Source of the DNA: Variovorax sp. WDL1
GTDB lineage: Bacteria > Pseudomonadota > Gammaproteobacteria > Burkholderiales > Burkholderiaceae_C
DNA length: 64,000 nt
Assembly (NCBI RefSeq): GCF_001541225.1
Contig: NZ_LMTS01000148.1
Location: 1 to 64,000 of the forward strand
Direction of reading: 5' to 3'
Shown here: positions 1 to 64,000 of the stretch, in pieces
Position numbering within the stretch: position 1 is the first letter of the stretch
Layout: each line of letters opens with the position of its first letter
Position numbers and translations under genes: made by a program
The notes under the pieces: generated by a model
The model's database searches: none
Told to the model about the DNA's origin: nothing
The model's input: only the letters and a program-made list of their open reading frames with translations

Positions 1-12
1 CCGCCCGCCGGG

Positions 13-82
13 CCGCCCCAAGGGCGGACTGCGCCCCCTCCGGGGGCAGCGAATACATGAAGTGATGAGCGTCGGGGCGCAT
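13..82 (+). repeat. Dispersed intergenic repeat, copy A
   Basis: GC-rich element downstream of purK. It starts with a GCCGCCCCAAGGGCGG block, then a CCCCCTCCGGGGG inverted repeat, then GCAGCGAATACATGAAGTGA and AGCGTCGGGGC. The same ordered blocks recur at about 15.5 kb and 30.3 kb on this strand and at 5.8 kb on the other strand. It contains G/C hairpins but no T-run, so it is not a classical intrinsic terminator. It may act as a transcript-end or REP-like element; that role is inference. Confidence 0.7.
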
Positions 83-88
83 GTCGGC

Positions 89-1258
89 TTATTCGGAGAG
101 AGGAATCGGCAGCCCGAGCAGCGCGGCTGCGAAATCGGCCGTGCTGCGGATCGCCTCGATGTCGTCGCCGGTGATGGTGAGATGGCCCATCTTGCGGCCG
201 CGGCGCGCCTCGGCCTTGCCATAGAGGTGCAGGTGCGCGCCCGGCAGCGCCAGCACGTCGGCCCAGCGCGGCTGGATGGCCTTGGGTTCGTCCTCCGGGA
301 ACCAGAGGTCGCCCAGCAGGTTCAGCATCAGCGCGGGACTGTGCTGGCGCGGCGGATTGAGCGGCAGGCCGGCCAGGGTGCGCACCTGCAGCTCGAACTG
401 CGAAACGTCGCAGGCATCCAGGGTCCAGTGGCCGCTGTTGTGCGGGCGAGGCGCCATCTCGTTGACGACCAGGGACCCGTCGGCCAGCACGAAGAACTCG
501 ACGCACAGCACGCCCACGTATTGCAGGCCTTCCGCGATGGCAACGGCGGACTCTATCGACAGCCGCGCGGCCGACTCGGGGATGTTGTTCGCATGCACCT
601 CGGTCACAGCGAGGATGCCGCCGCGGTGCAGGTTGCGCTGCGGCGGGAAGTGCACGATCTGGCCATCGTGCCCCCGCGCGACAATGACCGAGCACTCGAA
701 GTCCAGCGGCAGCAGCTTCTCGAGCACGCAGGGCACCTGGCCGGCGCGGTGCCAGGCGGCGGCCAGTTCCTCGCGGGAGTCGACACGCTGCTGGCCCTTG
801 CCGTCGTAGCCGAGGCGCGCGGTCTTGAGGATGCCCGGGAGCAGGTTGGGGGGCACGAGCGCGACCTGCTCGGCGGACTCGATGACTGCATAGGGCGCGC
901 AGTCCACGCCGCAGCCGACGAAGTGGCTCTTCTCGCGCACGCGGTCCTGCGCAATGGACACGGCGGTGGCGCCGGGCCGCACGGGCCGGGCCACCGCGAG
1001 GTGCTCCAGCGAGGCGGCCGGCACGTTCTCGAACTCGGTGGTGATGGCATCGGCCAGGCCGGCGAGCCGCGCGAGGCCATCGACGTCGGCGTAGTCGGTG
1101 TGGATGTGATGATGGCTCACGCGGCCGGCGGGGCTGTCCGCATCCGGGTCCAACACCGCGGTGAGATAGCCCATGCGCTGGGCGGCATGCACGAACATGC
1201 GGCCGAGCTGGCCGCCGCCCACCACGCCGAGCGTGGAGCCGGGCAAAACGGCGGTCAT
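89..1258 (-). CDS. purK: PurK, 5-(carboxyamino)imidazole ribonucleotide synthase
   Basis: ATP-grasp enzyme of purine synthesis. It carboxylates AIR with bicarbonate and ATP to give N5-CAIR, the substrate of PurE. The 389-aa product starts MTAVLPGST and has the N-terminal GVVGGGQLGRM nucleotide loop, a TEFENVP segment, the ATP-grasp core GYDGKGQ, and the C-terminal NEMAPRPHNSGHWT signature typical of PurK. The open frame extends 47 codons upstream, but the ATG at 1258 is preceded by GGGGGAGGTAGCCTT, a strong ribosome site, and fits the family length. purE lies 91 bases upstream on the same strand, so the two are probably cotranscribed. Cytoplasmic. Confidence 0.97.
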   Translation of the reverse strand: MTAVLPGSTLGVVGGGQLGRMFVHAAQRMGYLTAVLDPDADSPAGRVSHHHIHTDYADVDGLARLAGLADAITTEFENVPAASLEHLAVARPVRPGATAVSIAQDRVREKSHFVGCGVDCAPYAVIESAEQVALVPPNLLPGILKTARLGYDGKGQQRVDSREELAAAWHRAGQVPCVLEKLLPLDFECSVIVARGHDGQIVHFPPQRNLHRGGILAVTEVHANNIPESAARLSIESAVAIAEGLQYVGVLCVEFFVLADGSLVVNEMAPRPHNSGHWTLDACDVSQFELQVRTLAGLPLNPPRQHSPALMLNLLGDLWFPEDEPKAIQPRWADVLALPGAHLHLYGKAEARRGRKMGHLTITGDDIEAIRSTADFAAALLGLPIPLSE

Positions 1259-1307
1259 AAGGCTACCTCCCCCAGGCTCGTCGATTCGTGGAGTTCGCGC
1301 ATTCCGG

Positions 1308-1373
1308 CCCCAAGGAGGGGGCGAACGCCTCCGGGCGGCAGGGCGGCGCTCACAGCGCTCCTCCACCTTGGGG
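1308..1373. repeat. Inverted repeat between purE and purK
   Basis: Arms CCCCAAGG (1308-1315) and CCTTGGGG (1366-1373) flank GC-rich sequence that resembles the CCCCAAGG block of the dispersed repeat family. The right arm lies inside the last codons of purE, so purE ends on PQGGGAL-type residues that look like read-through into the repeat. A stem here could attenuate the purE-purK message. The function is not shown. Confidence 0.35.
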
Positions 1374-1892
1374 AGAGAAGGGGGACACGGCCGGCGCATC
1401 GGGCGGCGGCAGCGTCATCGATTGCGCGGCTTCGGTCTGCCTGGCGCGGAAGGCATCGAGCCGCTCGCGAAGCGCCGGGTCGCCCACGGCCAGCATCGCG
1501 ACCGCGAACAAGGCGGCGTTGGCCGCGCCGGCGTTGCCGATGGCGAAGGTGGCGACCGGCACGCCCTTGGGCATCTGCACGATGCTGTACAGCGAATCCA
1601 CGCCCTGCAGGTGCCGGCTCGCCACCGGCACGCCCAGCACCGGGACCGTGGTCTTGGCCGCCAGCATGCCGGGCAGGTGGGCCGCTCCGCCGGCGCCGGC
1701 GATGATTGCCGCCAGGCCGTGCGCGGCAGCGTTCTCGGCGTAGGCAAACAGTTCGTCGGGCATTCGGTGGGCGGAGACCACCCGCGCATCGTGGGCGATG
1801 CCGAATTGCTGGAGAATCTCGACCGCGTTGCGCATCGTCTCCCAATCGGAGCTCGAGCCCATCACCACGCCGACCTGTATGCCTTGCTTCAT
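1350..1892 (-). CDS. purE: PurE, N5-CAIR mutase
   Basis: Class I PurE converts N5-CAIR to CAIR in de novo purine synthesis. The 180-aa protein starts [20 protein letters not shown] and shows the family motifs [28 protein letters not shown] and [12 protein letters not shown]. The ATG at 1892 was chosen because the family begins just before the [10 protein letters not shown] strand; the longer open frame upstream is antisense to the thioredoxin gene. The C-terminus is about 15 residues longer than the conserved core and proline/glycine rich, because the stop lies in the inverted repeat between purE and purK. It is followed by purK. Confidence 0.97.
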
Positions 1893-1928
1893 GGTTTCAA
1901 TTTTACGTTTCACCCTCAGCTTCCCGCG

Positions 1929-2849
1929 ATGATCGACATCACCCTCGAAAACTTCCAGACCGAGCTGATCGACGGCTCGATGACCACCCCGGTGCTGCTC
2001 GACATCTGGGCCGAGTGGTGCGGCCCCTGCAAGCAACTCGGGCCGGTGCTCGAAAGGCTGGAGGCCGAGTATGGCGGGCGTTTCACGCTGGCCAAGCTCG
2101 ACGCCGACAAGGTGCCGCAGATTTCCCAGCAGCTCAGCCAGATGTTCGGCGTGCGCAGCATCCCGTTCTGCGTGATGTTCAAGGACGGCCAGCCGATCGA
2201 CGGCTTCGTCGGTGCCATTCCCGCCGACCAGATCCGCGCCTTCCTCGACAAGCATGTGCCTGGGGCGGACGAGCTCGAGGCCGCCGAGCACGAAGAGGCC
2301 GCGCAGGACGCCCTGGCCGAGGGCGACACCCAGGGCGCGCTCGAACGGCTGCAGCATGCGGTCGCCACCGATCCGTCCAACGATGACGCGCGCTTCGACT
2401 ACATCAAGCTGCTGCTCCAGGAAGGCCGCATCGACGATGCCAAGGTGGCCTTCGCACCGGTGATCGCCAAGGCGCCGGCGGTGCGCCGACTCGACGCCCT
2501 GCAGCGCTGGATGGATGCGATCGACTTCGCAACGCCGGCCACGGGTGCTGCGCCGACGCTCGCCGATGCCGAGGCGCGTATCGCCACCAGCAAGCGCGAC
2601 TTCCAGGCCCGCTTCGACCGGGCGCGCCTGCTGATGACCGCGCAGCGCTGGACCGAGGCAATGGACGAGCTGCTGGACATCCTGATGCGCGACAAGAACT
2701 GGAACGAGGAGCTGGCGCGCAAGACTTACATCGCGATCCTCGAGATCATCGAGCCGCCCAGGCCCAAGGTGGCGGACGGCCAGATCCCGCCGGACGATCC
2801 GACGGTGGCAACGTATCGGCGCCGGCTCAGCAGCGTGGTGCTGAGCTGA
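1929..2849 (+). CDS. Thioredoxin-domain protein with TPR tail (YbbN/CnoX-like)
   Basis: 306 aa. Residues 1-110 are a thioredoxin fold with an intact WCGPCK active site (about residues 30-35) and a cis-Pro in VRSIPFC. Residues 120-300 are helical, with TPR-like pairs ([32 protein letters not shown]). This architecture is that of YbbN/CnoX, a chaperone-linked oxidase or holdase that hands substrates to GroEL or DnaK. E. coli CnoX lacks the resolving Cys, whereas this one keeps CxxC and could be redox active. It is divergent from purE with 36 bases between starts. Cytoplasmic: no signal peptide. Confidence 0.9.
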
Positions 2850-2894
2850 ATCGCAGACCAGCAGTCACGACATGTTGCAAAGGAAAGTCCGGCC

Positions 2895-3335
2895 ATGCGC
2901 TTCCTCTTCTTGACGACAGCCCTCTGCGCATCCCTGCTGGCGAGCGGCTGCGGCAGCGGCATCAACCTCGACGAGCCGATCGAAGGGCCGGTCTGGCAGC
3001 TGGAGCAGCTCGGCAGCGAGCTGATCGAGCCGAGCAGTGATCCGCGGCGCAACGCCCAGATCCAATTCGACCGGAGCAGCGGAAGGGTGACCGGCTCGGG
3101 CGGTTGCAACCGCGTCACCGGCACCTACGAGCGCAGCGGCAGCACGCTCAGGGTGCGACAGCTGGGCGCGACGCGCATGGCCTGCCCCAACGAGGCAAGC
3201 ACCATCAACGAGACCCAGTTCTTCGCCGCGCTGCAGGCCACGGCAAGCTACCGGCTGCAGGGGATGTCGAGGCTCTCGCTGCTGGATGCGAGCGGGCGAA
3301 CGGTCGCGACCTTGAGCAACGGCGGAACACGTTGA
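2895..3335 (+). CDS. META-domain lipoprotein (HslJ-like)
   Basis: 146 aa. The N-terminus is a lipoprotein signal, MRFLFLTTALCASLLASGC, with the modifiable Cys at residue 19, so it should be anchored in the envelope. The rest matches the META/HslJ fold: a GPVWQLEQL strand, QIQFDRSSGRVTGSGGCNRVTGTY (GGCNR is the hallmark) and a late NETQFFAAL helix with MACPNE before it. META proteins such as E. coli HslJ are linked to heat or novobiocin resistance, but their activity is unknown. It follows the thioredoxin-TPR gene by 45 bases on the same strand and may share its transcript. Confidence 0.88.
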   Translation: MRFLFLTTALCASLLASGCGSGINLDEPIEGPVWQLEQLGSELIEPSSDPRRNAQIQFDRSSGRVTGSGGCNRVTGTYERSGSTLRVRQLGATRMACPNEASTINETQFFAALQATASYRLQGMSRLSLLDASGRTVATLSNGGTR

Positions 3336-3348
3336 CCCACCGCCCTGC

Positions 3349-4002
3349 TCACCATTTCGCCGGCAGGGGTTTGAGCACGACCAGCCGCCGCCCGAGCACC
3401 GCCACGTAGCCGCCGCTCTCCAGGTCCTTCAGCAAACGGCTCACCATCTCGCGCGAGCATCCGATTTCGCTGGCTATGGCATGGTGGGTCAGCCGCTCCA
3501 TCTGCAGGGTGCCGTCAGGCTGCGGCTGCGATCGGTCCTCCAGCAGCGCCCGCAGGCGGCTGTACACATCGAGCAAGGCCATGCTCCTGGCGCTCTCGGT
3601 GGCCAGTCTTGCGCGCCGGATCAGCCGCATGATGAGCTCGCGCGCCAGTTCCGGGTCGAGCGCCAGATGCCGGAGCATGGTCTCGCGCGTCACCACCACG
3701 CACAGCGTCGGCCGCACGGCCTGAACGCTGGCCGAGCGTGGCCCGCCGTCGAGCGACATCTCGCCCACATACTCGCCCGGCCCGTGCAGGCCCAGGGTCA
3801 CCTCGCGCCCCCGCGCATCGGAGACGAAGGCGCGCAGCTGGCCCGAGAGCACGATGTAGACGGCGCCGCCCTGGTCGCCCTCCTCGATGAGCATGGCGTG
3901 GGCCCGGTAGCGGCGCTGCACGCCGAGTGCGGCGAGCTTCTGGAGCGGCGGCGGCAGTTCGGCGAGGGGGTCGGCGCGGGGTGCAGCAGGCGTCGGCGGC
4001 AT
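3349..4002 (-). CDS. Crp/Fnr-family transcriptional regulator
   Basis: 217 aa. Residues 22-125 form a cyclic-nucleotide-type beta-roll with the phosphate-binding-cassette-like run GEYVGEMSLDGGPRSASV (77-94). A dimerisation helix spans about 115-150, and a winged HTH at 170-205 contains SREMVSRLLKDLE. The E-x-x-S-R recognition motif is the one that reads TTGA or GTGA half sites. There is no N-terminal Cys cluster, so it is not an oxygen-sensing FNR; a nucleotide or other ligand is likely but not established. It converges on the META lipoprotein gene (13 bases) and lies downstream of the LuxR regulator gene on the same strand. Confidence 0.93.
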   Translation of the reverse strand: MPPTPAAPRADPLAELPPPLQKLAALGVQRRYRAHAMLIEEGDQGGAVYIVLSGQLRAFVSDARGREVTLGLHGPGEYVGEMSLDGGPRSASVQAVRPTLCVVVTRETMLRHLALDPELARELIMRLIRRARLATESARSMALLDVYSRLRALLEDRSQPQPDGTLQMERLTHHAIASEIGCSREMVSRLLKDLESGGYVAVLGRRLVVLKPLPAKW

Positions 4003-4077
4003 GCGCGGACTATACGGCCCGCATCCTCTGCGATGCGATCACCGGCGCGACGGGCAAGGCGCGGCGCGCGCCGCCGT

Positions 4078-4740
4078 TCAGCCCTGCCCGGCGAGCCGCA
4101 GCGACGACACGATCTGGGGCATGCGCGACAGCTCGCGGACGATCTCGCGCACGCTGCCGCGGCCGGTCTTCTGCCGCACGTTCTTGATGTGGGTGCGCAC
4201 GGTGGAAACCCGGATGCCCTGCTCGCAGGCGATCTCCTGGGCGCCGCGGCCCGCGCACAGCTGGGTCAACACGGCCTGCTCCGCCGGCGTCAGCCGCTTG
4301 GCACGGGCGAACATCTGCACCGTGAGCGTCTCGCAGTTGGAGCGCCGGCTGCAGATGATCAGCACTGCGTCGACCCTCGCGCTGCCATGCGCCAGCGGCA
4401 CGAAGGCCAGCGAGAGCGTCTCGCCCTCGGGGTCGAGCTCCACGATGCTGCGGCAGTCGCGCTCCGCGTCCTTCAGCGCCTGGCGCAGCTTGGCCTGCGA
4501 AGCGGGCAGCGTCGCGCAGAGCAGGCCGTCGACCGCCCGCAGCGCGCGGCCGCTCGCCAGTTCGCGTCGCGCGGGCTGGTTGGCATGCAGGACGCGGCCG
4601 CCCAGATCGACGAGCAGCAGGCCGTGGTCGATCTCGTCGAGCGCGCGCGCCAGCAGGGCGGCCTGCAGCGCATCGGATGCCGGGGCTCCGGCGCGGGCTT
4701 CGTCCTGGGGGGCGGTCAGTTCGGCAATGGTCGGGTTCAT
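4078..4740 (-). CDS. LuxR-type HTH regulator with PAS-like N-terminus
   Basis: 220 aa from the ATG at 4740, which has GAGGAAAG just upstream; an in-frame start 25 codons earlier lacks such a site. Residues 30-60 (ALDEIDHGLLLVDLGGRVLHANQPARREL) resemble the first strands of a PAS sensor. Residues 149-205 are a GerE/LuxR helix-turn-helix (LTPAEQAVLTQLCAGRGAQEIA, VSTVRTHIKNVRQKTG). There is no receiver domain, so it is not a classical response regulator; the ligand is unknown. It lies between purC and the Crp gene on the same strand and may form a small regulatory pair with the latter. Confidence 0.9.
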   Translation of the reverse strand: MNPTIAELTAPQDEARAGAPASDALQAALLARALDEIDHGLLLVDLGGRVLHANQPARRELASGRALRAVDGLLCATLPASQAKLRQALKDAERDCRSIVELDPEGETLSLAFVPLAHGSARVDAVLIICSRRSNCETLTVQMFARAKRLTPAEQAVLTQLCAGRGAQEIACEQGIRVSTVRTHIKNVRQKTGRGSVREIVRELSRMPQIVSSLRLAGQG

Positions 4741-4864
4741 GGCACTTTCCTCATCCGTTGGAATGAGGACAAGTGTGCGAAATGGTGGCTTCGCCGTGCG
4801 GTGACTATTGCCCACGGATTTGTGACTTATTCACCTGATCCGGGAGCCGACCGCCCCCAGCCGG

Positions 4865-5770
4865 TCAGCCGGTCAGCCGGTCCAGCGCTTCGCGGTACTT
4901 GGCCGCCGTTTTCTCGATCACCTCGGCGGGCAGGCGCGGCGCCGGAGGCGTCTTGTCCCAGGGCTTGCCGTTGACCTTGACGCCCTCCAGCCAGTCGCGC
5001 ACGAACTGCTTGTCGTAGCTTGGCGGGTTGGCGCCCGCGGCGAGCGCGGCCTGGTAGCCCTCGACCGGCCAGTAGCGCGAGCTGTCGGGGGTCAGCACCT
5101 CGTCCATCAGCACCAGCGTGCCGGCCTCGTCGAGGCCGAACTCGAACTTGGTGTCCGCAATGATCATGCCCTTGGTCAGCGCGATGGCGGCAGCCGTCTC
5201 GTAGATGGCGATGCTGGTTTCGCGGATCTGCTGCGCGAGCGCGGGACCGACCACCTCGACCACGCGCTCGTAGCTGATGTTCTCGTCGTGCGCGCCCGCC
5301 GCCGCCTTGGCCGCAGGCGTGAAGATCGGCTGAGGCAGCTTGCTGGCGTTGCCCAGGCCCTCCGGCAGGGGCACGCCGCAGACGGAACGGCTCTCCTGGT
5401 ATTCCTTCCAGCCGCTGCCCGCGAGGTAGCCGCGCACCACCGCCTCGACGGGAATGGGCTTGAGGCGCTTGACGAGCATCGAGCGGTCGCGCACCTGCGG
5501 CACCTCGGCGGCGGTCACGACGCTCTCGGGCGCCTCGCCAGTCAGGTGGTTGGGGCACAGGTGGCCCAGCCGGTCGAACCACCACAGCGCCATTTTCGTC
5601 AGGATCACGCCCTTGCCCGGGATCGGCTCGCCCATGATCACGTCGAAGGCCGAGAGGCGGTCGCTGGCCACCATCAGGATGCGGTCCTCGCCGACCGCGT
5701 AGTTGTCGCGCACCTTGCCGCGCGCAAGCAGGGGCAGGCTCTGGATGGAGGAAGTGTGGACGGTGGTCAT
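4865..5770 (-). CDS. purC: PurC, SAICAR synthase
   Basis: Ligates aspartate to CAIR with ATP, the step after PurE. The 301-aa length is typical of the longer proteobacterial/yeast-like PurC form. Motifs are [30 protein letters not shown] near the N-terminus, [13 protein letters not shown], and [12 protein letters not shown] followed by [14 protein letters not shown], which binds substrate and Mg. The ATG at 5770 begins [22 protein letters not shown]; the 46 upstream codons read through an intergenic repeat and are not coding. It lies downstream of fba, separated by a terminator and a dispersed repeat, so it probably has its own promoter. Confidence 0.97.
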
Positions 5771-5825
5771 GGCGGATGGTGGAACGGCGGAAACGGGGAC
5801 GACCGAGATTGTGCGCGTGAAAAAT

Positions 5826-5888
5826 GGCCCCCACGCTCCCTCACTTCGTGTGGTCGCTGCCCCCGGGGGGTTTTCATCTTGGGGCGGC
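5826..5888 (-). repeat. Dispersed intergenic repeat, copy D (reverse orientation)
   Basis: Read on the minus strand it contains GGGCCGCCCCAAG, then CCCCCCGGGGGCAGCGA, CACGAAGTGA and AGCGTGGGGGCC, the same order of blocks as the copies near 0.05, 15.5 and 30.3 kb. It sits between the fba terminator and purC. Confidence 0.7.
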
Positions 5889-5897
5889 CCGGCGATG

Positions 5898-5922
5898 AAA
5901 AAAGCCACCGCGAGGGTGGCTT
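5898..5922 (-). terminator. Rho-independent terminator after fba
   Basis: On the minus strand the arms AAGCCACC and GGTGGCTT (5915-5922 and 5902-5909) enclose a 5-nt CTCGC loop and run into six T residues (5903-5898). It lies 20 bases past the fba stop, ideal for ending the pgk-pyk-fba message. Confidence 0.85.
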
Positions 5923-5941
5923 CGGCAGGAAAGCGAAGCGC

Positions 5942-7006
5942 TCAGACGACTTCTTGCGCGAGCTCGCCCTTGGCGTACTTGGCGGCCACCACCTGCAGCG
6001 TGTCGCCCTTGATCTTGGGCCCCTGGCCCTCGCAGCCGAATTCGATGTAGCGCTGCTTGCAGATCTGCTTGGCGGCCTCGCGCGCGGGCTTGAGCCATTC
6101 GCGGGCGTCGAACTTCTCGGGGTTCTCGGCCATGAACTTGCGCACGGCGCCGGTCATGGCCAGGCGGATGTCGGTGTCGATGTTGATCTTGCGCACGCCG
6201 TACTTGATGGCTTCCTGGATCTCCTCGACCGGCACGCCGTAGGTTTCCTTCATGTTGCCGCCGTACTGGCGAATGATGGCCAGCAGGTCCTGCGGCACGG
6301 AGGACGAGCCGTGCATCACCAGGTGGGTATTGGGAATGCGGCGATGGATTTCCTTGATGCGGTCGATCGCCAGGATGTCGCCCGTGGGCTTGCGGGTGAA
6401 CTTGTAGGCGCCGTGGCTGGTGCCGATGGCGATGGCGAGCGCATCGAGCTGCGTCTTCTTGACGAAGTCGGCGGCCTGCTCCGGGTCGGTCAGCAGTTGC
6501 TCGCGCGTCATCGTCGCATCGGTGCCATGGCCGTCCTCCTTGTCGCCCTTCATGGTCTCGAGCGAGCCCAGGCAGCCCAGTTCGCCTTCGACGGTCACGC
6601 CGACCTTGTGGGCCATGTCGACCACTTTGCGCGTGACATCGACGTTGTAGTCATAGCTGGCGATGGTCTTGCCGTCGGCTTCGAGCGAACCATCCATCAT
6701 CACCGAGGAGAAGCCCAGGTTGATGGCGCCCTGGCACACGTCGGGACTCTGGCCGTGGTCCTGGTGCATCACCAGCGGGACGTCCGGGTAGGCCTCGATC
6801 GCTGCGAGGATCAGGTGCTTGATGAAGGGCTCGCCCGCATACTTGCGCGCGCCGGCGCTGGCCTGCAGGATCACCGGTGCGCCGGTCTCCTTGGCCGCTT
6901 CCATGACGGCCTGCACCTGTTCCAGGTTGTTGACGTTGAAGGCCGGAATGCCGTAGCCGTTGGCCGCAGCGTGGTCGAGCAGTTCGCGCATCGAGACAAG
7001 TGCCAT
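5942..7006 (-). CDS. fba: Class II fructose-1,6-bisphosphate aldolase
   Basis: 354 aa, zinc-dependent aldolase that interconverts fructose-1,6-bisphosphate with dihydroxyacetone phosphate and glyceraldehyde-3-phosphate. The zinc-site signatures [12 protein letters not shown] and [12 protein letters not shown] are present, along with the phosphate-binding [15 protein letters not shown] and the [10 protein letters not shown]-terminal motif. The sequence resembles the subgroup often named after the Calvin-cycle CbbA aldolase, but no other Calvin-cycle gene is present here. It ends the minus-strand series pgk-pyk-fba and is followed by a clear terminator. Confidence 0.97.
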
Positions 7007-7106
7007 GGGGTGTACCTCGCGGGGAAAATTAAGAACAAAAAACTACCGCGATTCTACTGAGCGCCCCTGTCGGACGGCTCCGACGCGTCTTCCGCGACGC
7101 TGCGCT

Positions 7107-8555
7107 TCAACCTACTCTGCAGATCTTGAGCATGTTGGTGCCGCCCGGCGCGCCCATGGGCTCGCCGCAGGTGATGGCGTAGATGTCGCCGGTCTGCACG
7201 ATGCCGCGCTTCTTCAGGTGGGCCTCGGCCTGCAGCAGCGCAGTGTCGCGGTCGCTTTCGGCATCCATCAGCAGCGGACGCACGTTGCGGTAGAGCGCCA
7301 TCTTGCGCTGGGTGGCCAGGCGCGAGGTCAGCGCGTACATCGGGATGTGGGCCCGGTGCCGGCTCATCCACAGCGGGGTGGAGCCGGACTCGGTCAACGC
7401 CACGATCGCCTTGGCGCCGAGGTGGTGCGCGGTGAAGAGAGCGCCCATGGCAATCGACTGGTCGATGCGGCTGTAGGTCTGCCCGCTGAAGTCCGCATCC
7501 AGATGCAGATCCTCGGCGGCTTCGGCGGCCTCGCAGATCCGGCTCATTTCCTGCACGGTCTCCAGCGGGTAGCGGCCCGAAGCGGTCTCGGCCGAGAGCA
7601 TCACCGCGTCGGTGCCGTCGAGCACCGCATTGGCGACGTCGCTGACCTCCGCGCGTGTCGGCACCGGGTTGCTGATCATCGACTCCATCATCTGGGTGGC
7701 GGTGATGACCACCTTGTCCATCTCGCGCGCCATGCGGATCATTTTCTTCTGCAGCGCCGGAACCGCGGCGTTGCCGACCTCGACAGCGAGGTCGCCGCGC
7801 GCGACCATGATCCCGTCGCTGGCGCGCAGGATTTCCTCGAGCTTGGGGATCGCCTCCGCGCGCTCGATCTTGGCGATCAGCCCCGGCTTGTGGCCGAACT
7901 CGGCCGCCGCCACGTTGCACAGCTGGCGCGCCATCTCCATGTCGGTCGCGTTCTTGGGGAAGCTCACGGCCACGTAGTCGGCCTGGAAACTCATGGCGGT
8001 CTTGATGTCCTCCATGTCCTTGGCCGTCAGCGCCGGCGCCGTGAGCCCGCCGCCCTGCTTGTTGATGCCCTTGTTGTTGGAGAGTTCACCGCCCAGGCGC
8101 ACCGTGGTATGCACCGATTCGCTCTTGACGGCATCGACGGTGAGGACGATGAGGCCGTCGTTCAACAGCAGGCTGTCGCCCGGCTTCACGTCGCGCGGCA
8201 GGTCCTTGTAGTCCAGGCCCACGGCGGCGATGTCGCCCAGCTCGGTGCGCGCGCCGTCGAGCACGAACCTGGCCCCCGGCTCCAGCCAGACCTTGCCCTC
8301 CGCAAACTTGCCAACCCGGATCTTCGGGCCCTGCAGGTCGGCCATGATCGCCACCTCGCGGCCCGCATTGCGCGCCGCCTGGCGCACCATGGCGGCGCGG
8401 CCGATGTGGTCCTGCGCCGTTCCGTGGCTGAAGTTGAGCCGCACCACGCTGACCTTGTGGTGGATCATCTGCTCTAGCAATTCGGGCGTGCTCGAGGCCG
8501 GACCGAGCGTGGCGACGATCTTGGTGGCGTGGCGGGGAAGGCGGGTCGTGCTCAT
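7107..8555 (-). CDS. pyk: Pyruvate kinase
   Basis: 482 aa. Transfers phosphate from phosphoenolpyruvate to ADP, the last step of glycolysis. The N-terminus TRLPRHATKIVATLGPASSTPELLEQMI is typical. Further signatures are VRLNFSHG, the metal/substrate region KIERAEAIPKLEEIL with DGIMVARGDLAVEVG, and VITATQMMESM. The C-terminal domain (about 350-480) ends TNMLKICRVG. The ATG at 8555 was chosen because everything upstream is intergenic. It lies 97 bases downstream of pgk and 100 bases upstream of fba on the same strand. Confidence 0.97.
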   Translation of the reverse strand: MSTTRLPRHATKIVATLGPASSTPELLEQMIHHKVSVVRLNFSHGTAQDHIGRAAMVRQAARNAGREVAIMADLQGPKIRVGKFAEGKVWLEPGARFVLDGARTELGDIAAVGLDYKDLPRDVKPGDSLLLNDGLIVLTVDAVKSESVHTTVRLGGELSNNKGINKQGGGLTAPALTAKDMEDIKTAMSFQADYVAVSFPKNATDMEMARQLCNVAAAEFGHKPGLIAKIERAEAIPKLEEILRASDGIMVARGDLAVEVGNAAVPALQKKMIRMAREMDKVVITATQMMESMISNPVPTRAEVSDVANAVLDGTDAVMLSAETASGRYPLETVQEMSRICEAAEAAEDLHLDADFSGQTYSRIDQSIAMGALFTAHHLGAKAIVALTESGSTPLWMSRHRAHIPMYALTSRLATQRKMALYRNVRPLLMDAESDRDTALLQAEAHLKKRGIVQTGDIYAITCGEPMGAPGGTNMLKICRVG

Positions 8556-8574
8556 GCTGCGGGGTCTCCGATTT

Positions 8575-8592
8575 GTATTCGATACTGTATAC
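8575..8592 (-). promoter_or_regulatory. GTAT/ATAC repeat upstream of pyk
   Basis: The sequence GTATTCGATACTGTATAC carries overlapping small palindromes (GTAT-TCG-ATAC, ATAC-T-GTAT, GTATAC) in an AT-rich island 20-37 bases upstream of the pyk start. It could be a -10 region or a repressor operator of GntR type. No factor can be assigned. Confidence 0.35.
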
Positions 8593-8652
8593 ACTTTGCG
8601 GCGCCGGCGATAGTCCCCCGGGCCGCGACGTCCGCCGCGCCGCGCGCCGGAC

Positions 8653-9846
8653 TCAAGCAGCCGCCCGCTTCTCCAGGATCTCGAAAGCCGGCAGGGTCTT
8701 GCCCTCGAGCACCTCGAGGAAGGCGCCGCCCCCGGTCGAGATGTAGCCAACCTGGTCTTCGATGCCGTACTTGGCGATCGCAGCCAGCGTGTCGCCGCCG
8801 CCGGCGATCGAGAAGGCGCTGCTGTCGGCGATGGCACGCGCGATGGCTTCCGTTCCCTTGGAGAAGGCGTCGAACTCGAACACGCCCACCGGGCCGTTCC
8901 AGACGATGGTCCCGGCCTCGCGCAACTGCGCCGCCAGGATCTCGGCGGTCTTGGGGCCGATGTCCAGGATCAGGTCGTCCTCGGCCACCGCGTTCGCGTC
9001 CTTCACCGTGGCGGGCGCATCAGCGGAGAAGGTCTTGGCGGTGACCACGTCGACCGGAATCGGCACCGCGGCGCCGCGTGCGCGCATGGCGTCGATCACG
9101 GCCTTGGCCTGGTCCTGCAGGTCGGGCTCCGCCAGCGACTTCCCGATCGGAAGGCCGGACGCCAGCATGAAGGTGTTGGCAATGCCGCCGCCCACGATCA
9201 ACTGGTCGACCTTGTCGGCGAGGCTCTCGAGGATGGTGAGCTTGGTGCTGACCTTGGAGCCCGCGACGATCGCCACCAGCGGCCGCTTGGGCTGCGCCAG
9301 GGCCTTGGTGATGGCGTCGATCTCGGCCGCCAGCAGCGGGCCCGCGCAGGCGATCTTCGCGAACTGGGCGATGCCGTAGGTCGTGGCCTCCGCGCGGTGC
9401 GCCGTGCCGAAGGCGTCATTGACGTAGATGTCGGTCAGCGCGGCCAGCTTGCGGGCCAGCGCCTCGTCGTTCTTCTTCTCGCCCTTGTTGAGACGGCAGT
9501 TCTCCAGCAGCACGACCTGCCCCGGCGCGACCTGCACGCCGTCGACCCAGTCCGGCACCAGCGGCACCTCGCGGCCCAGCAGCTCGCCCAGGCGTTTGGC
9601 GACCGGCGCCAGCGAATCCTCGGGCTTGAACTGGCCCTCGGTCGGGCGGCCGAGGTGGGAGGTGACCATCACCGCGGCGCCTGCATCCAGCGCCTGGCGG
9701 ATGCAAGGCACCGAGGCGCGGATGCGCGTGTCCTCGGTGATGTTGCCGGCATCGTCCTGCGGCACGTTGAGGTCGGCTCGGATGAAGACGCGCTGGCCTG
9801 CGACTTTGCCTTGCGCGACGAGATCGGTGAATCGAAGGACGTTCAT
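8653..9846 (-). CDS. pgk: Phosphoglycerate kinase
   Basis: 397 aa. Transfers phosphate between 1,3-bisphosphoglycerate and ADP. The N-terminal [13 protein letters not shown] motif, the SHLGRPTEG substrate loop, the hinge and nucleotide segments [10 protein letters not shown] and GGGIANTF, and the C-terminal [16 protein letters not shown] and GGGDTLAAI loops are all intact. The start MNVLRFTDL is the usual betaproteobacterial form. First of three glycolytic genes (pgk, pyk, fba) on the minus strand. Confidence 0.98.
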
Positions 9847-9930
9847 GGGTAGGGAAGGAGATGGAAGCGGGGAAGGTGCCTCGAAAACAGGCGAAAGGCC
9901 ATTGTAGGTTTGGCTGCGCGGCGGCTTGTA

Positions 9931-10842
9931 TCAGCGCGACAGCCCGGGCTCTTGCACGAAGCGCTCCAGGATCCGGACGAAGCCCGCTGCCGCAGGCGAC
10001 AGCGAGCGACGCGCCGCCGCGTAGACGCAGACCTCGCGATGGAAGTCCGGCCGGTCGAGCTTGACCATCCGCAGCCCGTGGGCCTGCACCAGCGAGGCCG
10101 AGTAGGTCGGGCAGACCGTCAGGCCCAGGCCCGACGCCACCATGCCCAGTGCGGTCGTCATGTAGGACACCTCCTGCGTCGAGGCCCGCATCAGGAAGGC
10201 GCGCGCGTCGGCCTCCAGCTCGGGCAGCACGCGCTGGCGGAAGTCGCGCGTGGGCGCAATGAAGGTGTAGGGGCCGAGCTCGCTCCAGCGGACCTGGCGC
10301 CGGCGCGCGAACGCGTGGTCCTGCGGGCAGATCAGCCAGTGGCGATCGCGGAACAGGGGACGGCGCTCGACAGCCGCGGCATCCACCTCCACGTCCTGGC
10401 CCACCGCGAGCTCCGCCTCGCCCGATGCCAGCCCGGCCAGCAGGTGCTCGGGCAGCGTATCGACCAGCCGCACGTCAATGCCCGGATGGCGCTCGCGGTA
10501 GGCTGCGATCACGCGTGGCATCAGCGTGCAGGCCATCAGCTGCGGCGCGGCCAGCCGCAGCAGGCCGCGCTTCTGGTCGCGCAGCTCGGTCACGCCGGCC
10601 ACCGCGCCGGCAAGGTCACCCAGCACGCGCTGCACAGAGGGCTGGAAGGCGCGGCCGACCTCCGACAGCAGCACGCGCCGCGTGTGCCGATCGAAAAGCT
10701 GCACGCCCATCTCGCGCTCCAGTTCGCGCACCAACACGCTCAGCGCCGACTGCGTGAGGTGCAGGCGCGCGGCCGCGGCGGTGAAGCTGCCGGTCTCGGC
10801 CACGGCGTCGAAGGCGCGCAGCTGGCGCAGGGTCAGATTCAT
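9931..10842 (-). CDS. LysR-family regulator, divergent from the monooxygenase operon
   Basis: 303 aa. The N-terminal winged HTH covers residues 1-60 (TLRQLRAFDAVAETGSFTAAAARLHLTQSALSVLVRELE), followed by a linker helix and a periplasmic-binding-like effector domain (about 90-295). It is transcribed away from the VOC/hydrolase/monooxygenase operon with 90 bases between starts. That intergenic region carries the palindrome TTCATCAATCGATGAA nine bases upstream of its own start. This arrangement is the usual one for a LysR activator of the divergent operon plus autoregulation. The effector is unknown, presumably the substrate or an intermediate of the operon's pathway. Confidence 0.93.
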   Translation of the reverse strand: MNLTLRQLRAFDAVAETGSFTAAAARLHLTQSALSVLVRELEREMGVQLFDRHTRRVLLSEVGRAFQPSVQRVLGDLAGAVAGVTELRDQKRGLLRLAAPQLMACTLMPRVIAAYRERHPGIDVRLVDTLPEHLLAGLASGEAELAVGQDVEVDAAAVERRPLFRDRHWLICPQDHAFARRRQVRWSELGPYTFIAPTRDFRQRVLPELEADARAFLMRASTQEVSYMTTALGMVASGLGLTVCPTYSASLVQAHGLRMVKLDRPDFHREVCVYAAARRSLSPAAAGFVRILERFVQEPGLSR

Positions 10843-10850
10843 GGCCTTGT

Positions 10851-10866
10851 TTCATCAATCGATGAA
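10851..10866. promoter_or_regulatory. Candidate LysR operator
   Basis: TTCATC-AATC-GATGAA is a perfect 6-4-6 inverted repeat in the 90-base region between the divergent LysR and VOC genes, in a locally AT-rich stretch. A second, looser ATTTCGATTGAAT repeat follows at about 10868-10880. Binding by the adjacent LysR protein is inferred from position. Confidence 0.55.
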
Positions 10867-10932
10867 TTTATTTCGATTGAATCATAAGAAGAAAAAGGGC
10901 CCAATCCGGCCTCTTCCCCACGGAGACAAGCC

Positions 10933-11487
10933 ATGCCCCCTGCCGAGACAGTGCCGCTCGCCCCTGCTCCCGTGCCCGTGCGCGGCCTGCACCACTTCGC
11001 CTGGCGCTGCCGCGACAGCGAGGAGACGCGCCGCTTCTACGAGGACCTGCTGGGCCTGCCGCTGGCGCACGTGATCAAGAGCGACCATGTGCCGAGCACC
11101 GGCGAGTACTGCCCCTACGTCCACATCTTCTTCCAGATGCGCGACGGCTCGTACATCGCCTTCTTCGACCTGGGCGACGACGTGGCCGCGCTGCCCTCGC
11201 CCAACACGCCGGCCTGGGTCAACCACATCGCCCTGCGCGTCGATTCGGTGGCCGACCTGCTGGCCGCCAAGGCGCGGCTGGAGGCCGCCGGCGTCGAGGT
11301 GCTGGGCGTGACCGACCACCACATCATCCAGTCGATCTACTTCTTCGACCCCAACGGCATCCGCGTGGAGCTGACCACGCCGACCGTGCCGCAGGCCGAG
11401 ATGGAGGCACATGCACGGCGCGCCCGCGCCGAGCTCGACGCGTGGACGCTCCGCAAGGCCGAATGGCGTGCAAAGGCGGCAGCATGA
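10933..11487 (+). CDS. VOC-superfamily protein (possible ring-cleavage dioxygenase)
   Basis: 184 aa. One vicinal-oxygen-chelate module: LHHFAWRCRDSEETRRFYEDLLGLPLA at 19-45, VNHIALRVDSVADLLAAKARLEAAG at 97-120 and SIYFFDPNGIRVELT at 134-148. Likely metal ligands are His20/21, His98 and Glu146, as in glyoxalases and type I extradiol dioxygenases. The stop overlaps the start of the next gene (ATGA). With a hydrolase and a flavin hydroxylase following, meta-cleavage of a hydroxylated aromatic is attractive. Extradiol enzymes usually have two such modules, so an isomerase or a single-module dioxygenase is equally possible. Confidence 0.8.
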   Translation: MPPAETVPLAPAPVPVRGLHHFAWRCRDSEETRRFYEDLLGLPLAHVIKSDHVPSTGEYCPYVHIFFQMRDGSYIAFFDLGDDVAALPSPNTPAWVNHIALRVDSVADLLAAKARLEAAGVEVLGVTDHHIIQSIYFFDPNGIRVELTTPTVPQAEMEAHARRARAELDAWTLRKAEWRAKAAA

Positions 11488-12605
11488 CGGATCTGCAGCT
11501 CGCAGTCATCGACGTGAAGCCGGGCGCGGCGATGGAAAGCCAGTCGGGCCTGCAGATGCTGCGCCCGCGCATCTACGGCGCCTACCGCACGCCCGCCGGC
11601 CCGAAGAAGATCGCGGCGTTGGTGATGCACCCCACCAGCAACTTCATGGGGCACTACCTGATCGGCCCGCTGGCCGAGCGCGGGATCTGCTGCATGGGCC
11701 TGAACTCGCGCTACATGGGCAACGACACGGTGCTGCTGATGGAGCGTGCGATCCAGGACCTGGGCGCGGGCGTTCAGTTCCTGCGCGGCCTGGGCTACGA
11801 AAAGGTGGTTCTGATCGGCAACTCGGGCGGCGCGGCGCTCGCGAGCTTCTACCAGGCGCAGGCCGAGCAGCTGACGGCCCACCACTTTCCCGATGGCGAT
11901 CCCACGCACCTGCACCCGGACGACCTGCCACCGGCCGATGGCATTGCGCTGTGCGCGGCGCACCAGGGCCGCTCGAAGCTGATGCGCGACTGGATCGACC
12001 CGTCCGTCACGGACGAGCACGACCCGCTCTCCGTCGATCCCGCACTCGACATGTACGACGCGCGCCATCGGGTGCCTTACGCCGCCGAGTTCCTCGCGCG
12101 CTTCAGCGCCGCGCAGAAGGCGCGCCTCGACCGGCTCGAAGCCTGGGCGCTGGAGCGCCTGCGCGTGTTGCGCAGCACGCCGGGCGCGCCGCGCGACCAG
12201 GCCTTCGTCGTCTACCGCACGCATGCCGATCCTCGCTGCGTCGACCTCTCGATCGACGCCAACGACCGCGCCCCGGGCAGCGTCTGGGGCGATGCGCGGC
12301 AGGTCAACTATTCAGCCAACGCGATGGGCCGCACGACTTCGCTGACGGCCTTTCTCTCGCAATGGTCCGCGCGCTCGCAAGCCGACGGGCCGTCGAACCT
12401 GGCACGCACCCGCGTGCCCAAGCTGCTGCTGACCTACACGGCCGATCAGTCCACATTCCCGAGCACGCGCGATGCATGGATGAATGCGGGCGGCGACCGC
12501 ATCCGCAATGTCGACATCCCCGGCGGCAACCACTACCTCTCGGGCCAACCCGAGCTGGTGCGCCGCGCTGCCGATGCGATCGCGCAGTGGGCGCGCGCAC
12601 TGTGA
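11484..12605 (+). CDS. Alpha/beta hydrolase
   Basis: 373 aa from the ATG that overlaps the VOC stop by four bases, indicating translational coupling. The nucleophile elbow is GNSGG with Ser114; candidate triad partners are Asp321 (TYTADQSTF) and His350 (GGNHYLSG). A long insertion between about 125 and 300 probably forms a lid. It lacks a signal peptide, so it is cytoplasmic. In context it could hydrolyse a ring-cleavage product or an ester/amide substrate. It is not close enough to MhpC- or BphD-type hydrolases for me to name the reaction. Confidence 0.82.
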   Translation: MTDLQLAVIDVKPGAAMESQSGLQMLRPRIYGAYRTPAGPKKIAALVMHPTSNFMGHYLIGPLAERGICCMGLNSRYMGNDTVLLMERAIQDLGAGVQFLRGLGYEKVVLIGNSGGAALASFYQAQAEQLTAHHFPDGDPTHLHPDDLPPADGIALCAAHQGRSKLMRDWIDPSVTDEHDPLSVDPALDMYDARHRVPYAAEFLARFSAAQKARLDRLEAWALERLRVLRSTPGAPRDQAFVVYRTHADPRCVDLSIDANDRAPGSVWGDARQVNYSANAMGRTTSLTAFLSQWSARSQADGPSNLARTRVPKLLLTYTADQSTFPSTRDAWMNAGGDRIRNVDIPGGNHYLSGQPELVRRAADAIAQWARAL

Positions 12606-12613
12606 GGACAGCA

Positions 12614-14254
12614 ATGGAGGAGTTCCGCTTCGCACCCGAGTACGAGCTGCCGCGCTGGCCTTTCGTCCCGCCGCCCGAGCTGGACAGCGATGCGGTCCAG
12701 CGCCACCCGATCGTCATCGTCGGTGCGGGCCCAGCCGGCCTGACGCTCGCGTGCGACCTCGCGCAGCGCGGCGTGCGAGCCCTGCTGCTCGACGAGGACG
12801 ACACGGTGGGCGTGCGCGGCGCGTCCTCGCGCGGCATCTGCCATGCGCAGAAGAGCCTGGAGATCTTCGAGCGGCTGGGCATCTACCAGCGCATCGCGGA
12901 CAAGGGCATCACGTGGTCCTTCGGGCGCACCTTCTCAGGCAATACCGAGGTCTACAACTTCAACCTGCAGGCCAGCAGCGTCTCGGCGCAGCCGCCCTTC
13001 ATCAACCTGCAGCAGTTCTACGTCGAGTGGTTCCTGGTAGACCGCATCCTGGAGCTGGGCGGTGTCGACCTGCGATGGAAGAACCGCGTGACGCACGTTG
13101 TGCCGGGCGATGACGGCGTTCGCCTCGAGGTCGAGACGCCGGCTGGCAGCTACGCGATCGAAGCCGACTGGCTGATCGACGCGACCGGCGCCAACAGCCC
13201 GATCCGCACGCAGCTGGGGCTCGAGGCCCACGCCTCGCGCAGCACTGACCGCTGGTGCATCAGCGACGTGCGCTTCAAGAAGCCGCTGCCGGTGGAGCGC
13301 TGGACCTGGGTGGATGCACCCTTCAACGAAGGCCGCGCGGTCTGGCAGCACTTGATGGCCGACGGCGTCTGGCGTATCGACTACCAGATGCCCGAGGGTT
13401 GCGATCCGGCGCACATCAGCAAGCCGGAAGTCGCAGGCGCGCGGCTGCGCGAGCAGCTCGGGCCCGGCGTGGAGTTCGAGTTCGTCTGGATCGGGCCCTA
13501 CGGCTACCGCGACCACCTGCTCGAGCGCTTCCGCCACGGGCGCCTGTTCTTCATCGGCGATTCGGCGCATGTGGTGAGCCCCTTCGGCGCACGCGGCGGC
13601 AACAGCGGTATCCAGGACGCGGCCAACCTCGGCTGGAAGCTGGCGCTGGTCACGCAGGGACGCGCGGGCGAGGCCCTGCTCGACACCTACGACGCCGAGC
13701 GCCGGCCCGCCGCGGCGCAGAACCTGCAGGTCACCAGCCGCACCGCGCGCTTCCTTGCGCCGCGAACGCCCGCCGAGCACACCATGCGCCGCGCGGTAAT
13801 GGCATTGGCCTCCCAGCATCCATTTGCACGCGCGCTGGTCAACACCGGACGCATGTCGGTGGCCAACGATTATCCGGCCGGACCGCACCTGCCCGAGGGC
13901 GGGCGCAGCGTCCAGAACCTGCCGCTGCGCTGGCGCGACGGCCAGCCCTGCACCCTGATGCAACTGCTGGCCGAAGGCACGCACTGCCTCGGGCTGTGGT
14001 TCGCGCCGACGCAGGAGCAGGTGCGGGCGGTGGCGGACACGGCGGTCTCGCTGCCGCTGCGGCTTGTCGCCATCGGCGGCGACGGCGGCCTGCCCACGCT
14101 CGAGCCCACCGAGGCGCTCGCGAAGCACCTCGGCGCGGACGCCCCGGGAAGCCTCTGTCTGGTCCGTCCCGACGCCTACCGCGCCGCGGTGTTGCGCGAC
14201 CCCACGCCGGCGGCCCTCGCCGCGGCCATTCACACTGCCCTGGCTCACGACTGA
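12614..14254 (+). CDS. FAD-dependent aromatic monooxygenase (MhpA/TfdB-like)
   Basis: 546 aa. Class A flavoprotein hydroxylase: FAD Rossmann loop IVIVGAGPAGL at 34-43, DG-type motif DATGANSPIR at 189-198 and the second FAD motif FFIGDSAHVVSPFGARGGNSG at about 312-332 (Gly315, Asp316). The C-terminal 160 residues form the thioredoxin-like tail seen in phenol and 3-(3-hydroxyphenyl)propionate hydroxylases. It should use NAD(P)H and O2 to hydroxylate a phenolic ring. It begins 9 bases after the hydrolase stop and is the last gene of the operon. The 30-residue N-terminal extension before the FAD loop is longer than usual. The exact substrate is unknown. Confidence 0.88.
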   Translation: MEEFRFAPEYELPRWPFVPPPELDSDAVQRHPIVIVGAGPAGLTLACDLAQRGVRALLLDEDDTVGVRGASSRGICHAQKSLEIFERLGIYQRIADKGITWSFGRTFSGNTEVYNFNLQASSVSAQPPFINLQQFYVEWFLVDRILELGGVDLRWKNRVTHVVPGDDGVRLEVETPAGSYAIEADWLIDATGANSPIRTQLGLEAHASRSTDRWCISDVRFKKPLPVERWTWVDAPFNEGRAVWQHLMADGVWRIDYQMPEGCDPAHISKPEVAGARLREQLGPGVEFEFVWIGPYGYRDHLLERFRHGRLFFIGDSAHVVSPFGARGGNSGIQDAANLGWKLALVTQGRAGEALLDTYDAERRPAAAQNLQVTSRTARFLAPRTPAEHTMRRAVMALASQHPFARALVNTGRMSVANDYPAGPHLPEGGRSVQNLPLRWRDGQPCTLMQLLAEGTHCLGLWFAPTQEQVRAVADTAVSLPLRLVAIGGDGGLPTLEPTEALAKHLGADAPGSLCLVRPDAYRAAVLRDPTPAALAAAIHTALAHD

Positions 14255-14353
14255 AGCGCCGCACGCGAAGCCGGCAGTGCAGGGTGAGCACGCAGGTCTC
14301 CTTTGCCCGGTGACTTCACGCGCACTGACGTCCGCGCACGGTCGGCGGCCGCG

Positions 14354-14704
14354 CTACCAGCGCAGCATGAGGTGCAGCGGGAGATAGACCGCCATGCCCG
14401 CCAGCATCGTGCCCAGCACGCCGCCCCGCCAGAAGAAGTAGGCGGCGCCGGCCGCCGCGCCGTACAGCCGCGCGTCTTGCCAGGTCGAGATCAGGTGACC
14501 CTGCGTCATGACGATCTCGGGAATGATCACCGCCGCAAGCGCCGCGATCGGCGCGTAGTGCAGAGCGCGGTGCGCCCAATCCGGCAGGCCCCAGGGACGG
14601 TCGAGGATGAAGAAGAAGCAGCGCGTGAGCACAGTCACGCAGGCCAGGCCTACGATCACGGCCAGGGTCCAGGGGTCGGTGGTGCCTCCGGCGCCCAAGG
14701 TCAT
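14354..14704 (-). CDS. AzlD-family branched-chain amino acid exporter subunit
   Basis: 116 aa with about four hydrophobic segments (PWTLAVIVGLACVTVL, ALHYAPIAALAAVIIP, YGAAAGAAYFFW, TMLAGMAVYLPLHLML). This is the small partner of AzlC in LIV-E-type amino acid exporters (E. coli YgaH, C. glutamicum BrnE). The ATG at 14704 overlaps the azlC stop by four bases. Inner membrane. The substrate is not determinable; branched-chain amino acids or related compounds are usual. Confidence 0.9.
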   Translation of the reverse strand: MTLGAGGTTDPWTLAVIVGLACVTVLTRCFFFILDRPWGLPDWAHRALHYAPIAALAAVIIPEIVMTQGHLISTWQDARLYGAAAGAAYFFWRGGVLGTMLAGMAVYLPLHLMLRW

Positions 14705-15441
14705 TTGTCGTCCTCCGCGTCGGGGTCGAGCCCGAACTGCCTTTCCAGCCAGAAGCACAGCAGCACCGCCACGCCGATGGCCGCGACGATGTTGAGCTTG
14801 AGCGGCAGGGCGTACGCGGCGACGGCAGTGGCGCCGGCAATCAGGGCCGCCAGGATGCGCAGCCGCGTGGTCGCCATCGAGCAGACCACCGCAACGAGGC
14901 AGAGCACGCCGGCGAAACCCAGACCCCAGCTCTGCGGAATCAGGTTCGCCAGCAGGACGCCGGTGATGCTCATGCCCATCCACGAACACCAGACCACGCA
15001 GTAGTTGCCCGCCAGATAGGCCTCCTGCGCACGCTCTTCGACCGCATTGGCGGGCGGCTTCGCGTACTGCCGGGTGAAGAAGGCGTAGGTCATGTCGGCC
15101 GTGAGAAAGCCGTGCGTCATGCGGCGCCAGCGCGGCATGTGCATCAGGTAGGGCCGCAGGTGCAGGCTGAACACCACGAAGCGCAGGTTGACGCAGAATC
15201 CGGTGGCCAGGATGACCCAGGCCGGGGCGCCGGCGATCAGCAGCGGGATGGCGGCCAGCTGCGAGCTGCCGGCATAGACCAGCAGCGTCATCGCCACCGA
15301 TTCGAAGACGCTCATGCCTGCCTTGACCATCGCCACGCCGGTCATCAGGCCCCAGGCACCGGTGCCCAGGGCAACCGAGGACATGTCGAGCGCGCCCTGG
15401 CGGAACTCGGGGAGGCGGCGGATGGAGGAAAGAAAGAACAT
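14701..15441 (-). CDS. AzlC-family amino acid exporter subunit
   Basis: 246 aa, seven to eight membrane segments. The family signature VYAGSSQLAAIPLLIAGAP and the RFVVFSLHLRPYL stretch identify AzlC/BrnF, which pairs with the downstream AzlD to export branched-chain amino acids. The charged tail ERQFGLDPDAEDDK is cytoplasmic. It lies downstream of fmt with a dispersed repeat between, so the pair may have a separate promoter or depend on read-through. Confidence 0.92.
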   Translation of the reverse strand: MFFLSSIRRLPEFRQGALDMSSVALGTGAWGLMTGVAMVKAGMSVFESVAMTLLVYAGSSQLAAIPLLIAGAPAWVILATGFCVNLRFVVFSLHLRPYLMHMPRWRRMTHGFLTADMTYAFFTRQYAKPPANAVEERAQEAYLAGNYCVVWCSWMGMSITGVLLANLIPQSWGLGFAGVLCLVAVVCSMATTRLRILAALIAGATAVAAYALPLKLNIVAAIGVAVLLCFWLERQFGLDPDAEDDK

Positions 15442-15474
15442 CAGGACTTCCGCGGGGCTGCCCCGAGGGAGGCC

Positions 15475-15523
15475 TGCGTCCCCTCCGGGGGCAGCGAATA
15501 CACGCAGTGATGAGCGTGGGGGC
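15475..15523 (+). repeat. Dispersed intergenic repeat, copy B
   Basis: Between fmt and azlC. It contains CCCCTCCGGGGGCAGCGA, then CACGCAGTGATGAGCGTGGG, closely matching copies A and C. A CCCCGAGGGAGG stretch precedes it. It stands antisense to the flanking genes. Confidence 0.7.
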
Positions 15524-15529
15524 AGTCCA

Positions 15530-16483
15530 TCAGCCGAAGACCTGCCCCGGCTTCAGCTCGAAGCCGCGCAGGAAGTCGGCCACCGCCAGGCGCTTGCCGC
15601 CCGGGCGCTGCAGTTCCGTGAGGACCACGACGGCGTCCCGAGCCGCCACCGCGACGCCCGCAGGGCCGACCGCCAGCACCGTTCCCGGCGGCTGTCCCGG
15701 CGGGTCCAACCGGACCTGCGCCGCCCAGAGCTTGAGCGTCTCGCCATCCAGCGTGCTGCTGGCCCCGGGAAACGGGTCGAAGGCACGGATGCGGCGCACG
15801 ATGGCGGCCGCGTCGTGCGTTCTCCAATCGATCTGCGCCTCCTGCTTCTCGACCTTGTGCGCGTAGCTCACGCCTTCGTCGGGCTGGGGTTCGGGGCGCA
15901 GCGTTCCGGCCTCGGCCTGCTTCAGCGCGTCCACGATCAACCGGCCGCCGAGCCCGGCCAGCCGGTCGTGCAATTGCGCGGTGCTGCCGTCGCCGATCGC
16001 GAGCGATTCGCGCAGCAGCATGTCGCCGGTGTCGAGCCCGGCATCCATCTGCATGATGGTGACGCCGGTCTGCGCATCACCGGCCTCGATGGCGCGATGG
16101 ATCGGCGCGGCCCCGCGCCAGCGCGGCAACAGGCTGGCATGGATGTTGAGGCAGCCCAGCCGGGGCGCGTCGAGCACCCATTGCGGCAGGATCAGGCCGT
16201 AGGCCGCGACCACCATCGCGTCGAGCCTGGCATCGAGGATCGCGGCGCGCGCCGCGGCCGCGTCCTCCGGGTACTTGCCATCCAGCCGGAGACTGCGCGG
16301 CTGCGCCACCGGCCAGCCGCGGGCTGCCGCGAACTGCTTGACCGGCGAGGCCTGCAGCTTCATGCCGCGGCCCGCGGGGCGGTCGGGCTGCGTCAGCACC
16401 AGCACGATCTCGAAGCCAGCCGCGGCGATCGCCTCCAGCGCGACGCGGGCGAACTCGGGCGTGCCCGCGAATGCGATCCTCAT
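15530..16483 (-). CDS. fmt: Methionyl-tRNA formyltransferase
   Basis: 317 aa. Formylates initiator Met-tRNA with 10-formyl-tetrahydrofolate. The N-terminal domain begins [12 protein letters not shown] and contains the folate/catalytic motif [16 protein letters not shown] with Asn113, His115 and, further on, Asp151 (AGLDTGDM), matching the Asn-His-Asp triad of the family. The C-terminal OB-fold covers about 215-310. It is the last of the def - lipoprotein - fmt unit on the minus strand, a common pairing because deformylase removes the group this enzyme adds. Confidence 0.97.
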
Positions 16484-16490
16484 GCGACCC

Positions 16491-16997
16491 TCACAGCGGC
16501 GCCAGCAACTCGAGCATCAGGTCGTCGCCCGTGTGGTAGCGCTGCACCACGCCGGCGGGATCGAAGTAGATGTAGAGCAGCCGCGGCGTGTTCTGCCACT
16601 TGTAGCGCCAAGTCCAGATGTGGCCGTCGAAGGAGCTCACCTGCGTGATCTCGAGGGGCCGGCCGTAGGTGCGCAGCACGTCGGCCTCGCGCCAGCGTCC
16701 GACGCGGGGCTGGATGGTGCGATCGAACAGGCGCTCGTCGAGTTCCTGCCGCACCGAGACCACGTGCCCGCTGGCATCGAGATCGACGTTGTTGACCTCG
16801 AAGCCGGCCGGCGCACGCGAATATTGCAGCCGCTCGCCACCGCCGGACAGCGAATAGACGGCGCTCGGTGCGCCGAGCTCGCGCAGCGCCTGCTCGCGCG
16901 AGCTGCCCATGGCCAGGCGCGTCGGCTCGCCGGCGCAGCCGGCCAGCAGCGCCGTCGCAAGGAGCGCAGCCGGTGCGGTGCGCAGGGCCAAGGTCAA
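16491..16997 (-). CDS. Small outer-membrane-type lipoprotein, SmpA/BamE-like repeats
   Basis: 168 aa. TTG start at 16997, with GGGAAGG seven bases upstream; the start overlaps the def stop (TTGA). The lipoprotein signal ends LLAGC, with Cys21 as the lipidation site. The mature part has two short repeats of the BamE/SmpA type ([19 protein letters not shown] and [15 protein letters not shown]), each a helix followed by a strand. BamE is normally a shorter, single-repeat protein, so this is a relative and not necessarily the Bam component. It is sandwiched between def and fmt. Confidence 0.82.
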
Positions 16998-17527
16998 CGC
17001 CGGCCTTCCCGCTCATCGAGGCGCTGGTCCTCGCGCTGCTGCTTGAGGAGCTTGCTCTTGATGCGGTTGCGCTTCAGGGGCGAAAGATATTCGACGAACA
17101 CCTTGCCCAGCAGGTGGTCGAGCTCATGCTGGATGCAGACGGCCAGCAGGCCCTCGGCCTCGATGGTGCGGGGCTCGCCCTCGGCATCGAGCGCAGCGAC
17201 GCGCACAGCGGTGGAACGCTCCACGCCGTCGTAGATGCCGGGCACCGAAAGGCAACCCTCTTCATTGAGGACTTTTTCATCACTGGCCCAGACGATCTCC
17301 GGGTTGATCAAAACCAGAGGCTCGTTACGCTCCTCGGACACGTCGATCACCACCAGACGTTCATGCACGTCGACCTGGGTGGCTGCCAAGCCGATGCCGT
17401 TGGCGTCGTACATGGTTTCGAGCATGTCGCCGACCAGGGTCTTGATGCGTGCATCGACTCCCTGCACCGGCTTGGCAACCTTGTGGAGGCGCGGATCGGG
17501 ATAGCTCAGGATGTTTCTTTTGGCCAT
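16994..17527 (-). CDS. def: Peptide deformylase
   Basis: 177 aa. Removes the N-formyl group from nascent proteins. All three catalytic motifs are present: GIGLAATQ (44-51), EGCLSVPG (90-97, metal ligand Cys92) and HELDH (134-138, ligands His134 and His138, catalytic Glu135). The basic C-terminus ([18 protein letters not shown]) is usual for proteobacterial Def and may contact the ribosome. First gene of the def - lipoprotein - fmt operon, divergent from the LysM gene over a 161-base intergenic region. Confidence 0.97.
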
Positions 17528-17688
17528 GAACGGGAGGAAAAATTGTCGTTATTTTCGCCATTTCCGCGACGCCCGGAGGCTCCGCGACTTGATAAACGTT
17601 GCCCGATCAAGGGCTTGAGCGCAAAATTGGTTTCAAATTGTGAGTATTCGTACGCCCTCCTGGCCCCGTGCGCGCACACCATCCGACC

Positions 17689-18909
17689 ATGAAGAAACAT
17701 CGCATGAACCACAGCCTGCGTCCGAACCTCATCGCCACGCTGGCGGCGATCACCATGTCCGGCCTGGGCGCGACGACAGCCCAGGCGCAGAGCTACCCCG
17801 TCACGCCGCAACAGCGTGCGACGGCGCAGCAAGCGGCACAGGCCGGCGTGCCGCTGTCCGAGCTGGCACCGAACGCGCCCGACGAGTACACGGTCAAGCC
17901 GCGCGACACGCTGTGGGGCATCTCCCGCCTTTACCTGCGCAGCCCCTGGCGCTGGCCAGAGCTGTGGGGCATGAACATGGGCGAGATCCAGAACCCGCAC
18001 CGCATCTACCCCGGCCAGGTGCTTTACCTTGACAAGAGCGGCGGCCGAGCGCGGCTGGCGCTGCGCCGCGGCGGCAGCGGCATGGCCGAGGGCGGCACCA
18101 TCAAGCTCTCGCCACGCACGCGCTACGAGTCGCTGTCGGACATGGCGTTGCCCACGCTGAATCCCAGCGCAATCGAGCCATTCCTGGCCGAGCCGGTGGT
18201 GGTCGACGCCGAGACGCTGGCAACCGCGCCACGTATCGTGGCGGGCAATGACAGCCGCGTGGTGCTGGCGCGCGGCGACCGGGCCTACGCGCGCGGCGAA
18301 CCCAACGCCCCGTTGATGGAAGAGTCCGGCCCGATCCGCACCTACCGCGTGTTCCGCAACGCAACGCCGCTGAAGGACCCGGGCACGGGCGAGATCCTCG
18401 GCTACGAGGCGCAATATGTGGGCAAGGCCCAGCTGCAGCGCGGCGAATCAAGCGTCAAGGAAGAGGTGGAGGGCAAGGAGGTCGTGTACCCAGTGCCGGC
18501 CAGCATCGACATCGTCGCGGCCCGCGAGGAGATCCGCGCCGGCGACCGCCTGCTCCCCGAGCCACCGCGCCAGCTGCTGAGCTACGTGCCGCGCGCCCCA
18601 GCGCACACTATTCCCGACGGCCGCATTGTCTCGGTCTACGGCAACGCAGTGCAGTTCGCGGCCCAGAACCAAGTGGTGGCCATCAACAAGGGCACCATCG
18701 ACGGCATCGAGAACGGCCATGTGCTGGCCATCCTCAAGAACGGCGACACCATCATCGACAAGACCGGCGCCGTCAAGGAGACGCTGAAGCTGCCGAACGA
18801 GCGCATCGGCCTCCTGATGGTGTTCCGTCCCTTCGAGCGGGTCTCGTATGCGTTGGTGCTCGAGATCAACGACGCGCCGCGCATCGGCGACCTGCTCATC
18901 AACCCCTGA
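17689..18909 (+). CDS. LysM peptidoglycan-binding protein
   Basis: 406 aa from the ATG at 17689 (a second in-frame ATG at 17704 is possible). A Sec signal is followed by AQAQSYPV, so the product is periplasmic or exported. A single LysM module lies near residues 65-115: DEYTVKPRDTLWGISRLYLRSPWRWPELWGMN ... IYPGQVLYL. The remaining 280 residues are uncharacterised in sequence but conserved in this neighbourhood upstream of dprA. A role in cell-wall attachment or maintenance is inferred from LysM. dprA follows after 19 bases. Confidence 0.9.
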   Translation: MKKHRMNHSLRPNLIATLAAITMSGLGATTAQAQSYPVTPQQRATAQQAAQAGVPLSELAPNAPDEYTVKPRDTLWGISRLYLRSPWRWPELWGMNMGEIQNPHRIYPGQVLYLDKSGGRARLALRRGGSGMAEGGTIKLSPRTRYESLSDMALPTLNPSAIEPFLAEPVVVDAETLATAPRIVAGNDSRVVLARGDRAYARGEPNAPLMEESGPIRTYRVFRNATPLKDPGTGEILGYEAQYVGKAQLQRGESSVKEEVEGKEVVYPVPASIDIVAAREEIRAGDRLLPEPPRQLLSYVPRAPAHTIPDGRIVSVYGNAVQFAAQNQVVAINKGTIDGIENGHVLAILKNGDTIIDKTGAVKETLKLPNERIGLLMVFRPFERVSYALVLEINDAPRIGDLLINP

Positions 18910-18928
18910 CCCGGCGCCCCGCCCTCGC

Positions 18929-20065
18929 GTGGAACGAGACGAACTCGCGGGCTGGCTGCGGCTCACGCTGACGGCGGGCATCGGCAACACGGCCGCGCGC
19001 AAGCTGCTCGCGGCCTTCGGCCTGCCCGCGCAAGTCTTTGCCCAACCCGCCGCGGCGCTCCGGCAGATCGTGACCGAGGCCCAGGCCAGTGCGCTGCTCG
19101 ATACGCCGGCCGAGCTCGGCGCGCTGCTCGACCGCACCCTGGAGTGGCTCGGGGGCAACGGGCCGCCGGGCGCGACGCACCGCATCCTCACGCTGGGCGA
19201 TCCTGCCTATCCGTCCTCGCTGCTCGAGATGGCCGATCCGCCTCTGGTGCTGTACCTGATCGGGCCGGCGCCGCTCAATCTCGCGCAGCTGTCGCGCAGC
19301 ATCGCGATGGTGGGCAGCCGCAATCCCACGGCGCAGGGAACCTCGAATGCACGGGCCTTTGCGCGCGCTTTCGGCGAGGCCGGCATCGCGGTGGTGTCTG
19401 GGCTGGCGCTCGGCATCGACGGCGCGGCGCACGAGGGCGCGCTGGACGCCCCCATCAATCCGCTCTGGCCGGCGACGGTGGCGGTGGTCGGTACCGGGCT
19501 GGACCGCGTCTACCCTGCGCGGCACCACGCGCTGGCGCAGCGCATCGCCGAGCGGGGGCTGATCGTGAGCGAGTTCCCCCTGGGCACGCCGCCGCTCAAC
19601 CAGAACTTCCCGAAGCGCAACCGCATCATCGCCGGCCTCTCGCGCGGCACGCTGGTGGTGGAGGCGGCGCTGCAGTCCGGCTCGCTGATCACCGCGCGGC
19701 TCGCGAGTGAACAGGGCAGGGAGGTATTCGCCATCCCGGGTTCCATCCATTCACCGCAGTCGCGCGGCTGCCATGCCCTCATCCGGCAGGGAGCCAAGCT
19801 GGTCGAGACGGTCGGCGACGTGCTCGAGGAGCTGCGCTTCGATGTGTCCCCCGCGCCGGCCGCGCCGCCGCAGGAAGAAGAGGCAACCGCGCCCGCGGGG
19901 AGCCTGTTGCAGGCTATGGGCTATGACCCGGCAAGCCTGGATGCGCTGTGCGCGCGCACCGGGCACCCTGTTGCCATCCTGCAGGCGCTCTTGCTGGAGC
20001 TGGAGCTCGGCGGCAACGTGGCCCGGATGCCCGGCGGCCTGTTCCAGCGGGTCGCCCGAGGCTGA
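18929..20065 (+). CDS. dprA: DprA, DNA-processing protein for transformation
   Basis: 378 aa from a GTG at 18929, 19 bases after the LysM stop; the open frame extends upstream only into the LysM gene. The N-terminus (ELAGWLRLTLTAGIGNTAARKLLAAFG) is helix-hairpin-helix-like. The Rossmann core has MVGSRNPT, VVSGLALGIDGAAHEGAL, VVGTGLDRVYPARH, SEFPLGTPPLNQNFPKRNRIIAGLS and EQGREVFAIPGS. A C-terminal winged-helix segment lies near 310-375. DprA loads RecA onto incoming single-stranded DNA, so the strain may be naturally transformable. Confidence 0.95.
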   Translation: MERDELAGWLRLTLTAGIGNTAARKLLAAFGLPAQVFAQPAAALRQIVTEAQASALLDTPAELGALLDRTLEWLGGNGPPGATHRILTLGDPAYPSSLLEMADPPLVLYLIGPAPLNLAQLSRSIAMVGSRNPTAQGTSNARAFARAFGEAGIAVVSGLALGIDGAAHEGALDAPINPLWPATVAVVGTGLDRVYPARHHALAQRIAERGLIVSEFPLGTPPLNQNFPKRNRIIAGLSRGTLVVEAALQSGSLITARLASEQGREVFAIPGSIHSPQSRGCHALIRQGAKLVETVGDVLEELRFDVSPAPAAPPQEEEATAPAGSLLQAMGYDPASLDALCARTGHPVAILQALLLELELGGNVARMPGGLFQRVARG

Positions 20066-20130
20066 TCGCTTCCGGCGTCGCATACGGTCAACGCAACCGC
20101 GCGGACGCCGACCTGGGCTATATTGGCCCC

Positions 20131-20640
20131 ATGTTCGAAGTGCTCGTGTACGTGTACGAAAACTACTGGCGCGGCGATGCCTGTCCCGAAGCCGAGCAAC
20201 TGGGCCGAAAGCTGAGCGCCCAGGGCTTCGACCCCCAGGAGATCCGCGATGCCCTGCATTGGCTCGATGGCCTGAGCCTCGCCACCCAGGGAATCCAGCT
20301 CACCCTTCATGCCGAGGGCACCAGCGCCACGGTGAGCCTGGAAGGCCCGGCTGCGATGCCCGAATCGCCTGGCTCGATGCGCATCTACTCGATGGCCGAG
20401 CAGGAACACCTGGGCGCCGAGTGCCTGGGCTTCATCAGCTTCCTCGAGTCCGCGGGCGTGCTTCCGGCCGGACTGCGCGAGATCGTGATCGATCGCGCCA
20501 TGGCCACGACAGGCGATCCGCTGGAGCTCGGCGAGCTCAAGATCATCGTGCTGATGGTGCACTGGAGCACCGGCGTCGAACCCGATGCCCTCGTGCTGGA
20601 CGAGCTCTGCGACGACACGGTAAACCGCGTCGCGCATTGA
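20131..20640 (+). CDS. smg: Smg family protein (DUF494)
   Basis: 169 aa. Begins MFEVLVYVYENYWRGDACPE, the conserved start of the Smg family, and contains the LSAQGFDPQEIRDALHWLDGL and AECLGFISFLESAGVL helices. Smg genes commonly follow dprA in proteobacteria, as here (65 bases). The molecular role is unknown; no catalytic motif is visible. Cytoplasmic. The stop converges on the DUF1631 gene, 9 bases away. Confidence 0.95.
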   Translation: MFEVLVYVYENYWRGDACPEAEQLGRKLSAQGFDPQEIRDALHWLDGLSLATQGIQLTLHAEGTSATVSLEGPAAMPESPGSMRIYSMAEQEHLGAECLGFISFLESAGVLPAGLREIVIDRAMATTGDPLELGELKIIVLMVHWSTGVEPDALVLDELCDDTVNRVAH

Positions 20641-20649
20641 GCGCCGGTC

Positions 20650-23058
20650 TCAATTCAAGAGGCGTTCCGGATTCGCGTCCAGCTTGGCCAGCGCTTCGCG
20701 CGTGGCGCGCACGGTGAGCGTCTCTTCCTCGGCCGGCACCAGCAGCCCGGCCTGCAGGTAGGAAGCCAGCCGCCCTACCTGGATCAGGAAGCTGCGCCCG
20801 TCGCTGGAGGCGAACAGGTGCAATTGCTTGCGCTCGCTGCGCCAGACGAACTGGACCTGGCTCACCCGATCATTGTGGTCGAGCATGAACCAGGTACCGA
20901 CCTGCAACTCGTGAGCCCACTGGAGCATGTCCTCGCCGACCTTGGTGCCGGTATCGGGCACGACTTCGAGCGAGGCAGCGTCCACGCCCAGCAGCAGCTC
21001 GATGCTGGCTGCATCCAGCGGCAGGTCGGTGGCGTCACCCTCATCGGTGACGAAGTCCTCGAGGTTGGCCAGGCGCTTGGCCATCGCCTCGATCTTGGCT
21101 GGCGGAATGGCCTCGGTCTTGGACAGGAAGGCATCGGAAAGCGTCGAGCCGATGATCTTGATCTGCGCCTCCTGCGGCTCGCCCTCGATGCCCAGCAGGC
21201 TCATGCCCTGGCGCAGGCGCTGCAGCAGCTGGGGCAGGTCCTGGATCACGCGGGCGCGGTCGTTGCGGTTGGGCTTGGCGCTGGCGGCCCACACCAGATC
21301 GGAGGCGGCGCGCTTGAGGGTGACGGTCTTCTCGTCCTGGGCGCCGTATCGCAGCGCCGCGATCGCCAGCACCTCGGCCCAGATCTTGAACAGGAACTCG
21401 CGGATCTCCTCGCGCACCGGCATGTCGTTGAGCATCTTGCGCAACTCGATGGTGTACTGGATCGCCATCGTCTCCTTCTGCTCGACCTGCTGCGCCACGC
21501 TCATCACGCGCTGGGTGGCGTCGCTCTGCGTCAGGTACTTGTTGAGGAAGGCGACGAATTCGTCGAACACCAGCTTGAACACGCGCTGGCCGGTCTCGGG
21601 GTATTGCTCGATCACCTGCACGACGCGCCGGATCTCGCCCTCCAGCGCACTGCCCGAGATGGCGGCGGCGTCGAAGCCCATCACGCATGAGCCCATGCGG
21701 TCGATCAGCATGCGCGCCGGGTGTTGCAGCGTGCCGAAGAACTCCGGCTCGGCGATCGCCACACGCAGCACCGGCATCTGCAGGCGCGCGAACCAGACGC
21801 GCGCCGAAAATGGGATGCGCTCCTCGGCCAGGATGGCCTGGAACATTAGCGCCACGATCTCGACCGTGGCCTTGTCGGCGGTGGTAGGCGCCTTCTTCTT
21901 GAGTTCGCTGGTGCGCCGGCGCAACTCGGCCGCGGTCTGGTGCATGGCCGTGGCCTCGTCGCCGACCACGTACTGCGACGCCATCGCCTGGTACGCGGCC
22001 TCGGCGTCGGCGATCGCAGCGGCGAAGGCCGGCGCGGCCAGGCCGACCCCACCGCCACGGACACCCGAGCCTCCTGGGGCGCCGGCACCGGGAGCCTGAG
22101 CGCCCGGCATGCGCATCTGGCCCAGGTCGCCGCCAATGCGAGCGGTCACGAAGCGCTTGAGGTTGAGCAGCACGCCTTGTGCGCGCTGGCGTGCCAGCAC
22201 CAGCGGGGAGCCGCCGGTGGCGACCAGGGTGTCGCCGCCCGCGGTGCCCGACCCGCGCCCCGCACCCACGCCGATCGCGGCCGGGGCGAAGCTGCCCGGC
22301 GGCGCGCCGAAAGCACCCGGCACCGCCTGGCCGCCGCCCATGCCGAAGGAGGCGCTGCCGGGCTGGGACGGGCGCGCAAAGGAGCCGCCCAACGGCACGC
22401 TGTTGGAGCCCGCGCTTCCGGTTCGCTTGACAAAGCTCTTGAGATCGATCTCGGGCATCACGCCGCGTTCAATCAGGAAGGTATTGGCATCCTTGTAGGC
22501 CGCGACAACGGCATCGACCAGCCGCCGCTGCACCACATCCTGCACGCGCGCCCAGGTCTCGCGGCTCAATCCGGCGGCCAGCCACTGGTCGACCAGGGTG
22601 CGGGCCAGCGCCTCGGGCTTGAGCACGTCCTTTGCGTCCAGCTCGGCGGTTCCCTCCAGGAACTGGATGCGCAGGCGCAGGTCGTTGAGCTCGAATTGGG
22701 CCTTGTCCTGGATCGACTGCGCCAGACGCGACGACAGGATGTTGGTCTCCACCACCTCGTCGCCGATCAGCTCCAGGCGCAGGCCACCGGTGGAGCCGCT
22801 CGGGACGCCACCACCCAGCGCCTTGCGCCATGCGGCCTGCGACATGGGCACCCAGCTGGAGCCCTGAGCCTGGAAGGCCAGATAGTCGTCGCGGTGCTGC
22901 TGCATCTCGCGCACGCTGGTCGTCATTCCGGCCAGCGCCGCCAGTCGTTCGCGGACCGCAAGAGCGATCGGCGCGATCGCCCCCTCCGTGGCAGCCACGA
23001 AACGCTCGCGGGTCTCGCGCGCGAGCTGCTGGGAGGAGGCGGGTGACCGCGAGATCAT
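20650..23058 (-). CDS. DUF1631 family protein
   Basis: 802 aa from the ATG at 23058; a TTG 35 codons upstream at 23163 is an alternative. Large, mostly helical, acidic protein with a low-complexity Gly/Ala/Pro segment near residues 230-340 that probably links two helical halves. Proteins of this family are often labelled thymidine phosphorylase in databases, but no phosphorylase motif is seen. The C-terminal part contains a PilZ-like pattern: ELQVGTWFMLDHNDRVSQVQFVWRSERKQLHLF. That suggests c-di-GMP-type or surface-related regulation, at low confidence. It is downstream of secF. Confidence 0.82.
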   Translation of the reverse strand: MISRSPASSQQLARETRERFVAATEGAIAPIALAVRERLAALAGMTTSVREMQQHRDDYLAFQAQGSSWVPMSQAAWRKALGGGVPSGSTGGLRLELIGDEVVETNILSSRLAQSIQDKAQFELNDLRLRIQFLEGTAELDAKDVLKPEALARTLVDQWLAAGLSRETWARVQDVVQRRLVDAVVAAYKDANTFLIERGVMPEIDLKSFVKRTGSAGSNSVPLGGSFARPSQPGSASFGMGGGQAVPGAFGAPPGSFAPAAIGVGAGRGSGTAGGDTLVATGGSPLVLARQRAQGVLLNLKRFVTARIGGDLGQMRMPGAQAPGAGAPGGSGVRGGGVGLAAPAFAAAIADAEAAYQAMASQYVVGDEATAMHQTAAELRRRTSELKKKAPTTADKATVEIVALMFQAILAEERIPFSARVWFARLQMPVLRVAIAEPEFFGTLQHPARMLIDRMGSCVMGFDAAAISGSALEGEIRRVVQVIEQYPETGQRVFKLVFDEFVAFLNKYLTQSDATQRVMSVAQQVEQKETMAIQYTIELRKMLNDMPVREEIREFLFKIWAEVLAIAALRYGAQDEKTVTLKRAASDLVWAASAKPNRNDRARVIQDLPQLLQRLRQGMSLLGIEGEPQEAQIKIIGSTLSDAFLSKTEAIPPAKIEAMAKRLANLEDFVTDEGDATDLPLDAASIELLLGVDAASLEVVPDTGTKVGEDMLQWAHELQVGTWFMLDHNDRVSQVQFVWRSERKQLHLFASSDGRSFLIQVGRLASYLQAGLLVPAEEETLTVRATREALAKLDANPERLLN

Positions 23059-23187
23059 GTGAGGGACGAGGACGCTATTGAAACGATTCAGCAAGTCCGA
23101 GCTTGCATCGTGAAGCGTAACCGCACAAGGGCACCCGATGCATCTCGGCAACCCGAATCGCAATTGCCCGACCAGGGGCCGCGTCGG

Positions 23188-24138
23188 TCACACCGTGGCG
23201 CCGGCGTTCGGATCGTCCGGATCGCCCTGCTTGGGTGTCGTCTTGACCAGGTCCTCGCGCTTCACGCCCAGCCACATCGCGATCGCTGCCGCCACAAAGG
23301 CGGAAGAGTAGATGCCGAAAAGGATGCCGATGGTCAGCGCCAGCGCGAAATAATGGAGCGTCGGGCCACCGAAGAAGAACATCGACAGCACCACCAGCTG
23401 CGTGGAGCCGTGGGTGATGATGGTGCGGCTGATGGTGGAGGTAATGGCGTTGTCGATCACCTCGCGAGTCGTCAGCTTGCGGTAGCGTCGGAAATTCTCG
23501 CGCACACGGTCGAAGATCACGACCGACTCGTTGACCGAGTAGCCCAGCACCGCCAGCACCGCCGCCAGCACCGCCAGGGAGAACTCCCACTGGAAGAAGG
23601 CGAAGAAGCCCAGGATGATGATCACGTCGTGCAGGTTGGCCAGCACGGTGGCAAGCGCGAACTTCCATTCGAAGCGGAAGGCCAGGTAGATCATGATGCC
23701 GACCACCACCATGCCCAATGCCTTGAGGCCGTTGGTGGTGAGCTCCTCGCCCACCTGTGGACCGACGAATTCGTTGCCGCGCAAGGTGGCGGAGGGGTCG
23801 ACCGCCTTCAGCCCCGCCATCACCTGATCGCTTTGCTGGGCTGAGGTCTGGCCCTTCTGCACCGGCAGACGAATCTGGATGTCGCGCGAGGTGCCGTAGT
23901 TCTGGACCTGCACGTCGGGATAGCCGAGCTTGGCCACGGTCTCGCGCACCTTGCCCACGTCTACCGACTGCTGGTAGGCGACCTCCATGACGGTGCCACC
24001 GGTGAACTCCACCGACAGGTGCAGCCCGCGGTGGAAAAGGAAGAAGACCGCCAGCACGAAGGTGAGGACGGAGATCGCGTTCAGCACCAGCGCATAGCGC
24101 ATGAACGGGATCGTGCGGTGAATTCGGAAGAACTCCAT
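23188..24138 (-). CDS. secF: SecF, protein translocase subunit
   Basis: 316 aa, inner membrane. Six predicted segments, with the family's SVEFTGGTVMEVAYQ motif in the first periplasmic loop and GYSVNESVVIFDRVRENFR and ISRTIITHGSTQL in the membrane core. Acts with SecD and YajC to complete Sec-dependent export using proton motive force. It follows secD by 15 bases on the minus strand. Confidence 0.97.
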   Translation of the reverse strand: MEFFRIHRTIPFMRYALVLNAISVLTFVLAVFFLFHRGLHLSVEFTGGTVMEVAYQQSVDVGKVRETVAKLGYPDVQVQNYGTSRDIQIRLPVQKGQTSAQQSDQVMAGLKAVDPSATLRGNEFVGPQVGEELTTNGLKALGMVVVGIMIYLAFRFEWKFALATVLANLHDVIIILGFFAFFQWEFSLAVLAAVLAVLGYSVNESVVIFDRVRENFRRYRKLTTREVIDNAITSTISRTIITHGSTQLVVLSMFFFGGPTLHYFALALTIGILFGIYSSAFVAAAIAMWLGVKREDLVKTTPKQGDPDDPNAGATV

Positions 24139-24153
24139 GGTTTCAGTGCTCCC

Positions 24154-26034
24154 TTACTTGGCGCCGGCCGCGACCTTGTCGGCGTCCGGCTTCCACACCG
24201 TGCCGATGGACAGGCTCTTGAGCTTCTTCTTGCGGCCATACCAGAGATTCACGAGGCCGCGCGAGAAGAACACGGCCGAGAACATGGACGTGACGATGCC
24301 GATGCAATGCACCACCGCGAAGCCGCGCACCGGCCCGGACCCGAAGGCCAGCAGCGCAATGCCGGCGATCAGGGTGGTGACGTTGGAATCGAGGATGGTG
24401 CCCCAGGCGCGGTCGTAGCCAGCATGAATGGCCGCCTGAGGCGAGGCGCCGTTGCGCAATTCCTCGCGAACGCGCTCGTTGATCAGCACGTTGGAGTCGA
24501 TGGCCACGCCGATCGCCAGCGCCATGGCAGCGATGCCGGGCAGCGTCAGCGTGGCCTGCAGCATGGAGAGGATGGCTACCAGCAGCAGCAGGTTGACGGC
24601 CAGCGCGATCGACGAGAACAGGCCGAAGAGCATGTAGTAGACGCACATGAACACCATGATCGCGGCGAAGCCGTACATCACGCTGTCGAAGCCCTTCTGG
24701 ATGTTGTCGGCACCCAGGCTGGGGCCGATGGTGCGCTCCTGGATGATCTCCATCGGCGCGGCCAGCGAGCCGGCGCGCAGCAGCAACGCCAGGTCGTTGG
24801 CTTCCACCACGTTCATCGAGCCCGAGATCTGGAAGCGGTTGCCAAGCTCACCGTTGATCGAAGGCGCCGTGAGCACCTCGCCCTTGCCCTTCTCGAAGAT
24901 CAGCATGGCCATGCGCTTGCGGAAGTTCTCGCGGCTGACGTCGCGCATGATCCGGCCGCCCTTGGCGTCCATGGTCAGGTCGACCTTGGGCTGCTGGGTC
25001 TGGGAGTCGAAGCCCGGCTGGGCATCTGTGAGGTTCTCGCCGGTCACCAGCACCTGCTTCTTGACGATGACGGTACGGCCCTCGCGGTCGAGGAATTTCT
25101 CGGAGCCGAAGGGCACCGGACCGCTGCCTGCCTCGGCCGCGCGGCCCTCGGCGGACTCGTCCACCAGGCGCATCTCGAGGGTGGCTGTGCGGCCCAGGAT
25201 GTCCTTGGCCTTGGCCGTGTCCTGGACGCCCGGCAACTGCACCACGATGCGGTCGAGCCCCTGCTGCTGGATCACGGGCTCGGCCACGCCGAGCTCGTTG
25301 ATGCGGTTGTGCAGCGTAGTGATGTTCTGCTTGAGGGCCGCGTCCTGCAGCCGGCGCGCCGCCTCCGGCTTGATGGTGGCAGTGAGCCTCCACTCGTTGC
25401 CCTCCTTGGTATCGGTGGCCGCAAGATCGGGAAACTGATCCTGGATCAGCGCCTTGGCCGCCTCCAGCGCAGCTTCGTCCCGGAAGCGCACCTCGATGGT
25501 CTGGCCATTGCGGGTGACCGCGGCGCCGCGGACGTTCTTGTCGCGCAGGCCCGAGCGCAGGTCGTTGGCGAAGGACTCTGCCTTCTTGTCGATGGCGCCC
25601 TTCATGTCGACCTGCAGCAGGAAGTCCACGCCGCCGCGCAGATCCAGGCCAAGGTACATGGGATAGGCATGCAGCGCCGTCAGCCAGGCGGGCGAGCGCG
25701 ACACCAGGTTGAGGGCCACGATGTAGGGCGGATCGCTCGGGTCGGGCACCAGCGTGCGCTGCAGCACGTCGCGGGCCTTGAGTTGGTCGTCGGTGGTGGC
25801 GAAGCGCGCCCGCACCGAATTGGCGTCGAGCGTCATCAGGTCCGGTGTGAGGCCGGCCGTCTTCAGCGCCTCGGCCACGCGGGCCTGGGTCCCGGCGTCG
25901 ATCTTGACGGTTGACTTGCCCGAGGACACCTGCACCGCAGGCGCCTCGCCGAAGAAATTGGGCAGGGCATAGATCAGCCCCACGAGCAGCACGACGACGA
26001 TGATCGCGTACTTCCAGACCGGGTAACGGTTCAT
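24154..26034 (-). CDS. secD: SecD, protein translocase subunit
   Basis: 626 aa, inner membrane. N-terminal TM helix (YAIIVVVLLVGLIYALPNFFGEAPAV), large periplasmic P1 region with LGLDLRGGVDFLLQVD, then five C-terminal TM helices containing AIGVAIDSNVLINERVREELR and the GSGPVRGFAVVHCIGIVTSMFSAVFFSRGL tail. The length is typical. Second gene of yajC-secD-secF, 46 bases after yajC. Confidence 0.97.
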   Translation of the reverse strand: MNRYPVWKYAIIVVVLLVGLIYALPNFFGEAPAVQVSSGKSTVKIDAGTQARVAEALKTAGLTPDLMTLDANSVRARFATTDDQLKARDVLQRTLVPDPSDPPYIVALNLVSRSPAWLTALHAYPMYLGLDLRGGVDFLLQVDMKGAIDKKAESFANDLRSGLRDKNVRGAAVTRNGQTIEVRFRDEAALEAAKALIQDQFPDLAATDTKEGNEWRLTATIKPEAARRLQDAALKQNITTLHNRINELGVAEPVIQQQGLDRIVVQLPGVQDTAKAKDILGRTATLEMRLVDESAEGRAAEAGSGPVPFGSEKFLDREGRTVIVKKQVLVTGENLTDAQPGFDSQTQQPKVDLTMDAKGGRIMRDVSRENFRKRMAMLIFEKGKGEVLTAPSINGELGNRFQISGSMNVVEANDLALLLRAGSLAAPMEIIQERTIGPSLGADNIQKGFDSVMYGFAAIMVFMCVYYMLFGLFSSIALAVNLLLLVAILSMLQATLTLPGIAAMALAIGVAIDSNVLINERVREELRNGASPQAAIHAGYDRAWGTILDSNVTTLIAGIALLAFGSGPVRGFAVVHCIGIVTSMFSAVFFSRGLVNLWYGRKKKLKSLSIGTVWKPDADKVAAGAK

Positions 26035-26080
26035 CTAGTCAACCTCGAAGGACGGAGTGCGAAGCACCCGCGTCGTCTCC

Positions 26081-26413
26081 TTACTTAATCGCACCTTTGG
26101 GCAGGACCTGGACGACTGCGCTGCGCTGCAGCTGCACCTCGACGCCCTTGGCGATCTCCACTGTCAGGTATTGCTCGCCCAGTTGCGTGATCCTGCCCAG
26201 CAGGCCACCCGCGGTGGCCACTTCGTCGCCCTTGGCGAGGGCTTCGATCATGGCGCGCGCTTCCTTCTGGCGTTTCATCTGCGGGCGGATCATCACGAAA
26301 TACAGCACCACGAACATCAACACCAGCGGCAGCATGCTGCCGAGGGAGGACAACATGTCGCCGCCACCGGCAGCAGCGGGCGCGGTCTGGGCGAAAGCGG
26401 AGGAAATGAACAA
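26081..26413 (-). CDS. yajC: YajC, Sec translocase accessory subunit
   Basis: 110 aa, starting at a TTG (26413) with GGAGAC six bases upstream, reading (M)FISSAFAQTAPAAAGGGDML. No ATG fits: the next Met lies inside the conserved region. One TM helix, LPLVLMFVVLYFVMIRPQMKRQKE (about 29-45), followed by the conserved cytosolic KGDEVATAGGLLGRI beta domain. First gene of the yajC-secD-secF operon. In many relatives tgt and queA lie upstream; here the indolepyruvate oxidoreductase gene does. Confidence 0.93.
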   Translation of the reverse strand: MFISSAFAQTAPAAAGGGDMLSSLGSMLPLVLMFVVLYFVMIRPQMKRQKEARAMIEALAKGDEVATAGGLLGRITQLGEQYLTVEIAKGVEVQLQRSAVVQVLPKGAIK

Positions 26414-26558
26414 GGGAAGTCTCCAGCAGAGAGGGAAGGTATTGAGTGCGGCCCCCTGCGGGGTTCGCGATTCTGCGCAGTGCATGGCAGGTGGCCATGA
26501 AACAGGCGCGCTAGGGCGGGGCCGGGCCCCGCACAGCATCGCGCATTGTATTCGGCGG

Positions 26559-26595
26559 CGCCCGCCCCGCCGCAGCTAAGCCGGCGGGGCGGGCG
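26559..26595. repeat. Perfect GC hairpin downstream of the indolepyruvate oxidoreductase gene
   Basis: Arms CGCCCGCCCCGCCG (26559-26572) and CGGCGGGGCGGGCG (26582-26595) are perfect 14-base complements with a 9-base loop. It lies 37 bases past the oxidoreductase stop and well upstream of yajC. There is no long T-run, so it may stall polymerase with Rho or protect the 3' end. Intrinsic termination is uncertain. Confidence 0.6.
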
Positions 26596-26631
26596 GGGCT
26601 TTCAGGCCCGCCGCGTCGGCGGCCGGAAGTC

Positions 26632-29600
26632 TCATGCCGCCACGCGGGCGGCTTGCGGGTTGCGCCACTTGGCCATCAGCTCGGCCCAGCGGGTGCGCGC
26701 CGCCTTGAGGTTGCGCTCCTTCACATGGCCGTAGCCGCGGATCTGCTCGGGCAGGCTCGCGATCTCGAGGGCCAGCGCATGATTGCCGGCCTCGAGGCCG
26801 GACAGCAGCTCCTCGATGCTCGCGCGGTACTCGCCGATCAGCGCACGCTCGGTCTTGCGTTCGTCGGTACGGCCGAAGGGGTCCAGCGCCGTGCCGCGCA
26901 GCCCCTTGAGCTTCGCGAGCAGGCGGAAGCCGGTCAACATCGCCGGGCCGAACTTCTGCTTCTGCAGCTCGCCCTTTGCGTTGCGCTGGGCAATGATGGG
27001 CGGGGCAAGGTGGTAGTTGAGCTTGTAGTCGCCCTCGAACATGCCCGCGACGCGCTCCAGGAAGCTGCGATCGCTGTGCAGGCGGGCGACCTCGTACTCG
27101 TCCTTGTAGGCCATCAGCTTGAACAGGTAGCGTGCGACCGTCTCGGCGAGGCTGGTCTTGCCCAGCGCCGCCTCGGCCTGCTGCACCCTGGCGATGAAGG
27201 CCTTGTACTGCCCGGCGTAGGCCGCGTTCTGGTAGGCCGTGAGGAACTCGACGCGCCGCGCCACCAGGTTCTCGACCGTATCGCGCTTCTTGAACTCGAC
27301 GACCTGCCCGGGCGAGACGCGCTTGCGCAACTCCTCGGGGCGCTGCGCCGCCTGTCGGCCCCATTCGAAGGCAGCCTTGTTGTTCTCGACCGCTACCGCA
27401 TTGAGCTCGATGGCGCGCATCAGCGATGCGTGCTCGAGCGGGATCCAGCCCTTCTGCCAGGCATAGCCCAGGATCATCGGGTTGACGTAGATGCTGTCCC
27501 CCATCAGGGAGGTCGCGGCGGCATCTGCATCGAAGGCACCAAGCCCCTCGGCGCCGACCGCGCGTGCGATCTCGACGGCGCAGGCGTCCTGCGGGTTCTG
27601 CCAGTTGGCGTTGCGCACGAAGGCCGCGGTCGGCGTGCTGTGGCTGTTGAGTGCCACATGGGTGCGGCCCTCGCGCATGCGCGCCAGGGTCTCGGCGTTG
27701 ACGCTGACGAGCGGGTCGCAGGCCAGTACCAGGTCGGCGGCAGCGGTGCCTACGCGGGTGGTGCGGATGTCGTCCTGCTTGTCGCCGATCAGCACATGGC
27801 TCCAGGTGGCGCCGCCCTTCTGCGCGAGGCCTGCCGCGTCCTGCGTGACGACGCCCTTGCCCTCGATGTGGGCAGCCATGCCCAGCAGTTGGCCAATGGT
27901 GATCACGCCGGTGCCGCCGACGCCGGCGACCACGATGCCCCACACCTTGCCGCCGGCGAGCGAAGGCAGCGCCGGCTCGGCCAGTGTGCCGAGTTCGACC
28001 GGCGTGGACGCCTTGTTCTTCGCCTTCTTCTTGAGCTGCCCTCCCTCCACGGTCACGAAGCTCGGGCAGAACCCCTTGAGGCAGCTCATGTCCTTGTTGC
28101 AGGTGCTCTGGTTGATGGTGCGCTTGCGGCCGAACTCGGTCTCCAGCGGCTCTACCGACAGGCAGTTGCTCTTCACGCTGCAGTCGCCGCAGCCTTCGCA
28201 CACCAGCTCGTTGATCACCACCCGCTTGGCCGGATCGACAGCGGTGCCGCGCTTGCGGCGGCGGCGCTTCTCGGTGGCGCAGGTCTGGTCGTAGATGATG
28301 GCGGTGGTGCCCTTGATCTCGCGGAACTCGCGCTGGATCTCGTCCAGCTCGTCGCGATGGCGCACCTTCACATCCTGGCCGGGGATGTTGACGCCTTCGT
28401 ACTTCTCCGGCTCGTCGGTCACCACCACCACCTTGGCCGCGCCCTCGGCATGCAGGCTTTCCGCGATCTGCAGCACCGAATGGCCCTCGGGCCGCTCGCC
28501 GACCTGCTGGCCGCCGGTCATGGCGACCGCGTCGTTGTAGAGGATCTTGTAGGTGATGTCGACGCCGGCCGCGATGCTCTGGCGGATCGCCAGCAGGCCG
28601 CTGTGGAAGTAGGTGCCGTCGCCCAGGTTGGCGAAGATGTGCCGCTCGGTGGTGAAGGGCTGCTGGCCGACCCACGGCACGCCCTCGCCGCCCATCTGCG
28701 TGAAGCCGAGCGTGGACCGGTCCATCCAGGTCGCCATGAAGTGGCAGCCGATGCCGGCCATGGCGCGCGAGCCCTCCGGCACCACGGTGCTGGTGTTGTG
28801 CGGGCAACCCGAGCAGAACCAGGGCTGGCGCGCGGCGTCGGCCACGCCGACGGCCTGCGGTGCCGCCATCGCGCGTTCCTTGGCCTCGAGGATGGCGAGC
28901 TGGGCATCAATGCGCGCCGCCATGTCCGCCCCGGCCGCAGCCAGGATGCCGGTCTTCTTCAGGCGGGTGGCGATGGCCTTGGCGATCAGCGCGGGGTTCA
29001 GGTCGGCGTTGGCGCGCAGCAGCGTGTGCGCCGTCGGATTGGGCATCGACCATTCGCCGCCCGAATAGCCCTCGGCTTCATGCACCTCGCCCTCGTCGAA
29101 CTTGCCGACCACGTTGGGCCGCACGTCGGCGCGCCAGTTGTAGAGCTCTTCCTTGAGCTGGTACTCGATGACCTGGCGCTTTTCCTCCACCACGAGGATC
29201 TCCTGCAGGCCGGTGGCGAAGTCGCGCGTGAGCTGGGCTTCGAGCGGCCACACCACCGCCACCTTGTGCAGCCGGATGCCCAGTTGGCGACAGGCGGCGT
29301 CGTCCAGTCCAAGGTCGAGCAGGGCCTGGCGGGTGTCGTTGTAGGCCTTGCCGCTGGCCATGATGCCGAAGCGGTCGTTCGGGCCCTCGATCACGTTGTG
29401 GTTGAGCCGGTTGGCGCGGATGTAGGCCAGCGCGGCGTACCACTTGTAATGCATCAGCCGCGCTTCCTGCTCCAGCGCGTGGTCCGGCCAGCGGATATGC
29501 AGGCCGCCCGGTGGCATCTGGAAGTCGGTGGGCACCACGATCTCGACGCGCTCGGGGTCGATCATCGCGGTGGCGCTGGACTCGACAATCTCCTGGATCG

Positions 29601-30237
29601 TCTTCATGCCCGACCAGATGCCGGCGAAGCGGCTCATTGCGAAGGCGTGGATGCCCAGGTCGAGGATCTCCTGCACGTTGGTCGGAAAGAAGACCGGCGT
29701 GCCGCAGGCCTTGAAGATGTGGTCGCTCTGGTGCGCCGCGGTCGAGCTCTTGGAAATGTGGTCGTCGCCAGCCACGGCGATCACGCCGCCCCACGGCGTG
29801 GTGCCAGCCATGTTGGCGTGCTTGAAGACGTCGGAGCAGCGGTCCACCCCCGGACCCTTGCCATACCAGATGCCGAACACCCCGTCGTACTTGTTGGTGC
29901 CCTGCGGCGCGAAGCCCAGCTGCTGCGTGCCCCAGAGCGCGGTGGCTGCGAGCTCCTCGTTCACGCCCGGCTGGAACACGATGTGCTGTTCCTTCAGGTA
30001 CTTGCTGGCCTTCCACAGCGCCTGGTCGTAGCCGCCGAGCGGCGAGCCGCGGTAGCCGCTGATGAAGCCGGCGGTGTTCTTGCCGGCCTGCTGGTCACGC
30101 AGCCGCTGCAGCATGGGCAGCTTGACCAGCGCCTGCACACCGCTCATGAAGGCGCGGCCGTAATCCAGGCTGTATTTGTCGTCGAGCGTGACGGTTTCGA
30201 GTGCCTTGCGGATGTGCTCCGACAGCGGTGCGTTCAT
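26632..30237 (-). CDS. Indolepyruvate:ferredoxin oxidoreductase, fused subunits
   Basis: 1201 aa. Oxidatively decarboxylates aryl or branched 2-oxoacids to acyl-CoA with thiamine diphosphate. Residues about 25-450 are the pyrimidine-binding domain (FISGYRGSPLGGYD, AVAGDDHISKSST). About 480-640 is the diphosphate-binding domain (CSGCPHNTST, GGEGVPWVG, NLGDGTYFHSG). About 675-730 is Cys-rich (CEGCGDCSVKSNC, CNKDMSCLKGFCP) and should hold iron-sulfur clusters. About 760-960 is the gamma domain (VAGVGGTGVITIGQLLGMAAH). This one-chain form is common in aerobic betaproteobacteria. It is divergent from an Lrp gene that probably controls it. Confidence 0.93.
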   Translation of the reverse strand: MNAPLSEHIRKALETVTLDDKYSLDYGRAFMSGVQALVKLPMLQRLRDQQAGKNTAGFISGYRGSPLGGYDQALWKASKYLKEQHIVFQPGVNEELAATALWGTQQLGFAPQGTNKYDGVFGIWYGKGPGVDRCSDVFKHANMAGTTPWGGVIAVAGDDHISKSSTAAHQSDHIFKACGTPVFFPTNVQEILDLGIHAFAMSRFAGIWSGMKTIQEIVESSATAMIDPERVEIVVPTDFQMPPGGLHIRWPDHALEQEARLMHYKWYAALAYIRANRLNHNVIEGPNDRFGIMASGKAYNDTRQALLDLGLDDAACRQLGIRLHKVAVVWPLEAQLTRDFATGLQEILVVEEKRQVIEYQLKEELYNWRADVRPNVVGKFDEGEVHEAEGYSGGEWSMPNPTAHTLLRANADLNPALIAKAIATRLKKTGILAAAGADMAARIDAQLAILEAKERAMAAPQAVGVADAARQPWFCSGCPHNTSTVVPEGSRAMAGIGCHFMATWMDRSTLGFTQMGGEGVPWVGQQPFTTERHIFANLGDGTYFHSGLLAIRQSIAAGVDITYKILYNDAVAMTGGQQVGERPEGHSVLQIAESLHAEGAAKVVVVTDEPEKYEGVNIPGQDVKVRHRDELDEIQREFREIKGTTAIIYDQTCATEKRRRRKRGTAVDPAKRVVINELVCEGCGDCSVKSNCLSVEPLETEFGRKRTINQSTCNKDMSCLKGFCPSFVTVEGGQLKKKAKNKASTPVELGTLAEPALPSLAGGKVWGIVVAGVGGTGVITIGQLLGMAAHIEGKGVVTQDAAGLAQKGGATWSHVLIGDKQDDIRTTRVGTAAADLVLACDPLVSVNAETLARMREGRTHVALNSHSTPTAAFVRNANWQNPQDACAVEIARAVGAEGLGAFDADAAATSLMGDSIYVNPMILGYAWQKGWIPLEHASLMRAIELNAVAVENNKAAFEWGRQAAQRPEELRKRVSPGQVVEFKKRDTVENLVARRVEFLTAYQNAAYAGQYKAFIARVQQAEAALGKTSLAETVARYLFKLMAYKDEYEVARLHSDRSFLERVAGMFEGDYKLNYHLAPPIIAQRNAKGELQKQKFGPAMLTGFRLLAKLKGLRGTALDPFGRTDERKTERALIGEYRASIEELLSGLEAGNHALALEIASLPEQIRGYGHVKERNLKAARTRWAELMAKWRNPQAARVAA

Positions 30238-30271
30238 GTCATGCCTCCCGACGAGCCGCCTCTAGGGAGGC

Positions 30272-30322
30272 ATGCGCCCCCTCGGGGGGCAGCGAATACG
30301 CGAAGTGATGAGCGTGGGGGTC
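30272..30322 (+). repeat. Dispersed intergenic repeat, copy C
   Basis: Between the oxidoreductase start and the Lrp gene. It contains GCGCCCCCTCGGGGGGCAGC, GAATACGCGAAGTGATGAGC and GTGGGGG in the same order as copies A and B. A CCTCCCGACGAGCC/TAGGGAGG stretch precedes it. The remaining intergenic sequence (30323-30506) holds no recognisable feature beyond presumed promoters. Confidence 0.7.
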
Positions 30323-30506
30323 CATGTGTTTTTGTCTCCGTGGCTGTGCCTCGTGGGCGTGGCGGTTGGGGGCGAGGCATCCGGGTAGGAACACTCCCCG
30401 CAGCCATCATGCTCGCAAAGTGTATGCCTGGCGCCTTGATAGGTGTTTGCGTTCTTTGCCCGTTCAAGGCCCCCGTTTGAAAGGATCTTGCTTAAGATGC
30501 CATTCC

Positions 30507-31019
30507 ATGGAAAGCATTGACAAGTTCGATCTCGCGATCCTGCAAGAACTGCAGGCGGATGCCCGGCTCACCAACGCCGAGCTGGCCCAGCGCGTGGGCC
30601 TGTCGGCCGCACCGTGCTGGCGCCGGGTCCGTGCGCTGGAGGCGGCCGGCTACATTCGCGGCTACCACGCCGAGATCGACCGCCACAAGATCGGCCTGGG
30701 CGTACTGGCCTTCGTGCGCCTGGACACCGACCGCGCCACCGGCGAGGTCACCCGCAAGATCGAGGAGGCGATCCGCAAGCTGCCCGAGGTCGTGGCCTGC
30801 CACTACATCAGCGGCACCGGCATGTTCGAACTGCAGGTGGTGGCCGAGGACCTCGACGGTTTCTCCCGCTTCGCACTCAACAGCCTCATGCACCTGCCGA
30901 ACGTGAAGGACCTGCACACCAGCTTCTCGCTCGGGGAGGTCAAGGCGAGCCGCGCATTGCCGCTGGGTCATCTTGCGCGCAAGACTGGCAAGCCCGGCCG
31001 GCCGGGGACCGGACAATAG
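30507..31019 (+). CDS. Lrp/AsnC-family regulator
   Basis: 170 aa from the ATG at 30507. HTH at about 5-55 (KFDLAILQELQADARLTNAELAQRVGLSAAPCWRRVRALEAAGYIRGY) and an AsnC/RAM ligand-binding domain at 65-150 (VRLDTDRATGEVTRKIEEAI, VVACHYISGTGMFELQVVAEDLDGF). Usually binds amino acids and assembles into octamers. Divergent from the indolepyruvate oxidoreductase gene, which makes that enzyme its likely target, with an aromatic or branched amino acid as signal. The MFS gene starts 6 bases after its stop. Confidence 0.93.
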   Translation: MESIDKFDLAILQELQADARLTNAELAQRVGLSAAPCWRRVRALEAAGYIRGYHAEIDRHKIGLGVLAFVRLDTDRATGEVTRKIEEAIRKLPEVVACHYISGTGMFELQVVAEDLDGFSRFALNSLMHLPNVKDLHTSFSLGEVKASRALPLGHLARKTGKPGRPGTGQ

Positions 31020-31025
31020 CGGCAC

Positions 31026-32654
31026 ATGCCACCGATCTCGACCGAGGAAACCCCCGTCGCCCCGAAGCGCGTGCAGCCGCAGCGCATCGGCCCTTTCGAG
31101 CCGCTCAAGCTGGCCGTGTTCCGCATGCTTTGGAGCACCTGGCTGGTCGCCAACATCTGCATGTGGATGAACGACGTCGCAGCGGCCTGGATGATGACCT
31201 CGCTCACCACCTCGCCGATGTGGGTCGCGCTGGTGCAGTCGGCTTCCACCCTGCCGGTATTCCTGCTCGGACTGCCCAGCGGCGCGCTGGCGGACATCCT
31301 GGACCGGCGGCGCTGGCTGGTCGCCACCCAGTTCTGGCTTGCCGGCACTGCGATCGTGCTGTGCGGCGCGGTGGTGATGGACCTGATCAACGCCCCGCTG
31401 CTGCTGGCCCTGACCTTCGCCAACGGCATCGGGCTGGCGCTGCGCTGGCCGGTGTTCTCGGCCATCGTGCCGGAGCTGGTGCCGCGCAGTCACCTGCCCG
31501 CCGCACTGGGCCTCAACGGGCTGGCGATGAACGCTTCGCGCATCATCGGACCCCTGCTCGCCGGCACGCTGATCGCGAGTGCCGGCACGGTCTGGGTCTT
31601 CGGCCTCAATGCGGTGCTGTCCCTGGCCTCGGGCTTCATCGTGTTGCGCTGGCGGCGCGAGCACAAGCCGAGCCCGCTGGGGCGTGAGCGGCTGATCAGC
31701 GCGATGCGCGTGGGCGTGCAGTTCGTTCGCCAGTCTCAGCGCATGCGCGCGGTGCTCACGCGCATCTCGATCTTCTTCCTGCACTCGACCGCGCTGCTGG
31801 CACTGCTGCCGCTCCTGGCGCGCAACCTGCGCGGCGGCGGGGCCGGCACCTTCACACTGCTCCTGGCCGCCATGGGCGCGGGCGCGATTCTCGCGGTCAT
31901 GTTCCTGCCGCGGCTGCGCCAGGCGCTGTCGCGCGACCAGCTGGTGATCCGCGGCACGATGGTGCAGTCCGCCGCCACCGCGGTGATGGCGGTGGCGCCC
32001 ACGGCCTGGGTGGCGGTGCCGGCCATGTTCCTCGCCGGCATGGCGTGGATCACGGTCGCCAACTCACTCTCGGTCTCGGCCCAGCTGGCGCTCCCCGACT
32101 GGGTGCGCGCGCGCGGCATGGCCACCTACCAGATGGCCATCATGGGGGCCAGCGCCTTCGGCGCGGCGCTCTGGGGCCAGGTGGCCGAGCTCTCCTCGCT
32201 CTACATCAGCCTGGGCATCGCGGCGGCGAGCGGCACCGCCTTCATGCTGCTGGCAATCCGCCATGTGACCGATGGCGTGGGCGAGGACGACGACACCACG
32301 CCCGCCCACAAGGGCTGGACCAAGGGCCCGCCGGCCGAAGCGCCGGGCGAGGAAGGCCGCGTGGTGGTCACCATCGAATACGTGATCGATCCGGCGCGCG
32401 CCGCCGCCTTCCACGTGGTCATGCAGCAGACCCGCCGCGCCCGCCTGAGCCAGGGTGCGATCGGCTGGGAGCTGCTGCACGACATCGCCGAGCCTGGGCG
32501 CTATGTCGAAGAGGTCGTCGACGAATCGTGGACCGAGCACCTGCGCCGTTTCCACCGCGCTACGGCTGCCGACATGGCGCTGCGCGACCGGCGCCTGGCC
32601 TTCCACCAGGGCGAGACGCTGCCCGTGGTGACGCGCTACGTGGTGCGGCGCTAG
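31026..32654 (+). CDS. MFS exporter with C-terminal ABM-like domain
   Basis: 542 aa. Twelve membrane segments in residues 25-420 of the MFS_3/EntS type (FRMLWSTWLVANICMWMNDVAAAWMM, LPSGALADILDRRRWL). Residues about 440-542 are soluble and cytoplasmic and read like a ferredoxin-like antibiotic-biosynthesis-monooxygenase fold: VVVTIEYVIDPARAAAFHVVMQQTRRARLSQGAIGWELLHD. This tail occurs in some members of the family, with unknown purpose. Substrate unknown; EntS relatives export siderophores or drugs. Probably cotranscribed with the Lrp gene 6 bases upstream. Confidence 0.88.
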   Translation: MPPISTEETPVAPKRVQPQRIGPFEPLKLAVFRMLWSTWLVANICMWMNDVAAAWMMTSLTTSPMWVALVQSASTLPVFLLGLPSGALADILDRRRWLVATQFWLAGTAIVLCGAVVMDLINAPLLLALTFANGIGLALRWPVFSAIVPELVPRSHLPAALGLNGLAMNASRIIGPLLAGTLIASAGTVWVFGLNAVLSLASGFIVLRWRREHKPSPLGRERLISAMRVGVQFVRQSQRMRAVLTRISIFFLHSTALLALLPLLARNLRGGGAGTFTLLLAAMGAGAILAVMFLPRLRQALSRDQLVIRGTMVQSAATAVMAVAPTAWVAVPAMFLAGMAWITVANSLSVSAQLALPDWVRARGMATYQMAIMGASAFGAALWGQVAELSSLYISLGIAAASGTAFMLLAIRHVTDGVGEDDDTTPAHKGWTKGPPAEAPGEEGRVVVTIEYVIDPARAAAFHVVMQQTRRARLSQGAIGWELLHDIAEPGRYVEEVVDESWTEHLRRFHRATAADMALRDRRLAFHQGETLPVVTRYVVRR

Positions 32655-32956
32655 CCTGCTGCCCGCGGTCACGCTGAAGCGCTCGACAGCTTCCTGCGCC
32701 CCGGCCCTGCGGCATCGCGCCTTTGACAGCGACATGGAGACAGGCGTGAATGACCCATCGCGCCCGGCCCCTGTCCTGACCCAGGTCAGGGGGAGTTGGA
32801 GGCTGCGGCGCAGGGCGCGGTAGCATCGGGTGCCTGCGGGGCCGGGAACCTAATCCGGAGCTCAGACTCCCAAGGCATGATCGGCTGCATAAAAGGACCT
32901 TGCGTCCACGACGACAACAGCAGCCCGCACCGCACAACACACAGGAAGCCCTTTCA
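32655..32956. other. 302-base intergenic region upstream of the Rrf2 gene
   Basis: No credible ORF. It holds one perfect palindrome, CCTGACCCAGGTCAGG (32775-32790), and a short AT-richer stretch, GCATAAAAGGACC, at about 32888-32900 that could be part of the Rrf2 promoter. The rest is unremarkable GC-rich sequence. Confidence 0.5.
32775..32790. promoter_or_regulatory. 6-4-6 palindrome upstream of the Rrf2 gene
   Basis: CCTGAC-CCAG-GTCAGG, perfect inverted repeat about 167 bases upstream of the Rrf2 start and 121 bases downstream of the MFS stop. It could be an operator or a small hairpin; no T-run follows. Confidence 0.4.
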
Positions 32957-33484
32957 ATGCGACTCACCACCAAAGGCCGTTTCGCAGTCACTGCCATGAT
33001 CGACCTGGCGCTGCGTGAGCGCGCGGGACCGGTGACGCTGGCCGCCATCAGCCAGCGGCAGCGCATCTCGCTTTCCTATCTGGAACAGCTGTTCGGCAAG
33101 CTGCGCCGCCACAAGCTGGTCGAGTCCACTCGGGGCCCGGGCGGAGGCTATTCGCTGGGCCGAAAGGCGGCCGACATCACGGTGGCGGACATCATTTTCT
33201 CCATCGAGGAGGAGCCCTCCCACAAGAGCGAGCCCGAGCCCGGCGCCGACGGCCGCTGCAGCACAGATGAACTCTGGGCCTCGCTGAACCGCCGCACGGT
33301 GGAGTTCCTCGACTCCGTCACGCTGCAGAGCCTTGTCATGGAACAGCTGGCCAAGGGCGTGAAGGTCGAGGACGGCCCGGCCGTCAGGCGCGTGCCCGCC
33401 GCCGCGACGGCCCCCAAGCGACCGCGGGTGAACGCACCCAACTCGGTGTTTGCGCTGGGCCGTGCGCTCGCCACCAAGCGCTGA
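32957..33484 (+). CDS. Rrf2/IscR-family regulator with one remaining cluster Cys
   Basis: 175 aa. IscR-like N-terminus MRLTTKGRFAVTAMIDLALRERAG, HTH ISQRQRISLSYLEQLFGKLRRHKLVESTRGPGGGYSLGR and the TVADIIFSIEE linker. IscR binds a [2Fe-2S] cluster with three closely spaced Cys. Here the region reads SEPEPGADGRCSTDELW, leaving only Cys101, which aligns with the last of the three. It is therefore probably cluster-free or has a different sensor. No iscS or iscU follows; the next gene is a GAF protein. The C-terminal 35 residues are basic and Pro/Ala rich. Confidence 0.9.
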   Translation: MRLTTKGRFAVTAMIDLALRERAGPVTLAAISQRQRISLSYLEQLFGKLRRHKLVESTRGPGGGYSLGRKAADITVADIIFSIEEEPSHKSEPEPGADGRCSTDELWASLNRRTVEFLDSVTLQSLVMEQLAKGVKVEDGPAVRRVPAAATAPKRPRVNAPNSVFALGRALATKR

Positions 33485-33660
33485 AGCCCCCCTCGCTTCC
33501 GCTCACGGGCAGGAGCACGCGCAACGGCCCGCGCGCGCCGCCGGAATGCGAGCGCAGGCGTTGTCCGCCGGGCCGGGGCCAACTGCTGCTGGCCAGGATC
33601 GGCCCAGCAGGTCCGTCGGCTTCGACGCATTAGGATCGGCCCCAGCCAAGAGGAGCGAAC

Positions 33661-34200
33661 ATGCGCAGGAGCGAGGACAGCATCGGGTTCGGCAGCAGCC
33701 CATCGGATGGCGGCGTGCCGGTTTTCGGAACGCTGGACTGTGACGGCCCGCTCGTGGTCCAAGCCTTGGCATCGATGCTGGAGCTGATCCGCGAACAGCT
33801 CGGCATGGACGTGTTTTTCATCTCCGAGTTCGTCGAAGGGCGCCGCGTGTTCCGGCACGTCGCGACGGCCCCGGCGATGGGCATCATCCACGTGGGCGGT
33901 TCCCACGCCATGGAAGACAGCATCTGCGAACAGGTGCTCGACGGGCGCGTGCCCAACCTTGCGCACGACCTGCGCGTCCTGCGCACCCGGCAGCCCCTGC
34001 CCGAAGTGACGAAGCCCATCGGCACCCATATCAGCGTGCCGGTGGTGATGCCCGACGGAAGCATCTACGGGACGCTGTGCGGCTTCGCGGTCGAACGCAC
34101 CGTCGACCTGTCCGCGCGCGACGTGCGGCGCCTCGAAGTCGCGGCCCAGGCGACGGCGCGGGTGCTGGCGCAGGCGGCCGGGCACGCCACGGCTGGCTGA
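33661..34200 (+). CDS. GAF-domain protein
   Basis: 179 aa. One GAF sensor domain (about 35-170) with VVQALASMLELIREQLGMDVFFISEFVEGRRVFRHVA, SICEQVLDGRVPNLAHDLRV and THISVPVVMPDGSIYGTLCGFA. No output domain is attached, so it may sense a small molecule and act on a partner, or the call may miss a distant output. It lies 176 bases after the Rrf2 gene; the intergenic stretch shows nothing. Cytoplasmic. Confidence 0.85.
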   Translation: MRRSEDSIGFGSSPSDGGVPVFGTLDCDGPLVVQALASMLELIREQLGMDVFFISEFVEGRRVFRHVATAPAMGIIHVGGSHAMEDSICEQVLDGRVPNLAHDLRVLRTRQPLPEVTKPIGTHISVPVVMPDGSIYGTLCGFAVERTVDLSARDVRRLEVAAQATARVLAQAAGHATAG

Positions 34201-34225
34201 CCCACCTGCCGCCCGGACCACCGCA

Positions 34226-35008
34226 TCAGCCCATCAACTTGGGATTGCGGCGCGCCTCGTCCAGCCTTTGCTGGCGGACCGTCTCGACACATTGGGCGCT
34301 GCGACGCATCTCGGGGCGAGCGCACTGGTTGTTCATGCAGACCGCACGGGCGACGAAGTTCAACCCTCCGCACCGGGCGACGGGCCTCTCGACGCCGGCA
34401 CTTCGCACCGGGCGCGGCTTCGCAGCCGGCGGGGCGGACGTGCGCGCCATCCGAGAGGCGATGGGAGACTCCGGGACGAAGTTCATGGCGGCGGCCTCCG
34501 GTGTCAGCACCGGCGGCGGTCCATCGGCTTGGGTTGCGGCCACCGGCACGAGGCCCTGTGCAATGCGCGTGGTCTCGGCGGCAGCCGGCGGATCGACCAG
34601 GGCCACCACGCGCTCGATGGGCGCCGGCAGTGCAGCACGCTCCAGCGGCCGCGAAGGCACACCCGCATCGCGCGGGCCATGCGCCAGGAGCAACGTAACC
34701 GCGGTCACTGTGCCCCATAGCCCGACCAGTGCGATGAGGGCATAGCGGGAGTGACTCGCTTGGGTATCGCCCCCCGGGATCAGCGGCGAATGATGGGTTT
34801 CACCGTCCACCGTTGCGAAATAGGCCGGCAGCTTGCCGTCGCAGCCTTTGCAGAAGCGCGCGTGGCACGCATTGATGGTCTGGCACGCTTCGCAGACCTC
34901 GGCTTGCGCAGGTTCGCTGCGCCAGCGCACCAGGTCCAGCAGGCTTCCGAAGGCAACGGCAGGCAGGGGCCTCTGCCTCGTCGCCTGCACGGGCATGGGA
35001 ATGTACAT
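34226..35008 (-). CDS. Zinc-ribbon membrane protein of unknown function
   Basis: 260 aa. Residues 39-56 contain CEACQ...CKGC, a four-Cys zinc ribbon (Cys39, 42, 53, 56). One TM helix follows at about 90-108 (ALIALVGLWGTVTAVTLLLA). A long Pro/Ala-rich linker then leads to a second Cys cluster (Cys213, 224, 229, 240) within LNFVARAVCMNNQCARPEM. The likely topology is cytoplasmic ribbon, periplasmic Cys tail that could form disulfides. I recognise no function. Convergent with the GAF gene. Confidence 0.75.
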   Translation of the reverse strand: MYIPMPVQATRQRPLPAVAFGSLLDLVRWRSEPAQAEVCEACQTINACHARFCKGCDGKLPAYFATVDGETHHSPLIPGGDTQASHSRYALIALVGLWGTVTAVTLLLAHGPRDAGVPSRPLERAALPAPIERVVALVDPPAAAETTRIAQGLVPVAATQADGPPPVLTPEAAAMNFVPESPIASRMARTSAPPAAKPRPVRSAGVERPVARCGGLNFVARAVCMNNQCARPEMRRSAQCVETVRQQRLDEARRNPKLMG

Positions 35009-35313
35009 GTCGGACTCCTTGCGTCAGCAAAGCTCCGGGGCGTCTGTGCTGTTTATCCGGGCAGCCCGAAGCCTTCGAAAGCGGAAGTTCTCCTTGTTGA
35101 GCCAGGTACGGCGCGCGCTTGTCGGACAACACCTGATGCACCCGTCATCGTCACTTCAGGTGCTTGAACAAGCAGATCAGCGCGCACCACTGGGATCAAC
35201 CAAACGATCAAATTTGATCTGAATTTTCCTTTTTGTTGGGGAAAACCATGGCTTAGTTTTTTTGTCCATGTGGATAATTTTTCTATCCACCACTTTGCGG
35301 ACCGGCCTGTCTC
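35009..35313. other. 305-base divergent promoter region of the creatininase operon
   Basis: No ORF. Notably AT-richer from about 35195 to 35295 than the flanks. It contains a 7-base inverted repeat CACCTGA/TCAGGTG (35130-35136, 35156-35162), the 14-base palindrome GATCAAATTTGATC (35206-35219), and GTGGATA/TATCCAC (35270-35276, 35284-35290) just upstream of the start codon. These are candidate operators for the operon's TetR regulator or another factor. Confidence 0.55.
35206..35219. promoter_or_regulatory. Perfect 14-base palindrome, candidate operator
   Basis: GATCAAATTTGATC lies 95 bases upstream of the creatininase-family start codon in an AT-rich island, a place where a repressor would overlap the promoter. 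The TetR-type protein at the end of the operon is the obvious candidate binder. Binding is inferred. Confidence 0.5.
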
Positions 35314-36135
35314 ATGAACACCACACGTCCCCCCAGCAGGTACTGGTCCGACTTGACCAGCGAAGCCTTCTCGCACCTGGATCGATCGCGGCTTATCGCG
35401 GTGCTCCCGGTGGGCGCGACCGAGCAGCATGGCCCGCACCTGCCGATGTCGACCGACACCGCCACCATCGACGGCATGGTGCGCGCGACCCTTCCCCATC
35501 TGCCGCGCGACTTGCCCGTGTTGTTCCTGCCCACCGTGGCCTACGGCAAGAGCAACGAGCATTCCCGCTATCCGGGCACGCTCACCGTGTCGGCGGCCAC
35601 GCTGATTGCGATGTGGATGGAGGTCGGTGCCTGCGTTGCGCGGGCTGGCGTACGCAAGCTGGTGCTCTTCAATAGCCACGGAGGCCAGATGTCGGTGATG
35701 GATATCGTGGCGCGCGATCTGCGCGAGCAACACGACATGATGGTGGTCGCCGCCAACTGGTACACGCTGGGCTTGCCCGAGGGCCTGTTCACCGCGCATG
35801 AAGGACGGCACGGCGTGCATGCCGGCGATCTCGAGAGCTCGGTCATGCTGCATCTGGCGCCCGATCATGTGCAGCCGGCGCAGTTCCGCCATTTCCGCTC
35901 GATGACCGAGGACATGGCCGAGGACAACCAGTTCCTCTCGATCACCCCGAGCGGCAAGCTGGGCTGGCAGATGCACGACATCAACCCGCAGGGCGCCGCC
36001 GGCAATGCCACGCTGGCGACTGCCGAGAAGGGCGCCGCCGTGCTCGACCACGTGGGCCGTCGCTTCGTCCAGTTGCTGCAGGAAGTCGACCGCTTCCCAC
36101 TGGAGCGCCTGGCCAACCAGCCGGCATGGCAGTAA
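35314..36135 (+). CDS. Creatininase-family amidohydrolase
   Basis: 273 aa. Metal-site residues of the family are visible: GATEQHGPHLPMSTD (Glu37, His39, Asp48), NSHGGQ (His122) and HAGDLESSVML (Glu174). True creatininase has GHYE after the His; this protein has HGGQ plus the later Glu, like MftE or formamidopyrimidine hydrolases. It should therefore cleave a cyclic or linear amide other than creatinine. First gene of an operon with an ABC importer and two oxidoreductases; the next start overlaps its end by 10 bases. Cytoplasmic. Confidence 0.9.
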   Translation: MNTTRPPSRYWSDLTSEAFSHLDRSRLIAVLPVGATEQHGPHLPMSTDTATIDGMVRATLPHLPRDLPVLFLPTVAYGKSNEHSRYPGTLTVSAATLIAMWMEVGACVARAGVRKLVLFNSHGGQMSVMDIVARDLREQHDMMVVAANWYTLGLPEGLFTAHEGRHGVHAGDLESSVMLHLAPDHVQPAQFRHFRSMTEDMAEDNQFLSITPSGKLGWQMHDINPQGAAGNATLATAEKGAAVLDHVGRRFVQLLQEVDRFPLERLANQPAWQ

Positions 36136-36944
36136 GCATGCAGCAAATCACGCCTTCCACTGCTGCAGCCGCGCTGGTCAGCCTGCGCAATGTCGGCAAG
36201 CGCTTCGCCAACGGCACCCTGGCGCTGCAGGGCATGACGCTCGATTGCGGCGAACACGACTTCATCAGCTTCCTCGGCCCCTCCGGCTGCGGCAAGAGCA
36301 CGGCCCTGCGGCTGATCGCCGGCCTCACGCGTGCCAGCTCGGGCGAGCTGCGCTGGCCGGCTGCGCAGCCGCGCCACTCGAACCGCGACCGCGAGCTCGG
36401 CTTCGTGTTCCAGGAACCGACGCTGATGCCCTGGGCGCGGGTCTTCGACAACGTCTGGCTACCGCTGAAGCTGGCCGGCGTGTCACGCGACGCTGCGGCG
36501 CCGGTGGTGAAAGACGCGCTGGAGCGGGTCGGGCTGTCGCGCTTCGCCGAGGTCTACCCGCGCGAGTTGTCGGGCGGCATGAAGATGCGCGTATCGATCG
36601 CGCGGGCGCTGGTCACGCAGCCGCGCCTGCTGCTGATGGACGAGCCCTTCGCCGCGCTCGACGAGATGACCCGCATCAAGCTCAACAACGACCTGCTGGC
36701 GATCTGGCGCGAGCACCGCTTCTCGATCATCTTCGTGACGCACAGCGTCTACGAGTCGGTCTACCTGTCCAACCGAATCGTCGTGATGGCGCCCCGTCCC
36801 GGCCGCGTGGTGGAGGAGATCCGCATCGACGAGCCCTATCCGCGCGGAGAAGCCTTCCGCACCTCCTCCCGCTACAACGCGCACTGCAGCGCGGTGTCGC
36901 AGTCCCTGCACGGAGCTCTCCATGGCATCGACATCGATCACTGA
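36126..36944 (+). CDS. ABC transporter ATP-binding protein (NitT/TauT type)
   Basis: 272 aa. Walker A GPSGCGKST (51-59), Q-loop in FVFQEPTLMPWARV, signature LSGGM (148-152) and Walker B LLLMDEPFAALDE (168-180), followed by the D-loop and switch His in VTHS. Most similar in layout to SsuB/TauB and related importers of small organic anions or pyrimidine precursors. The start overlaps the creatininase-family gene by 10 bases; an in-frame ATG at 36138 is a weaker alternative. Its own end overlaps the permease start by 23 bases. Confidence 0.95.
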   Translation: MAVSMQQITPSTAAAALVSLRNVGKRFANGTLALQGMTLDCGEHDFISFLGPSGCGKSTALRLIAGLTRASSGELRWPAAQPRHSNRDRELGFVFQEPTLMPWARVFDNVWLPLKLAGVSRDAAAPVVKDALERVGLSRFAEVYPRELSGGMKMRVSIARALVTQPRLLLMDEPFAALDEMTRIKLNNDLLAIWREHRFSIIFVTHSVYESVYLSNRIVVMAPRPGRVVEEIRIDEPYPRGEAFRTSSRYNAHCSAVSQSLHGALHGIDIDH

Positions 36945-37806
36945 GAACCCTGCGCTGGCCGAGCTGCAGCAGGCAGCGCCCAGCGCCGCCGAGCTGCAGG
37001 CGCGCGAGGCGCGGCTGCAGCGGCGCGAATCGCTGCTGCGGCTGGCGGTGCCCACTGCGCTGGTAACCGGCCTGCTGCTGCTTTGGGAAGTGCTGGTGCG
37101 CGTCAACGACGTGCCGCACTACATCATCCCCGCGCCCTCCCTGATCTTCACGACGCTCCTGGACAACTGGGGGACGCTCTCGTCCGCACTCTGGTTCACC
37201 GTCAAGCTCACGCTGCTGGCGCTGGCGGCCGCGATCGCCGGTGGAGTGCTGCTGGCGATCTGCTTTGCGCTGTTCAAGTGGGTGGAGATCGGCTTGTTCC
37301 CCGTCGCGGTGATCTTGCAGGTAACACCCATCATCGCCATCGCGCCTCTGATCCTGATCTATGTCTCGAGCACCACCGCGGCCCTGCTGCTCTGTGCATG
37401 GATCGTGGCCTTCTTCCCGATCCTGTCGAACACGGTGATCGGCCTGAAGAGCGCCGACAGCAATCTGCGCGACCTGTTCCAGCTCTACAAGGCATCGCCC
37501 TGGCAGCTGTTCCGCTACCTGCTGGTGCCCAGCGCGCTGCCTTACTTCATGGCCGGGCTCAAGATCGCCGGCGGCCTGAGCCTGATCGGCGCGGTGGTGG
37601 CCGAGTTCACCGCCGGCACCGCCGGGCGGGAGACCGGCCTGGCCTCGCGCATCCTGGAGTCGAGCTTCCGCACCGAGATCCCGATGATGTTCGCGGCGCT
37701 GTTCCTCGTGTCGCTGCTGGGCATCGCGATCTTCGTCGTCTTCGCGGCCCTGTCCCGCATGGTGCTCGGCCATTGGCACGAGAGCGAGATGCGGAGGGAG
37801 CGATGA
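36922..37806 (+). CDS. ABC transporter permease (NitT/TauT type)
   Basis: 294 aa, six TM helices after a 40-residue charged cytoplasmic N-terminus (ELQAREARLQRRESLLRLA) that is longer than usual. The binding-protein-dependent EAA-like loop is DLFQLYKASPWQLFRYLLVPSALPYFMAGLKIAGG, which couples to the ATPase. The C-terminus overlaps the next start (ATGA). It forms the importer with the ATPase before it and the binding protein two genes later. Confidence 0.94.
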   Translation: MASTSITENPALAELQQAAPSAAELQAREARLQRRESLLRLAVPTALVTGLLLLWEVLVRVNDVPHYIIPAPSLIFTTLLDNWGTLSSALWFTVKLTLLALAAAIAGGVLLAICFALFKWVEIGLFPVAVILQVTPIIAIAPLILIYVSSTTAALLLCAWIVAFFPILSNTVIGLKSADSNLRDLFQLYKASPWQLFRYLLVPSALPYFMAGLKIAGGLSLIGAVVAEFTAGTAGRETGLASRILESSFRTEIPMMFAALFLVSLLGIAIFVVFAALSRMVLGHWHESEMRRER

Positions 37807-39170
37807 GAGCGCCCGAGGTGGACTGGGACGCCGTCGCCCGCGAGCTGCGAGGCCTCAACGTCATCGCCTCGCCCGGCCAGCGCAAGCAGCTGTCCAGGGA
37901 TTTCCATTGGTACAGCCCGATCCTGGCGGGGCAGCTCGCCGGCTGCGTGGCCGACCTCGTGGTCAAGGTGAGCACCGAGGACGACGTTCGGCAAGCCGCC
38001 GCCGTCGCGGCCCGGTGGAAGCTGCCCCTGACCGTGCGCGCCGGCGGCACCGGCAACTACGGCCAGTGCGTGCCGCTCGCGGGCGGGCTGGTGCTCGACG
38101 TCACGCCGATGTGCAGGGTGCTGGAAATCGGCCAGGGCCGGGTGCGCGTGCAGGCCGGCGCGCGCATGCACGACATCGAGCAGGCGGTCGCCGAAACCGG
38201 ACAGGCGCTGCGCATGTGGCCATCGACCTGGCAGGTGGCCTCGATCGGCGGCTTCATCGCCGGCGGCTTCGGCGGCATCGGCTCGATCCGCCACGGCATC
38301 CTGCGCGACCCGGGCAACCTGCTGCGCGCGCGTGTGATGACGGTGGAGCGCGAGCCGCGCGTGATCGAGCTTCATGGCGACGAGATCCAGCAGGTGCACC
38401 ATGCCTACGGCACCAACGGCGTCATCCTCGATGTCGAGGTGGCGTTGAGTCCGGCGGTCGACTGGGTGCATTGCATCGCCCTCTTTCCCACCTACCGACA
38501 GGTCCTGGAGTTCGGCGTAGCCGCCAGCACGCCGGCCATCGACCTGTTCCTGCTCTCGGCCGTGGATGCGCGCTTCTCGCCCTACTACGCAAGCCTGGGC
38601 GACCACTTCCCGCCCGACCGCCATGCCATGTTCGCCATGGTGGCGCCAGACTCGATGCCGGCTTTTCGCGCACTCATGGCCCGCCATGGGGGCTGCATCT
38701 CGCTCGAGGGCACCGAGGCCGCCCTGCATGCGGCCGGCCTGCCGCCCGCTTACGAATGCGCCTACAACCACACCACCCTGCAGGCGCTGAAGGTGGACCG
38801 CAGCTGGACCTACCTCCAGGTGGCCTATGCCCAACCCTTCGACCCGGCCGTCGTGGACCGCCATATCGCCATCTTCGGCGACGAGGTGCTGCAGCACCAC
38901 GAGTTCGCGCGCGCTGGCGGCGAGTACGGCACCTTCTCGATCCTGCTCGTGCGCTGGAGGGGCGAGGCGCACCAGTACGAAGTCATGCGCGAGATCGAGT
39001 CCCAGGGCGGCTGCGTGATCTTCAATCCGCACGTGGTGACCATCGAGGACGGCGGCATGAAGACCATCGATACCCGGCAGATCGAATTCAAGCAGCGCAG
39101 CGATCCGATGGGCCTCATGAACCCCGGCAAGACGCGCGGCTGGACCGCCGACATGGCCCGCGAGGCCTGA
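37803..39170 (+). CDS. FAD-linked oxidase (VAO/GlcD-type)
   Basis: 455 aa from the ATG overlapping the permease stop. PCMH-type FAD domain: PLTVRAGGTGNYGQCVPLAGG (76-95), then WPSTWQVASIGGFIAGGFGGIGSIRHG (139-165). The C-terminal cap holds MFAMVAPDSM and a late NPGKTRGW, typical of D-2-hydroxyacid or aldonolactone oxidases. No His or Cys for covalent FAD can be assigned. No signal peptide, so cytoplasmic. It lies inside the transporter operon, so it should oxidise the imported compound or its hydrolysis product. Substrate unknown. Confidence 0.88.
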   Translation: MRAPEVDWDAVARELRGLNVIASPGQRKQLSRDFHWYSPILAGQLAGCVADLVVKVSTEDDVRQAAAVAARWKLPLTVRAGGTGNYGQCVPLAGGLVLDVTPMCRVLEIGQGRVRVQAGARMHDIEQAVAETGQALRMWPSTWQVASIGGFIAGGFGGIGSIRHGILRDPGNLLRARVMTVEREPRVIELHGDEIQQVHHAYGTNGVILDVEVALSPAVDWVHCIALFPTYRQVLEFGVAASTPAIDLFLLSAVDARFSPYYASLGDHFPPDRHAMFAMVAPDSMPAFRALMARHGGCISLEGTEAALHAAGLPPAYECAYNHTTLQALKVDRSWTYLQVAYAQPFDPAVVDRHIAIFGDEVLQHHEFARAGGEYGTFSILLVRWRGEAHQYEVMREIESQGGCVIFNPHVVTIEDGGMKTIDTRQIEFKQRSDPMGLMNPGKTRGWTADMAREA

Positions 39171-39197
39171 CAGACACACCCACGAAAGGAACCGACC

Positions 39198-40217
39198 ATG
39201 CGACTGCAAGCCCTCTTCTTCGCCCGCCCCGTGCTCGCTACCCTCCTCGCCGGCAGCGCCTTCGCTGCCGGCGCCCAGGACAAGGTGGTGCTAGCCACCA
39301 ACTGGCGCGCCCAGCCGGGCCACGGCGGTTTCTACCAGGCCCTGGCCGACGGCACGTACAAGAAGTACGGGCTCGAGGTGGATATCCAGCAGGGCGGTCC
39401 GCAGGTCAACAACCGGCCGATGCTGCCCGCCGGCAAGGTCGACTTCCTGATGACCGGCAACATGCTGATGGCTTTCGACAACATCAAGCAGAAGGTGCCC
39501 ACGGTGGTGGTGGCGGCCTACTTCCAGAAGGACCCGCAGGCGATCATCGCCCACCCTGGCCAGGGCATCGAGAAGTTCTCGGACCTCACCAAGGCCAAGA
39601 CGGTGCTGCTCGCGAAGGATGGCCAGATCAGCTATTGGCAATGGATGAAGAAGGCTTACGGCATGCGCGACGAGCAGGTCCGCCCCTACAACTACAGCCT
39701 GTCCCAGTTCCTGGCCGACAAGCAGTCGGTGCAGCAGGCCTATGCGACTTCGGAGCCCCTGGCGGTCGAGAAGCAGGCCGGCTTCAAGCCCGTGGTGCTG
39801 TCCCTGGCCGATGCGGGCTGGTCGACCTACGGCATGGTCATCGAGACGCGGCAGGAGCTGGTGAAGAACAAGCCCGACCTGGTGCGCCGCTTCGTCGAGG
39901 CCTCGAACATCGGCCACTACAACTACCTCTACGGCGACCGCAGGGCCGCCGACGCGCTGATCAAGAAGATCAATCCCGACATCAGCGACGACTACATCGA
40001 GAAATCGATGCCCATCCTTCGCGCCCACATCGACGTCGGCGACGCAACCGCCCAAGGCATCGGCGCGATCAGCGACGCGCGGATGAAGGACTTCCACGAC
40101 AAGACCGTTGCAGCGGGTCTCTACAAGCCCACCGACTTCAACTACGCCGAGGCGTACACCACGCAGTTCGTCAACAGGGGCACGGGGCTGGAGTTGCGCA
40201 AGGCTGCGGCGAAATAG
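39198..40217 (+). CDS. ABC transporter substrate-binding protein (NMT1/THI5-like)
   Basis: 339 aa. Sec signal ending near FAAGAQD, so periplasmic. The mature start VVLATNWRAQPGHGGFYQALADGTYKKYGLEVDIQQGGPQVNN is the NMT1/THI5-type fold used by importers of nitrate, sulfonates, pyrimidine precursors and riboflavin. A strong AAAGGA ribosome site precedes the ATG. Of the five transport and oxidase genes only this one is separated (27 bases), as expected for a binding protein made in excess. Confidence 0.93.
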   Translation: MRLQALFFARPVLATLLAGSAFAAGAQDKVVLATNWRAQPGHGGFYQALADGTYKKYGLEVDIQQGGPQVNNRPMLPAGKVDFLMTGNMLMAFDNIKQKVPTVVVAAYFQKDPQAIIAHPGQGIEKFSDLTKAKTVLLAKDGQISYWQWMKKAYGMRDEQVRPYNYSLSQFLADKQSVQQAYATSEPLAVEKQAGFKPVVLSLADAGWSTYGMVIETRQELVKNKPDLVRRFVEASNIGHYNYLYGDRRAADALIKKINPDISDDYIEKSMPILRAHIDVGDATAQGIGAISDARMKDFHDKTVAAGLYKPTDFNYAEAYTTQFVNRGTGLELRKAAAK

Positions 40218-40219
40218 CG

Positions 40220-41182
40220 ATGCCCGAGCGCACCCTCACCGTGCGCGTGGCGCGCATCGCGCGCCAGACGCCGGAGATCCTGTCCTTCGAACTGGCGCAT
40301 CCCGCAGGCCGCGCATTGCCGCCCTACCAGGCGGGCGCGCACATCGACGTGCACATGCCCGGCGGCTTCATGCGCCAGTACTCGCTGGCGCGCGCCCACG
40401 CGGAAGCCGCGTCCTCCACGTACCTGATCGGCGTCAAGCACGAGGCCGAAAGCCGCGGAGGCTCGGCCTCGATGCGTGCTCGCGTGCGAGAAGGCGATCT
40501 GCTTCCTGTCAGCGTGCCGCGCAACACCTTCCCGGTCCACGCCGAGGCCCGGCGCCACCTGCTGCTGGCGGGCGGCATCGGCATGACCCCGCTGCTGGCC
40601 ATGGCGCAGGCGCTGGCGCGCCGCCGTGCCGACTTCGAGCTGTGCCTGTTCGTGCGCAGCGAGGACCACCTGGCCTTCACCGAGGCGCTGCGCGCACCCC
40701 TCCTGGCGCCGCATGTGCGGCTGCATTTCGACGCCGAAGGCGCGGCGCAGAAGATCGACCTGCGCCAGCTCCTGGCAGAGTACCGCGAGGGCAGCCACCT
40801 TTACGTCTGCGGACCCGGCGGCTTCATGCGGGCTGTGCGCGCGGCGGCGGCTCACTGGCCCGAGGAGGCAATGCATGCCGAGTACTTCGCCGCGCCGGCG
40901 GAGGCGGTCGCCGGCGGCGGCAAGCCCTTCCAGCTGCGGCTCGCCCGGCGCGGCATCACCTTGCCGGTGGCCGCCGACCAGAGCGCGGTCGATGCACTTC
41001 ACGCCTTCGGAATCGACATCCCGGTTTCGTGCGAACAGGGCCTCTGCGGCACCTGCGTGGTCGGTGCCGAGGGCTCGGGCGCGGAGCACCGCGACTTCTG
41101 CCTGACCCGCAGCGAGCGCGCGACCAAGGTGGCGCTGTGCTGCTCGCGCGCATGCGGGGAGGAGTTGGTCCTCGACCTTTGA
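40220..41182 (+). CDS. PDR/VanB-family ferredoxin reductase
   Basis: 320 aa. FMN domain with RQYSLAR (52-58), NAD domain with LLAGGIGMTPLLAM (115-128), and a C-terminal plant-type [2Fe-2S] ferredoxin with Cys271, 276, 279 and Cys308 or 309 (SCEQGLCGTCVVG ... CC). It starts 3 bases after the binding-protein gene. Such reductases feed electrons to Rieske oxygenases (VanA, phthalate dioxygenase), but no oxygenase gene is present in the operon or anywhere in the window. It must serve an oxygenase encoded elsewhere or a different acceptor. Confidence 0.93.
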   Translation: MPERTLTVRVARIARQTPEILSFELAHPAGRALPPYQAGAHIDVHMPGGFMRQYSLARAHAEAASSTYLIGVKHEAESRGGSASMRARVREGDLLPVSVPRNTFPVHAEARRHLLLAGGIGMTPLLAMAQALARRRADFELCLFVRSEDHLAFTEALRAPLLAPHVRLHFDAEGAAQKIDLRQLLAEYREGSHLYVCGPGGFMRAVRAAAAHWPEEAMHAEYFAAPAEAVAGGGKPFQLRLARRGITLPVAADQSAVDALHAFGIDIPVSCEQGLCGTCVVGAEGSGAEHRDFCLTRSERATKVALCCSRACGEELVLDL

Positions 41183-41244
41183 GCCACGACGAACCGAGCC
41201 ACGATGAACCCCGTGCACCGATGCTCTGGCACCATGCAGTCCCC

Positions 41245-41928
41245 ATGACCCGCCGACCCAGCGCCACCGCCAAGGACTCCGCCATCGCCATGGCCGAGGA
41301 GCCCGATGCTCCAGCCACCCGCGGGCGGGCACGCAAGTACACGCAGATGCTGGGCGTGATCTACCAGGCGGCCATCGAGGTCTTCGCTGCGGATGGCCTG
41401 GCAGGCGCCTCGACCCAGGCCATCGCCGACCGTGCCGGCCTCTCCAAGGCACAGCTGCACTACTACATCGAGAGCAAGGAGGCGCTCTATCGGCAGGTGC
41501 TGCAGGACATCATCAACGACTGGATCGGCGTGTTCGGGTTCAGCGAGGAGGCCTTCGGACCGCGCAAGGTGCTGACAGATCTGATCCAGCGCAAGATGCT
41601 TTTCTCCTTCGAGCATCCGCTGCGCTCGCGCATCTTCGCCGCCGAGATGATGCGCGGGGCGCCGGTGATCCGCGACTTGATGGGAACGAGCAAGCAGCGC
41701 ACCCAGCAGGCTGCCGCGGTCATCCAGAACTGGATCGGGCGTGGACTGATGGACCCGGTGGACCCGCTGCTGTTCCTGTTCCATCTCTGGGCCGTGACCC
41801 AGTTCTATGCCGATCATGCGGCCCAGGTGGCCTTCTTCCGGGAAACGCCGGCCAGCGACGAGAAGGACCGCCGCTACCTCACCGAGCAGGTGACGGAGTT
41901 CCTGCTGAAAGGCGCCGGGGTCCGCTGA
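41245..41928 (+). CDS. TetR-family regulator (RutR-like)
   Basis: 227 aa from the ATG at 41245; an in-frame ATG at 41221 is also possible and neither has a strong ribosome site. HTH at about 33-80 (QMLGVIYQAAIEVFAADGLAGASTQAIADRAGLSKAQLHYYIESKEALYRQVL). The C-terminal half matches the YcdC/RutR ligand domain (HPLRSRIFAAEMMRGAPVI). RutR senses uracil or thymine, and relatives sit beside nucleobase or amide catabolic genes, consistent with a creatininase-family hydrolase. It ends the operon and probably controls it. Confidence 0.92.
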   Translation: MTRRPSATAKDSAIAMAEEPDAPATRGRARKYTQMLGVIYQAAIEVFAADGLAGASTQAIADRAGLSKAQLHYYIESKEALYRQVLQDIINDWIGVFGFSEEAFGPRKVLTDLIQRKMLFSFEHPLRSRIFAAEMMRGAPVIRDLMGTSKQRTQQAAAVIQNWIGRGLMDPVDPLLFLFHLWAVTQFYADHAAQVAFFRETPASDEKDRRYLTEQVTEFLLKGAGVR

Positions 41929-42005
41929 GGGCAGCATGCGCCGCCCCCGTGGCGCCATGGGATCGTCAAATCGCGTCAGCGACTGACCATTTCGTCACTC
42001 ACCGT

Positions 42006-42227
42006 TCAATGAGGCTCGAGAGGCTGCACGAAGGGCGTCGCGTACTCGCGGCCGATCATCCCGCGGGCGAAGAGATAGTTGTTGCGGGCCTTCTCGCTCA
42101 TTGCGTCGAGGTTGACCATGCCCGTGCTGTCGCACGGGAAGGCCAGCGCGCGGCCCTGGTTGAACAGCGACTGAAACCGGATCTCGAACGCGGCTGCAGT
42201 CTGCATCGAAGAAGAACTGTGCGACAT
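42006..42227 (-). CDS. Small conserved protein, 73 aa
   Basis: Starts MSHSSSSMQTAAAFEIRFQS behind a strong CAGGAGACGATC ribosome site. Reads FEIRFQSLFNQGRALAFPCD then MSEKARNNYLFARGMIGREY with no hydrophobic segment. I recall similar short proteins in Burkholderiales but know no function. It stands alone between the TetR gene and the threonate operon, transcribed leftward. Confidence 0.7.
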   Translation of the reverse strand: MSHSSSSMQTAAAFEIRFQSLFNQGRALAFPCDSTGMVNLDAMSEKARNNYLFARGMIGREYATPFVQPLEPH

Positions 42228-42501
42228 GATCGTCTCCTGCTGGCGCCAAGAACTTGACGCCTGAATCCAAAAAAAAGCTGGCGCGGAATCCCGCTCGCCG
42301 ATGGCCTTGCATCAATCGTGCCGGGCTCACCTGGATAACGATCCGCGCCGCGCGGGGGTCTCACGGGATTACGCAAAAAGGCGGGCACCGGTTGTGCGAA
42401 ATGCCACGATCTGCGAGATTTGCGCGCCACATTTCCACATGGATCAGGCCGGGCGCTCGACGCGCAGCGCCGGCTCGCCCCCCGCGGCGCAGTGCCGCGG
42501 C

Positions 42502-42960
42502 TCAGTGCCGCGGCAGGTACATCGTCGCCTCGACCTCCACCAGCACCTCGTCCGACGGCAGGAAGCGCGACACCTCCACCACCGTGCTGACCGGCGGCTC
42601 CCCGGCGTAGAACAGGCCGCGCACGCGGTTGTAAAGCGCATAGTCGGGCAAGCGGCGAAAGTACTGGACCAGCTTGACGACGTCGTCCATGGTCCCGCCA
42701 TGGTCGGCTGCGATCTGGCGAATGCGCTCCAGCACGAACCAGCTCTGGGCCACGACCGGCGCTTCGAACACGTCGACCGACATCTGGCCCGTGGCATAGC
42801 CGAGGCCGTGCAGCGCCTCCCGCGCCTCGTCCGGGATGTCGTCGTAGCCCATCACGGCGCGCCGGGTCGAAGGATCGACCGCGACCACGCCACTCATGAA
42901 GACGAAGTCGCCCACGCGCTTGGCGGCAGCGTAGTTGGCCATCGGTTTGCCCATGCTCAT
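42502..42960 (-). CDS. RidA-family protein lacking the canonical Arg
   Basis: 152 aa, YjgF/YER057c/UK114 fold. In RidA imine deaminases the motif ARSCVEV carries the catalytic Arg; here the aligned stretch is VSTVVEV (124-130), so that Arg is replaced by Ser125. It should not be a normal 2-aminoacrylate deaminase and may be one of the Rid subgroups tied to specific pathways. The start overlaps the amidohydrolase stop (ATGA). Last gene of the threonate operon. Confidence 0.85.
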   Translation of the reverse strand: MSMGKPMANYAAAKRVGDFVFMSGVVAVDPSTRRAVMGYDDIPDEAREALHGLGYATGQMSVDVFEAPVVAQSWFVLERIRQIAADHGGTMDDVVKLVQYFRRLPDYALYNRVRGLFYAGEPPVSTVVEVSRFLPSDEVLVEVEATMYLPRH

Positions 42961-44147
42961 TCGCTTTGCTCCAGGGGTTGACCGGCGCGGATGACGGTGC
43001 GTCGCCGTCCAGCCGCGTCCAGCAGTTCGTATTCGTCGCGCGCGGCCAGCAGCACCAGGTCGGCCGGGCAGCCCGGCGCGATGCGCCCGTCCCAGGGCAG
43101 CGCCAGCGCACGGGCGGGGCTGACGGTGACCGCGTCCAGCCAATCGGCGGCCGGCGCCAGGTGCGCCATCTGAACACCGAGGCCGAAGGTTTCGAGCAGG
43201 TCGTAGCCGCCATAGGGATAGAAGGCGTCCTGCACGTTGTCGGTGGCCAGGCTGGCGCGCACGCCCAGCGCCGCGGCCTCTCGCATGCGCGTGATGCCGC
43301 GCGGCACCGGCGTCCGGTCCCACGCGCCCTGAAGGTAGAGGTTGGTGCTGGGCAGGGCCACCAGGTGCAGGCCGGCTTCGGCGCACCTGGCGAGCGTGTC
43401 GCGCGCCCAGCCCTCGTCCTGGACCGACAGCGAGCAGGCATGGCCGCAGACGACGCGCCCGTGCCATCCGCGCGCGATCGCCAACTGCGCGATGCTGCGC
43501 AAGCCGGTTGCGTCGGCATCCAGGCCTTCGTCGACGTGGAAGTCCAGCGCCAGCCCGTACTGCTGCGCGAGGTCGAAGACGCGCCCCAGCTTGTGGACGA
43601 TGCCCTCGTTGCGATAGACGAAGGCGCCCAGCACGCCGCCCGCGCCGTGCACAGCCTGCGCGATGCGCTCGCCGGTGGCCGCATCGGCATAGACGTCGAG
43701 CGGCACCAGTGCGACGAACTGCAGCGCGACGCGGTCCTGCCACTGCGCGCGCAGCGCCTCGAAGACGGCGAGCGAGGCCGGCGCCTCGTCGCCAGTCCAG
43801 TCCAGGTGCGTGCGCAGCGCGCGCGTGCCGGCGCGCCAGGCTTCGTCGAGCGCGCGCGTCATGCGCGCACGCAGCGCCTCGGCGGTCCAGCCGGCGCGGT
43901 GCGCGGCCATGCGCTCGATCGCCGCGAAGAGATTGCCCTCGGCCGCACCGACCTCCCGCACGGTGTAGTTCTTGTCGATGTGCGCGTGCGCATCGACCAG
44001 GGCACTCAGCAGGATGCCGCGCGCAGGCTGCGAGCTCGGCGCGATGGAGACGACCCGGGCACCGGCGAGCACCACGTCGAAGACTTCCGCCTCGTCGGCA
44101 GCGAAGCCCCGCAGGCGTGCCGGGATCCGTACCGCCTCGAGCTTCAT
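42957..44147 (-). CDS. Cytosine-deaminase-like metal-dependent amidohydrolase
   Basis: 396 aa. Metal ligands of the CodA/AtzC group are all visible: HAHIDK (His54, His56), HVDE (His204, Glu207), GHACS (His236) and [11 protein letters not shown] (Asp303). It should hydrolyse an amidine, amide or ring C-N bond of an unknown compound. Both ends overlap neighbouring genes by four bases, so it is translated with the threonate enzymes and may make or salvage their substrate. No signal peptide. Confidence 0.9.
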
Positions 44148-44959
44148 GCGCGCGGCAGCGTGCGCAGCCAGCCCAGCCCGTCGGAAGTACCACCGGGCAC
44201 GGCGCCGCGCGCGGGCCTGTATTCGCAGCCGACCCAGCCCTCCCAGCCGCATTGCGCCGCCACCTCGTCGATCACCCTGAACAGGTAGGGATGGTTCAGC
44301 TCGCCGACGTCCGGCTCGTGGCGCTCGGGCACGCCCGCGATCTGGAAATGGCCGACGCGGCCGGTCGGCAGGTACTTGCGGATCTTCATCGCCACGTCGC
44401 CCTCGACGATCTGGCAGTGATACAGGTCCATCTGCACCTTGAGGTTGGGCGCGCCCACCGCTTCGGCGATCTCGTGCGCATGGTCCTGGCGGTTGAGGAA
44501 GAAGCGCGGGATGTCGCGCGTGTTGATCGGTTCGATCAGCAGATCGCGCCCGGCCTTGCCCGCCTCGGCCGCGGCCCAGCGCAGGTTGTCGATGTAGGTG
44601 GGCTGCACCACCTCGCGCTCCACGTCCGCGGGCACCAGGCCGGCCATCACGTGCACGCGGGGGCAGCTCAGGGCCTCGGCATAGTCCAGGGCCCTCAGCA
44701 GGCCTTCGCGGAACTCGGCCTCGCGCCCCGGGAGACAAGCCAGGCCGCGCTCGCCCCCCTCCCAGTCGCCGGGCGGGCCGTTGAAGAGCACCTGCTGCAG
44801 GCCGTTGGCCGAGAGCCGGGCCGCCAGTTCGCGCCGTTCGTAGGGATAGGGAAAGAGGTACTCGACGGCCTGGAAGCCGTCTTTCGCGGCGGCTTCGAAG
44901 CGGTCGAGGAAATCGAGCTCGGGATAGAGCATCGAGAGGTTGGCGGCAAATCGCGGCAT
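44144..44959 (-). CDS. otnI: OtnI, 2-oxo-tetronate isomerase (hydroxypyruvate isomerase family)
   Basis: 271 aa, TIM-barrel. [41 protein letters not shown] is the standard Hyi/OtnI start. [43 protein letters not shown] and GCEYRP supply the usual Glu/Asp/His/Glu metal ligands. In threonate catabolism it interconverts 2- and 3-oxo-tetronate. It lies 20 bases after otnC and overlaps the amidohydrolase start by four bases. The hydroxypyruvate isomerase Hyi cannot be excluded by sequence alone, but kinase and decarboxylase neighbours favour OtnI. Confidence 0.92.
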
Positions 44960-44979
44960 GGGGATGGGTCCTCGTTTTC

Positions 44980-45642
44980 TTACCAGCGTGCACCGAAGTA
45001 ACGGCGCAACTCGTCGATCCGTGGCGGTGCCAGCGGCTGCGCCGACTGCTTGTTCAGCAGCCACAGCCGGGCGGTCTCCTCGAGTTCCTCCAGCACGGCC
45101 ATGGCGGCGGCGGGCGTCTCGTGCCAGACGTTGGGGCCCAGGCGCTCCAGCATCACCGCGCGGATGGGCGTGCCGCGCTCGCCGTAGCGCCCGATGGCGT
45201 GTGCCACCTGCTCGGCCGCTTCGGGCGCGCCGGGACGGTGGTAGGGGATCACCGGCACGTGGCCGACCTTCATCACGAAATAGGGCGTGAGCGGCGGCAG
45301 CAGCTCCTCGCCCGGCGCGTCCAGCGTAAGCGCGACGCAGTGCGTGCTGTGGGTGTGGATCACGTAGCGCGTGCCCGGGTCGAAGCGCGTGGCGGCGGCG
45401 TGGATGCGGGCGTGCAGCGCGATGGTCTTGCTGGCGCGGTCGCCGCCGGCCTGGTTCAGGCCGGCGTCCAGCCGGGCGAGCTTTGCAGGGTCGAGGAAAC
45501 CCAGGCAGGCATCGGTCGGGGTGATGAGGTAGCCGTCGTCCAGCCGCACGCTGATGTTGCCGGCGGTGGCATGCACGTAGCCGCGCTCGAACAGGCTGCG
45601 GCCGATGCGGCAGATCTCTTCGCGTGCCTGGCTTTCGGTCAT
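44980..45642 (-). CDS. otnC: OtnC, 3-oxo-tetronate-4-phosphate decarboxylase
   Basis: 220 aa, class II aldolase fold. ATAGNISVR (26-33) binds phosphate; HTHSTH (96-101) and His157 (VIPYHRP) supply zinc ligands. The Glu that acts in fuculose-phosphate aldolase is Thr73 here (SKTIALH); I think this is usual for the decarboxylase subgroup but cannot confirm it. Decarboxylates 3-oxo-tetronate-4-phosphate to dihydroxyacetone phosphate. The start overlaps the otnK stop by four bases. Confidence 0.9.
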
Positions 45643-46901
45643 CCGAGCAATGTAAATGCTTTCGTGAAGAAGTCGTCGGTGCCGAAGTTGCCGGACTTGA
45701 GCGCGATGTGCAGGCCGACGCCGCCTTCGGCCTGCGCATGGCACCAGGGGACGCCGGGATCGATCTGCGCACCGATCTGCAGTTGCTCGATGCCGAGCGC
45801 CTGCACGCAGGCGCCGGAAGTCTCGCCGCCCGCCACCACCAGCTGCCGCACGCCCTGCGCGACGAGCCCGCGGGCGATGGCGGCGATGGTGCGCTCCACC
45901 ATCGCGCCGGCCTCCTCGACCCCGAGCCGGCCTTGGACCGATTGCACGGCCCCGGCCTCTGCCGTCGAATAGACCAGCACGGGGCCGTCCTCGATCAAGG
46001 GCGCCGCCCAGGCCAGTGCCTCGGCCGCGACGTCCACGTCGGCGGCGATGCGCAGCGGATCGATCGCCAGCGCCGGCCGGCCTGATCCGATGAAGTGGCG
46101 CACCTGCCGGTTGGTGGCCGGCGAGCAGCTGCCGGAAACCACCGCCCGCAGGCCGGCCGCAGCGGGAAGCGCGCCGGCGTTCGCGCAAGGCGCGATGCCG
46201 AAGTTGGCCGGCAGCCCGATCGCCACGCCCGAACCCGCGGTCACCAGCGGCATGTCCGCCAGGGCCGGGCCGAGCCGCAGCAGGTCCTCGTTCGAGACCG
46301 CGTCGACGATGGCGATGCCCACGCCCTCGGCGCGCAGCGCGCCGATGCGCTCGCGAACTGCATCCGGGCCGCGGGCGACCACCGCATGGTCGACCAGCCC
46401 CACCTTGCGGCGCGTCTGCGCCTGCAGCACCCGCACGAGGTTGGGGTCGGTCATCGGGGTGAGCGGATGGTTCTGCATGCCGCTCTCGTTGAGCAGCACC
46501 TCGCCCGCGAACAGGTAGCCCTTGAACACGGTGCGCTTGTTGTCGGGGAAGGCCGGCGTCGCGATGGTGAAGTCGGTGCCCAGCGCCTCCATCAGCGCCT
46601 CGGTGACCGGGCCGATGTTGCCCTGCGGCGTGCTGTCGAAAGTGGAGCAGTACTTGAAATAGATCTGCCGCGCGCCTTGCGCCTGCAGCCAGCGCAACGC
46701 GGCGAGCGACTGCCCCACCGCCTCGGCCGGTGCGATGGTGCGCGACTTGAGCGCCACCACCACGGCATCCACATCGGCCGCGAGCGGCGCGCTCGGCACG
46801 CCGATGGCCTGGACCACGCGCATGCCGGCGCGCACAAGGTTGTTGGCGAGATCGGTGGCGCCGGTGAAATCGTCGGCGATGCAGCCCAGCAGCAGGTTCA
46901 T
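45639..46901 (-). CDS. otnK: OtnK, 3-oxo-tetronate kinase
   Basis: 420 aa, four-carbon acid sugar kinase family. N-terminal substrate domain [22 protein letters not shown] with [19 protein letters not shown]-terminal nucleotide domain with [13 protein letters not shown] and [15 protein letters not shown]. Phosphorylates 3-oxo-tetronate made by the dehydrogenase. Both ends overlap neighbours by four bases (ATGA). The full set ltnD-otnK-otnC-otnI matches the characterised L-threonate route of Cupriavidus necator. Confidence 0.94.
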
Positions 46902-47806
46902 GGCTTGTTCTTGTCGGCGTTGGATGGCGTGGGCAGCTCGATGCCCGGGAAGATCTTGATGACGGCGCTGTCGTCCTCCCGGGCAAAGCCCGCTGTGGAG
47001 GCCTGCATGAACATCTGGTGTGCGGTGGAGGCCAGCGGCAGCGGAAACTTGCTGGCCCGCGCCGTGTCGAGCACCAGGCCGAGGTCCTTGACGAAGATGT
47101 CGACCGCGGACATTGGCGTGTAGTCGCCGGCGAGGACATGGGCCATGCGGTTCTCGAACATCCAGCTGTTGCCCGCGCTGTGCGTGATGACCTCGTACAG
47201 CGCCTCGGCCGCCACGCCCTCCCGCAGGCCAAGCGCCATGGCCTCGGCCGCCGCGGCGATGTGCACGCCGGCCAGCAGCTGGTTGATGATCTTCACCTTG
47301 CTGCCGGCGCCGGCGCGGTCCCCGAGGCGGTACACCTTGCCCGCCATGGCCTCGAGCAGCGCGTCGGCCCTGGCATAGGCCTCGGGCCTGGCCGAGCTCA
47401 TCACCGTCATCTGGCCGCTCGCGGCCTTGGCAGCCCCGCCCGAGATCGGCGCGTCGACATAGTGGATGCCGGCGGTGCCCAGGCGCTCCTCGAGTGCCAT
47501 CGACCAGTTCGGATCCACGGTGGAGCACATCACGAACACGCTCCCGGGGTTCATCGCGGCAGCCGCGCCTTGCCCGCCGAACAGCACGGCCTCGGTCTGC
47601 TCGGCGTTGACCACGACCGACACGAGCAGTTCGCATTGGGCCGCCACCTCCGCCGGCGTGGCCCAGGCCACGCCACCCTGCTCTGCAAAGGCGAGGGCGA
47701 CGCCGGGACGCGCATCGCACACATGCATTTCGTAGCCCTTGCTGCGCAGCGTGGCGGCGATGCCCGCGCCCATGGCGCCCAGGCCGACGAGTCCTGCTTT
47801 TTTCAT
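46898..47806 (-). CDS. ltnD: LtnD, L-threonate 2-dehydrogenase
   Basis: 302 aa, beta-hydroxyacid dehydrogenase family. NAD loop GLGAMGAG (8-15), substrate loop DAPISGGAAKAASG (118-131) and catalytic Lys172 with Asn175 in SKVKIINQLL. First gene of the operon; oxidises L-threonate to 2-oxo-tetronate. The ATG at 47806 precedes MKKAGLVGLGAMG; the longer frame is intergenic. Its upstream 125 bases face a small membrane-protein gene. Related 3-hydroxyisobutyrate-type dehydrogenases have the same motifs, so the name rests partly on the neighbours. Confidence 0.92.
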   Translation of the reverse strand: MKKAGLVGLGAMGAGIAATLRSKGYEMHVCDARPGVALAFAEQGGVAWATPAEVAAQCELLVSVVVNAEQTEAVLFGGQGAAAAMNPGSVFVMCSTVDPNWSMALEERLGTAGIHYVDAPISGGAAKAASGQMTVMSSARPEAYARADALLEAMAGKVYRLGDRAGAGSKVKIINQLLAGVHIAAAAEAMALGLREGVAAEALYEVITHSAGNSWMFENRMAHVLAGDYTPMSAVDIFVKDLGLVLDTARASKFPLPLASTAHQMFMQASTAGFAREDDSAVIKIFPGIELPTPSNADKNKP

Positions 47807-47931
47807 GGGATTCCAAAGAGAGTGTCGAGAGAAGGCTGGGACGTTGTCTCCAGAAGCGCATGCTAGCAACTGCTCTTGTCCTCGGCCCACCCGCATGATA
47901 AGAATCGGCAGCGCCTCAACCAAGGAAAACC

Positions 47932-48219
47932 ATGGACAAAGTTGGAGACAAGGGCGACCTGGGCGACGGCTTTGCGCGTGCCGACGCGCGCGAGCGCTGG
48001 ACCACCCTGATGCGCTACGCGCTGGAGGGGGTGATCGCCATCATTGCTCTCGGCGCGGCGCTCGCGTCCATCCCGTATTGGGGCGGAGCGGACTTCCCCG
48101 TCACGAGCCTGGTGATCTATGTCGCGGGCATGGTGTTCATCGCCATGCCGCTGTGCATGTACTACGAATCGCTGCTGCAGTCGCAACGGCAAAGCCTGGC
48201 CGTGCCGGGCGCGCACTAG
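47932..48219 (+). CDS. Small two-helix membrane protein
   Basis: 95 aa. Charged N-terminus, then two hydrophobic helices (YALEGVIAIIALGAALASI and VTSLVIYVAGMVFIAMPLCMYY). AAGGA ribosome site. Divergent from ltnD and convergent with the LysR gene. Its size and two helices recall small DctQ- or TctB-like subunits, but no partner is adjacent. Function unknown. Confidence 0.7.
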   Translation: MDKVGDKGDLGDGFARADARERWTTLMRYALEGVIAIIALGAALASIPYWGGADFPVTSLVIYVAGMVFIAMPLCMYYESLLQSQRQSLAVPGAH

Positions 48220-48274
48220 AGCCACAGGCGTTCCCGGTCCGGCACGTCGCTGCCGCCGGCGTGGAACGTCGTCC

Positions 48275-49129
48275 TCATCGACCAGGGCTCGTGCTCGCCA
48301 CCCGGCGCAAACCTTCGAGCGCGGGCTCGACGATGCACGCATCGGCACCCACTGCATAGACCGCATAGGCCGGATACAGGAACTCCGGAGTGCGGGGCAC
48401 GCGCTTGAGCTGGCCGGATTCGAGATGCCCGCGCACCACGTCGAGCCGGAAGTAGCCGGTGCCGCCGGCCGCCAGCAGGTACTCGCGCCCGAGCGGCCCG
48501 AGCCCGGCCATCACCGCGGCGCTGGACAGCTCGGGAAAGGCGAGGCCGTGCTGCGCCGCGAACTCCGGCCCCCAGTCGACATACACATAGTCGGCCGGCT
48601 CCGGCACGCGCGGCCGCTTCGCGGTGGTGACCATCACGAGCTTCTCCTCGATCAGCAGCTCCACGCGCAGCCCGGGCCGCTGCTGCGGCGCGTAGGCGAC
48701 GGCGATGTCGAGCACGCCCGCGGCGACCTTGTCGAGCAGGTCGGGCGGCTCGCCGACTTCGGTGCGAAGCGCCAGCGCCGGATCGGCGGCGCGCATCCAC
48801 AGCAGCCATCGCAGCAGCAGCGGGTCCCACAGGCTGACCTCGCAGCCCATCGCGATGACGGCACGGCTGCCGGTCGGCACAGCCACCTGGTGGCGCGCAC
48901 GCGCCCAGACCTGCACCAGCGTGGTCGCGTGCGGCAGGAACTGCTCGCCGGCCGGTGTGAGCACGGCGCCCGCCTTGTTGCGCACGAAGAGCTTGCGGCC
49001 GAGCAGCTGCTCCAGCGTGCGCACGCGCGCGCTGACAGAGGTCTGCGTGACGTGCAGGCGCTCTGCCGCGCGCTGGAAGCTGCGCGTCTCGACGATCTCC
49101 AGGAAGGTCCGGGCCAGGTTGATGTCCAC
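48275..49129 (-). CDS. LysR-family regulator near the threonate operon
   Basis: 284 aa from a GTG at 49129. HTH at 1-60 (INLARTFLEIVETRSFQRAAERLHVTQTSVSARVRTLEQLLG) and an effector domain from about 90. A 10-base inverted repeat with one mismatch lies immediately upstream and may be its operator. Transcribed in the same direction as the threonate operon, so it could regulate it; a control of the small gene on the other side is equally possible. Confidence 0.92.
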   Translation of the reverse strand: MDINLARTFLEIVETRSFQRAAERLHVTQTSVSARVRTLEQLLGRKLFVRNKAGAVLTPAGEQFLPHATTLVQVWARARHQVAVPTGSRAVIAMGCEVSLWDPLLLRWLLWMRAADPALALRTEVGEPPDLLDKVAAGVLDIAVAYAPQQRPGLRVELLIEEKLVMVTTAKRPRVPEPADYVYVDWGPEFAAQHGLAFPELSSAAVMAGLGPLGREYLLAAGGTGYFRLDVVRGHLESGQLKRVPRTPEFLYPAYAVYAVGADACIVEPALEGLRRVASTSPGR

Positions 49130-49143
49130 GGAAGCAGCGGTTG

Positions 49144-49170
49144 GTTGGATGCATCATTTTTGCATTCAAC
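49144..49170. promoter_or_regulatory. Candidate LysR operator, 10-base inverted repeat
   Basis: Arms GTTGGATGCA (49144-49153) and TGCATTCAAC (49161-49170) match at nine of ten positions around a 7-base spacer TCATTTT. Located 15 bases upstream of the LysR GTG start and 79 bases before the small gene at 49249. Fits a LysR-type autoregulatory and divergent-activation site. Confidence 0.55.
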
Positions 49171-49248
49171 TGGCAATAAATCTCGTTGTACTTGTTGGAA
49201 AGGCGAGCCGAAGATCGATGCATCTCCATCCATTCCAAGGAACTCGCC

Positions 49249-49488
49249 ATGTCCATCCTCCAACGACCCTCGGACTCCAGTCGCGCCGTTGGTGCCCGGG
49301 CCCGCTTGCTCGGGGCGGCGGCCGCAGAAGCTCGTGAACTTCTCAAGGCCTTGCTCAGCCCGAACACACTGGTCGAAGAGGTCGAGCAGATGCGCACCCT
49401 GCAGCTCGCGGCGGATCGCGTCGAGCCCAGCAACCCGGCGCGCGCCGCCTGGTTGCGCTCGCGCGCCTCGCGCATCGGCCTTCGCTGA
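49249..49488 (+). CDS. Small helical protein, 79 aa
   Basis: Starts MSILQRPSDSSRAVGARARL and is nearly all helix: AAAAEARELLKALLSPNTLVEEVEQMRTLQLAADRVEP then RAAWLRSRASRIGLR. Strongly basic C-terminus, no membrane segment. Divergent from the LysR gene and convergent with the second LysR gene (10-base gap). I do not recognise it. Moderate chance of being a real gene, given the clean upstream AAGGAACTCGCC ribosome site. Confidence 0.6.
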   Translation: MSILQRPSDSSRAVGARARLLGAAAAEARELLKALLSPNTLVEEVEQMRTLQLAADRVEPSNPARAAWLRSRASRIGLR

Positions 49489-49498
49489 ACGATGCCGT

Positions 49499-50428
49499 TC
49501 AGGCCGTCGGATCGAGCGGCACGATCTGCGCGATCAGCGACGCGCCGTCGCTCACCAGGAAGTCCTTGAAGGCCTGCGCCACCGGCGGCAGGCGCTTGGT
49601 GCGCAGGTGCACCACGTACCAGTTCAGCATCAGCGGAAAGCCCTGCACGTCGAGCACGCGCAGGCTGCCGGCCTTCAGCTCCTGGCTGATGGTATGCGCC
49701 GACAGGAAGCTGACGCCCATTCCGGCGATCACCGCCTGCTTGATGGTCTCGGTGCTGCGGATCTCCATCGCGATGTTGAGGCCGCGCAGGTCGCCGCCGA
49801 AGCCGTCCTCCATCGAGTGCCAGGTGTCGGAACCCTTCTCGCGCACGACGAAGGGCTCGCGCATCAGCCTGGCCAACGGAATGTCTCTCGCGCCGACCAT
49901 CGGATGGCCCGGGGCCGCGACGATCACGTACGGATGCGGCGCGAAGGGCTGGTGGACGGTGTCCATGCCGGTGGGCGGGCGCACCATGATCGCCAGGTCG
50001 GTGAGGTTATCCGCAATGCGGGTCAGCAGGTCTTCGCGGTTGTGGACCGTGAAGTTCAGCGTTACGCCGCGGTGGCGGCCGGCAAACTCCACCAGCAGGC
50101 GCGGGAAGAAATAGTCCCCGGCGCTGATCACGCCCACGTTGAGCCGGCCGCCCGAGACGCCGCGGAACTGCGTCATCGCATGCTCGGCCGCCTCGAACTG
50201 CTGGATGATGGCGCGGCTGATCGCGAGCAGCTCGGTGCCGGCCGGCGTGAGGTAGATCTTCTTGCCGAACTGTTCGAACAGCACGTTGCCGGCATGCTCC
50301 TCGAGCTTGCGGATCTGGGTGGAGACGGCCGGTTGCGTGAGGTGGAGCTCTTCGGCCGCGCGCGAGAAGCTCAGCAGCCGCGCGACCGCCTCGAAGACCT
50401 TCAACTGGCGCAGGGTCGCATGCTTCAT
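49499..50428 (-). CDS. LysR-family regulator (CbbR-like)
   Basis: 309 aa from the ATG at 50428 (MKHATLRQLKVFEAVARLLSFSRAAEELHLTQPAVSTQIRKLEE). The length, the KVFEAVARL start and the effector domain (LNVGVISAGDYFFPRLLVEFAGRHRGV, KQAVIAGMGVSFLSAHT) resemble the CbbR branch of LysR proteins. No Calvin-cycle operon is next to it; the divergent neighbours are a toxin-antitoxin pair. Target and effector unknown. Confidence 0.92.
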   Translation of the reverse strand: MKHATLRQLKVFEAVARLLSFSRAAEELHLTQPAVSTQIRKLEEHAGNVLFEQFGKKIYLTPAGTELLAISRAIIQQFEAAEHAMTQFRGVSGGRLNVGVISAGDYFFPRLLVEFAGRHRGVTLNFTVHNREDLLTRIADNLTDLAIMVRPPTGMDTVHQPFAPHPYVIVAAPGHPMVGARDIPLARLMREPFVVREKGSDTWHSMEDGFGGDLRGLNIAMEIRSTETIKQAVIAGMGVSFLSAHTISQELKAGSLRVLDVQGFPLMLNWYVVHLRTKRLPPVAQAFKDFLVSDGASLIAQIVPLDPTA

Positions 50429-50505
50429 CCAGGAAATGTAAGCGCGCCAGCGCGCCTGAATGTAGAGGTACACTGATCGAATCGCATTTGCAACGCATTG
50501 CCATC

Positions 50506-50778
50506 ATGAAGACCGCAACCTTCCCATCCCTTCGAGTCGAGGCCGAACTGCGCGAGGCGGCCGAGAGCGTACTTCGCGAAGGCGAGACGCTGACGAGCCT
50601 GATCGAAACCGCGATGCGCGAGACCATTCACCGCCGCCGGGCGCAGGCCGAGTTCCTTGCTCGCGGCTTGAAGTCGAGCGAGGACGCCAAGCGCACCGGT
50701 GTGTACCACTCTGCGACGGCTGTGCACGGCGAGCTTCAGCGCAGGCTGGATGCCCGGCGCAAGCAGGTGCTTGGATGA
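50506..50778 (+). CDS. Antitoxin of a ParE/RelE-type pair
   Basis: 90 aa from the ATG at 50506. N-terminal MKTATFPSLRVEAELREAAESVLREGETLTSLIETAMRETIHRRRAQAEF looks like a ribbon-helix-helix DNA-binding domain (YlcI/YnfO-like); the tail GLKSSEDAKRTGVYHSATAVHGELQRRLDARRKQ would wrap the toxin. It overlaps the toxin start by four bases (ATGA), the usual coupling for these modules. Confidence 0.85.
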   Translation: MKTATFPSLRVEAELREAAESVLREGETLTSLIETAMRETIHRRRAQAEFLARGLKSSEDAKRTGVYHSATAVHGELQRRLDARRKQVLG

Positions 50779-51095
50779 AGGGTGACTTCGAGGTTCGCTA
50801 CACCGACACAGCCCGCGACGATCTGCTTCGTCTCTTCGATTTCTTGCTCCACCGTGCGCAGACCGCCGAAGATTTCGACACTGCGCAAATCGCGATCGAC
50901 ACCATCACGGCAGAGGTAGAAGGCCACCTGTGCCGCGCTCCCTTCATCTTTCGGAAGGCTGGCCAAAGCCCTTTCTTGCGGGAACTGGTCATTCCATTTC
51001 GCAGCTCTGGATACGTCGTCCTCTACGAGATTGAAGATGGAACGACCATCAACATCCTGGCCGTTCGACATCAGCTCGAAGACGACTACCACTGA
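50775..51095 (+). CDS. ParE/RelE-superfamily toxin
   Basis: 106 aa. EVRYTDTARDDLLRLFDFLLHRAQTAEDFDTAQIAIDTI, then FRKAGQSPFLRELVIPFRSSGYVVLYEIEDGTTINILAVRHQLEDDYH follow the RelE/ParE fold, with the typical RELVIPF and late VLAVRHQ-type strand and no stop or frameshift. It would either cleave ribosome-bound mRNA or inhibit gyrase; ParE is suggested by the overall sequence. Second gene of the pair. Confidence 0.87.
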   Translation: MKGDFEVRYTDTARDDLLRLFDFLLHRAQTAEDFDTAQIAIDTITAEVEGHLCRAPFIFRKAGQSPFLRELVIPFRSSGYVVLYEIEDGTTINILAVRHQLEDDYH

Positions 51096-51161
51096 AGAGT
51101 TGCAGCCAACGTAGACGCGTCGGGAAGAGGGCGCAGCGGGTGCGTCTCATGTCGAACGCCA

Positions 51162-52172
51162 TCAGGCCATCTCGTGGAGACGAACCCGCCCGCGCTGGTC
51201 TTCCATGGTCCGCGCGAGCAGCTTGACCAGCGAGTACACCGTGTCGATGTGAGGCGTGGCGGTGTCGGTGAGCCGCGCCAGCTCCACCACCGCGCCAACC
51301 AGCGCATCGATCTCCGGCGCGCGCCCGGCCTCCACGTCCTGCAGCATCGAGGTCTTGTGCTTGCCCACCTTCTCGGCGCCGGCGATGCGCTTTTCCAGCG
51401 ACACGCGGAACTCGATCCCCAGCTTGTGGGCGACGGCCTGGGCCTCGCGCATCATCGCCGCGGCCAGCTCGCGCGAGGGCGGGTATTGGCAGATATCGAC
51501 CAGCGTGGAATGCGACAGGCTGCTGATCGGATTGAAGGTCAGGTTGCCCCAGAGCTTGAGCCAGATCTCGGCGCGGATGTTGTCGAGCACGGGCGCCTTG
51601 AAGCCCGCCTCGCCGAAGCAGGCAGAGACGCGGTTCACGCGGTCGCTCGCGGTGCCGTCCAGCTCGCCGACGGGGAAACGGTCGCCTTCGATGTGCTTCA
51701 CAACGCCGGGCGCCACCAGCTCCGAGGCGGGATAGACCACGCAGCCGATGACCCGCTCCGCCGGGATGTTGGCGGCAACCACGCCGTGCGGATCGACGCT
51801 CTTCACTGTCGTGCCTTCGAGCGGTCCACCGTGCTTCTGGAAGTACCAGTAGGGGATGCCGTTCTGCATGGGCACCACGACCGTCTGCGGGCCGAAGAGC
51901 TTCGGCACTTCGCGCGCCACCGCTTCGACCTGGTGGGCCTTCATCGCGAGGACGACGATGTCCTGCGCGCCGGCCTGCTCGTAGCGCTCGGTCGCCTTCA
52001 CGCTGCGCGCGACCTGCTCCTCGCCCTCGGCCGAGATGAGCCGGATGCCGTTCGTGGCGATGGCGTCGAGGTTGGCTCCCCGCACGATGAACGTGACGTC
52101 CTCGCCGGCCAGCGCGAGCTTCGCCCCGACCAGGCCGCCGATCGCGCCGGCGCCTATCACTGCAATCTTCAT
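51162..52172 (-). CDS. 2-dehydropantoate 2-reductase family protein
   Basis: 336 aa, PanE/ApbA fold. NADPH loop GAGAIGGLVGAKLALAGEDVTFIVRG (7-32), VLAMKAHQVEAVAREV, PMQNGIPYWYF, and WLKLWGNLTFNPISSLSHSTLVDIC with the catalytic Lys and the conserved Asn. It may be the pantothenate-pathway enzyme or a paralogue that reduces another 2-oxoacid. It is last of a minus-strand series after sucC-like, sucD-like and FAH-family genes, so a catabolic role on an oxo-acid intermediate is plausible. Confidence 0.9.
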   Translation of the reverse strand: MKIAVIGAGAIGGLVGAKLALAGEDVTFIVRGANLDAIATNGIRLISAEGEEQVARSVKATERYEQAGAQDIVVLAMKAHQVEAVAREVPKLFGPQTVVVPMQNGIPYWYFQKHGGPLEGTTVKSVDPHGVVAANIPAERVIGCVVYPASELVAPGVVKHIEGDRFPVGELDGTASDRVNRVSACFGEAGFKAPVLDNIRAEIWLKLWGNLTFNPISSLSHSTLVDICQYPPSRELAAAMMREAQAVAHKLGIEFRVSLEKRIAGAEKVGKHKTSMLQDVEAGRAPEIDALVGAVVELARLTDTATPHIDTVYSLVKLLARTMEDQRGRVRLHEMA

Positions 52173-52206
52173 GTCCGATCCTTGAAGTGTTGAATCTCTT
52201 GCGAGC

Positions 52207-52989
52207 TCAGCCGTCGCCGAAGCGGTTGCTCAGCCTCCCGATGCCGTTGATCTCGACCTCGACCAGGCTGCCCAGCTTCATCGAGCCGACACCGACCGAG
52301 GTGCCGCACAGGATCACGTCGCCGGGATGCAAGGTCATGTCGAGGGAGATCAGGCTGACCAGCTGCGGCACGGAAAAGCGCATGTCGCTGATCGGGTAGT
52401 GCTGCCGCGCCGCGCCGTCGAGCAGCGTGGTGACGGTGAGCGACGCGGGGTCCAGGCCAGTGGCCACTGCCGGGCCCATCGGGCAGAAGGTGTCGAAACC
52501 CTTGGCGCGCGCCCATTGGGCAAAGGAGGCGTCGCGGTGGAGGATGTCGGCCACCGTCACGTCGTTGGCGCACGTGTAGCCGAACACGTGTTCCAGCGCC
52601 TGCGCTTCCTGCACCGCGGTGCAGGTCTTGCCGATGACGATGCCGAGCTCCCCCTCGAACACCACCTTGCCCTCGCACAGCGGCTTGCGGATGGGCTCGC
52701 CGGCGGCGAGGAAGGAGTTGGGCGCCTTCAGCAGGTACAGCGGTTCGGCCGGCACCGGCAACTGGAGCTTCTCGCCGAGCGCATGGAAGTTGTTCCATAA
52801 CGCGATGACCTTGCTGGGTTGGCTGGGCGTGAGCAGCCTGAGCCCGTCGAGCGCGAACACGCTGCCGGTCGGCTCGGGCGCAGCGAACATGTCACCTCGG
52901 TGCTCGCGCACATGCTTGCCCTCCAGCGTGCCGAAGCCCGTCTTGCCGGCGCGTTCGAAGCGGACCCATCGTTGTTGCGGTTGCTGCAT
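52207..52989 (-). CDS. Fumarylacetoacetate hydrolase family protein
   Basis: 260 aa. FAH fold with the metal-binding Glu in VVFEGELGIVIGKTC and the Asp and Gly residues of LHPGDVILCGTSVG near the C-terminus. Members hydrolyse or decarboxylate acylpyruvates or oxo-acids (HpcE, YcgM). The ALWNNFHALGEKLQLPVPAEPLYLLKAPNSF stretch is usual for the family. It lies 7 bases downstream of the sucD-like gene and 34 upstream of the PanE-like gene on the same strand. Exact substrate unknown. Confidence 0.9.
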   Translation of the reverse strand: MQQPQQRWVRFERAGKTGFGTLEGKHVREHRGDMFAAPEPTGSVFALDGLRLLTPSQPSKVIALWNNFHALGEKLQLPVPAEPLYLLKAPNSFLAAGEPIRKPLCEGKVVFEGELGIVIGKTCTAVQEAQALEHVFGYTCANDVTVADILHRDASFAQWARAKGFDTFCPMGPAVATGLDPASLTVTTLLDGAARQHYPISDMRFSVPQLVSLISLDMTLHPGDVILCGTSVGVGSMKLGSLVEVEINGIGRLSNRFGDG

Positions 52990-52996
52990 GGCTTTC

Positions 52997-53896
52997 TCAA
53001 TCGAAGGGAAGGTAGTCGGGGACGACCAGCGAAGCGAGCAGCTTCCCGATGTCGGCGGGATTGCGCGTGACGTGGATGCCGCAGTCCTTCATCACGGCCA
53101 GCTTGGACTCCGCCGTGCCAAGTCCGCCGGAGACGATCGCGCCTGCATGGCCCATGCGCCTGCCGGGCGGCGCGCTGGCGCCGGCGATGAAGCCGACCAC
53201 GGGCTTGCGCATGTGGTCCTTGATCCAGCGTGCGCAGCGCTCCTCGGCGTCACCGCCGATCTCGCCGACCATGACCACGGCGTCGGTGTGCGGGTCGTCG
53301 TTGAAGAGTTTCAGCACATCGATGTGCGCGAGCCCGCCGACCGGATCGCCGCCGATGCCGACCACCGTCGACTGGCCGATACCGAAGGCCGCGAGCTGGC
53401 TGGCGGCCTCGTAGGTCAGCGTGCCGGAGCGCGACACCACGCCGATGCGGCCGCGCTGGTGGATGTGGCCCGGCATGATGCCGATCTTGATCTCGTCGGG
53501 CGTGATCAGGCCCGGGCAGTTGGGGCCCAGCAGCAGGGTCTTGCGGCCGAGCATGCGGTGCCGCGTGCGGATCATGTCGCGCACCGGGATGCCCTCGGTG
53601 ATGCAGACGACCAGGTCGAGGCCGGCCTCCACCGCTTCGTCGATCGCGGCGGCCGCGAAGGGCGGCGGCACGTAGATCACCGAGACGGTCGCGCCGGTCC
53701 TCTCCTTCGCCTCCCGGACGGTGCCGAAGACCGGAATGCCGTCGAGCGCCTCGCCCGCCTTGTGGGGGTTCACGCCGGCAACGAAGCACTTCCTGCCGTT
53801 GCCGTACTCGCGGCACGCCGCGGTGTGGAAGCGCGCGGTCTTGCCGGTGATGCCCTGCGTGATCACGCGGGTGTTCCTGTTCACGAGGATCGACAT
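52997..53896 (-). CDS. Succinyl-CoA synthetase alpha-like subunit
   Basis: 299 aa. CoA-binding Rossmann domain [14 protein letters not shown] (13-26), [27 protein letters not shown] and the phosphohistidine loop [10 protein letters not shown] with His250. More like SucD than the malate-CoA ligase MtkB in the ITEGIP and [11 protein letters not shown] segments. The gene begins one base after the beta-like stop. Because it is coupled to FAH and PanE-like genes and lies beside CoA-transferases, it may be a second copy that activates a different acid, rather than the citric-cycle enzyme. Confidence 0.88.
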
Positions 53897-53897
53897 C

Positions 53898-55064
<1,167 letters not shown>

Positions 55065-55099
55065 GGCAGGGGCGACTATTCGGGCATGGGGCGAAAAAT

Positions 55100-55420
55100 T
55101 CAGATGCCGAGCTCGCCGCCGCCCGCCTGCGCCCAGTCGAAATACCTCGACGCGGAGGCACCGCAACGCTGTATGTGCTGCGCCTTTTTCTGCTGGATGA
55201 CCTCGGCAAGAAAAGCCGCGTCATAGGACTTCAGCAAATGCGGCTGGTGCGTCTGCAAGTAGTGGCAGATGCGCTCGGCCGGGTCCCTGCTCGCGCCCAT
55301 CAGCGCCTCGTAGGTCCGGCTGTCCCAGTGCCACCGCAAGCCCAATTCATAGAACGCGGCGTTGTAGGCATTGCGCTCCACTTCGTCATTCCGGTATTGA
55401 ATTGGCAAATCATTGATCAT
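55100..55420 (-). CDS. Hypothetical protein, 106 aa
   Basis: [20 protein letters not shown] then [20 protein letters not shown]; a soluble, helical, moderately charged protein. A strong AGGAGAAGGTC ribosome site precedes the ATG and a low-GC leader with two inverted repeats lies upstream. Codon use is less GC-biased at its start than in neighbours. It is upstream of the sucCD-like pair (35-base gap) and may be cotranscribed with it. I recognise no family function. Confidence 0.75.
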
Positions 55421-55440
55421 GACCTTCTCCTGTGAATTGA

Positions 55441-55529
55441 ATGCCGTCGTCAGCTCGATTGAATATTCACGGCATGTTCAAAATGTAGAAGTACTGATCA
55501 ATAAATAACAGTGAAACTATTTTATTGAT
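55441..55529 (-). promoter_or_regulatory. AT-rich leader with two inverted repeats before the 106-aa gene
   Basis: On the plus strand ATGCCGT (55441-55447) pairs with ACGGCAT (55469-55475), and ATCAATAAA (55497-55505) pairs with TTTATTGAT (55521-55529). The first lies in the presumed 5' leader, 20 bases above the start codon; the second could be an operator or promoter overlap. This is one of the least GC-rich stretches of the window. No known riboswitch class is recognised. Confidence 0.5.
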
Positions 55530-55604
55530 TGCATTTGCTGGAGGTTATGGATGGGGCGCGCAAGAAGCCGCTTGCGCGGCCTGCCGAGGCTCAGCCCGCG
55601 CTGC

Positions 55605-56852
55605 TCAGATCACGCCCTCCTGCCGCAGCATCGCCAGGTCGTCCGTGCCGTAGCCCAGCTGCCGCAGCACTTCCTCGGTGTGCTCGCCCAAGAGCGGCGA
55701 GCGCGTCACCTCGGTCGGACTGTCCGACAGCTTGATGGGATTGCCGACGGTCAGGTACTTCCCCCGTGTCGGGTGCTCGACCTCGACGATGGTGCCGCTC
55801 TCGCGCAGCGATTCGTCCGCAGCGATCTCTTTCATGGAGAGGATCGGCCCGCAGGGAATGTCGTACTGGTTGAGGATCTCCATGGCCTCGAACTTGTCCT
55901 TGGTCATGGTCCACTGCTCGATGCGCGCGAAGATCGGCTTCAGGTGCAGCAGGCGCGCGGCCGGCGTGGCGTAGGCCTCGTCGTTGATCCAGCCCTCCTC
56001 GCCGATCACCTTGCACACCGCCGGCCAGACCGCGGCCTGGGTGATGAAGTAGATGTAGGCGTTGGGATCGGTCTCCCAGCCCTTGCAGCGCAGGATGGAG
56101 CCCGGCTGGCCACCGCCCGAGGCGTTGCCGGCGCGCGGCACCGCGTCGCCGAACTTGCCGTCGGGGTACTGCGGGTATTCGTGCAGGGTGCCGGTGCGCT
56201 CCAGGCGCTGCTGGTCGCGCATCTTCACGCGGCAGAGGTTGAGCACGGCGTCCTGCATCGGCGCCAGCACCTTCTGGCCGCGCCCGGTGGTGTTGCGCTG
56301 GTAGAGCGCCGCCATGATGCCGAGCGCCAGGTGCAGGCCGGTCCCGCTGTCGCCGATCTGCGCGCCGGTGACGACCGGCGGGCCGTCCTCGAAACCGGTG
56401 GTCGACGCCGCGCCGCCGGCGCACTGGGCGACGTTCTCGTACACCTTGCAGTCGGCGTACTTGCCCGGCCCGAAGCCCTTGACCGAGGCCACGATCATGC
56501 GCGGGTTGAGGTCCTGGATATGGCTCCAGGTGATGCCCATGCGGTCGAGTGCGCCGGGCGCGAAGTTCTCGACCAGCACGTCGCAGGTCTTGATCAGCGT
56601 GTCGAGCACCTGCTTGCCCTTGGGCTTCTTGGTGTCCAGCGTGATCGAGCGCTTGTTGTGGTTCAGCATCGTGAAGTAGAGGCTGTCCACGCCCGGAATG
56701 TCGCGCAGCTGGCCGCGCGTCGCGTCGCCCTCGCCCGCGCGCTCGACCTTGATCACGTCGGCGCCGAACCAGGCCAGCAATTGGGTGCACGTGGGGCCGG
56801 ACTGCACGTGGGTGAAATCCAGGATGCGGACGCCTTCGAGGGCCTTGCTCAT
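55605..56852 (-). CDS. frc: Formyl-CoA transferase paralogue (class III CoA-transferase), copy 1
   Basis: 415 aa. Class III CoA-transferase fold. The active-site Asp that forms the acyl-enzyme is Asp168 in [10 protein letters not shown]. The glycine loop that closes the active site reads [10 protein letters not shown], where formyl-CoA:oxalate transferases have [10 protein letters not shown], so the first Gly is Ser245 and the Trp is absent. Gln48 replaces the Oxalobacter Trp, as in E. coli YfdW. The altered loop suggests a different acceptor acid or donor than copy 2. It lies 11 bases downstream of the PAS gene. Confidence 0.9.
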
Positions 56853-56862
56853 CGTTTGTCTC

Positions 56863-57288
56863 CTAGGTCTTCGCTTCGACTTCTGCCAGACGGGCGCGCA
56901 GCTTGCGCTCCTCGGCGAAGCGGGCCGTTTCGTCGCGCACGATCGCGACGATACCCGTGACCTTGCGATCCTCGGAAAACAGCATCGACACGGTGAAGGC
57001 GATCGACAGCGTGCGGCCCTCCTTGTGAAGCGCCGGAACGCGCAGCAGGTCGGCGCCGTATTTGGTGATGCCGGTGGCCATGGTCTTCTGGTAGCCCTCC
57101 CAGTGCCGCCCGCGCTGGCGCTCCGGGATGATCAAATCGAGCGAACGACCCAGCGCCTCGGCTTCGGTGAAGCCGAAGATGCGCTCGGCGGCCCGGTTCC
57201 AGAGCACGATCGCGCCCTCGGCGTCGCACACCATGATGGCGTCGCCGGCGCCTTCGACGAGTTGCTTCAGATCGATGTTTGATTGCAA
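56863..57288 (-). CDS. Single PAS-domain protein
   Basis: 141 aa from a TTG at 57288 with GGAG eight bases upstream. One PAS module: [64 protein letters not shown], then a PAC-like strand [31 protein letters not shown]. No kinase, HTH or cyclase output is attached. It is inserted between the two formyl-CoA transferase genes on the same strand. It may bind haem, flavin or an acid and report to the Crp regulator nearby. Confidence 0.85.
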
Positions 57289-57361
57289 GCGTATCTCCGG
57301 GATTTCAAGCGGACCTGTTCCAGGAACACCGCGGAACCGGCTTTGCCGGGCCGCTGGTGTT

Positions 57362-57414
57362 GCCCCCCGGTGAGGGGGTGGGCGGCCACACGAAGTGGGC
57401 CAACCTGGGGGAGA
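57362..57414 (+). repeat. Dispersed intergenic repeat, variant copy E
   Basis: GCCCCCCGGTGAGGGGG, then GGCCACACGAAGTGGGCC and CCTGGGGG between the PAS gene and the second formyl-CoA transferase gene. It shares the CCCCC/GGGGG stem, the CACACGAAGTG block and the closing GGGGG of copies A-D, but the middle differs. GGCC-ACACGAAGT-GGCC is itself a small hairpin. Confidence 0.5.
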
Positions 57415-57420
57415 GCGTTA

Positions 57421-58680
57421 TTACACTGCCTTCGCTTCGCGCAGGTTGATGATCTGCTCCTGGCTGTACCCGAGCTCGGCCAGCACCTCGTCAGTGTGCT
57501 CGCCCAGCAGCGGCGACGGAGTGATCTCCGGCTTCAGGTCGGAGAACTTGATCGGGCTGCCGACGGTGAAATAGTTGCCGCGTTCCTTGTGGCCCTTCAC
57601 CTCGACGATCGATCCGCTCTTGCGCAGCGATTCGTCGTGCAGCAGTTCCTTCATTGTGAGCACCGGCGAGCAGGGGATGTCGAACTTGCGCAGGATGTCC
57701 ACCGCCTCGAACTTGGTCTTGTCGGCCAGCCAGTCCTCGATGGTCGCGAAGATCGCGGTGATGTGCGGCTGGCGTGCCTTGGCCGTCATGTAGTCGGGGT
57801 CGGTCTTCCACTCGGGCTTGCCGATGGCGTCGCAGATCGGGGCCCAGGCGTGGCCCTGCACCGTGAAGTAGATATACGCGTTGGGGTCGGTTTCCCAGCC
57901 CTTGCACTTCAGCACCCAGCCCGGCTGGCCGCCGCCGCCGGCATTGCCGCCGCGCGGCACGACGTCGCTGAAGGTGCCGTGCGGGTACTGCGGGTACTCC
58001 TCGAGGTAGCCGAGCCGGTCCAGGCGCAGCTGGTCGCGCATCTTCACACGGCAGAGGTTCAGCACCGCGTCCTGCATCGCGCAGGCCACGCGCTGGCCCT
58101 TGCCGGTCTGCTGGCGGCCGATGATGGCGGTGAGGATGCCGATCGCCAGGTGCATGCCGGTGTTGCTGTCGCCCAGCGCGGCTGCGCTCACAGTCGGGGG
58201 GCCGTCCCAGAAGCCGGTGGTCGATGCCGCACCGCCGGCGCACTGCGCGACGTTCTCGTAGACCTTCAGGTCGTCATAGTGGTGGCCGTCGCTGAAGCCC
58301 TTGACCGAGGCGACGATCATCTTCGGGTTGAGCTCCTGGATGCGCTCCCAGGTGAAGCCCATGCGGTCGAGCGCGCCGGGGCCGAAGTTCTCGACCAGCA
58401 CGTCGGATTCGCGGATCAGCTTCTCCAGCACCACCTTGCCTTCCTGCTGCTTGGTGTCCAGCGTCAGCGAGCGCTTGTTGCTGTTGAGCATGGTGAAGTA
58501 CAGCGCGTCGACATCCGGAATGTCGCGCAGCTGCGTGCGCGTGACGTCGCCGGAGCCCGGGCGCTCGACCTTGATGACATCGGCCCCGAACCAGGCCAGC
58601 ATCTGCGTGCACGCCGGACCGGCCTGGACGTGGGTGAAGTCGATGATCTTGATGCCGTTGAGGGGTTTGTTGCTGCTCAT
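57421..58680 (-). CDS. frc: Formyl-CoA:oxalate CoA-transferase, copy 2
   Basis: 419 aa. All canonical features are present: Asp171 in ALGDSNTG, the [12 protein letters not shown] loop (247-255), [13 protein letters not shown] and [15 protein letters not shown]. Transfers CoA from formyl-CoA to oxalate, giving oxalyl-CoA. It is more typical than copy 1. The oxalyl-CoA decarboxylase gene lies 25 bases upstream on the same strand, so the two form the usual oxc-frc pair. Confidence 0.95.
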
Positions 58681-58705
58681 GCGATAGCTCCTGTGTTGCC
58701 TTGGA

Positions 58706-60493
58706 TTACTTCTTCTTCGCCGCGCTCGGGTTGAGGCTGGTGATGCGGCCGCTCTCGGTGCCGGCGGTCTCGTCGATGACGGCGTTGATCAGGGTCGGGC
58801 GCCCGCAGGCGATGGCCTCGCTCAGGGCCTTTTGCAGCTCTTCCGCGGTGGTGGCGTGCACGCCGACGCCGCCGAAGGCTTCCATCAGCTTCTCGTAGCG
58901 CGCGTCCTTGACGAACACGGTCGGCGCCACGTCGGCGGTGCCGCTGGCGTTCACGTCGGTGCCGCGGTAGACGCCGTTGTTGTTGAAGACGACGACGCAG
59001 ACCGGCAGGTTGTAGCGACAGATGGTCTCGACCTCCATGCCGCTGAAGCCGAAGGCGCTGTCGCCCTCGATCGCGATCACCGGCTTGCCGGTGACCACGG
59101 CCGCGGCGACGGCAAAGCCCATGCCGATGCCCATGATCCCCCAGGTGCCCACGTCGAGGCGCTTGCGCGGCTCGTACATGTCGACGATGCTGCGCGCGAA
59201 GTCCAGCGTGTTGGCGCCCTCGTTGACGACGATCGCATCGGGCCGCGCCTTCACCTGGTCGCGGATCACGCTGAGCGCGCTCTGGAAGTTCATCGGCGAT
59301 GGGCGCGCGGCCAGCGTGGCCGCCATCTTCGAGAGGTTCTTGTCCTTGCGCTCGGCGATGCCCCCGGTCCAGTCGGCCGGCGGCTTGGCCCACTGGCCGT
59401 CGATGCCCGCGAGCAGCGCCGACACGCAGGAGCCGATGTCGCCGATCACGGGCGCAGCGATCGCGACGTTGCTGTCGATCTCGGTCGGCGCGATGTCGAT
59501 CTGGATGAACTGCTTGGCGCCCTTGTCCTGCCCCCAGGTCTTGCCCTTGCCGTGGGACAGCAGCCAGTTGAGCCGCGCGCCGACCAGCATCACGACGTCG
59601 GCTTCCTGCAGCACGTAGGAACGCGCGGCGGCGGCCGACTGCGCATGGGTGTCGGGCAGGAGGCCCTTGGCCATCGACATCGGCAGGTAGGGGATGCCGG
59701 TCTTCTCGACCAGCGAGCGGATGTCGGCGTCCGCCTGCGCATAGGCCGCCCCCTTGCCCAGCAGGATCAGCGGCTTCTTCGCTCCCTTGAGCAGATCGAG
59801 CGCGCGCTTCACCGCGTCGGGCGCCGGGATCTGGCGCGGGGCCGGGTCGACCACCTTGATGAGCGACTTGCGGCCGGCCTCGGCATCCATCGTCTGCGCG
59901 AACAGCTTGGCCGGCAGGTCCAGGTACACGCCGCCCGGGCGGCCCGAGAGGGCCGAGCGGATCGCCCGCGCGATGCCGACACCGATGTCCTCGGCATGCA
60001 GCACGCGAAACGCGGCCTTGCACAGCGGCTTGGCGATCGCGAGCTGGTCCATCTCCTCGTAGTCGCCCTGCTGCAGGTCGACGATCTCGCGCTCGCTGGA
60101 GCCGCTGATCAGGATCATCGGGAAGCAGTTGGTGGTTGCGTTGGCCAGCGCGGTCAGGCCGTTGAGGAAGCCGGGCGCCGACACCGTGAGGCAGATGCCG
60201 GGCTTTTGCGTCAGGAAGCCGGCGGCGGCGGCGGCGTTGCCGGCATGCTGCTCGTGGCGAAAGGAGATCACCCGCATGCCCTCGGCCTGCGCCATGCGCG
60301 TGAGGTCGGTGATCGGGATGCCGGGCAGGCCGAAGATGGTGTCGATGTCGTTCAGCTTCAGCGCATCGATCACCAGGTGGAAGCCGTCGGTCGTCTCGCG
60401 GGCCGGCGCATCGTCCGTCATGTTCTTGAGGGTCCGCGCGACCAGCTCGTCGGCGGTCGAGTCGGCCTGTTTGGCGGTGCTGACTGAGGACAT
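58706..60493 (-). CDS. oxc: Oxalyl-CoA decarboxylase
   Basis: 595 aa, slightly longer than the roughly 565 typical of the family because of an N-terminal extension of about 30 residues. The thiamine-activating Glu81 is in [15 protein letters not shown]; the ThDP-binding motif [31 protein letters not shown] is near the C-terminus. The [11 protein letters not shown] and [10 protein letters not shown] segments are family specific. Decarboxylates oxalyl-CoA to formyl-CoA. A strong GGAGAG ribosome site precedes the ATG at 60493, and an Fnr-type palindrome lies 74 bases upstream. Confidence 0.97.
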
Positions 60494-60566
60494 GTCTCTC
60501 CTTGTGCTTGGATATGAAGGGCCGGGGGCCGAGCCACGACTATGATTCGAGGCCAAGCTGCAGCCG

Positions 60567-60580
60567 TTGACCTTGGTCAA
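60567..60580. promoter_or_regulatory. Fnr/Crp-type palindrome between oxc and its Crp-type regulator
   Basis: TTGACCTTGGTCAA, a perfect TTGAC-CTTG-GTCAA repeat with the 5-4-5 layout of the Fnr box (TTGAT-N4-ATCAA). It is 74 bases upstream of oxc and 67 upstream of the regulator start. The adjacent regulator carries the E-x-x-S-R recognition helix that reads TTGA half sites, so autoregulation plus control of the oxalate genes is likely. Confidence 0.7.
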
Positions 60581-60646
60581 CTTTCCGGAAAACGACACCG
60601 GCTCGATGAACCGGCGGTCGTCGCGACATCGAGCAAGACGGGACCC

Positions 60647-61255
60647 ATGACCCTGTTGGAAAACCACCCGGAGAAAAACATCATTCGTGCCCAGCTCCGG
60701 CAGAACATCCTTCTCAAGGACCTGGGCGAGAGCGACCGCGCCGAGCTGGAGTCCCACCTTGCCGTGGTGGACGGCAACAAGGGCGACTTCCTGCTGCACC
60801 AGGGCGTGCGCGAGATGGAGCAGTACTTCATCCTCGACGGCATCCTCAAGCGGGTGGTGAGCAATCCGGCAGGCAAGGAGATGATCCTTCGCTTCGCCGA
60901 CGAGCACGACATGGAGACCAGCTACGCCGCGCTGCGGCTCGGTACGCCGACGCCGTACGGCATCGTGTGCGTGACCAAGGCGCGGGTGGCCAGCCTGCCC
61001 TTGAAGGAGTGGATTGCCTTCCTCGACCGCCACCCCGACACGAAGGAGCTGTTCGAGTTCAGCGTGATGCGCGGAATGAGCGAGATCATGGCGCACACCA
61101 TCACGCTGCACCTGCTGGACGCGCCGGGCCGCGTGCACCGCTTCATGCGCAAGCATCCGGAACTGGTGGATCGGATTCCGAGCAAGGAACTGGCCTCCTA
61201 TCTCAATCTGTCGGCCGAGACGCTCAGCCGATTGAAGAAGCGCGGAAAGATCTGA
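60647..61255 (+). CDS. Crp/Fnr-family regulator of the oxalate genes
   Basis: 202 aa from the ATG at 60647; an ATG at 60542 would add 35 residues across the presumed operator and is less likely. Beta-roll sensor domain at about 22-120 ([40 protein letters not shown]), dimer helix, then [26 protein letters not shown] (178-200). No N-terminal Cys for an iron-sulfur cluster and no clear cAMP-binding motif, so the signal is unknown. Divergent from oxc. Confidence 0.9.
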
Positions 61256-61256
61256 G

Positions 61257-62093
61257 TCAGGTCTGCTTGGCCGAGGCGAATCGGCGCGTACCGGTCATCA
61301 GTCTCAGTTCGTTGGTCACGCCCGAGACACCGGGCACCGCGGTGGCCACGTGCTCGGCCTGCTCACGCTCCTCGGCGTCAAGGACGATGCCGCGCAGCCT
61401 CACTTCGCCCTGATTCGCCTGGATGGTGATGCTGATGTCCTGCGTCTGCGCATGCTCCTTGAGCGCGGCGCGCACGCGCGCCTCGAGCGCCATGTTTGCC
61501 AGCAGGGCGCGCGACTCGGGCGTCTCGGCGAATTCCGGGCGTTGCGTCATCAGGCGGATCAGCTCGACGCAGCTCTCGACCGAGACGCGATCGGTGTTGA
61601 GCACCAGGTCGTAGAGCACCGGGTCACCCCACGTCACGCCGAACTGCTCGTGCATGCGCGAAGCGTGCGCGTGGTCGCTGCGCCGGATCTCGGTCTCGGC
61701 GAACTCGGCATCATCGGTGCCGAGGTGGGCCATCAGCCATTCGACGCGCTTCCTGAGCGAACGCGTGACGCGCACGCACAGCACGTGCGGCACCGGGCGC
61801 AGCAGGCAGGTTGCGCCCCAGCCGCGCAGCACCACGTTGCCGCCGTCGGCCAGCGAGAACACTTCTTCCGCGGTGTAGAGCGCGACGCTGCGGCGGTCGG
61901 TGGTCAGGCGCTCCACCAGGCCGGCCTTGCCGTCGCGCAGCCGGCCGATCAGGCTGGTTGACACCTGCGCCCGGTCGGCCACGCGCTCGATGGCTTCATG
62001 GCGCATCACGGCCAGTCCGAGCGCGTCGGCGAGTTGCAGCGACACGTCCTTGGCAAGGGAACCCATTTCCTGGGTCATGGCGATGACGGGCAT
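61257..62093 (-). CDS. Cytidylate-kinase-like protein with BON domain
   Basis: 278 aa. Residues 3-185 match the cytidylate-kinase-like family with a degenerate P-loop ([12 protein letters not shown] has no GKS), so phosphotransfer is doubtful; [22 protein letters not shown] and [16 protein letters not shown] are recognisable. Residues 203-266 are a BON domain ([54 protein letters not shown]). BON domains usually bind lipid or envelope partners. No signal peptide. It is next to tctA on the same strand (14-base gap) and could regulate uptake. Confidence 0.85.
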
Positions 62094-62106
62094 GCGGTCT
62101 CCTCGA

Positions 62107-63636
62107 TCAGTCCACCGGACGTTCGGCAGCGAACTCGTCAGCTTTTTTTGGCTTGATCATCGCCAGCACTTTCGAGATCAGCGGCCAGAAGAGCATGGTC
62201 AACGCCAGCGTGGTGATGCTCCCCACCAGCGGGTTCGCCCACATGATCCCGATCTCGCCCTGCGAGACCAGCATGGCCTGGCGGAAGGAGTCCTCGGCCT
62301 TGTCGCCGAGCACCAGGGCCAGCACCAGCGGCGCCAATGGGAAGTCGAGTTTCTTGAAGATGTATCCGACCACGCCGAAGCCGAGCATGAACCAGATGTC
62401 GAGCATCGCGTTGTGCACGGTGTAGGCGCCGATCGCGCAGATCACGATGATCACTGGCGCGATGATCGAGAAGGGGATACGCAGGATCGAGGCAAACAGC
62501 GGCACTGTGCTCAGCACCACGATCAGGCCGACGATGTTGCCCAGGTACATGCTGGCGATCAGGCCCCAGACGAAGTCCTTCTGCTCGACGAAGAGCAGCG
62601 GGCCCGGCTGCAGGCCCCAGATCAGCAGGCCGCCCAGCAGCACCGCCGCGGTCGGCGAGCCCGGGATGCCCAGCGCCAGCATCGGCAGCAGGGCGCTGGT
62701 GCCGGCGGCATGCGCCGCGGTCTCGGGTGCAACCACGCCCTCCATCTCGCCGGTGCCGAACTTGGGACCCTTCTTCGACATCTTCTTCGCCAGGCCGTAG
62801 CTCATGAAGGAGGCCGGCGTCGCGCCTCCGGGCGTGATGCCCATCCAGATGCCGATCAGCGAGCTGCGCAGCGAGGTGACCCAGTACTGCGGCAGCTGCT
62901 TCCAGGTCTGCAGCACCACCTTGGGATCGATCTTGGCGCTCTTGCCGGAGAACTTGAGCCCCTCCTCCATCGACAGCAGGATCTCGCCGATGCCGAACAG
63001 TCCGATGACCGCGATCAGGAAGTCGAAGCCGCGCATCAGCTCGGGCTGGCCGAAGGTCAGGCGCAGCTGGCCGGTCACGGTGTCCATGCCGACGCTGGCG
63101 AGCGCGAAGCCCAGGGCCATCGAGGCCAGGATCTTGAAGGGCGAGCCCTTCCCCATGCCGACGAAGCTGCAGAAGGTCAGCAGGTAGACCGCGAAGAACT
63201 CGGGCGAACCGAACTTGAGCGCGAACTTGGCCACCAGCGGCGCGAGGAAGGTGATCATCACCACTGCCAGGAAAGCCCCGACGAAGGAGGAGGTGAAGGC
63301 GGTGGTGAGCGCCGCGCCCGCCTTGCCCTGCTGGGCCATCGGGTAGCCGTCGAAGGTGGTGGCCACCGACCAGGGTTCGCCGGGGATGTTGAAGAGGACG
63401 GAGGTGATCGCACCGCCGAACAGCGCACCCCAGTAGATGCACGACAGCATGATGATCGCCGAGGTCGGCGACATCGTGAAGGTGAGGGGCAGCAGGATTG
63501 CCACGCCGTTGGCGCCGCCCAGGCCGGGCAGCACGCCGATCAGCACACCCAGGATGATCCCGACGAACATCAGCACGATGTTCATGGGCGTCAGGATCAC
63601 GGCGAAGCCCTGCATCAGGGCGCTGATTTCATCCAT
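62107..63636 (-). CDS. tctA: TctA-family tricarboxylate transporter large subunit
   Basis: 509 aa, about 12 membrane segments. The family motif GVLPGLGGANGVAILLPLTF is near the N-terminus, with ALFGGAITSVLFNIPGEPWSVATTFDGYPMAQQGKAGAAL and, later, APETAAHAAGTSALLPMLALGIPGSPTAAVLLGGL. Large membrane subunit of TTT-type importers that use a periplasmic binding protein (TctC/Bug), which is not in the window. Substrate unknown: citrate, other carboxylates or aromatic acids. Confidence 0.95.
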   Translation of the reverse strand: MDEISALMQGFAVILTPMNIVLMFVGIILGVLIGVLPGLGGANGVAILLPLTFTMSPTSAIIMLSCIYWGALFGGAITSVLFNIPGEPWSVATTFDGYPMAQQGKAGAALTTAFTSSFVGAFLAVVMITFLAPLVAKFALKFGSPEFFAVYLLTFCSFVGMGKGSPFKILASMALGFALASVGMDTVTGQLRLTFGQPELMRGFDFLIAVIGLFGIGEILLSMEEGLKFSGKSAKIDPKVVLQTWKQLPQYWVTSLRSSLIGIWMGITPGGATPASFMSYGLAKKMSKKGPKFGTGEMEGVVAPETAAHAAGTSALLPMLALGIPGSPTAAVLLGGLLIWGLQPGPLLFVEQKDFVWGLIASMYLGNIVGLIVVLSTVPLFASILRIPFSIIAPVIIVICAIGAYTVHNAMLDIWFMLGFGVVGYIFKKLDFPLAPLVLALVLGDKAEDSFRQAMLVSQGEIGIMWANPLVGSITTLALTMLFWPLISKVLAMIKPKKADEFAAERPVD

Positions 63637-63657
63637 TTCGGGTTCGCTCCGTGAGAT

Positions 63658-64000
63658 TCAGTAGCCGAGGAAGCGAAGCGGATCGAGCGAGCCCTTGAAC
63701 AGAGGCACCTTGAACCAGACTTCGAACATGAGAAAGAAGAGCGCGTTGACGGCGAACGCGATGATCGAGCTCTTCACCCAGGAGTACTTGCCGAGCACCA
63801 CCATGAAGAGCGCGATGTAGAGCGCCGAGGCGACGTACAGGCCGAGGAAGGTGACGGCCAGCACGTAGACGGTGGCCGGCACAAGCACCGACAGCACGCG
63901 CTTGAGCTGCTCCGAATCGACGAAGACCTCGGTGTTCCTGTTCTTGCCGAGCAGCGCCTGGTAGAGAATGCCGGCGCCGGAGACGACGATGATCACCCCG
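63658..64000 (-). CDS. tctB: TctB-family transporter small subunit (5' end beyond the window)
   Basis: Partial: the stop is at 63658-63660 and the frame runs to the window edge, giving about 114 residues of a protein usually near 150-170 aa. It shows hydrophobic segments VLVPATVYVLAVTFLGLYVASALYIALFMVVL and SIIAFAVNALFFLMFEVWFKVPL, as in TctB. It is 21 bases upstream of tctA, so one operon, and its N-terminal helices are missing. Confidence 0.9.
   Translation of the reverse strand, partial: GVIIVVSGAGILYQALLGKNRNTEVFVDSEQLKRVLSVLVPATVYVLAVTFLGLYVASALYIALFMVVLGKYSWVKSSIIAFAVNALFFLMFEVWFKVPLFKGSLDPLRFLGY

Follow-up and report, generated by a model that had tools for sequence, protein, structure and literature searches.

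We identified a conserved gene cassette in Variovorax sp. WDL1 that fairly probably serves the catabolism of pterins, whether free or as the pterin moiety of folate. The window, i.e. the whole stretch of 64,000 nucleotides that was analysed (contig NZ_LMTS01000148.1), carries on its + strand the seven genes that an earlier note had described, all with Pfam matches above the gathering score: a creatininase-family metal hydrolase (CRN, crn, 35314..36135; PF02633 (Creatininase), 239 bits), an ABC importer ATPase (36126..36944; ABC_tran) and permease (36922..37806; BPD_transp_1), an FAD flavoprotein homologous to 6v42/6v43 (37803..39170; FAD_binding_4; phmmer E 1.7e-105), an NMT1/THI5-like periplasmic binding protein (39198..40217; NMT1), a phthalate-dioxygenase-reductase-type reductase with NAD-binding and 2Fe-2S domains (40220..41182; DmmA-like_N/NAD_binding_1/Fer2), and a RutR-like TetR-family regulator (41245..41928; TetR_N/TetR_C_3). 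The genes are tightly packed: the ATPase starts either at ATG 36126, overlapping crn by 10 bases, or at ATG 36138 after a gap of 2; the permease start at 36922 overlaps the ATPase by 23 bases and the flavoprotein start at 37803 overlaps the permease by 4, while gaps of 27, 2, and 62 bases precede the binding protein (start 39198), the reductase (start 40220), and the regulator (ATG 41245). The genes thus exist as claimed, but as a unit the set of seven proved incomplete, as two genes on the - strand belong to it too, namely a cytosine-deaminase-like amidohydrolase (AMH, 396 aa, 42957..44147), which by homology and neighbourhood is a probable pterin deaminase, and a RidA-family protein (42502..42960; Pfam PF01042), which is a cassette member in most loci examined.

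The grouping of these genes is non-random. We surveyed 105 loci and, before counting, removed 22 in which one flank fell short of 7 kb; in the remaining 83, presence was scored as a tblastn match at E ≤1e-10 over 45% of the reference, some classes having a minimum identity as well. Near the flavoprotein gene, the hydrolase was found in 75/83 loci, each ABC part in 76/83 (many of these loci being Variovorax), AMH in 74/83, and RidA in 72/83. The 69 loci of the first collection are mostly Variovorax, nine plasmid loci were hand-picked from 141 records and are therefore non-random, and a phylum sample of 26 stretches from 38 places was picked to span families; one locus in a Variovorax genome (L119) was tallied as non-Variovorax in the lineage breakdown, and the gene caller, trained on this window, missed genes in some other genomes (e.g., L099, L101). 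The cassette genes co-occur in Alpha-, Beta-, and Gammaproteobacteria, so that the independent scattering for which the earlier note had proposed a neighbourhood check was not borne out. AMH lies in a same-strand run with the cassette in Rhizobium, Rhodobacterales, and Klebsiella, and in R. leguminosarum the hydrolase, importer, deaminase, flavoprotein, an oxidoreductase, and RidA stand together. Among 61 Variovorax genomes, AMH was present in all 41 flavoprotein-positive ones versus 4 of the 20 flavoprotein-negative ones (Fisher's p = 2e-11, relatedness ignored), where negative means no match at E 1e-150 and distant paralogues may remain. The four genomes with AMH and without a close flavoprotein indicate that AMH also has a separate role; three further Variovorax loci (L006, L008, L009) showed no AMH within 10 kb.

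Several features suggest that AMH probably deaminates pterins. Its residues H54, H56, H204, E207, H236, and D303, to which we assigned metal-ligand and acid/base roles from cytosine deaminase, were present in 76/76 aligned sequences. At the positions that we take to recognize cytosine (Gln156 and Asp314, 1k6w numbering), the window AMH carries L150 and N304, the latter shared by 75 of the 76 sequences. Its score against the cytosine deaminase model NF005759 was 347.1, below the cut-off of 403, while the Rhizobium member scored above it, at 696.9. A pterin deaminase of 399 residues was previously cloned from Variovorax sp. F1, with downstream 'endoribonuclease' genes as primer site (You et al. 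2022, PMC9513972). The 16S of V. paradoxus NBRC 15149 is 99.9% identical to that of F1, and in this strain the cassette AMH comes out at 399 residues in our own gene call, with RidA, a family whose Pfam name is Endoribonuclease L-PSP, as the gene after it; the next AMH-like gene of that genome is 37% identical. Given this match in genus, length, and RidA neighbour, AMH is very probably orthologous to the published deaminase. The F1 enzyme shares 37.0% identity with Arad3529 (PMC9513972), and between the window AMH and that of the Rhizobium cassette (L089) the identity is 36.1%. The folate-degrading isolates of the F1 study were Variovorax and Xenophilus (PMC9513972), and the cassette occurs in both genera. 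The described F1 pathway of carboxypeptidase G and pterin deaminase differs in that it ends at deaminopteroic acid, and no gene for an importer, a flavoprotein, a creatininase-family protein, or a reductase is named in the part of PMC9513972 available to us, nor do the terms 'ABC transporter' or 'gene cluster' appear there.

The flavoprotein provides a second connection to folate. Its top solved structure was 6v42 (VIA Z 47.1, 41% identity over 444 residues; next entry Z 33.0; predicted model at pLDDT 87), an entry titled "flavin oxygenase ... involved in folate catabolism". By full-length homology and fold the protein is of the 6v42 type, with near-full-length sequence shared with the 6v42/6v43 oxygenase, although 6v42 itself is far closer to the R. 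leguminosarum cassette member (719.7 bits, E 1.3e-215). The PDB title is the one source for the link to folate catabolism, as a search of the open-licence literature found no publication behind 6v42, and an identity of 41% leaves room for a different substrate. With AMH (in the portion of PMC9513972 at hand) and the flavoprotein, two parts of the cassette match pterin or folate catabolism; the earlier note, which had left out AMH, had been unable to match the operon to a pathway.

Also in favour of a pterin, a second flavoprotein branch adjoins an amidohydrolase with 2paj as its best solved match (E 1.1e-140), which we take to be an isoxanthopterin deaminase, and deamination of isoxanthopterin and pterin-6-carboxylate has been cited for the 8-oxoguanine deaminase family (PMC5270733). 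A rival reading is that the cassette degrades another two-ring compound akin to pterins, for example an oxidised purine, whose five-membered ring the flavoprotein would attack. For this speaks that sister copies of the flavoprotein stand with an 8-oxoguanine-deaminase-like amidohydrolase or a 2-oxoglutarate oxygenase, so that its family probably acts on more than one ring. As the partner here and in Rhizobium is the cytosine-deaminase-like AMH, which fits a pterin deaminase (PMC9513972), we regard an oxidised purine as an unlikely substrate. The reductase is of the phthalate dioxygenase reductase type (2pia, E 3e-62, query residues 7-320), and it is indeed an orphan, as had been noted from the sequence: 30 Rieske-domain (PF00355) places are listed for the genome and none lies on this contig, which led us to reject a Rieske partner for it.

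The hydrolase belongs to the creatininase superfamily by fold and metal site, and departs from creatininase itself. The expected ligands Glu37, His39, Asp48, His122, and Glu174 are present, align with solved family members, and were invariant in 17/17 cassette homologues, and the predicted fold matched creatininase at Z 23.7 (rmsd 2.8 over 236 residues). The GHYE motif of true creatininase is missing, as the earlier note had read; the protein has SHGG in its place, without the motif glutamate (Glu122). It scored 95.1 bits against TIGR04448 (cut-off 235) and lies under the NCBIfam cut-offs for both creatininase and MftE. Similarly, the regulator has RutR (3loc) as its closest homologue of solved structure (E 5.6e-33) and is RutR-like as claimed, yet it scored below both RutR equivalog cut-offs (TIGR03613, 148.5 versus 368; NF011584, 127.2 versus 230).

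The kinship of the regulator with RutR, together with an operator that fits the RutR consensus, a 42-bit match of RidA to the RutC model, and a THI5/NMT1-like binding protein, from a family that includes thiamin-pyrimidine binders, could be read as a cassette for a pyrimidine, hydantoin, or creatinine-like cyclic amide, with the regulator as a pyrimidine sensor and the hydrolase as the ring-opening enzyme. We consider this improbable, since neither the regulator nor the hydrolase nor AMH reaches the curated cut-off for its counterpart (RutR, creatininase, and cytosine deaminase, respectively), the cytosine-recognition positions of AMH are altered, and the best solved match of the flavoprotein is a folate-catabolism enzyme. 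With diagnostic residues absent and scores under the cut-offs, breakdown of creatinine, hydantoin, or pyrimidine was dropped as the lead reading. Of the earlier proposal, import and breakdown of an N-heterocycle stands, in line with the conserved cassette, the RutR-like regulator, and the operator, while the creatinine, hydantoin, and pyrimidine compounds it suggested fit poorly. Compared to the E. coli Rut pathway, the cassette shares a RutR-like regulator with operator and a RidA-family member but differs in oxygenase type, and no RutA, RutB, RutD, or RutF model was among the NCBIfam matches listed for the seven genes and AMH-RidA (for the ATPase, the best 25 of 181).

Upstream of crn, two RutR-like operator candidates lie on the + strand at 35196-35211 and 35262-35277, each with 3/12 mismatches to TTGACCnnnnGGTCAA, a consensus that we presume to be that of RutR; both are weak candidates in the window itself, which as a whole holds 31 matches at the 3-mismatch level in 64 kb, where 15 were expected. 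The position of the second candidate is conserved in other Variovorax. Across 68 regions upstream of crn, the best site had at most 2/12 mismatches in 43, compared to 1.1% of shuffles, and most beta-proteobacterial copies carry such an operator, while among the plasmid loci a site with at most 2 mismatches occurred in 1/9 (L090). A palindrome upstream of crn, GATCAAATTTGATC, appeared at no other locus among the matches listed for the upstream regions.

We suggest the following route for pterin catabolism. The ABC importer would take up the pterin, whose 2-amino group AMH would strip to yield a lumazine, whereupon the FAD flavoprotein would oxygenate the pyrazine ring; both the deamination and the ring attack are predicted from homologues. 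Electrons for the flavoprotein may come from the phthalate-reductase-like protein in this lineage; elsewhere, a ferredoxin or a flavodoxin-fold NAD(P)H oxidoreductase may take this part. The creatininase-family hydrolase would then open an amide/lactam or formamide arising from ring oxidation, and RidA may hydrolyse the remaining imine or enamine, freeing a side-chain acid and a pyrimidine, with the RutR-like repressor governing the importer/oxidase operon. What the analysis itself shows is the gene set with its conservation, the operator of beta-proteobacterial copies, the folds, and the homology of the flavoprotein; the sequence of events, the bonds attributed to hydrolase and RidA, and the path of the electrons we infer. 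Several observations count against the pterin reading: strain F1 built up deaminopteroic acid, which its extracts barely degraded (PMC9513972); four Variovorax genomes carry AMH but no close flavoprotein, and three loci have no AMH nearby; a paralogous operon in this genome is without AMH; and the operator is not general.

Bacterial folate breakdown has been on record since the 1960s (PMC9513972), and among the matches listed from the open-licence literature, no gene was assigned to opening of the pterin ring. As a compact and broadly conserved group of candidate genes that would cover import, deamination, oxidative attack on the ring, and hydrolysis, the cassette would make the ring-opening steps testable. 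Such a pathway would unite creatininase-family and RidA proteins and explain the recurring RutR-like regulators and THI5-like importers, and, if true, would let the 'creatininase family protein' and 'cytosine deaminase' annotations of many soil bacteria be tested as parts of a route for vitamin catabolism. The Lum pathway for lumichrome similarly involves a vitamin-derived, pyrimidine-fused heterocycle opened by hydrolases but differs in its P450, LumH/I/M, and Rieske enzyme (PMC12746152, PMC12752717, as far as their texts were available). We rejected it as a template, since in the available text its hydrolases are not tied to the creatininase family (PMC12746152); words starting with 'creatinin' or 'folate' are absent from the main text of that paper. 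The formamidase BrbF, likened here by description, was initially annotated as a creatininase and acts on a formylaminopyrimidine, but it is biosynthetic, in the riboflavin pathway (PMC9478397, in the part available).

In Variovorax, the cassette adjoins genes for tetronate use. Next to it on the - strand, an operon for OtnI, OtnC, OtnK, and LtnD (2-oxo-tetronate isomerase, decarboxylase, kinase, and L-threonate dehydrogenase; 44144..47806) overlaps the AMH gene by 4 bases, with NCBIfam scores above the cut-off for OtnI (352/325), OtnK (635/350), and LtnD (450/350) and below it for OtnC (214/250). The same 4-base OtnI-AMH overlap occurred in 32/35 loci in the gene calls of this analysis, a DenD homologue was found in 22/37 Variovorax loci, and a D-erythronate dehydrogenase scored above cut-off in V. 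paradoxus. That this overlap is usual in Variovorax hints at polyhydroxyalkyl pterins as the natural substrate. Tentatively, these might be pterins such as neopterin and monapterin, where ring opening would free D-erythronate or L-threonate, made up of C6 and its three side-chain carbons, as a carbon source for the tetronate operon (LtnD or DenD, OtnI, OtnK, OtnC). Ascorbate-derived threonate accounts for the tetronate genes equally well.

The overlap also raises the notion of a loose catabolic island, in which importer, hydrolase, and oxidase serve one compound and AMH-RidA with the tetronate genes another. The tetronate-AMH unit indeed occurs in the four AMH-bearing Variovorax genomes without a close flavoprotein, which fits the polyhydroxyalkyl reading as well, and no shared operator was found upstream of LtnD in 5/5 loci scanned, those with enough sequence (best 3 to 5 mismatches). 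We nonetheless hold such an arrangement to be very unlikely, as AMH accompanies the flavoprotein in every positive Variovorax genome and outside Variovorax often lies on the same strand between importer and flavoprotein. Against polyhydroxyalkyl pterins as substrates, besides the lack of a shared operator, two Variovorax loci (L038, L051) carry AMH without tetronate genes. In the phylum sample, an over-cut-off LtnD was present in 12/32 flavoprotein-positive genomes and near the cassette only in the two Variovorax, with one further case below cut-off (G384). A tetronate linkage as a general rule was rejected, since outside Variovorax it amounted to only two loci above cut-off and one below. In line with the tetronate reading, however, alongside a Nitratireductor cassette stand both L-threonate and D-erythronate dehydrogenases, and alongside that of Rhodoferax an L-threonate dehydrogenase.

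The seven genes that the earlier note placed at 35314-41928 (+) are real, lie on a single strand and are near-contiguous, but the set is larger than claimed, as a RidA gene (42502-42960, -) and the gene of a cytosine-deaminase-like amidohydrolase (AMH; 42957-44147, -) are also part of it, because the neighbourhoods of 69 related flavoprotein loci show both. While these two genes occupy the opposite strand here, AMH is encoded on the importer/flavoprotein strand in Rubrivivax, Caballeronia, Rhodobacterales, Nitratireductor, Roseateles, Rhizobium, Klebsiella and Pantoea loci, and so is RidA in several of them (the Rhizobium locus has it on the opposite strand, and the Nitratireductor locus has none annotated). 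We surveyed 105 loci and based counts on the 83 with at least 7 kb on either side of the flavoprotein gene, among which the creatininase-family hydrolase (gene crn) was found in 75, each importer part in 76, AMH in 74 and RidA in 72, with the phthalate-reductase-like protein in 50, a flavodoxin-fold NAD(P)H oxidoreductase (QR) in 48 and the RutR-like regulator in 49. Across the 46 loci other than the Variovorax ones of the 69-locus set, including a second-type locus within a Variovorax genome (L119), the corresponding counts were 38, 39, 40, 38, 13, 26 and 12. A reductase, QR or ferredoxin gene, or more than one of these, was present in 70 of the 74 AMH-bearing loci. Upon sampling the phylum, we found the flavoprotein at E <=1e-60 in 32 of 398 genomes, the window's own counted; 25 full-flank loci (out of 26 stretches, hand-chosen from 38 places) contained the hydrolase in 20, ATPase and permease in 21 each, binding protein in 22, AMH in 23 and RidA in 20. 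Within the genus (61 genomes; flavoprotein E <=1e-150, AMH E <=1e-130), the flavoprotein occurred in 41 and AMH in 45, the latter in 41/41 flavoprotein-positive vs 4/20 negative genomes (Fisher p 2e-11, uncorrected for kinship).

AMH is a probable pterin deaminase. It falls within the cytosine-deaminase group (4r7w, E 1.7e-42), though its score does not reach the cut-off of the best-matching model (347 vs 403); all 76 aligned sequences retain the metal and acid/base residues, and Leu150 and Asn304 occupy the positions of Gln156 and Asp314, the substrate-recognition residues in cytosine deaminase. You et al. describe the cloned pterin deaminase of Variovorax sp. F1 as having 399 residues, 37.0% identity to Arad3529 and, on folic acid, a Km of 0.28 mM and a kcat of 10.1 per s, with conserved 'endoribonuclease' genes downstream of pterin deaminase in V. 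paradoxus (PMC9513972). As we called the gene, the cassette AMH of V. paradoxus NBRC 15149 likewise has 399 residues; next in line is RidA, which goes under the name Endoribonuclease L-PSP in Pfam. Another AMH-like gene, the next best in that genome, is 37% identical. Identity between the window's AMH and that of the Rhizobium cassette (L089) is 36.1%, and Rhizobium AMH sequences among the matches listed show 36.8-37.9% identity, values that fit the stated 37% between F1 and Arad3529.

Among solved structures, the flavoprotein matches 6v42/6v43 best (E 1.7e-105), and its AlphaFold2 model (pLDDT 87.4) superposes on 6v42 with Z 47.1 and rmsd 2.1 over 444 residues at 41% identity, the next entry reaching Z 33.0. 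The role of 6v42 is taken from its PDB title, 'Crystal structure of the flavin oxygenase with cofactor bound involved in folate catabolism'; our literature search did not find the paper behind it. Far nearer to 6v42 is the R. leguminosarum cassette flavoprotein (719.7 bits, E 1.3e-215), which is surrounded by hydrolase, binding protein, ATPase, permease, AMH (annotated 'cytosine deaminase'), QR and RidA. In the tree, built from 56 flavoproteins, the window's copy belongs to a supported 27-row group (100/99), with the Rhizobium copy placed in the other half; each half contains AMH-bearing loci. Molybdenum hydroxylase genes (Pao/xanthine-dehydrogenase type) adjoin the Rhizobium cassette (L089 1-3690), and tblastn matches occur in Rubrivivax-like and other MAG loci (L043, L054, L055), which fits pterin-ring hydroxylation. 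Both a pterin deaminase and a flavin oxygenase of folate catabolism are already known; among the matches listed in the open-licence literature (most subscription journals lie outside this scope), we did not find the cassette that combines them with an importer, a creatininase-family hydrolase, RidA and RutR-like control.

The hydrolase indeed carries the metal ligands ascribed to it (Glu37, His39, Asp48, His122, Glu174), which align with solved family members and are invariant in 17/17 cassette homologues, and it departs from the GHYE motif, with SHGG in its place. Its predicted structure (pLDDT 85.1) has the creatininase fold (Z 23.7, rmsd 2.8 over 236 residues, 24% identity), and its score lies under the curated cut-offs for both creatininase and MftE. 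A parallel is offered by BrbF, which was originally annotated as a creatininase and is described as a formamidase acting on a formylaminopyrimidine (PMC9478397). We propose that, after uptake of the compound, AMH would remove the 2-amino group, as a characterised homologue suggests, and that the flavoprotein would then oxygenate the pyrazine ring, as the structure title suggests; we infer that the hydrolase would next hydrolyse a lactam or formamide and that RidA would finally hydrolyse an imine or enamine. A search for a Rieske oxygenase on the window's contig found none, all 30 Rieske places in the genome lying elsewhere, and therefore the flavoprotein, or a protein encoded elsewhere, is the likelier partner of the reductase.

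Adjoining RidA-AMH on the minus strand are genes for L-threonate dehydrogenase (LtnD), 3-oxo-tetronate kinase, a decarboxylase (under its cut-off) and an isomerase, joined in V. paradoxus by a D-erythronate dehydrogenase gene. By our own gene calls, there is a 4-base overlap between the isomerase and AMH genes in 32/35 loci and between the AMH and RidA genes in 32/37. The tetronate operon still includes AMH in four Variovorax genomes that lack a close flavoprotein, and RidA was recognised in two of these. On chemical grounds, D-erythronate and L-threonate correspond to the C6 atom together with the attached side chain in neopterin and monapterin. A bolder reading than our main one, and one we consider rather unlikely, is that such polyhydroxyalkyl pterins are the natural substrates and that the tetronate operon uses the released side-chain acids. 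Outside Variovorax the linkage is rare: over-cut-off LtnD occurred in 12 flavoprotein-positive phylum-sample genomes and near the cassette in two of these, both Variovorax, with further cases in Nitratireductor and Rhodoferax loci that came to light by other routes. Within Variovorax, two loci (L038, L051) have AMH and lack tetronate genes.

The regulator resembles RutR, as the earlier note had it; RutR is its nearest solved relative (3loc, E 5.6e-33), but it scores under the RutR cut-offs. Taking the E. coli RutR site to be TTGACCnnnnGGTCAA, we found a match with at most 2/12 mismatches in 43/68 regions upstream of crn vs 1.1% of shuffled regions. Since only one of nine plasmid loci (L090) has such a site, the candidate operator is above all a feature of beta-proteobacterial copies. 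Upstream of crn the window has two 3-mismatch sites, at 35196 and 35262, the latter at a position conserved in other Variovorax (TTGACCnnnnGGATAA); 3-mismatch matches in the whole window number 31 observed vs 15 expected.

Sister flavoproteins have other partners. Another connection to pterins comes from the L066 copy: the amidohydrolase beside it matches 2paj best among solved structures (E 1.1e-140), and 2paj we take to be an isoxanthopterin deaminase. For the 8-oxoguanine deaminase family, deamination of isoxanthopterin and pterin-6-carboxylate is reported in PMC5270733. Other copies are accompanied by 2-oxoglutarate oxygenases, and these clusters, holding either an 8-oxoguanine/isoxanthopterin-deaminase-like amidohydrolase or such an oxygenase (L066 12713-19319; L108; L095; L094), probably serve other fused heterocycles. 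Given these varied partners, the flavoprotein family appears to be of general use on fused N-heterocycles, paired with interchangeable deaminases.

The window's genome also holds a paralogous operon (L073, G000:C85:37000-56000; 4007-14797) of QR, creatininase-family hydrolase, binding protein, ATPase, permease and a 40% identical flavoprotein, with a RutR-like regulator nearby and without AMH; its flavoprotein adjoins Klebsiella-type members in the tree. Enterobacterial cassettes, from a Klebsiella pneumoniae plasmid record (L092 2701-10386) and Pantoea (L093), form a single run of reductase, AMH, RidA, hydrolase, importer and flavoprotein, adjoined by a LysR-type regulator gene. Two Xenophilus loci (L039 5369-8057, L045 5612-8220) have an extra binding protein and another gene, presumably carboxylesterase-like, upstream of the importer, which may possibly handle esterified substrates. 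Elsewhere in the window, 55605-60493 (-) contains two CoA-transferase-like genes and one large gene that we take to resemble oxalyl-CoA decarboxylase, possibly an oxalate cluster.
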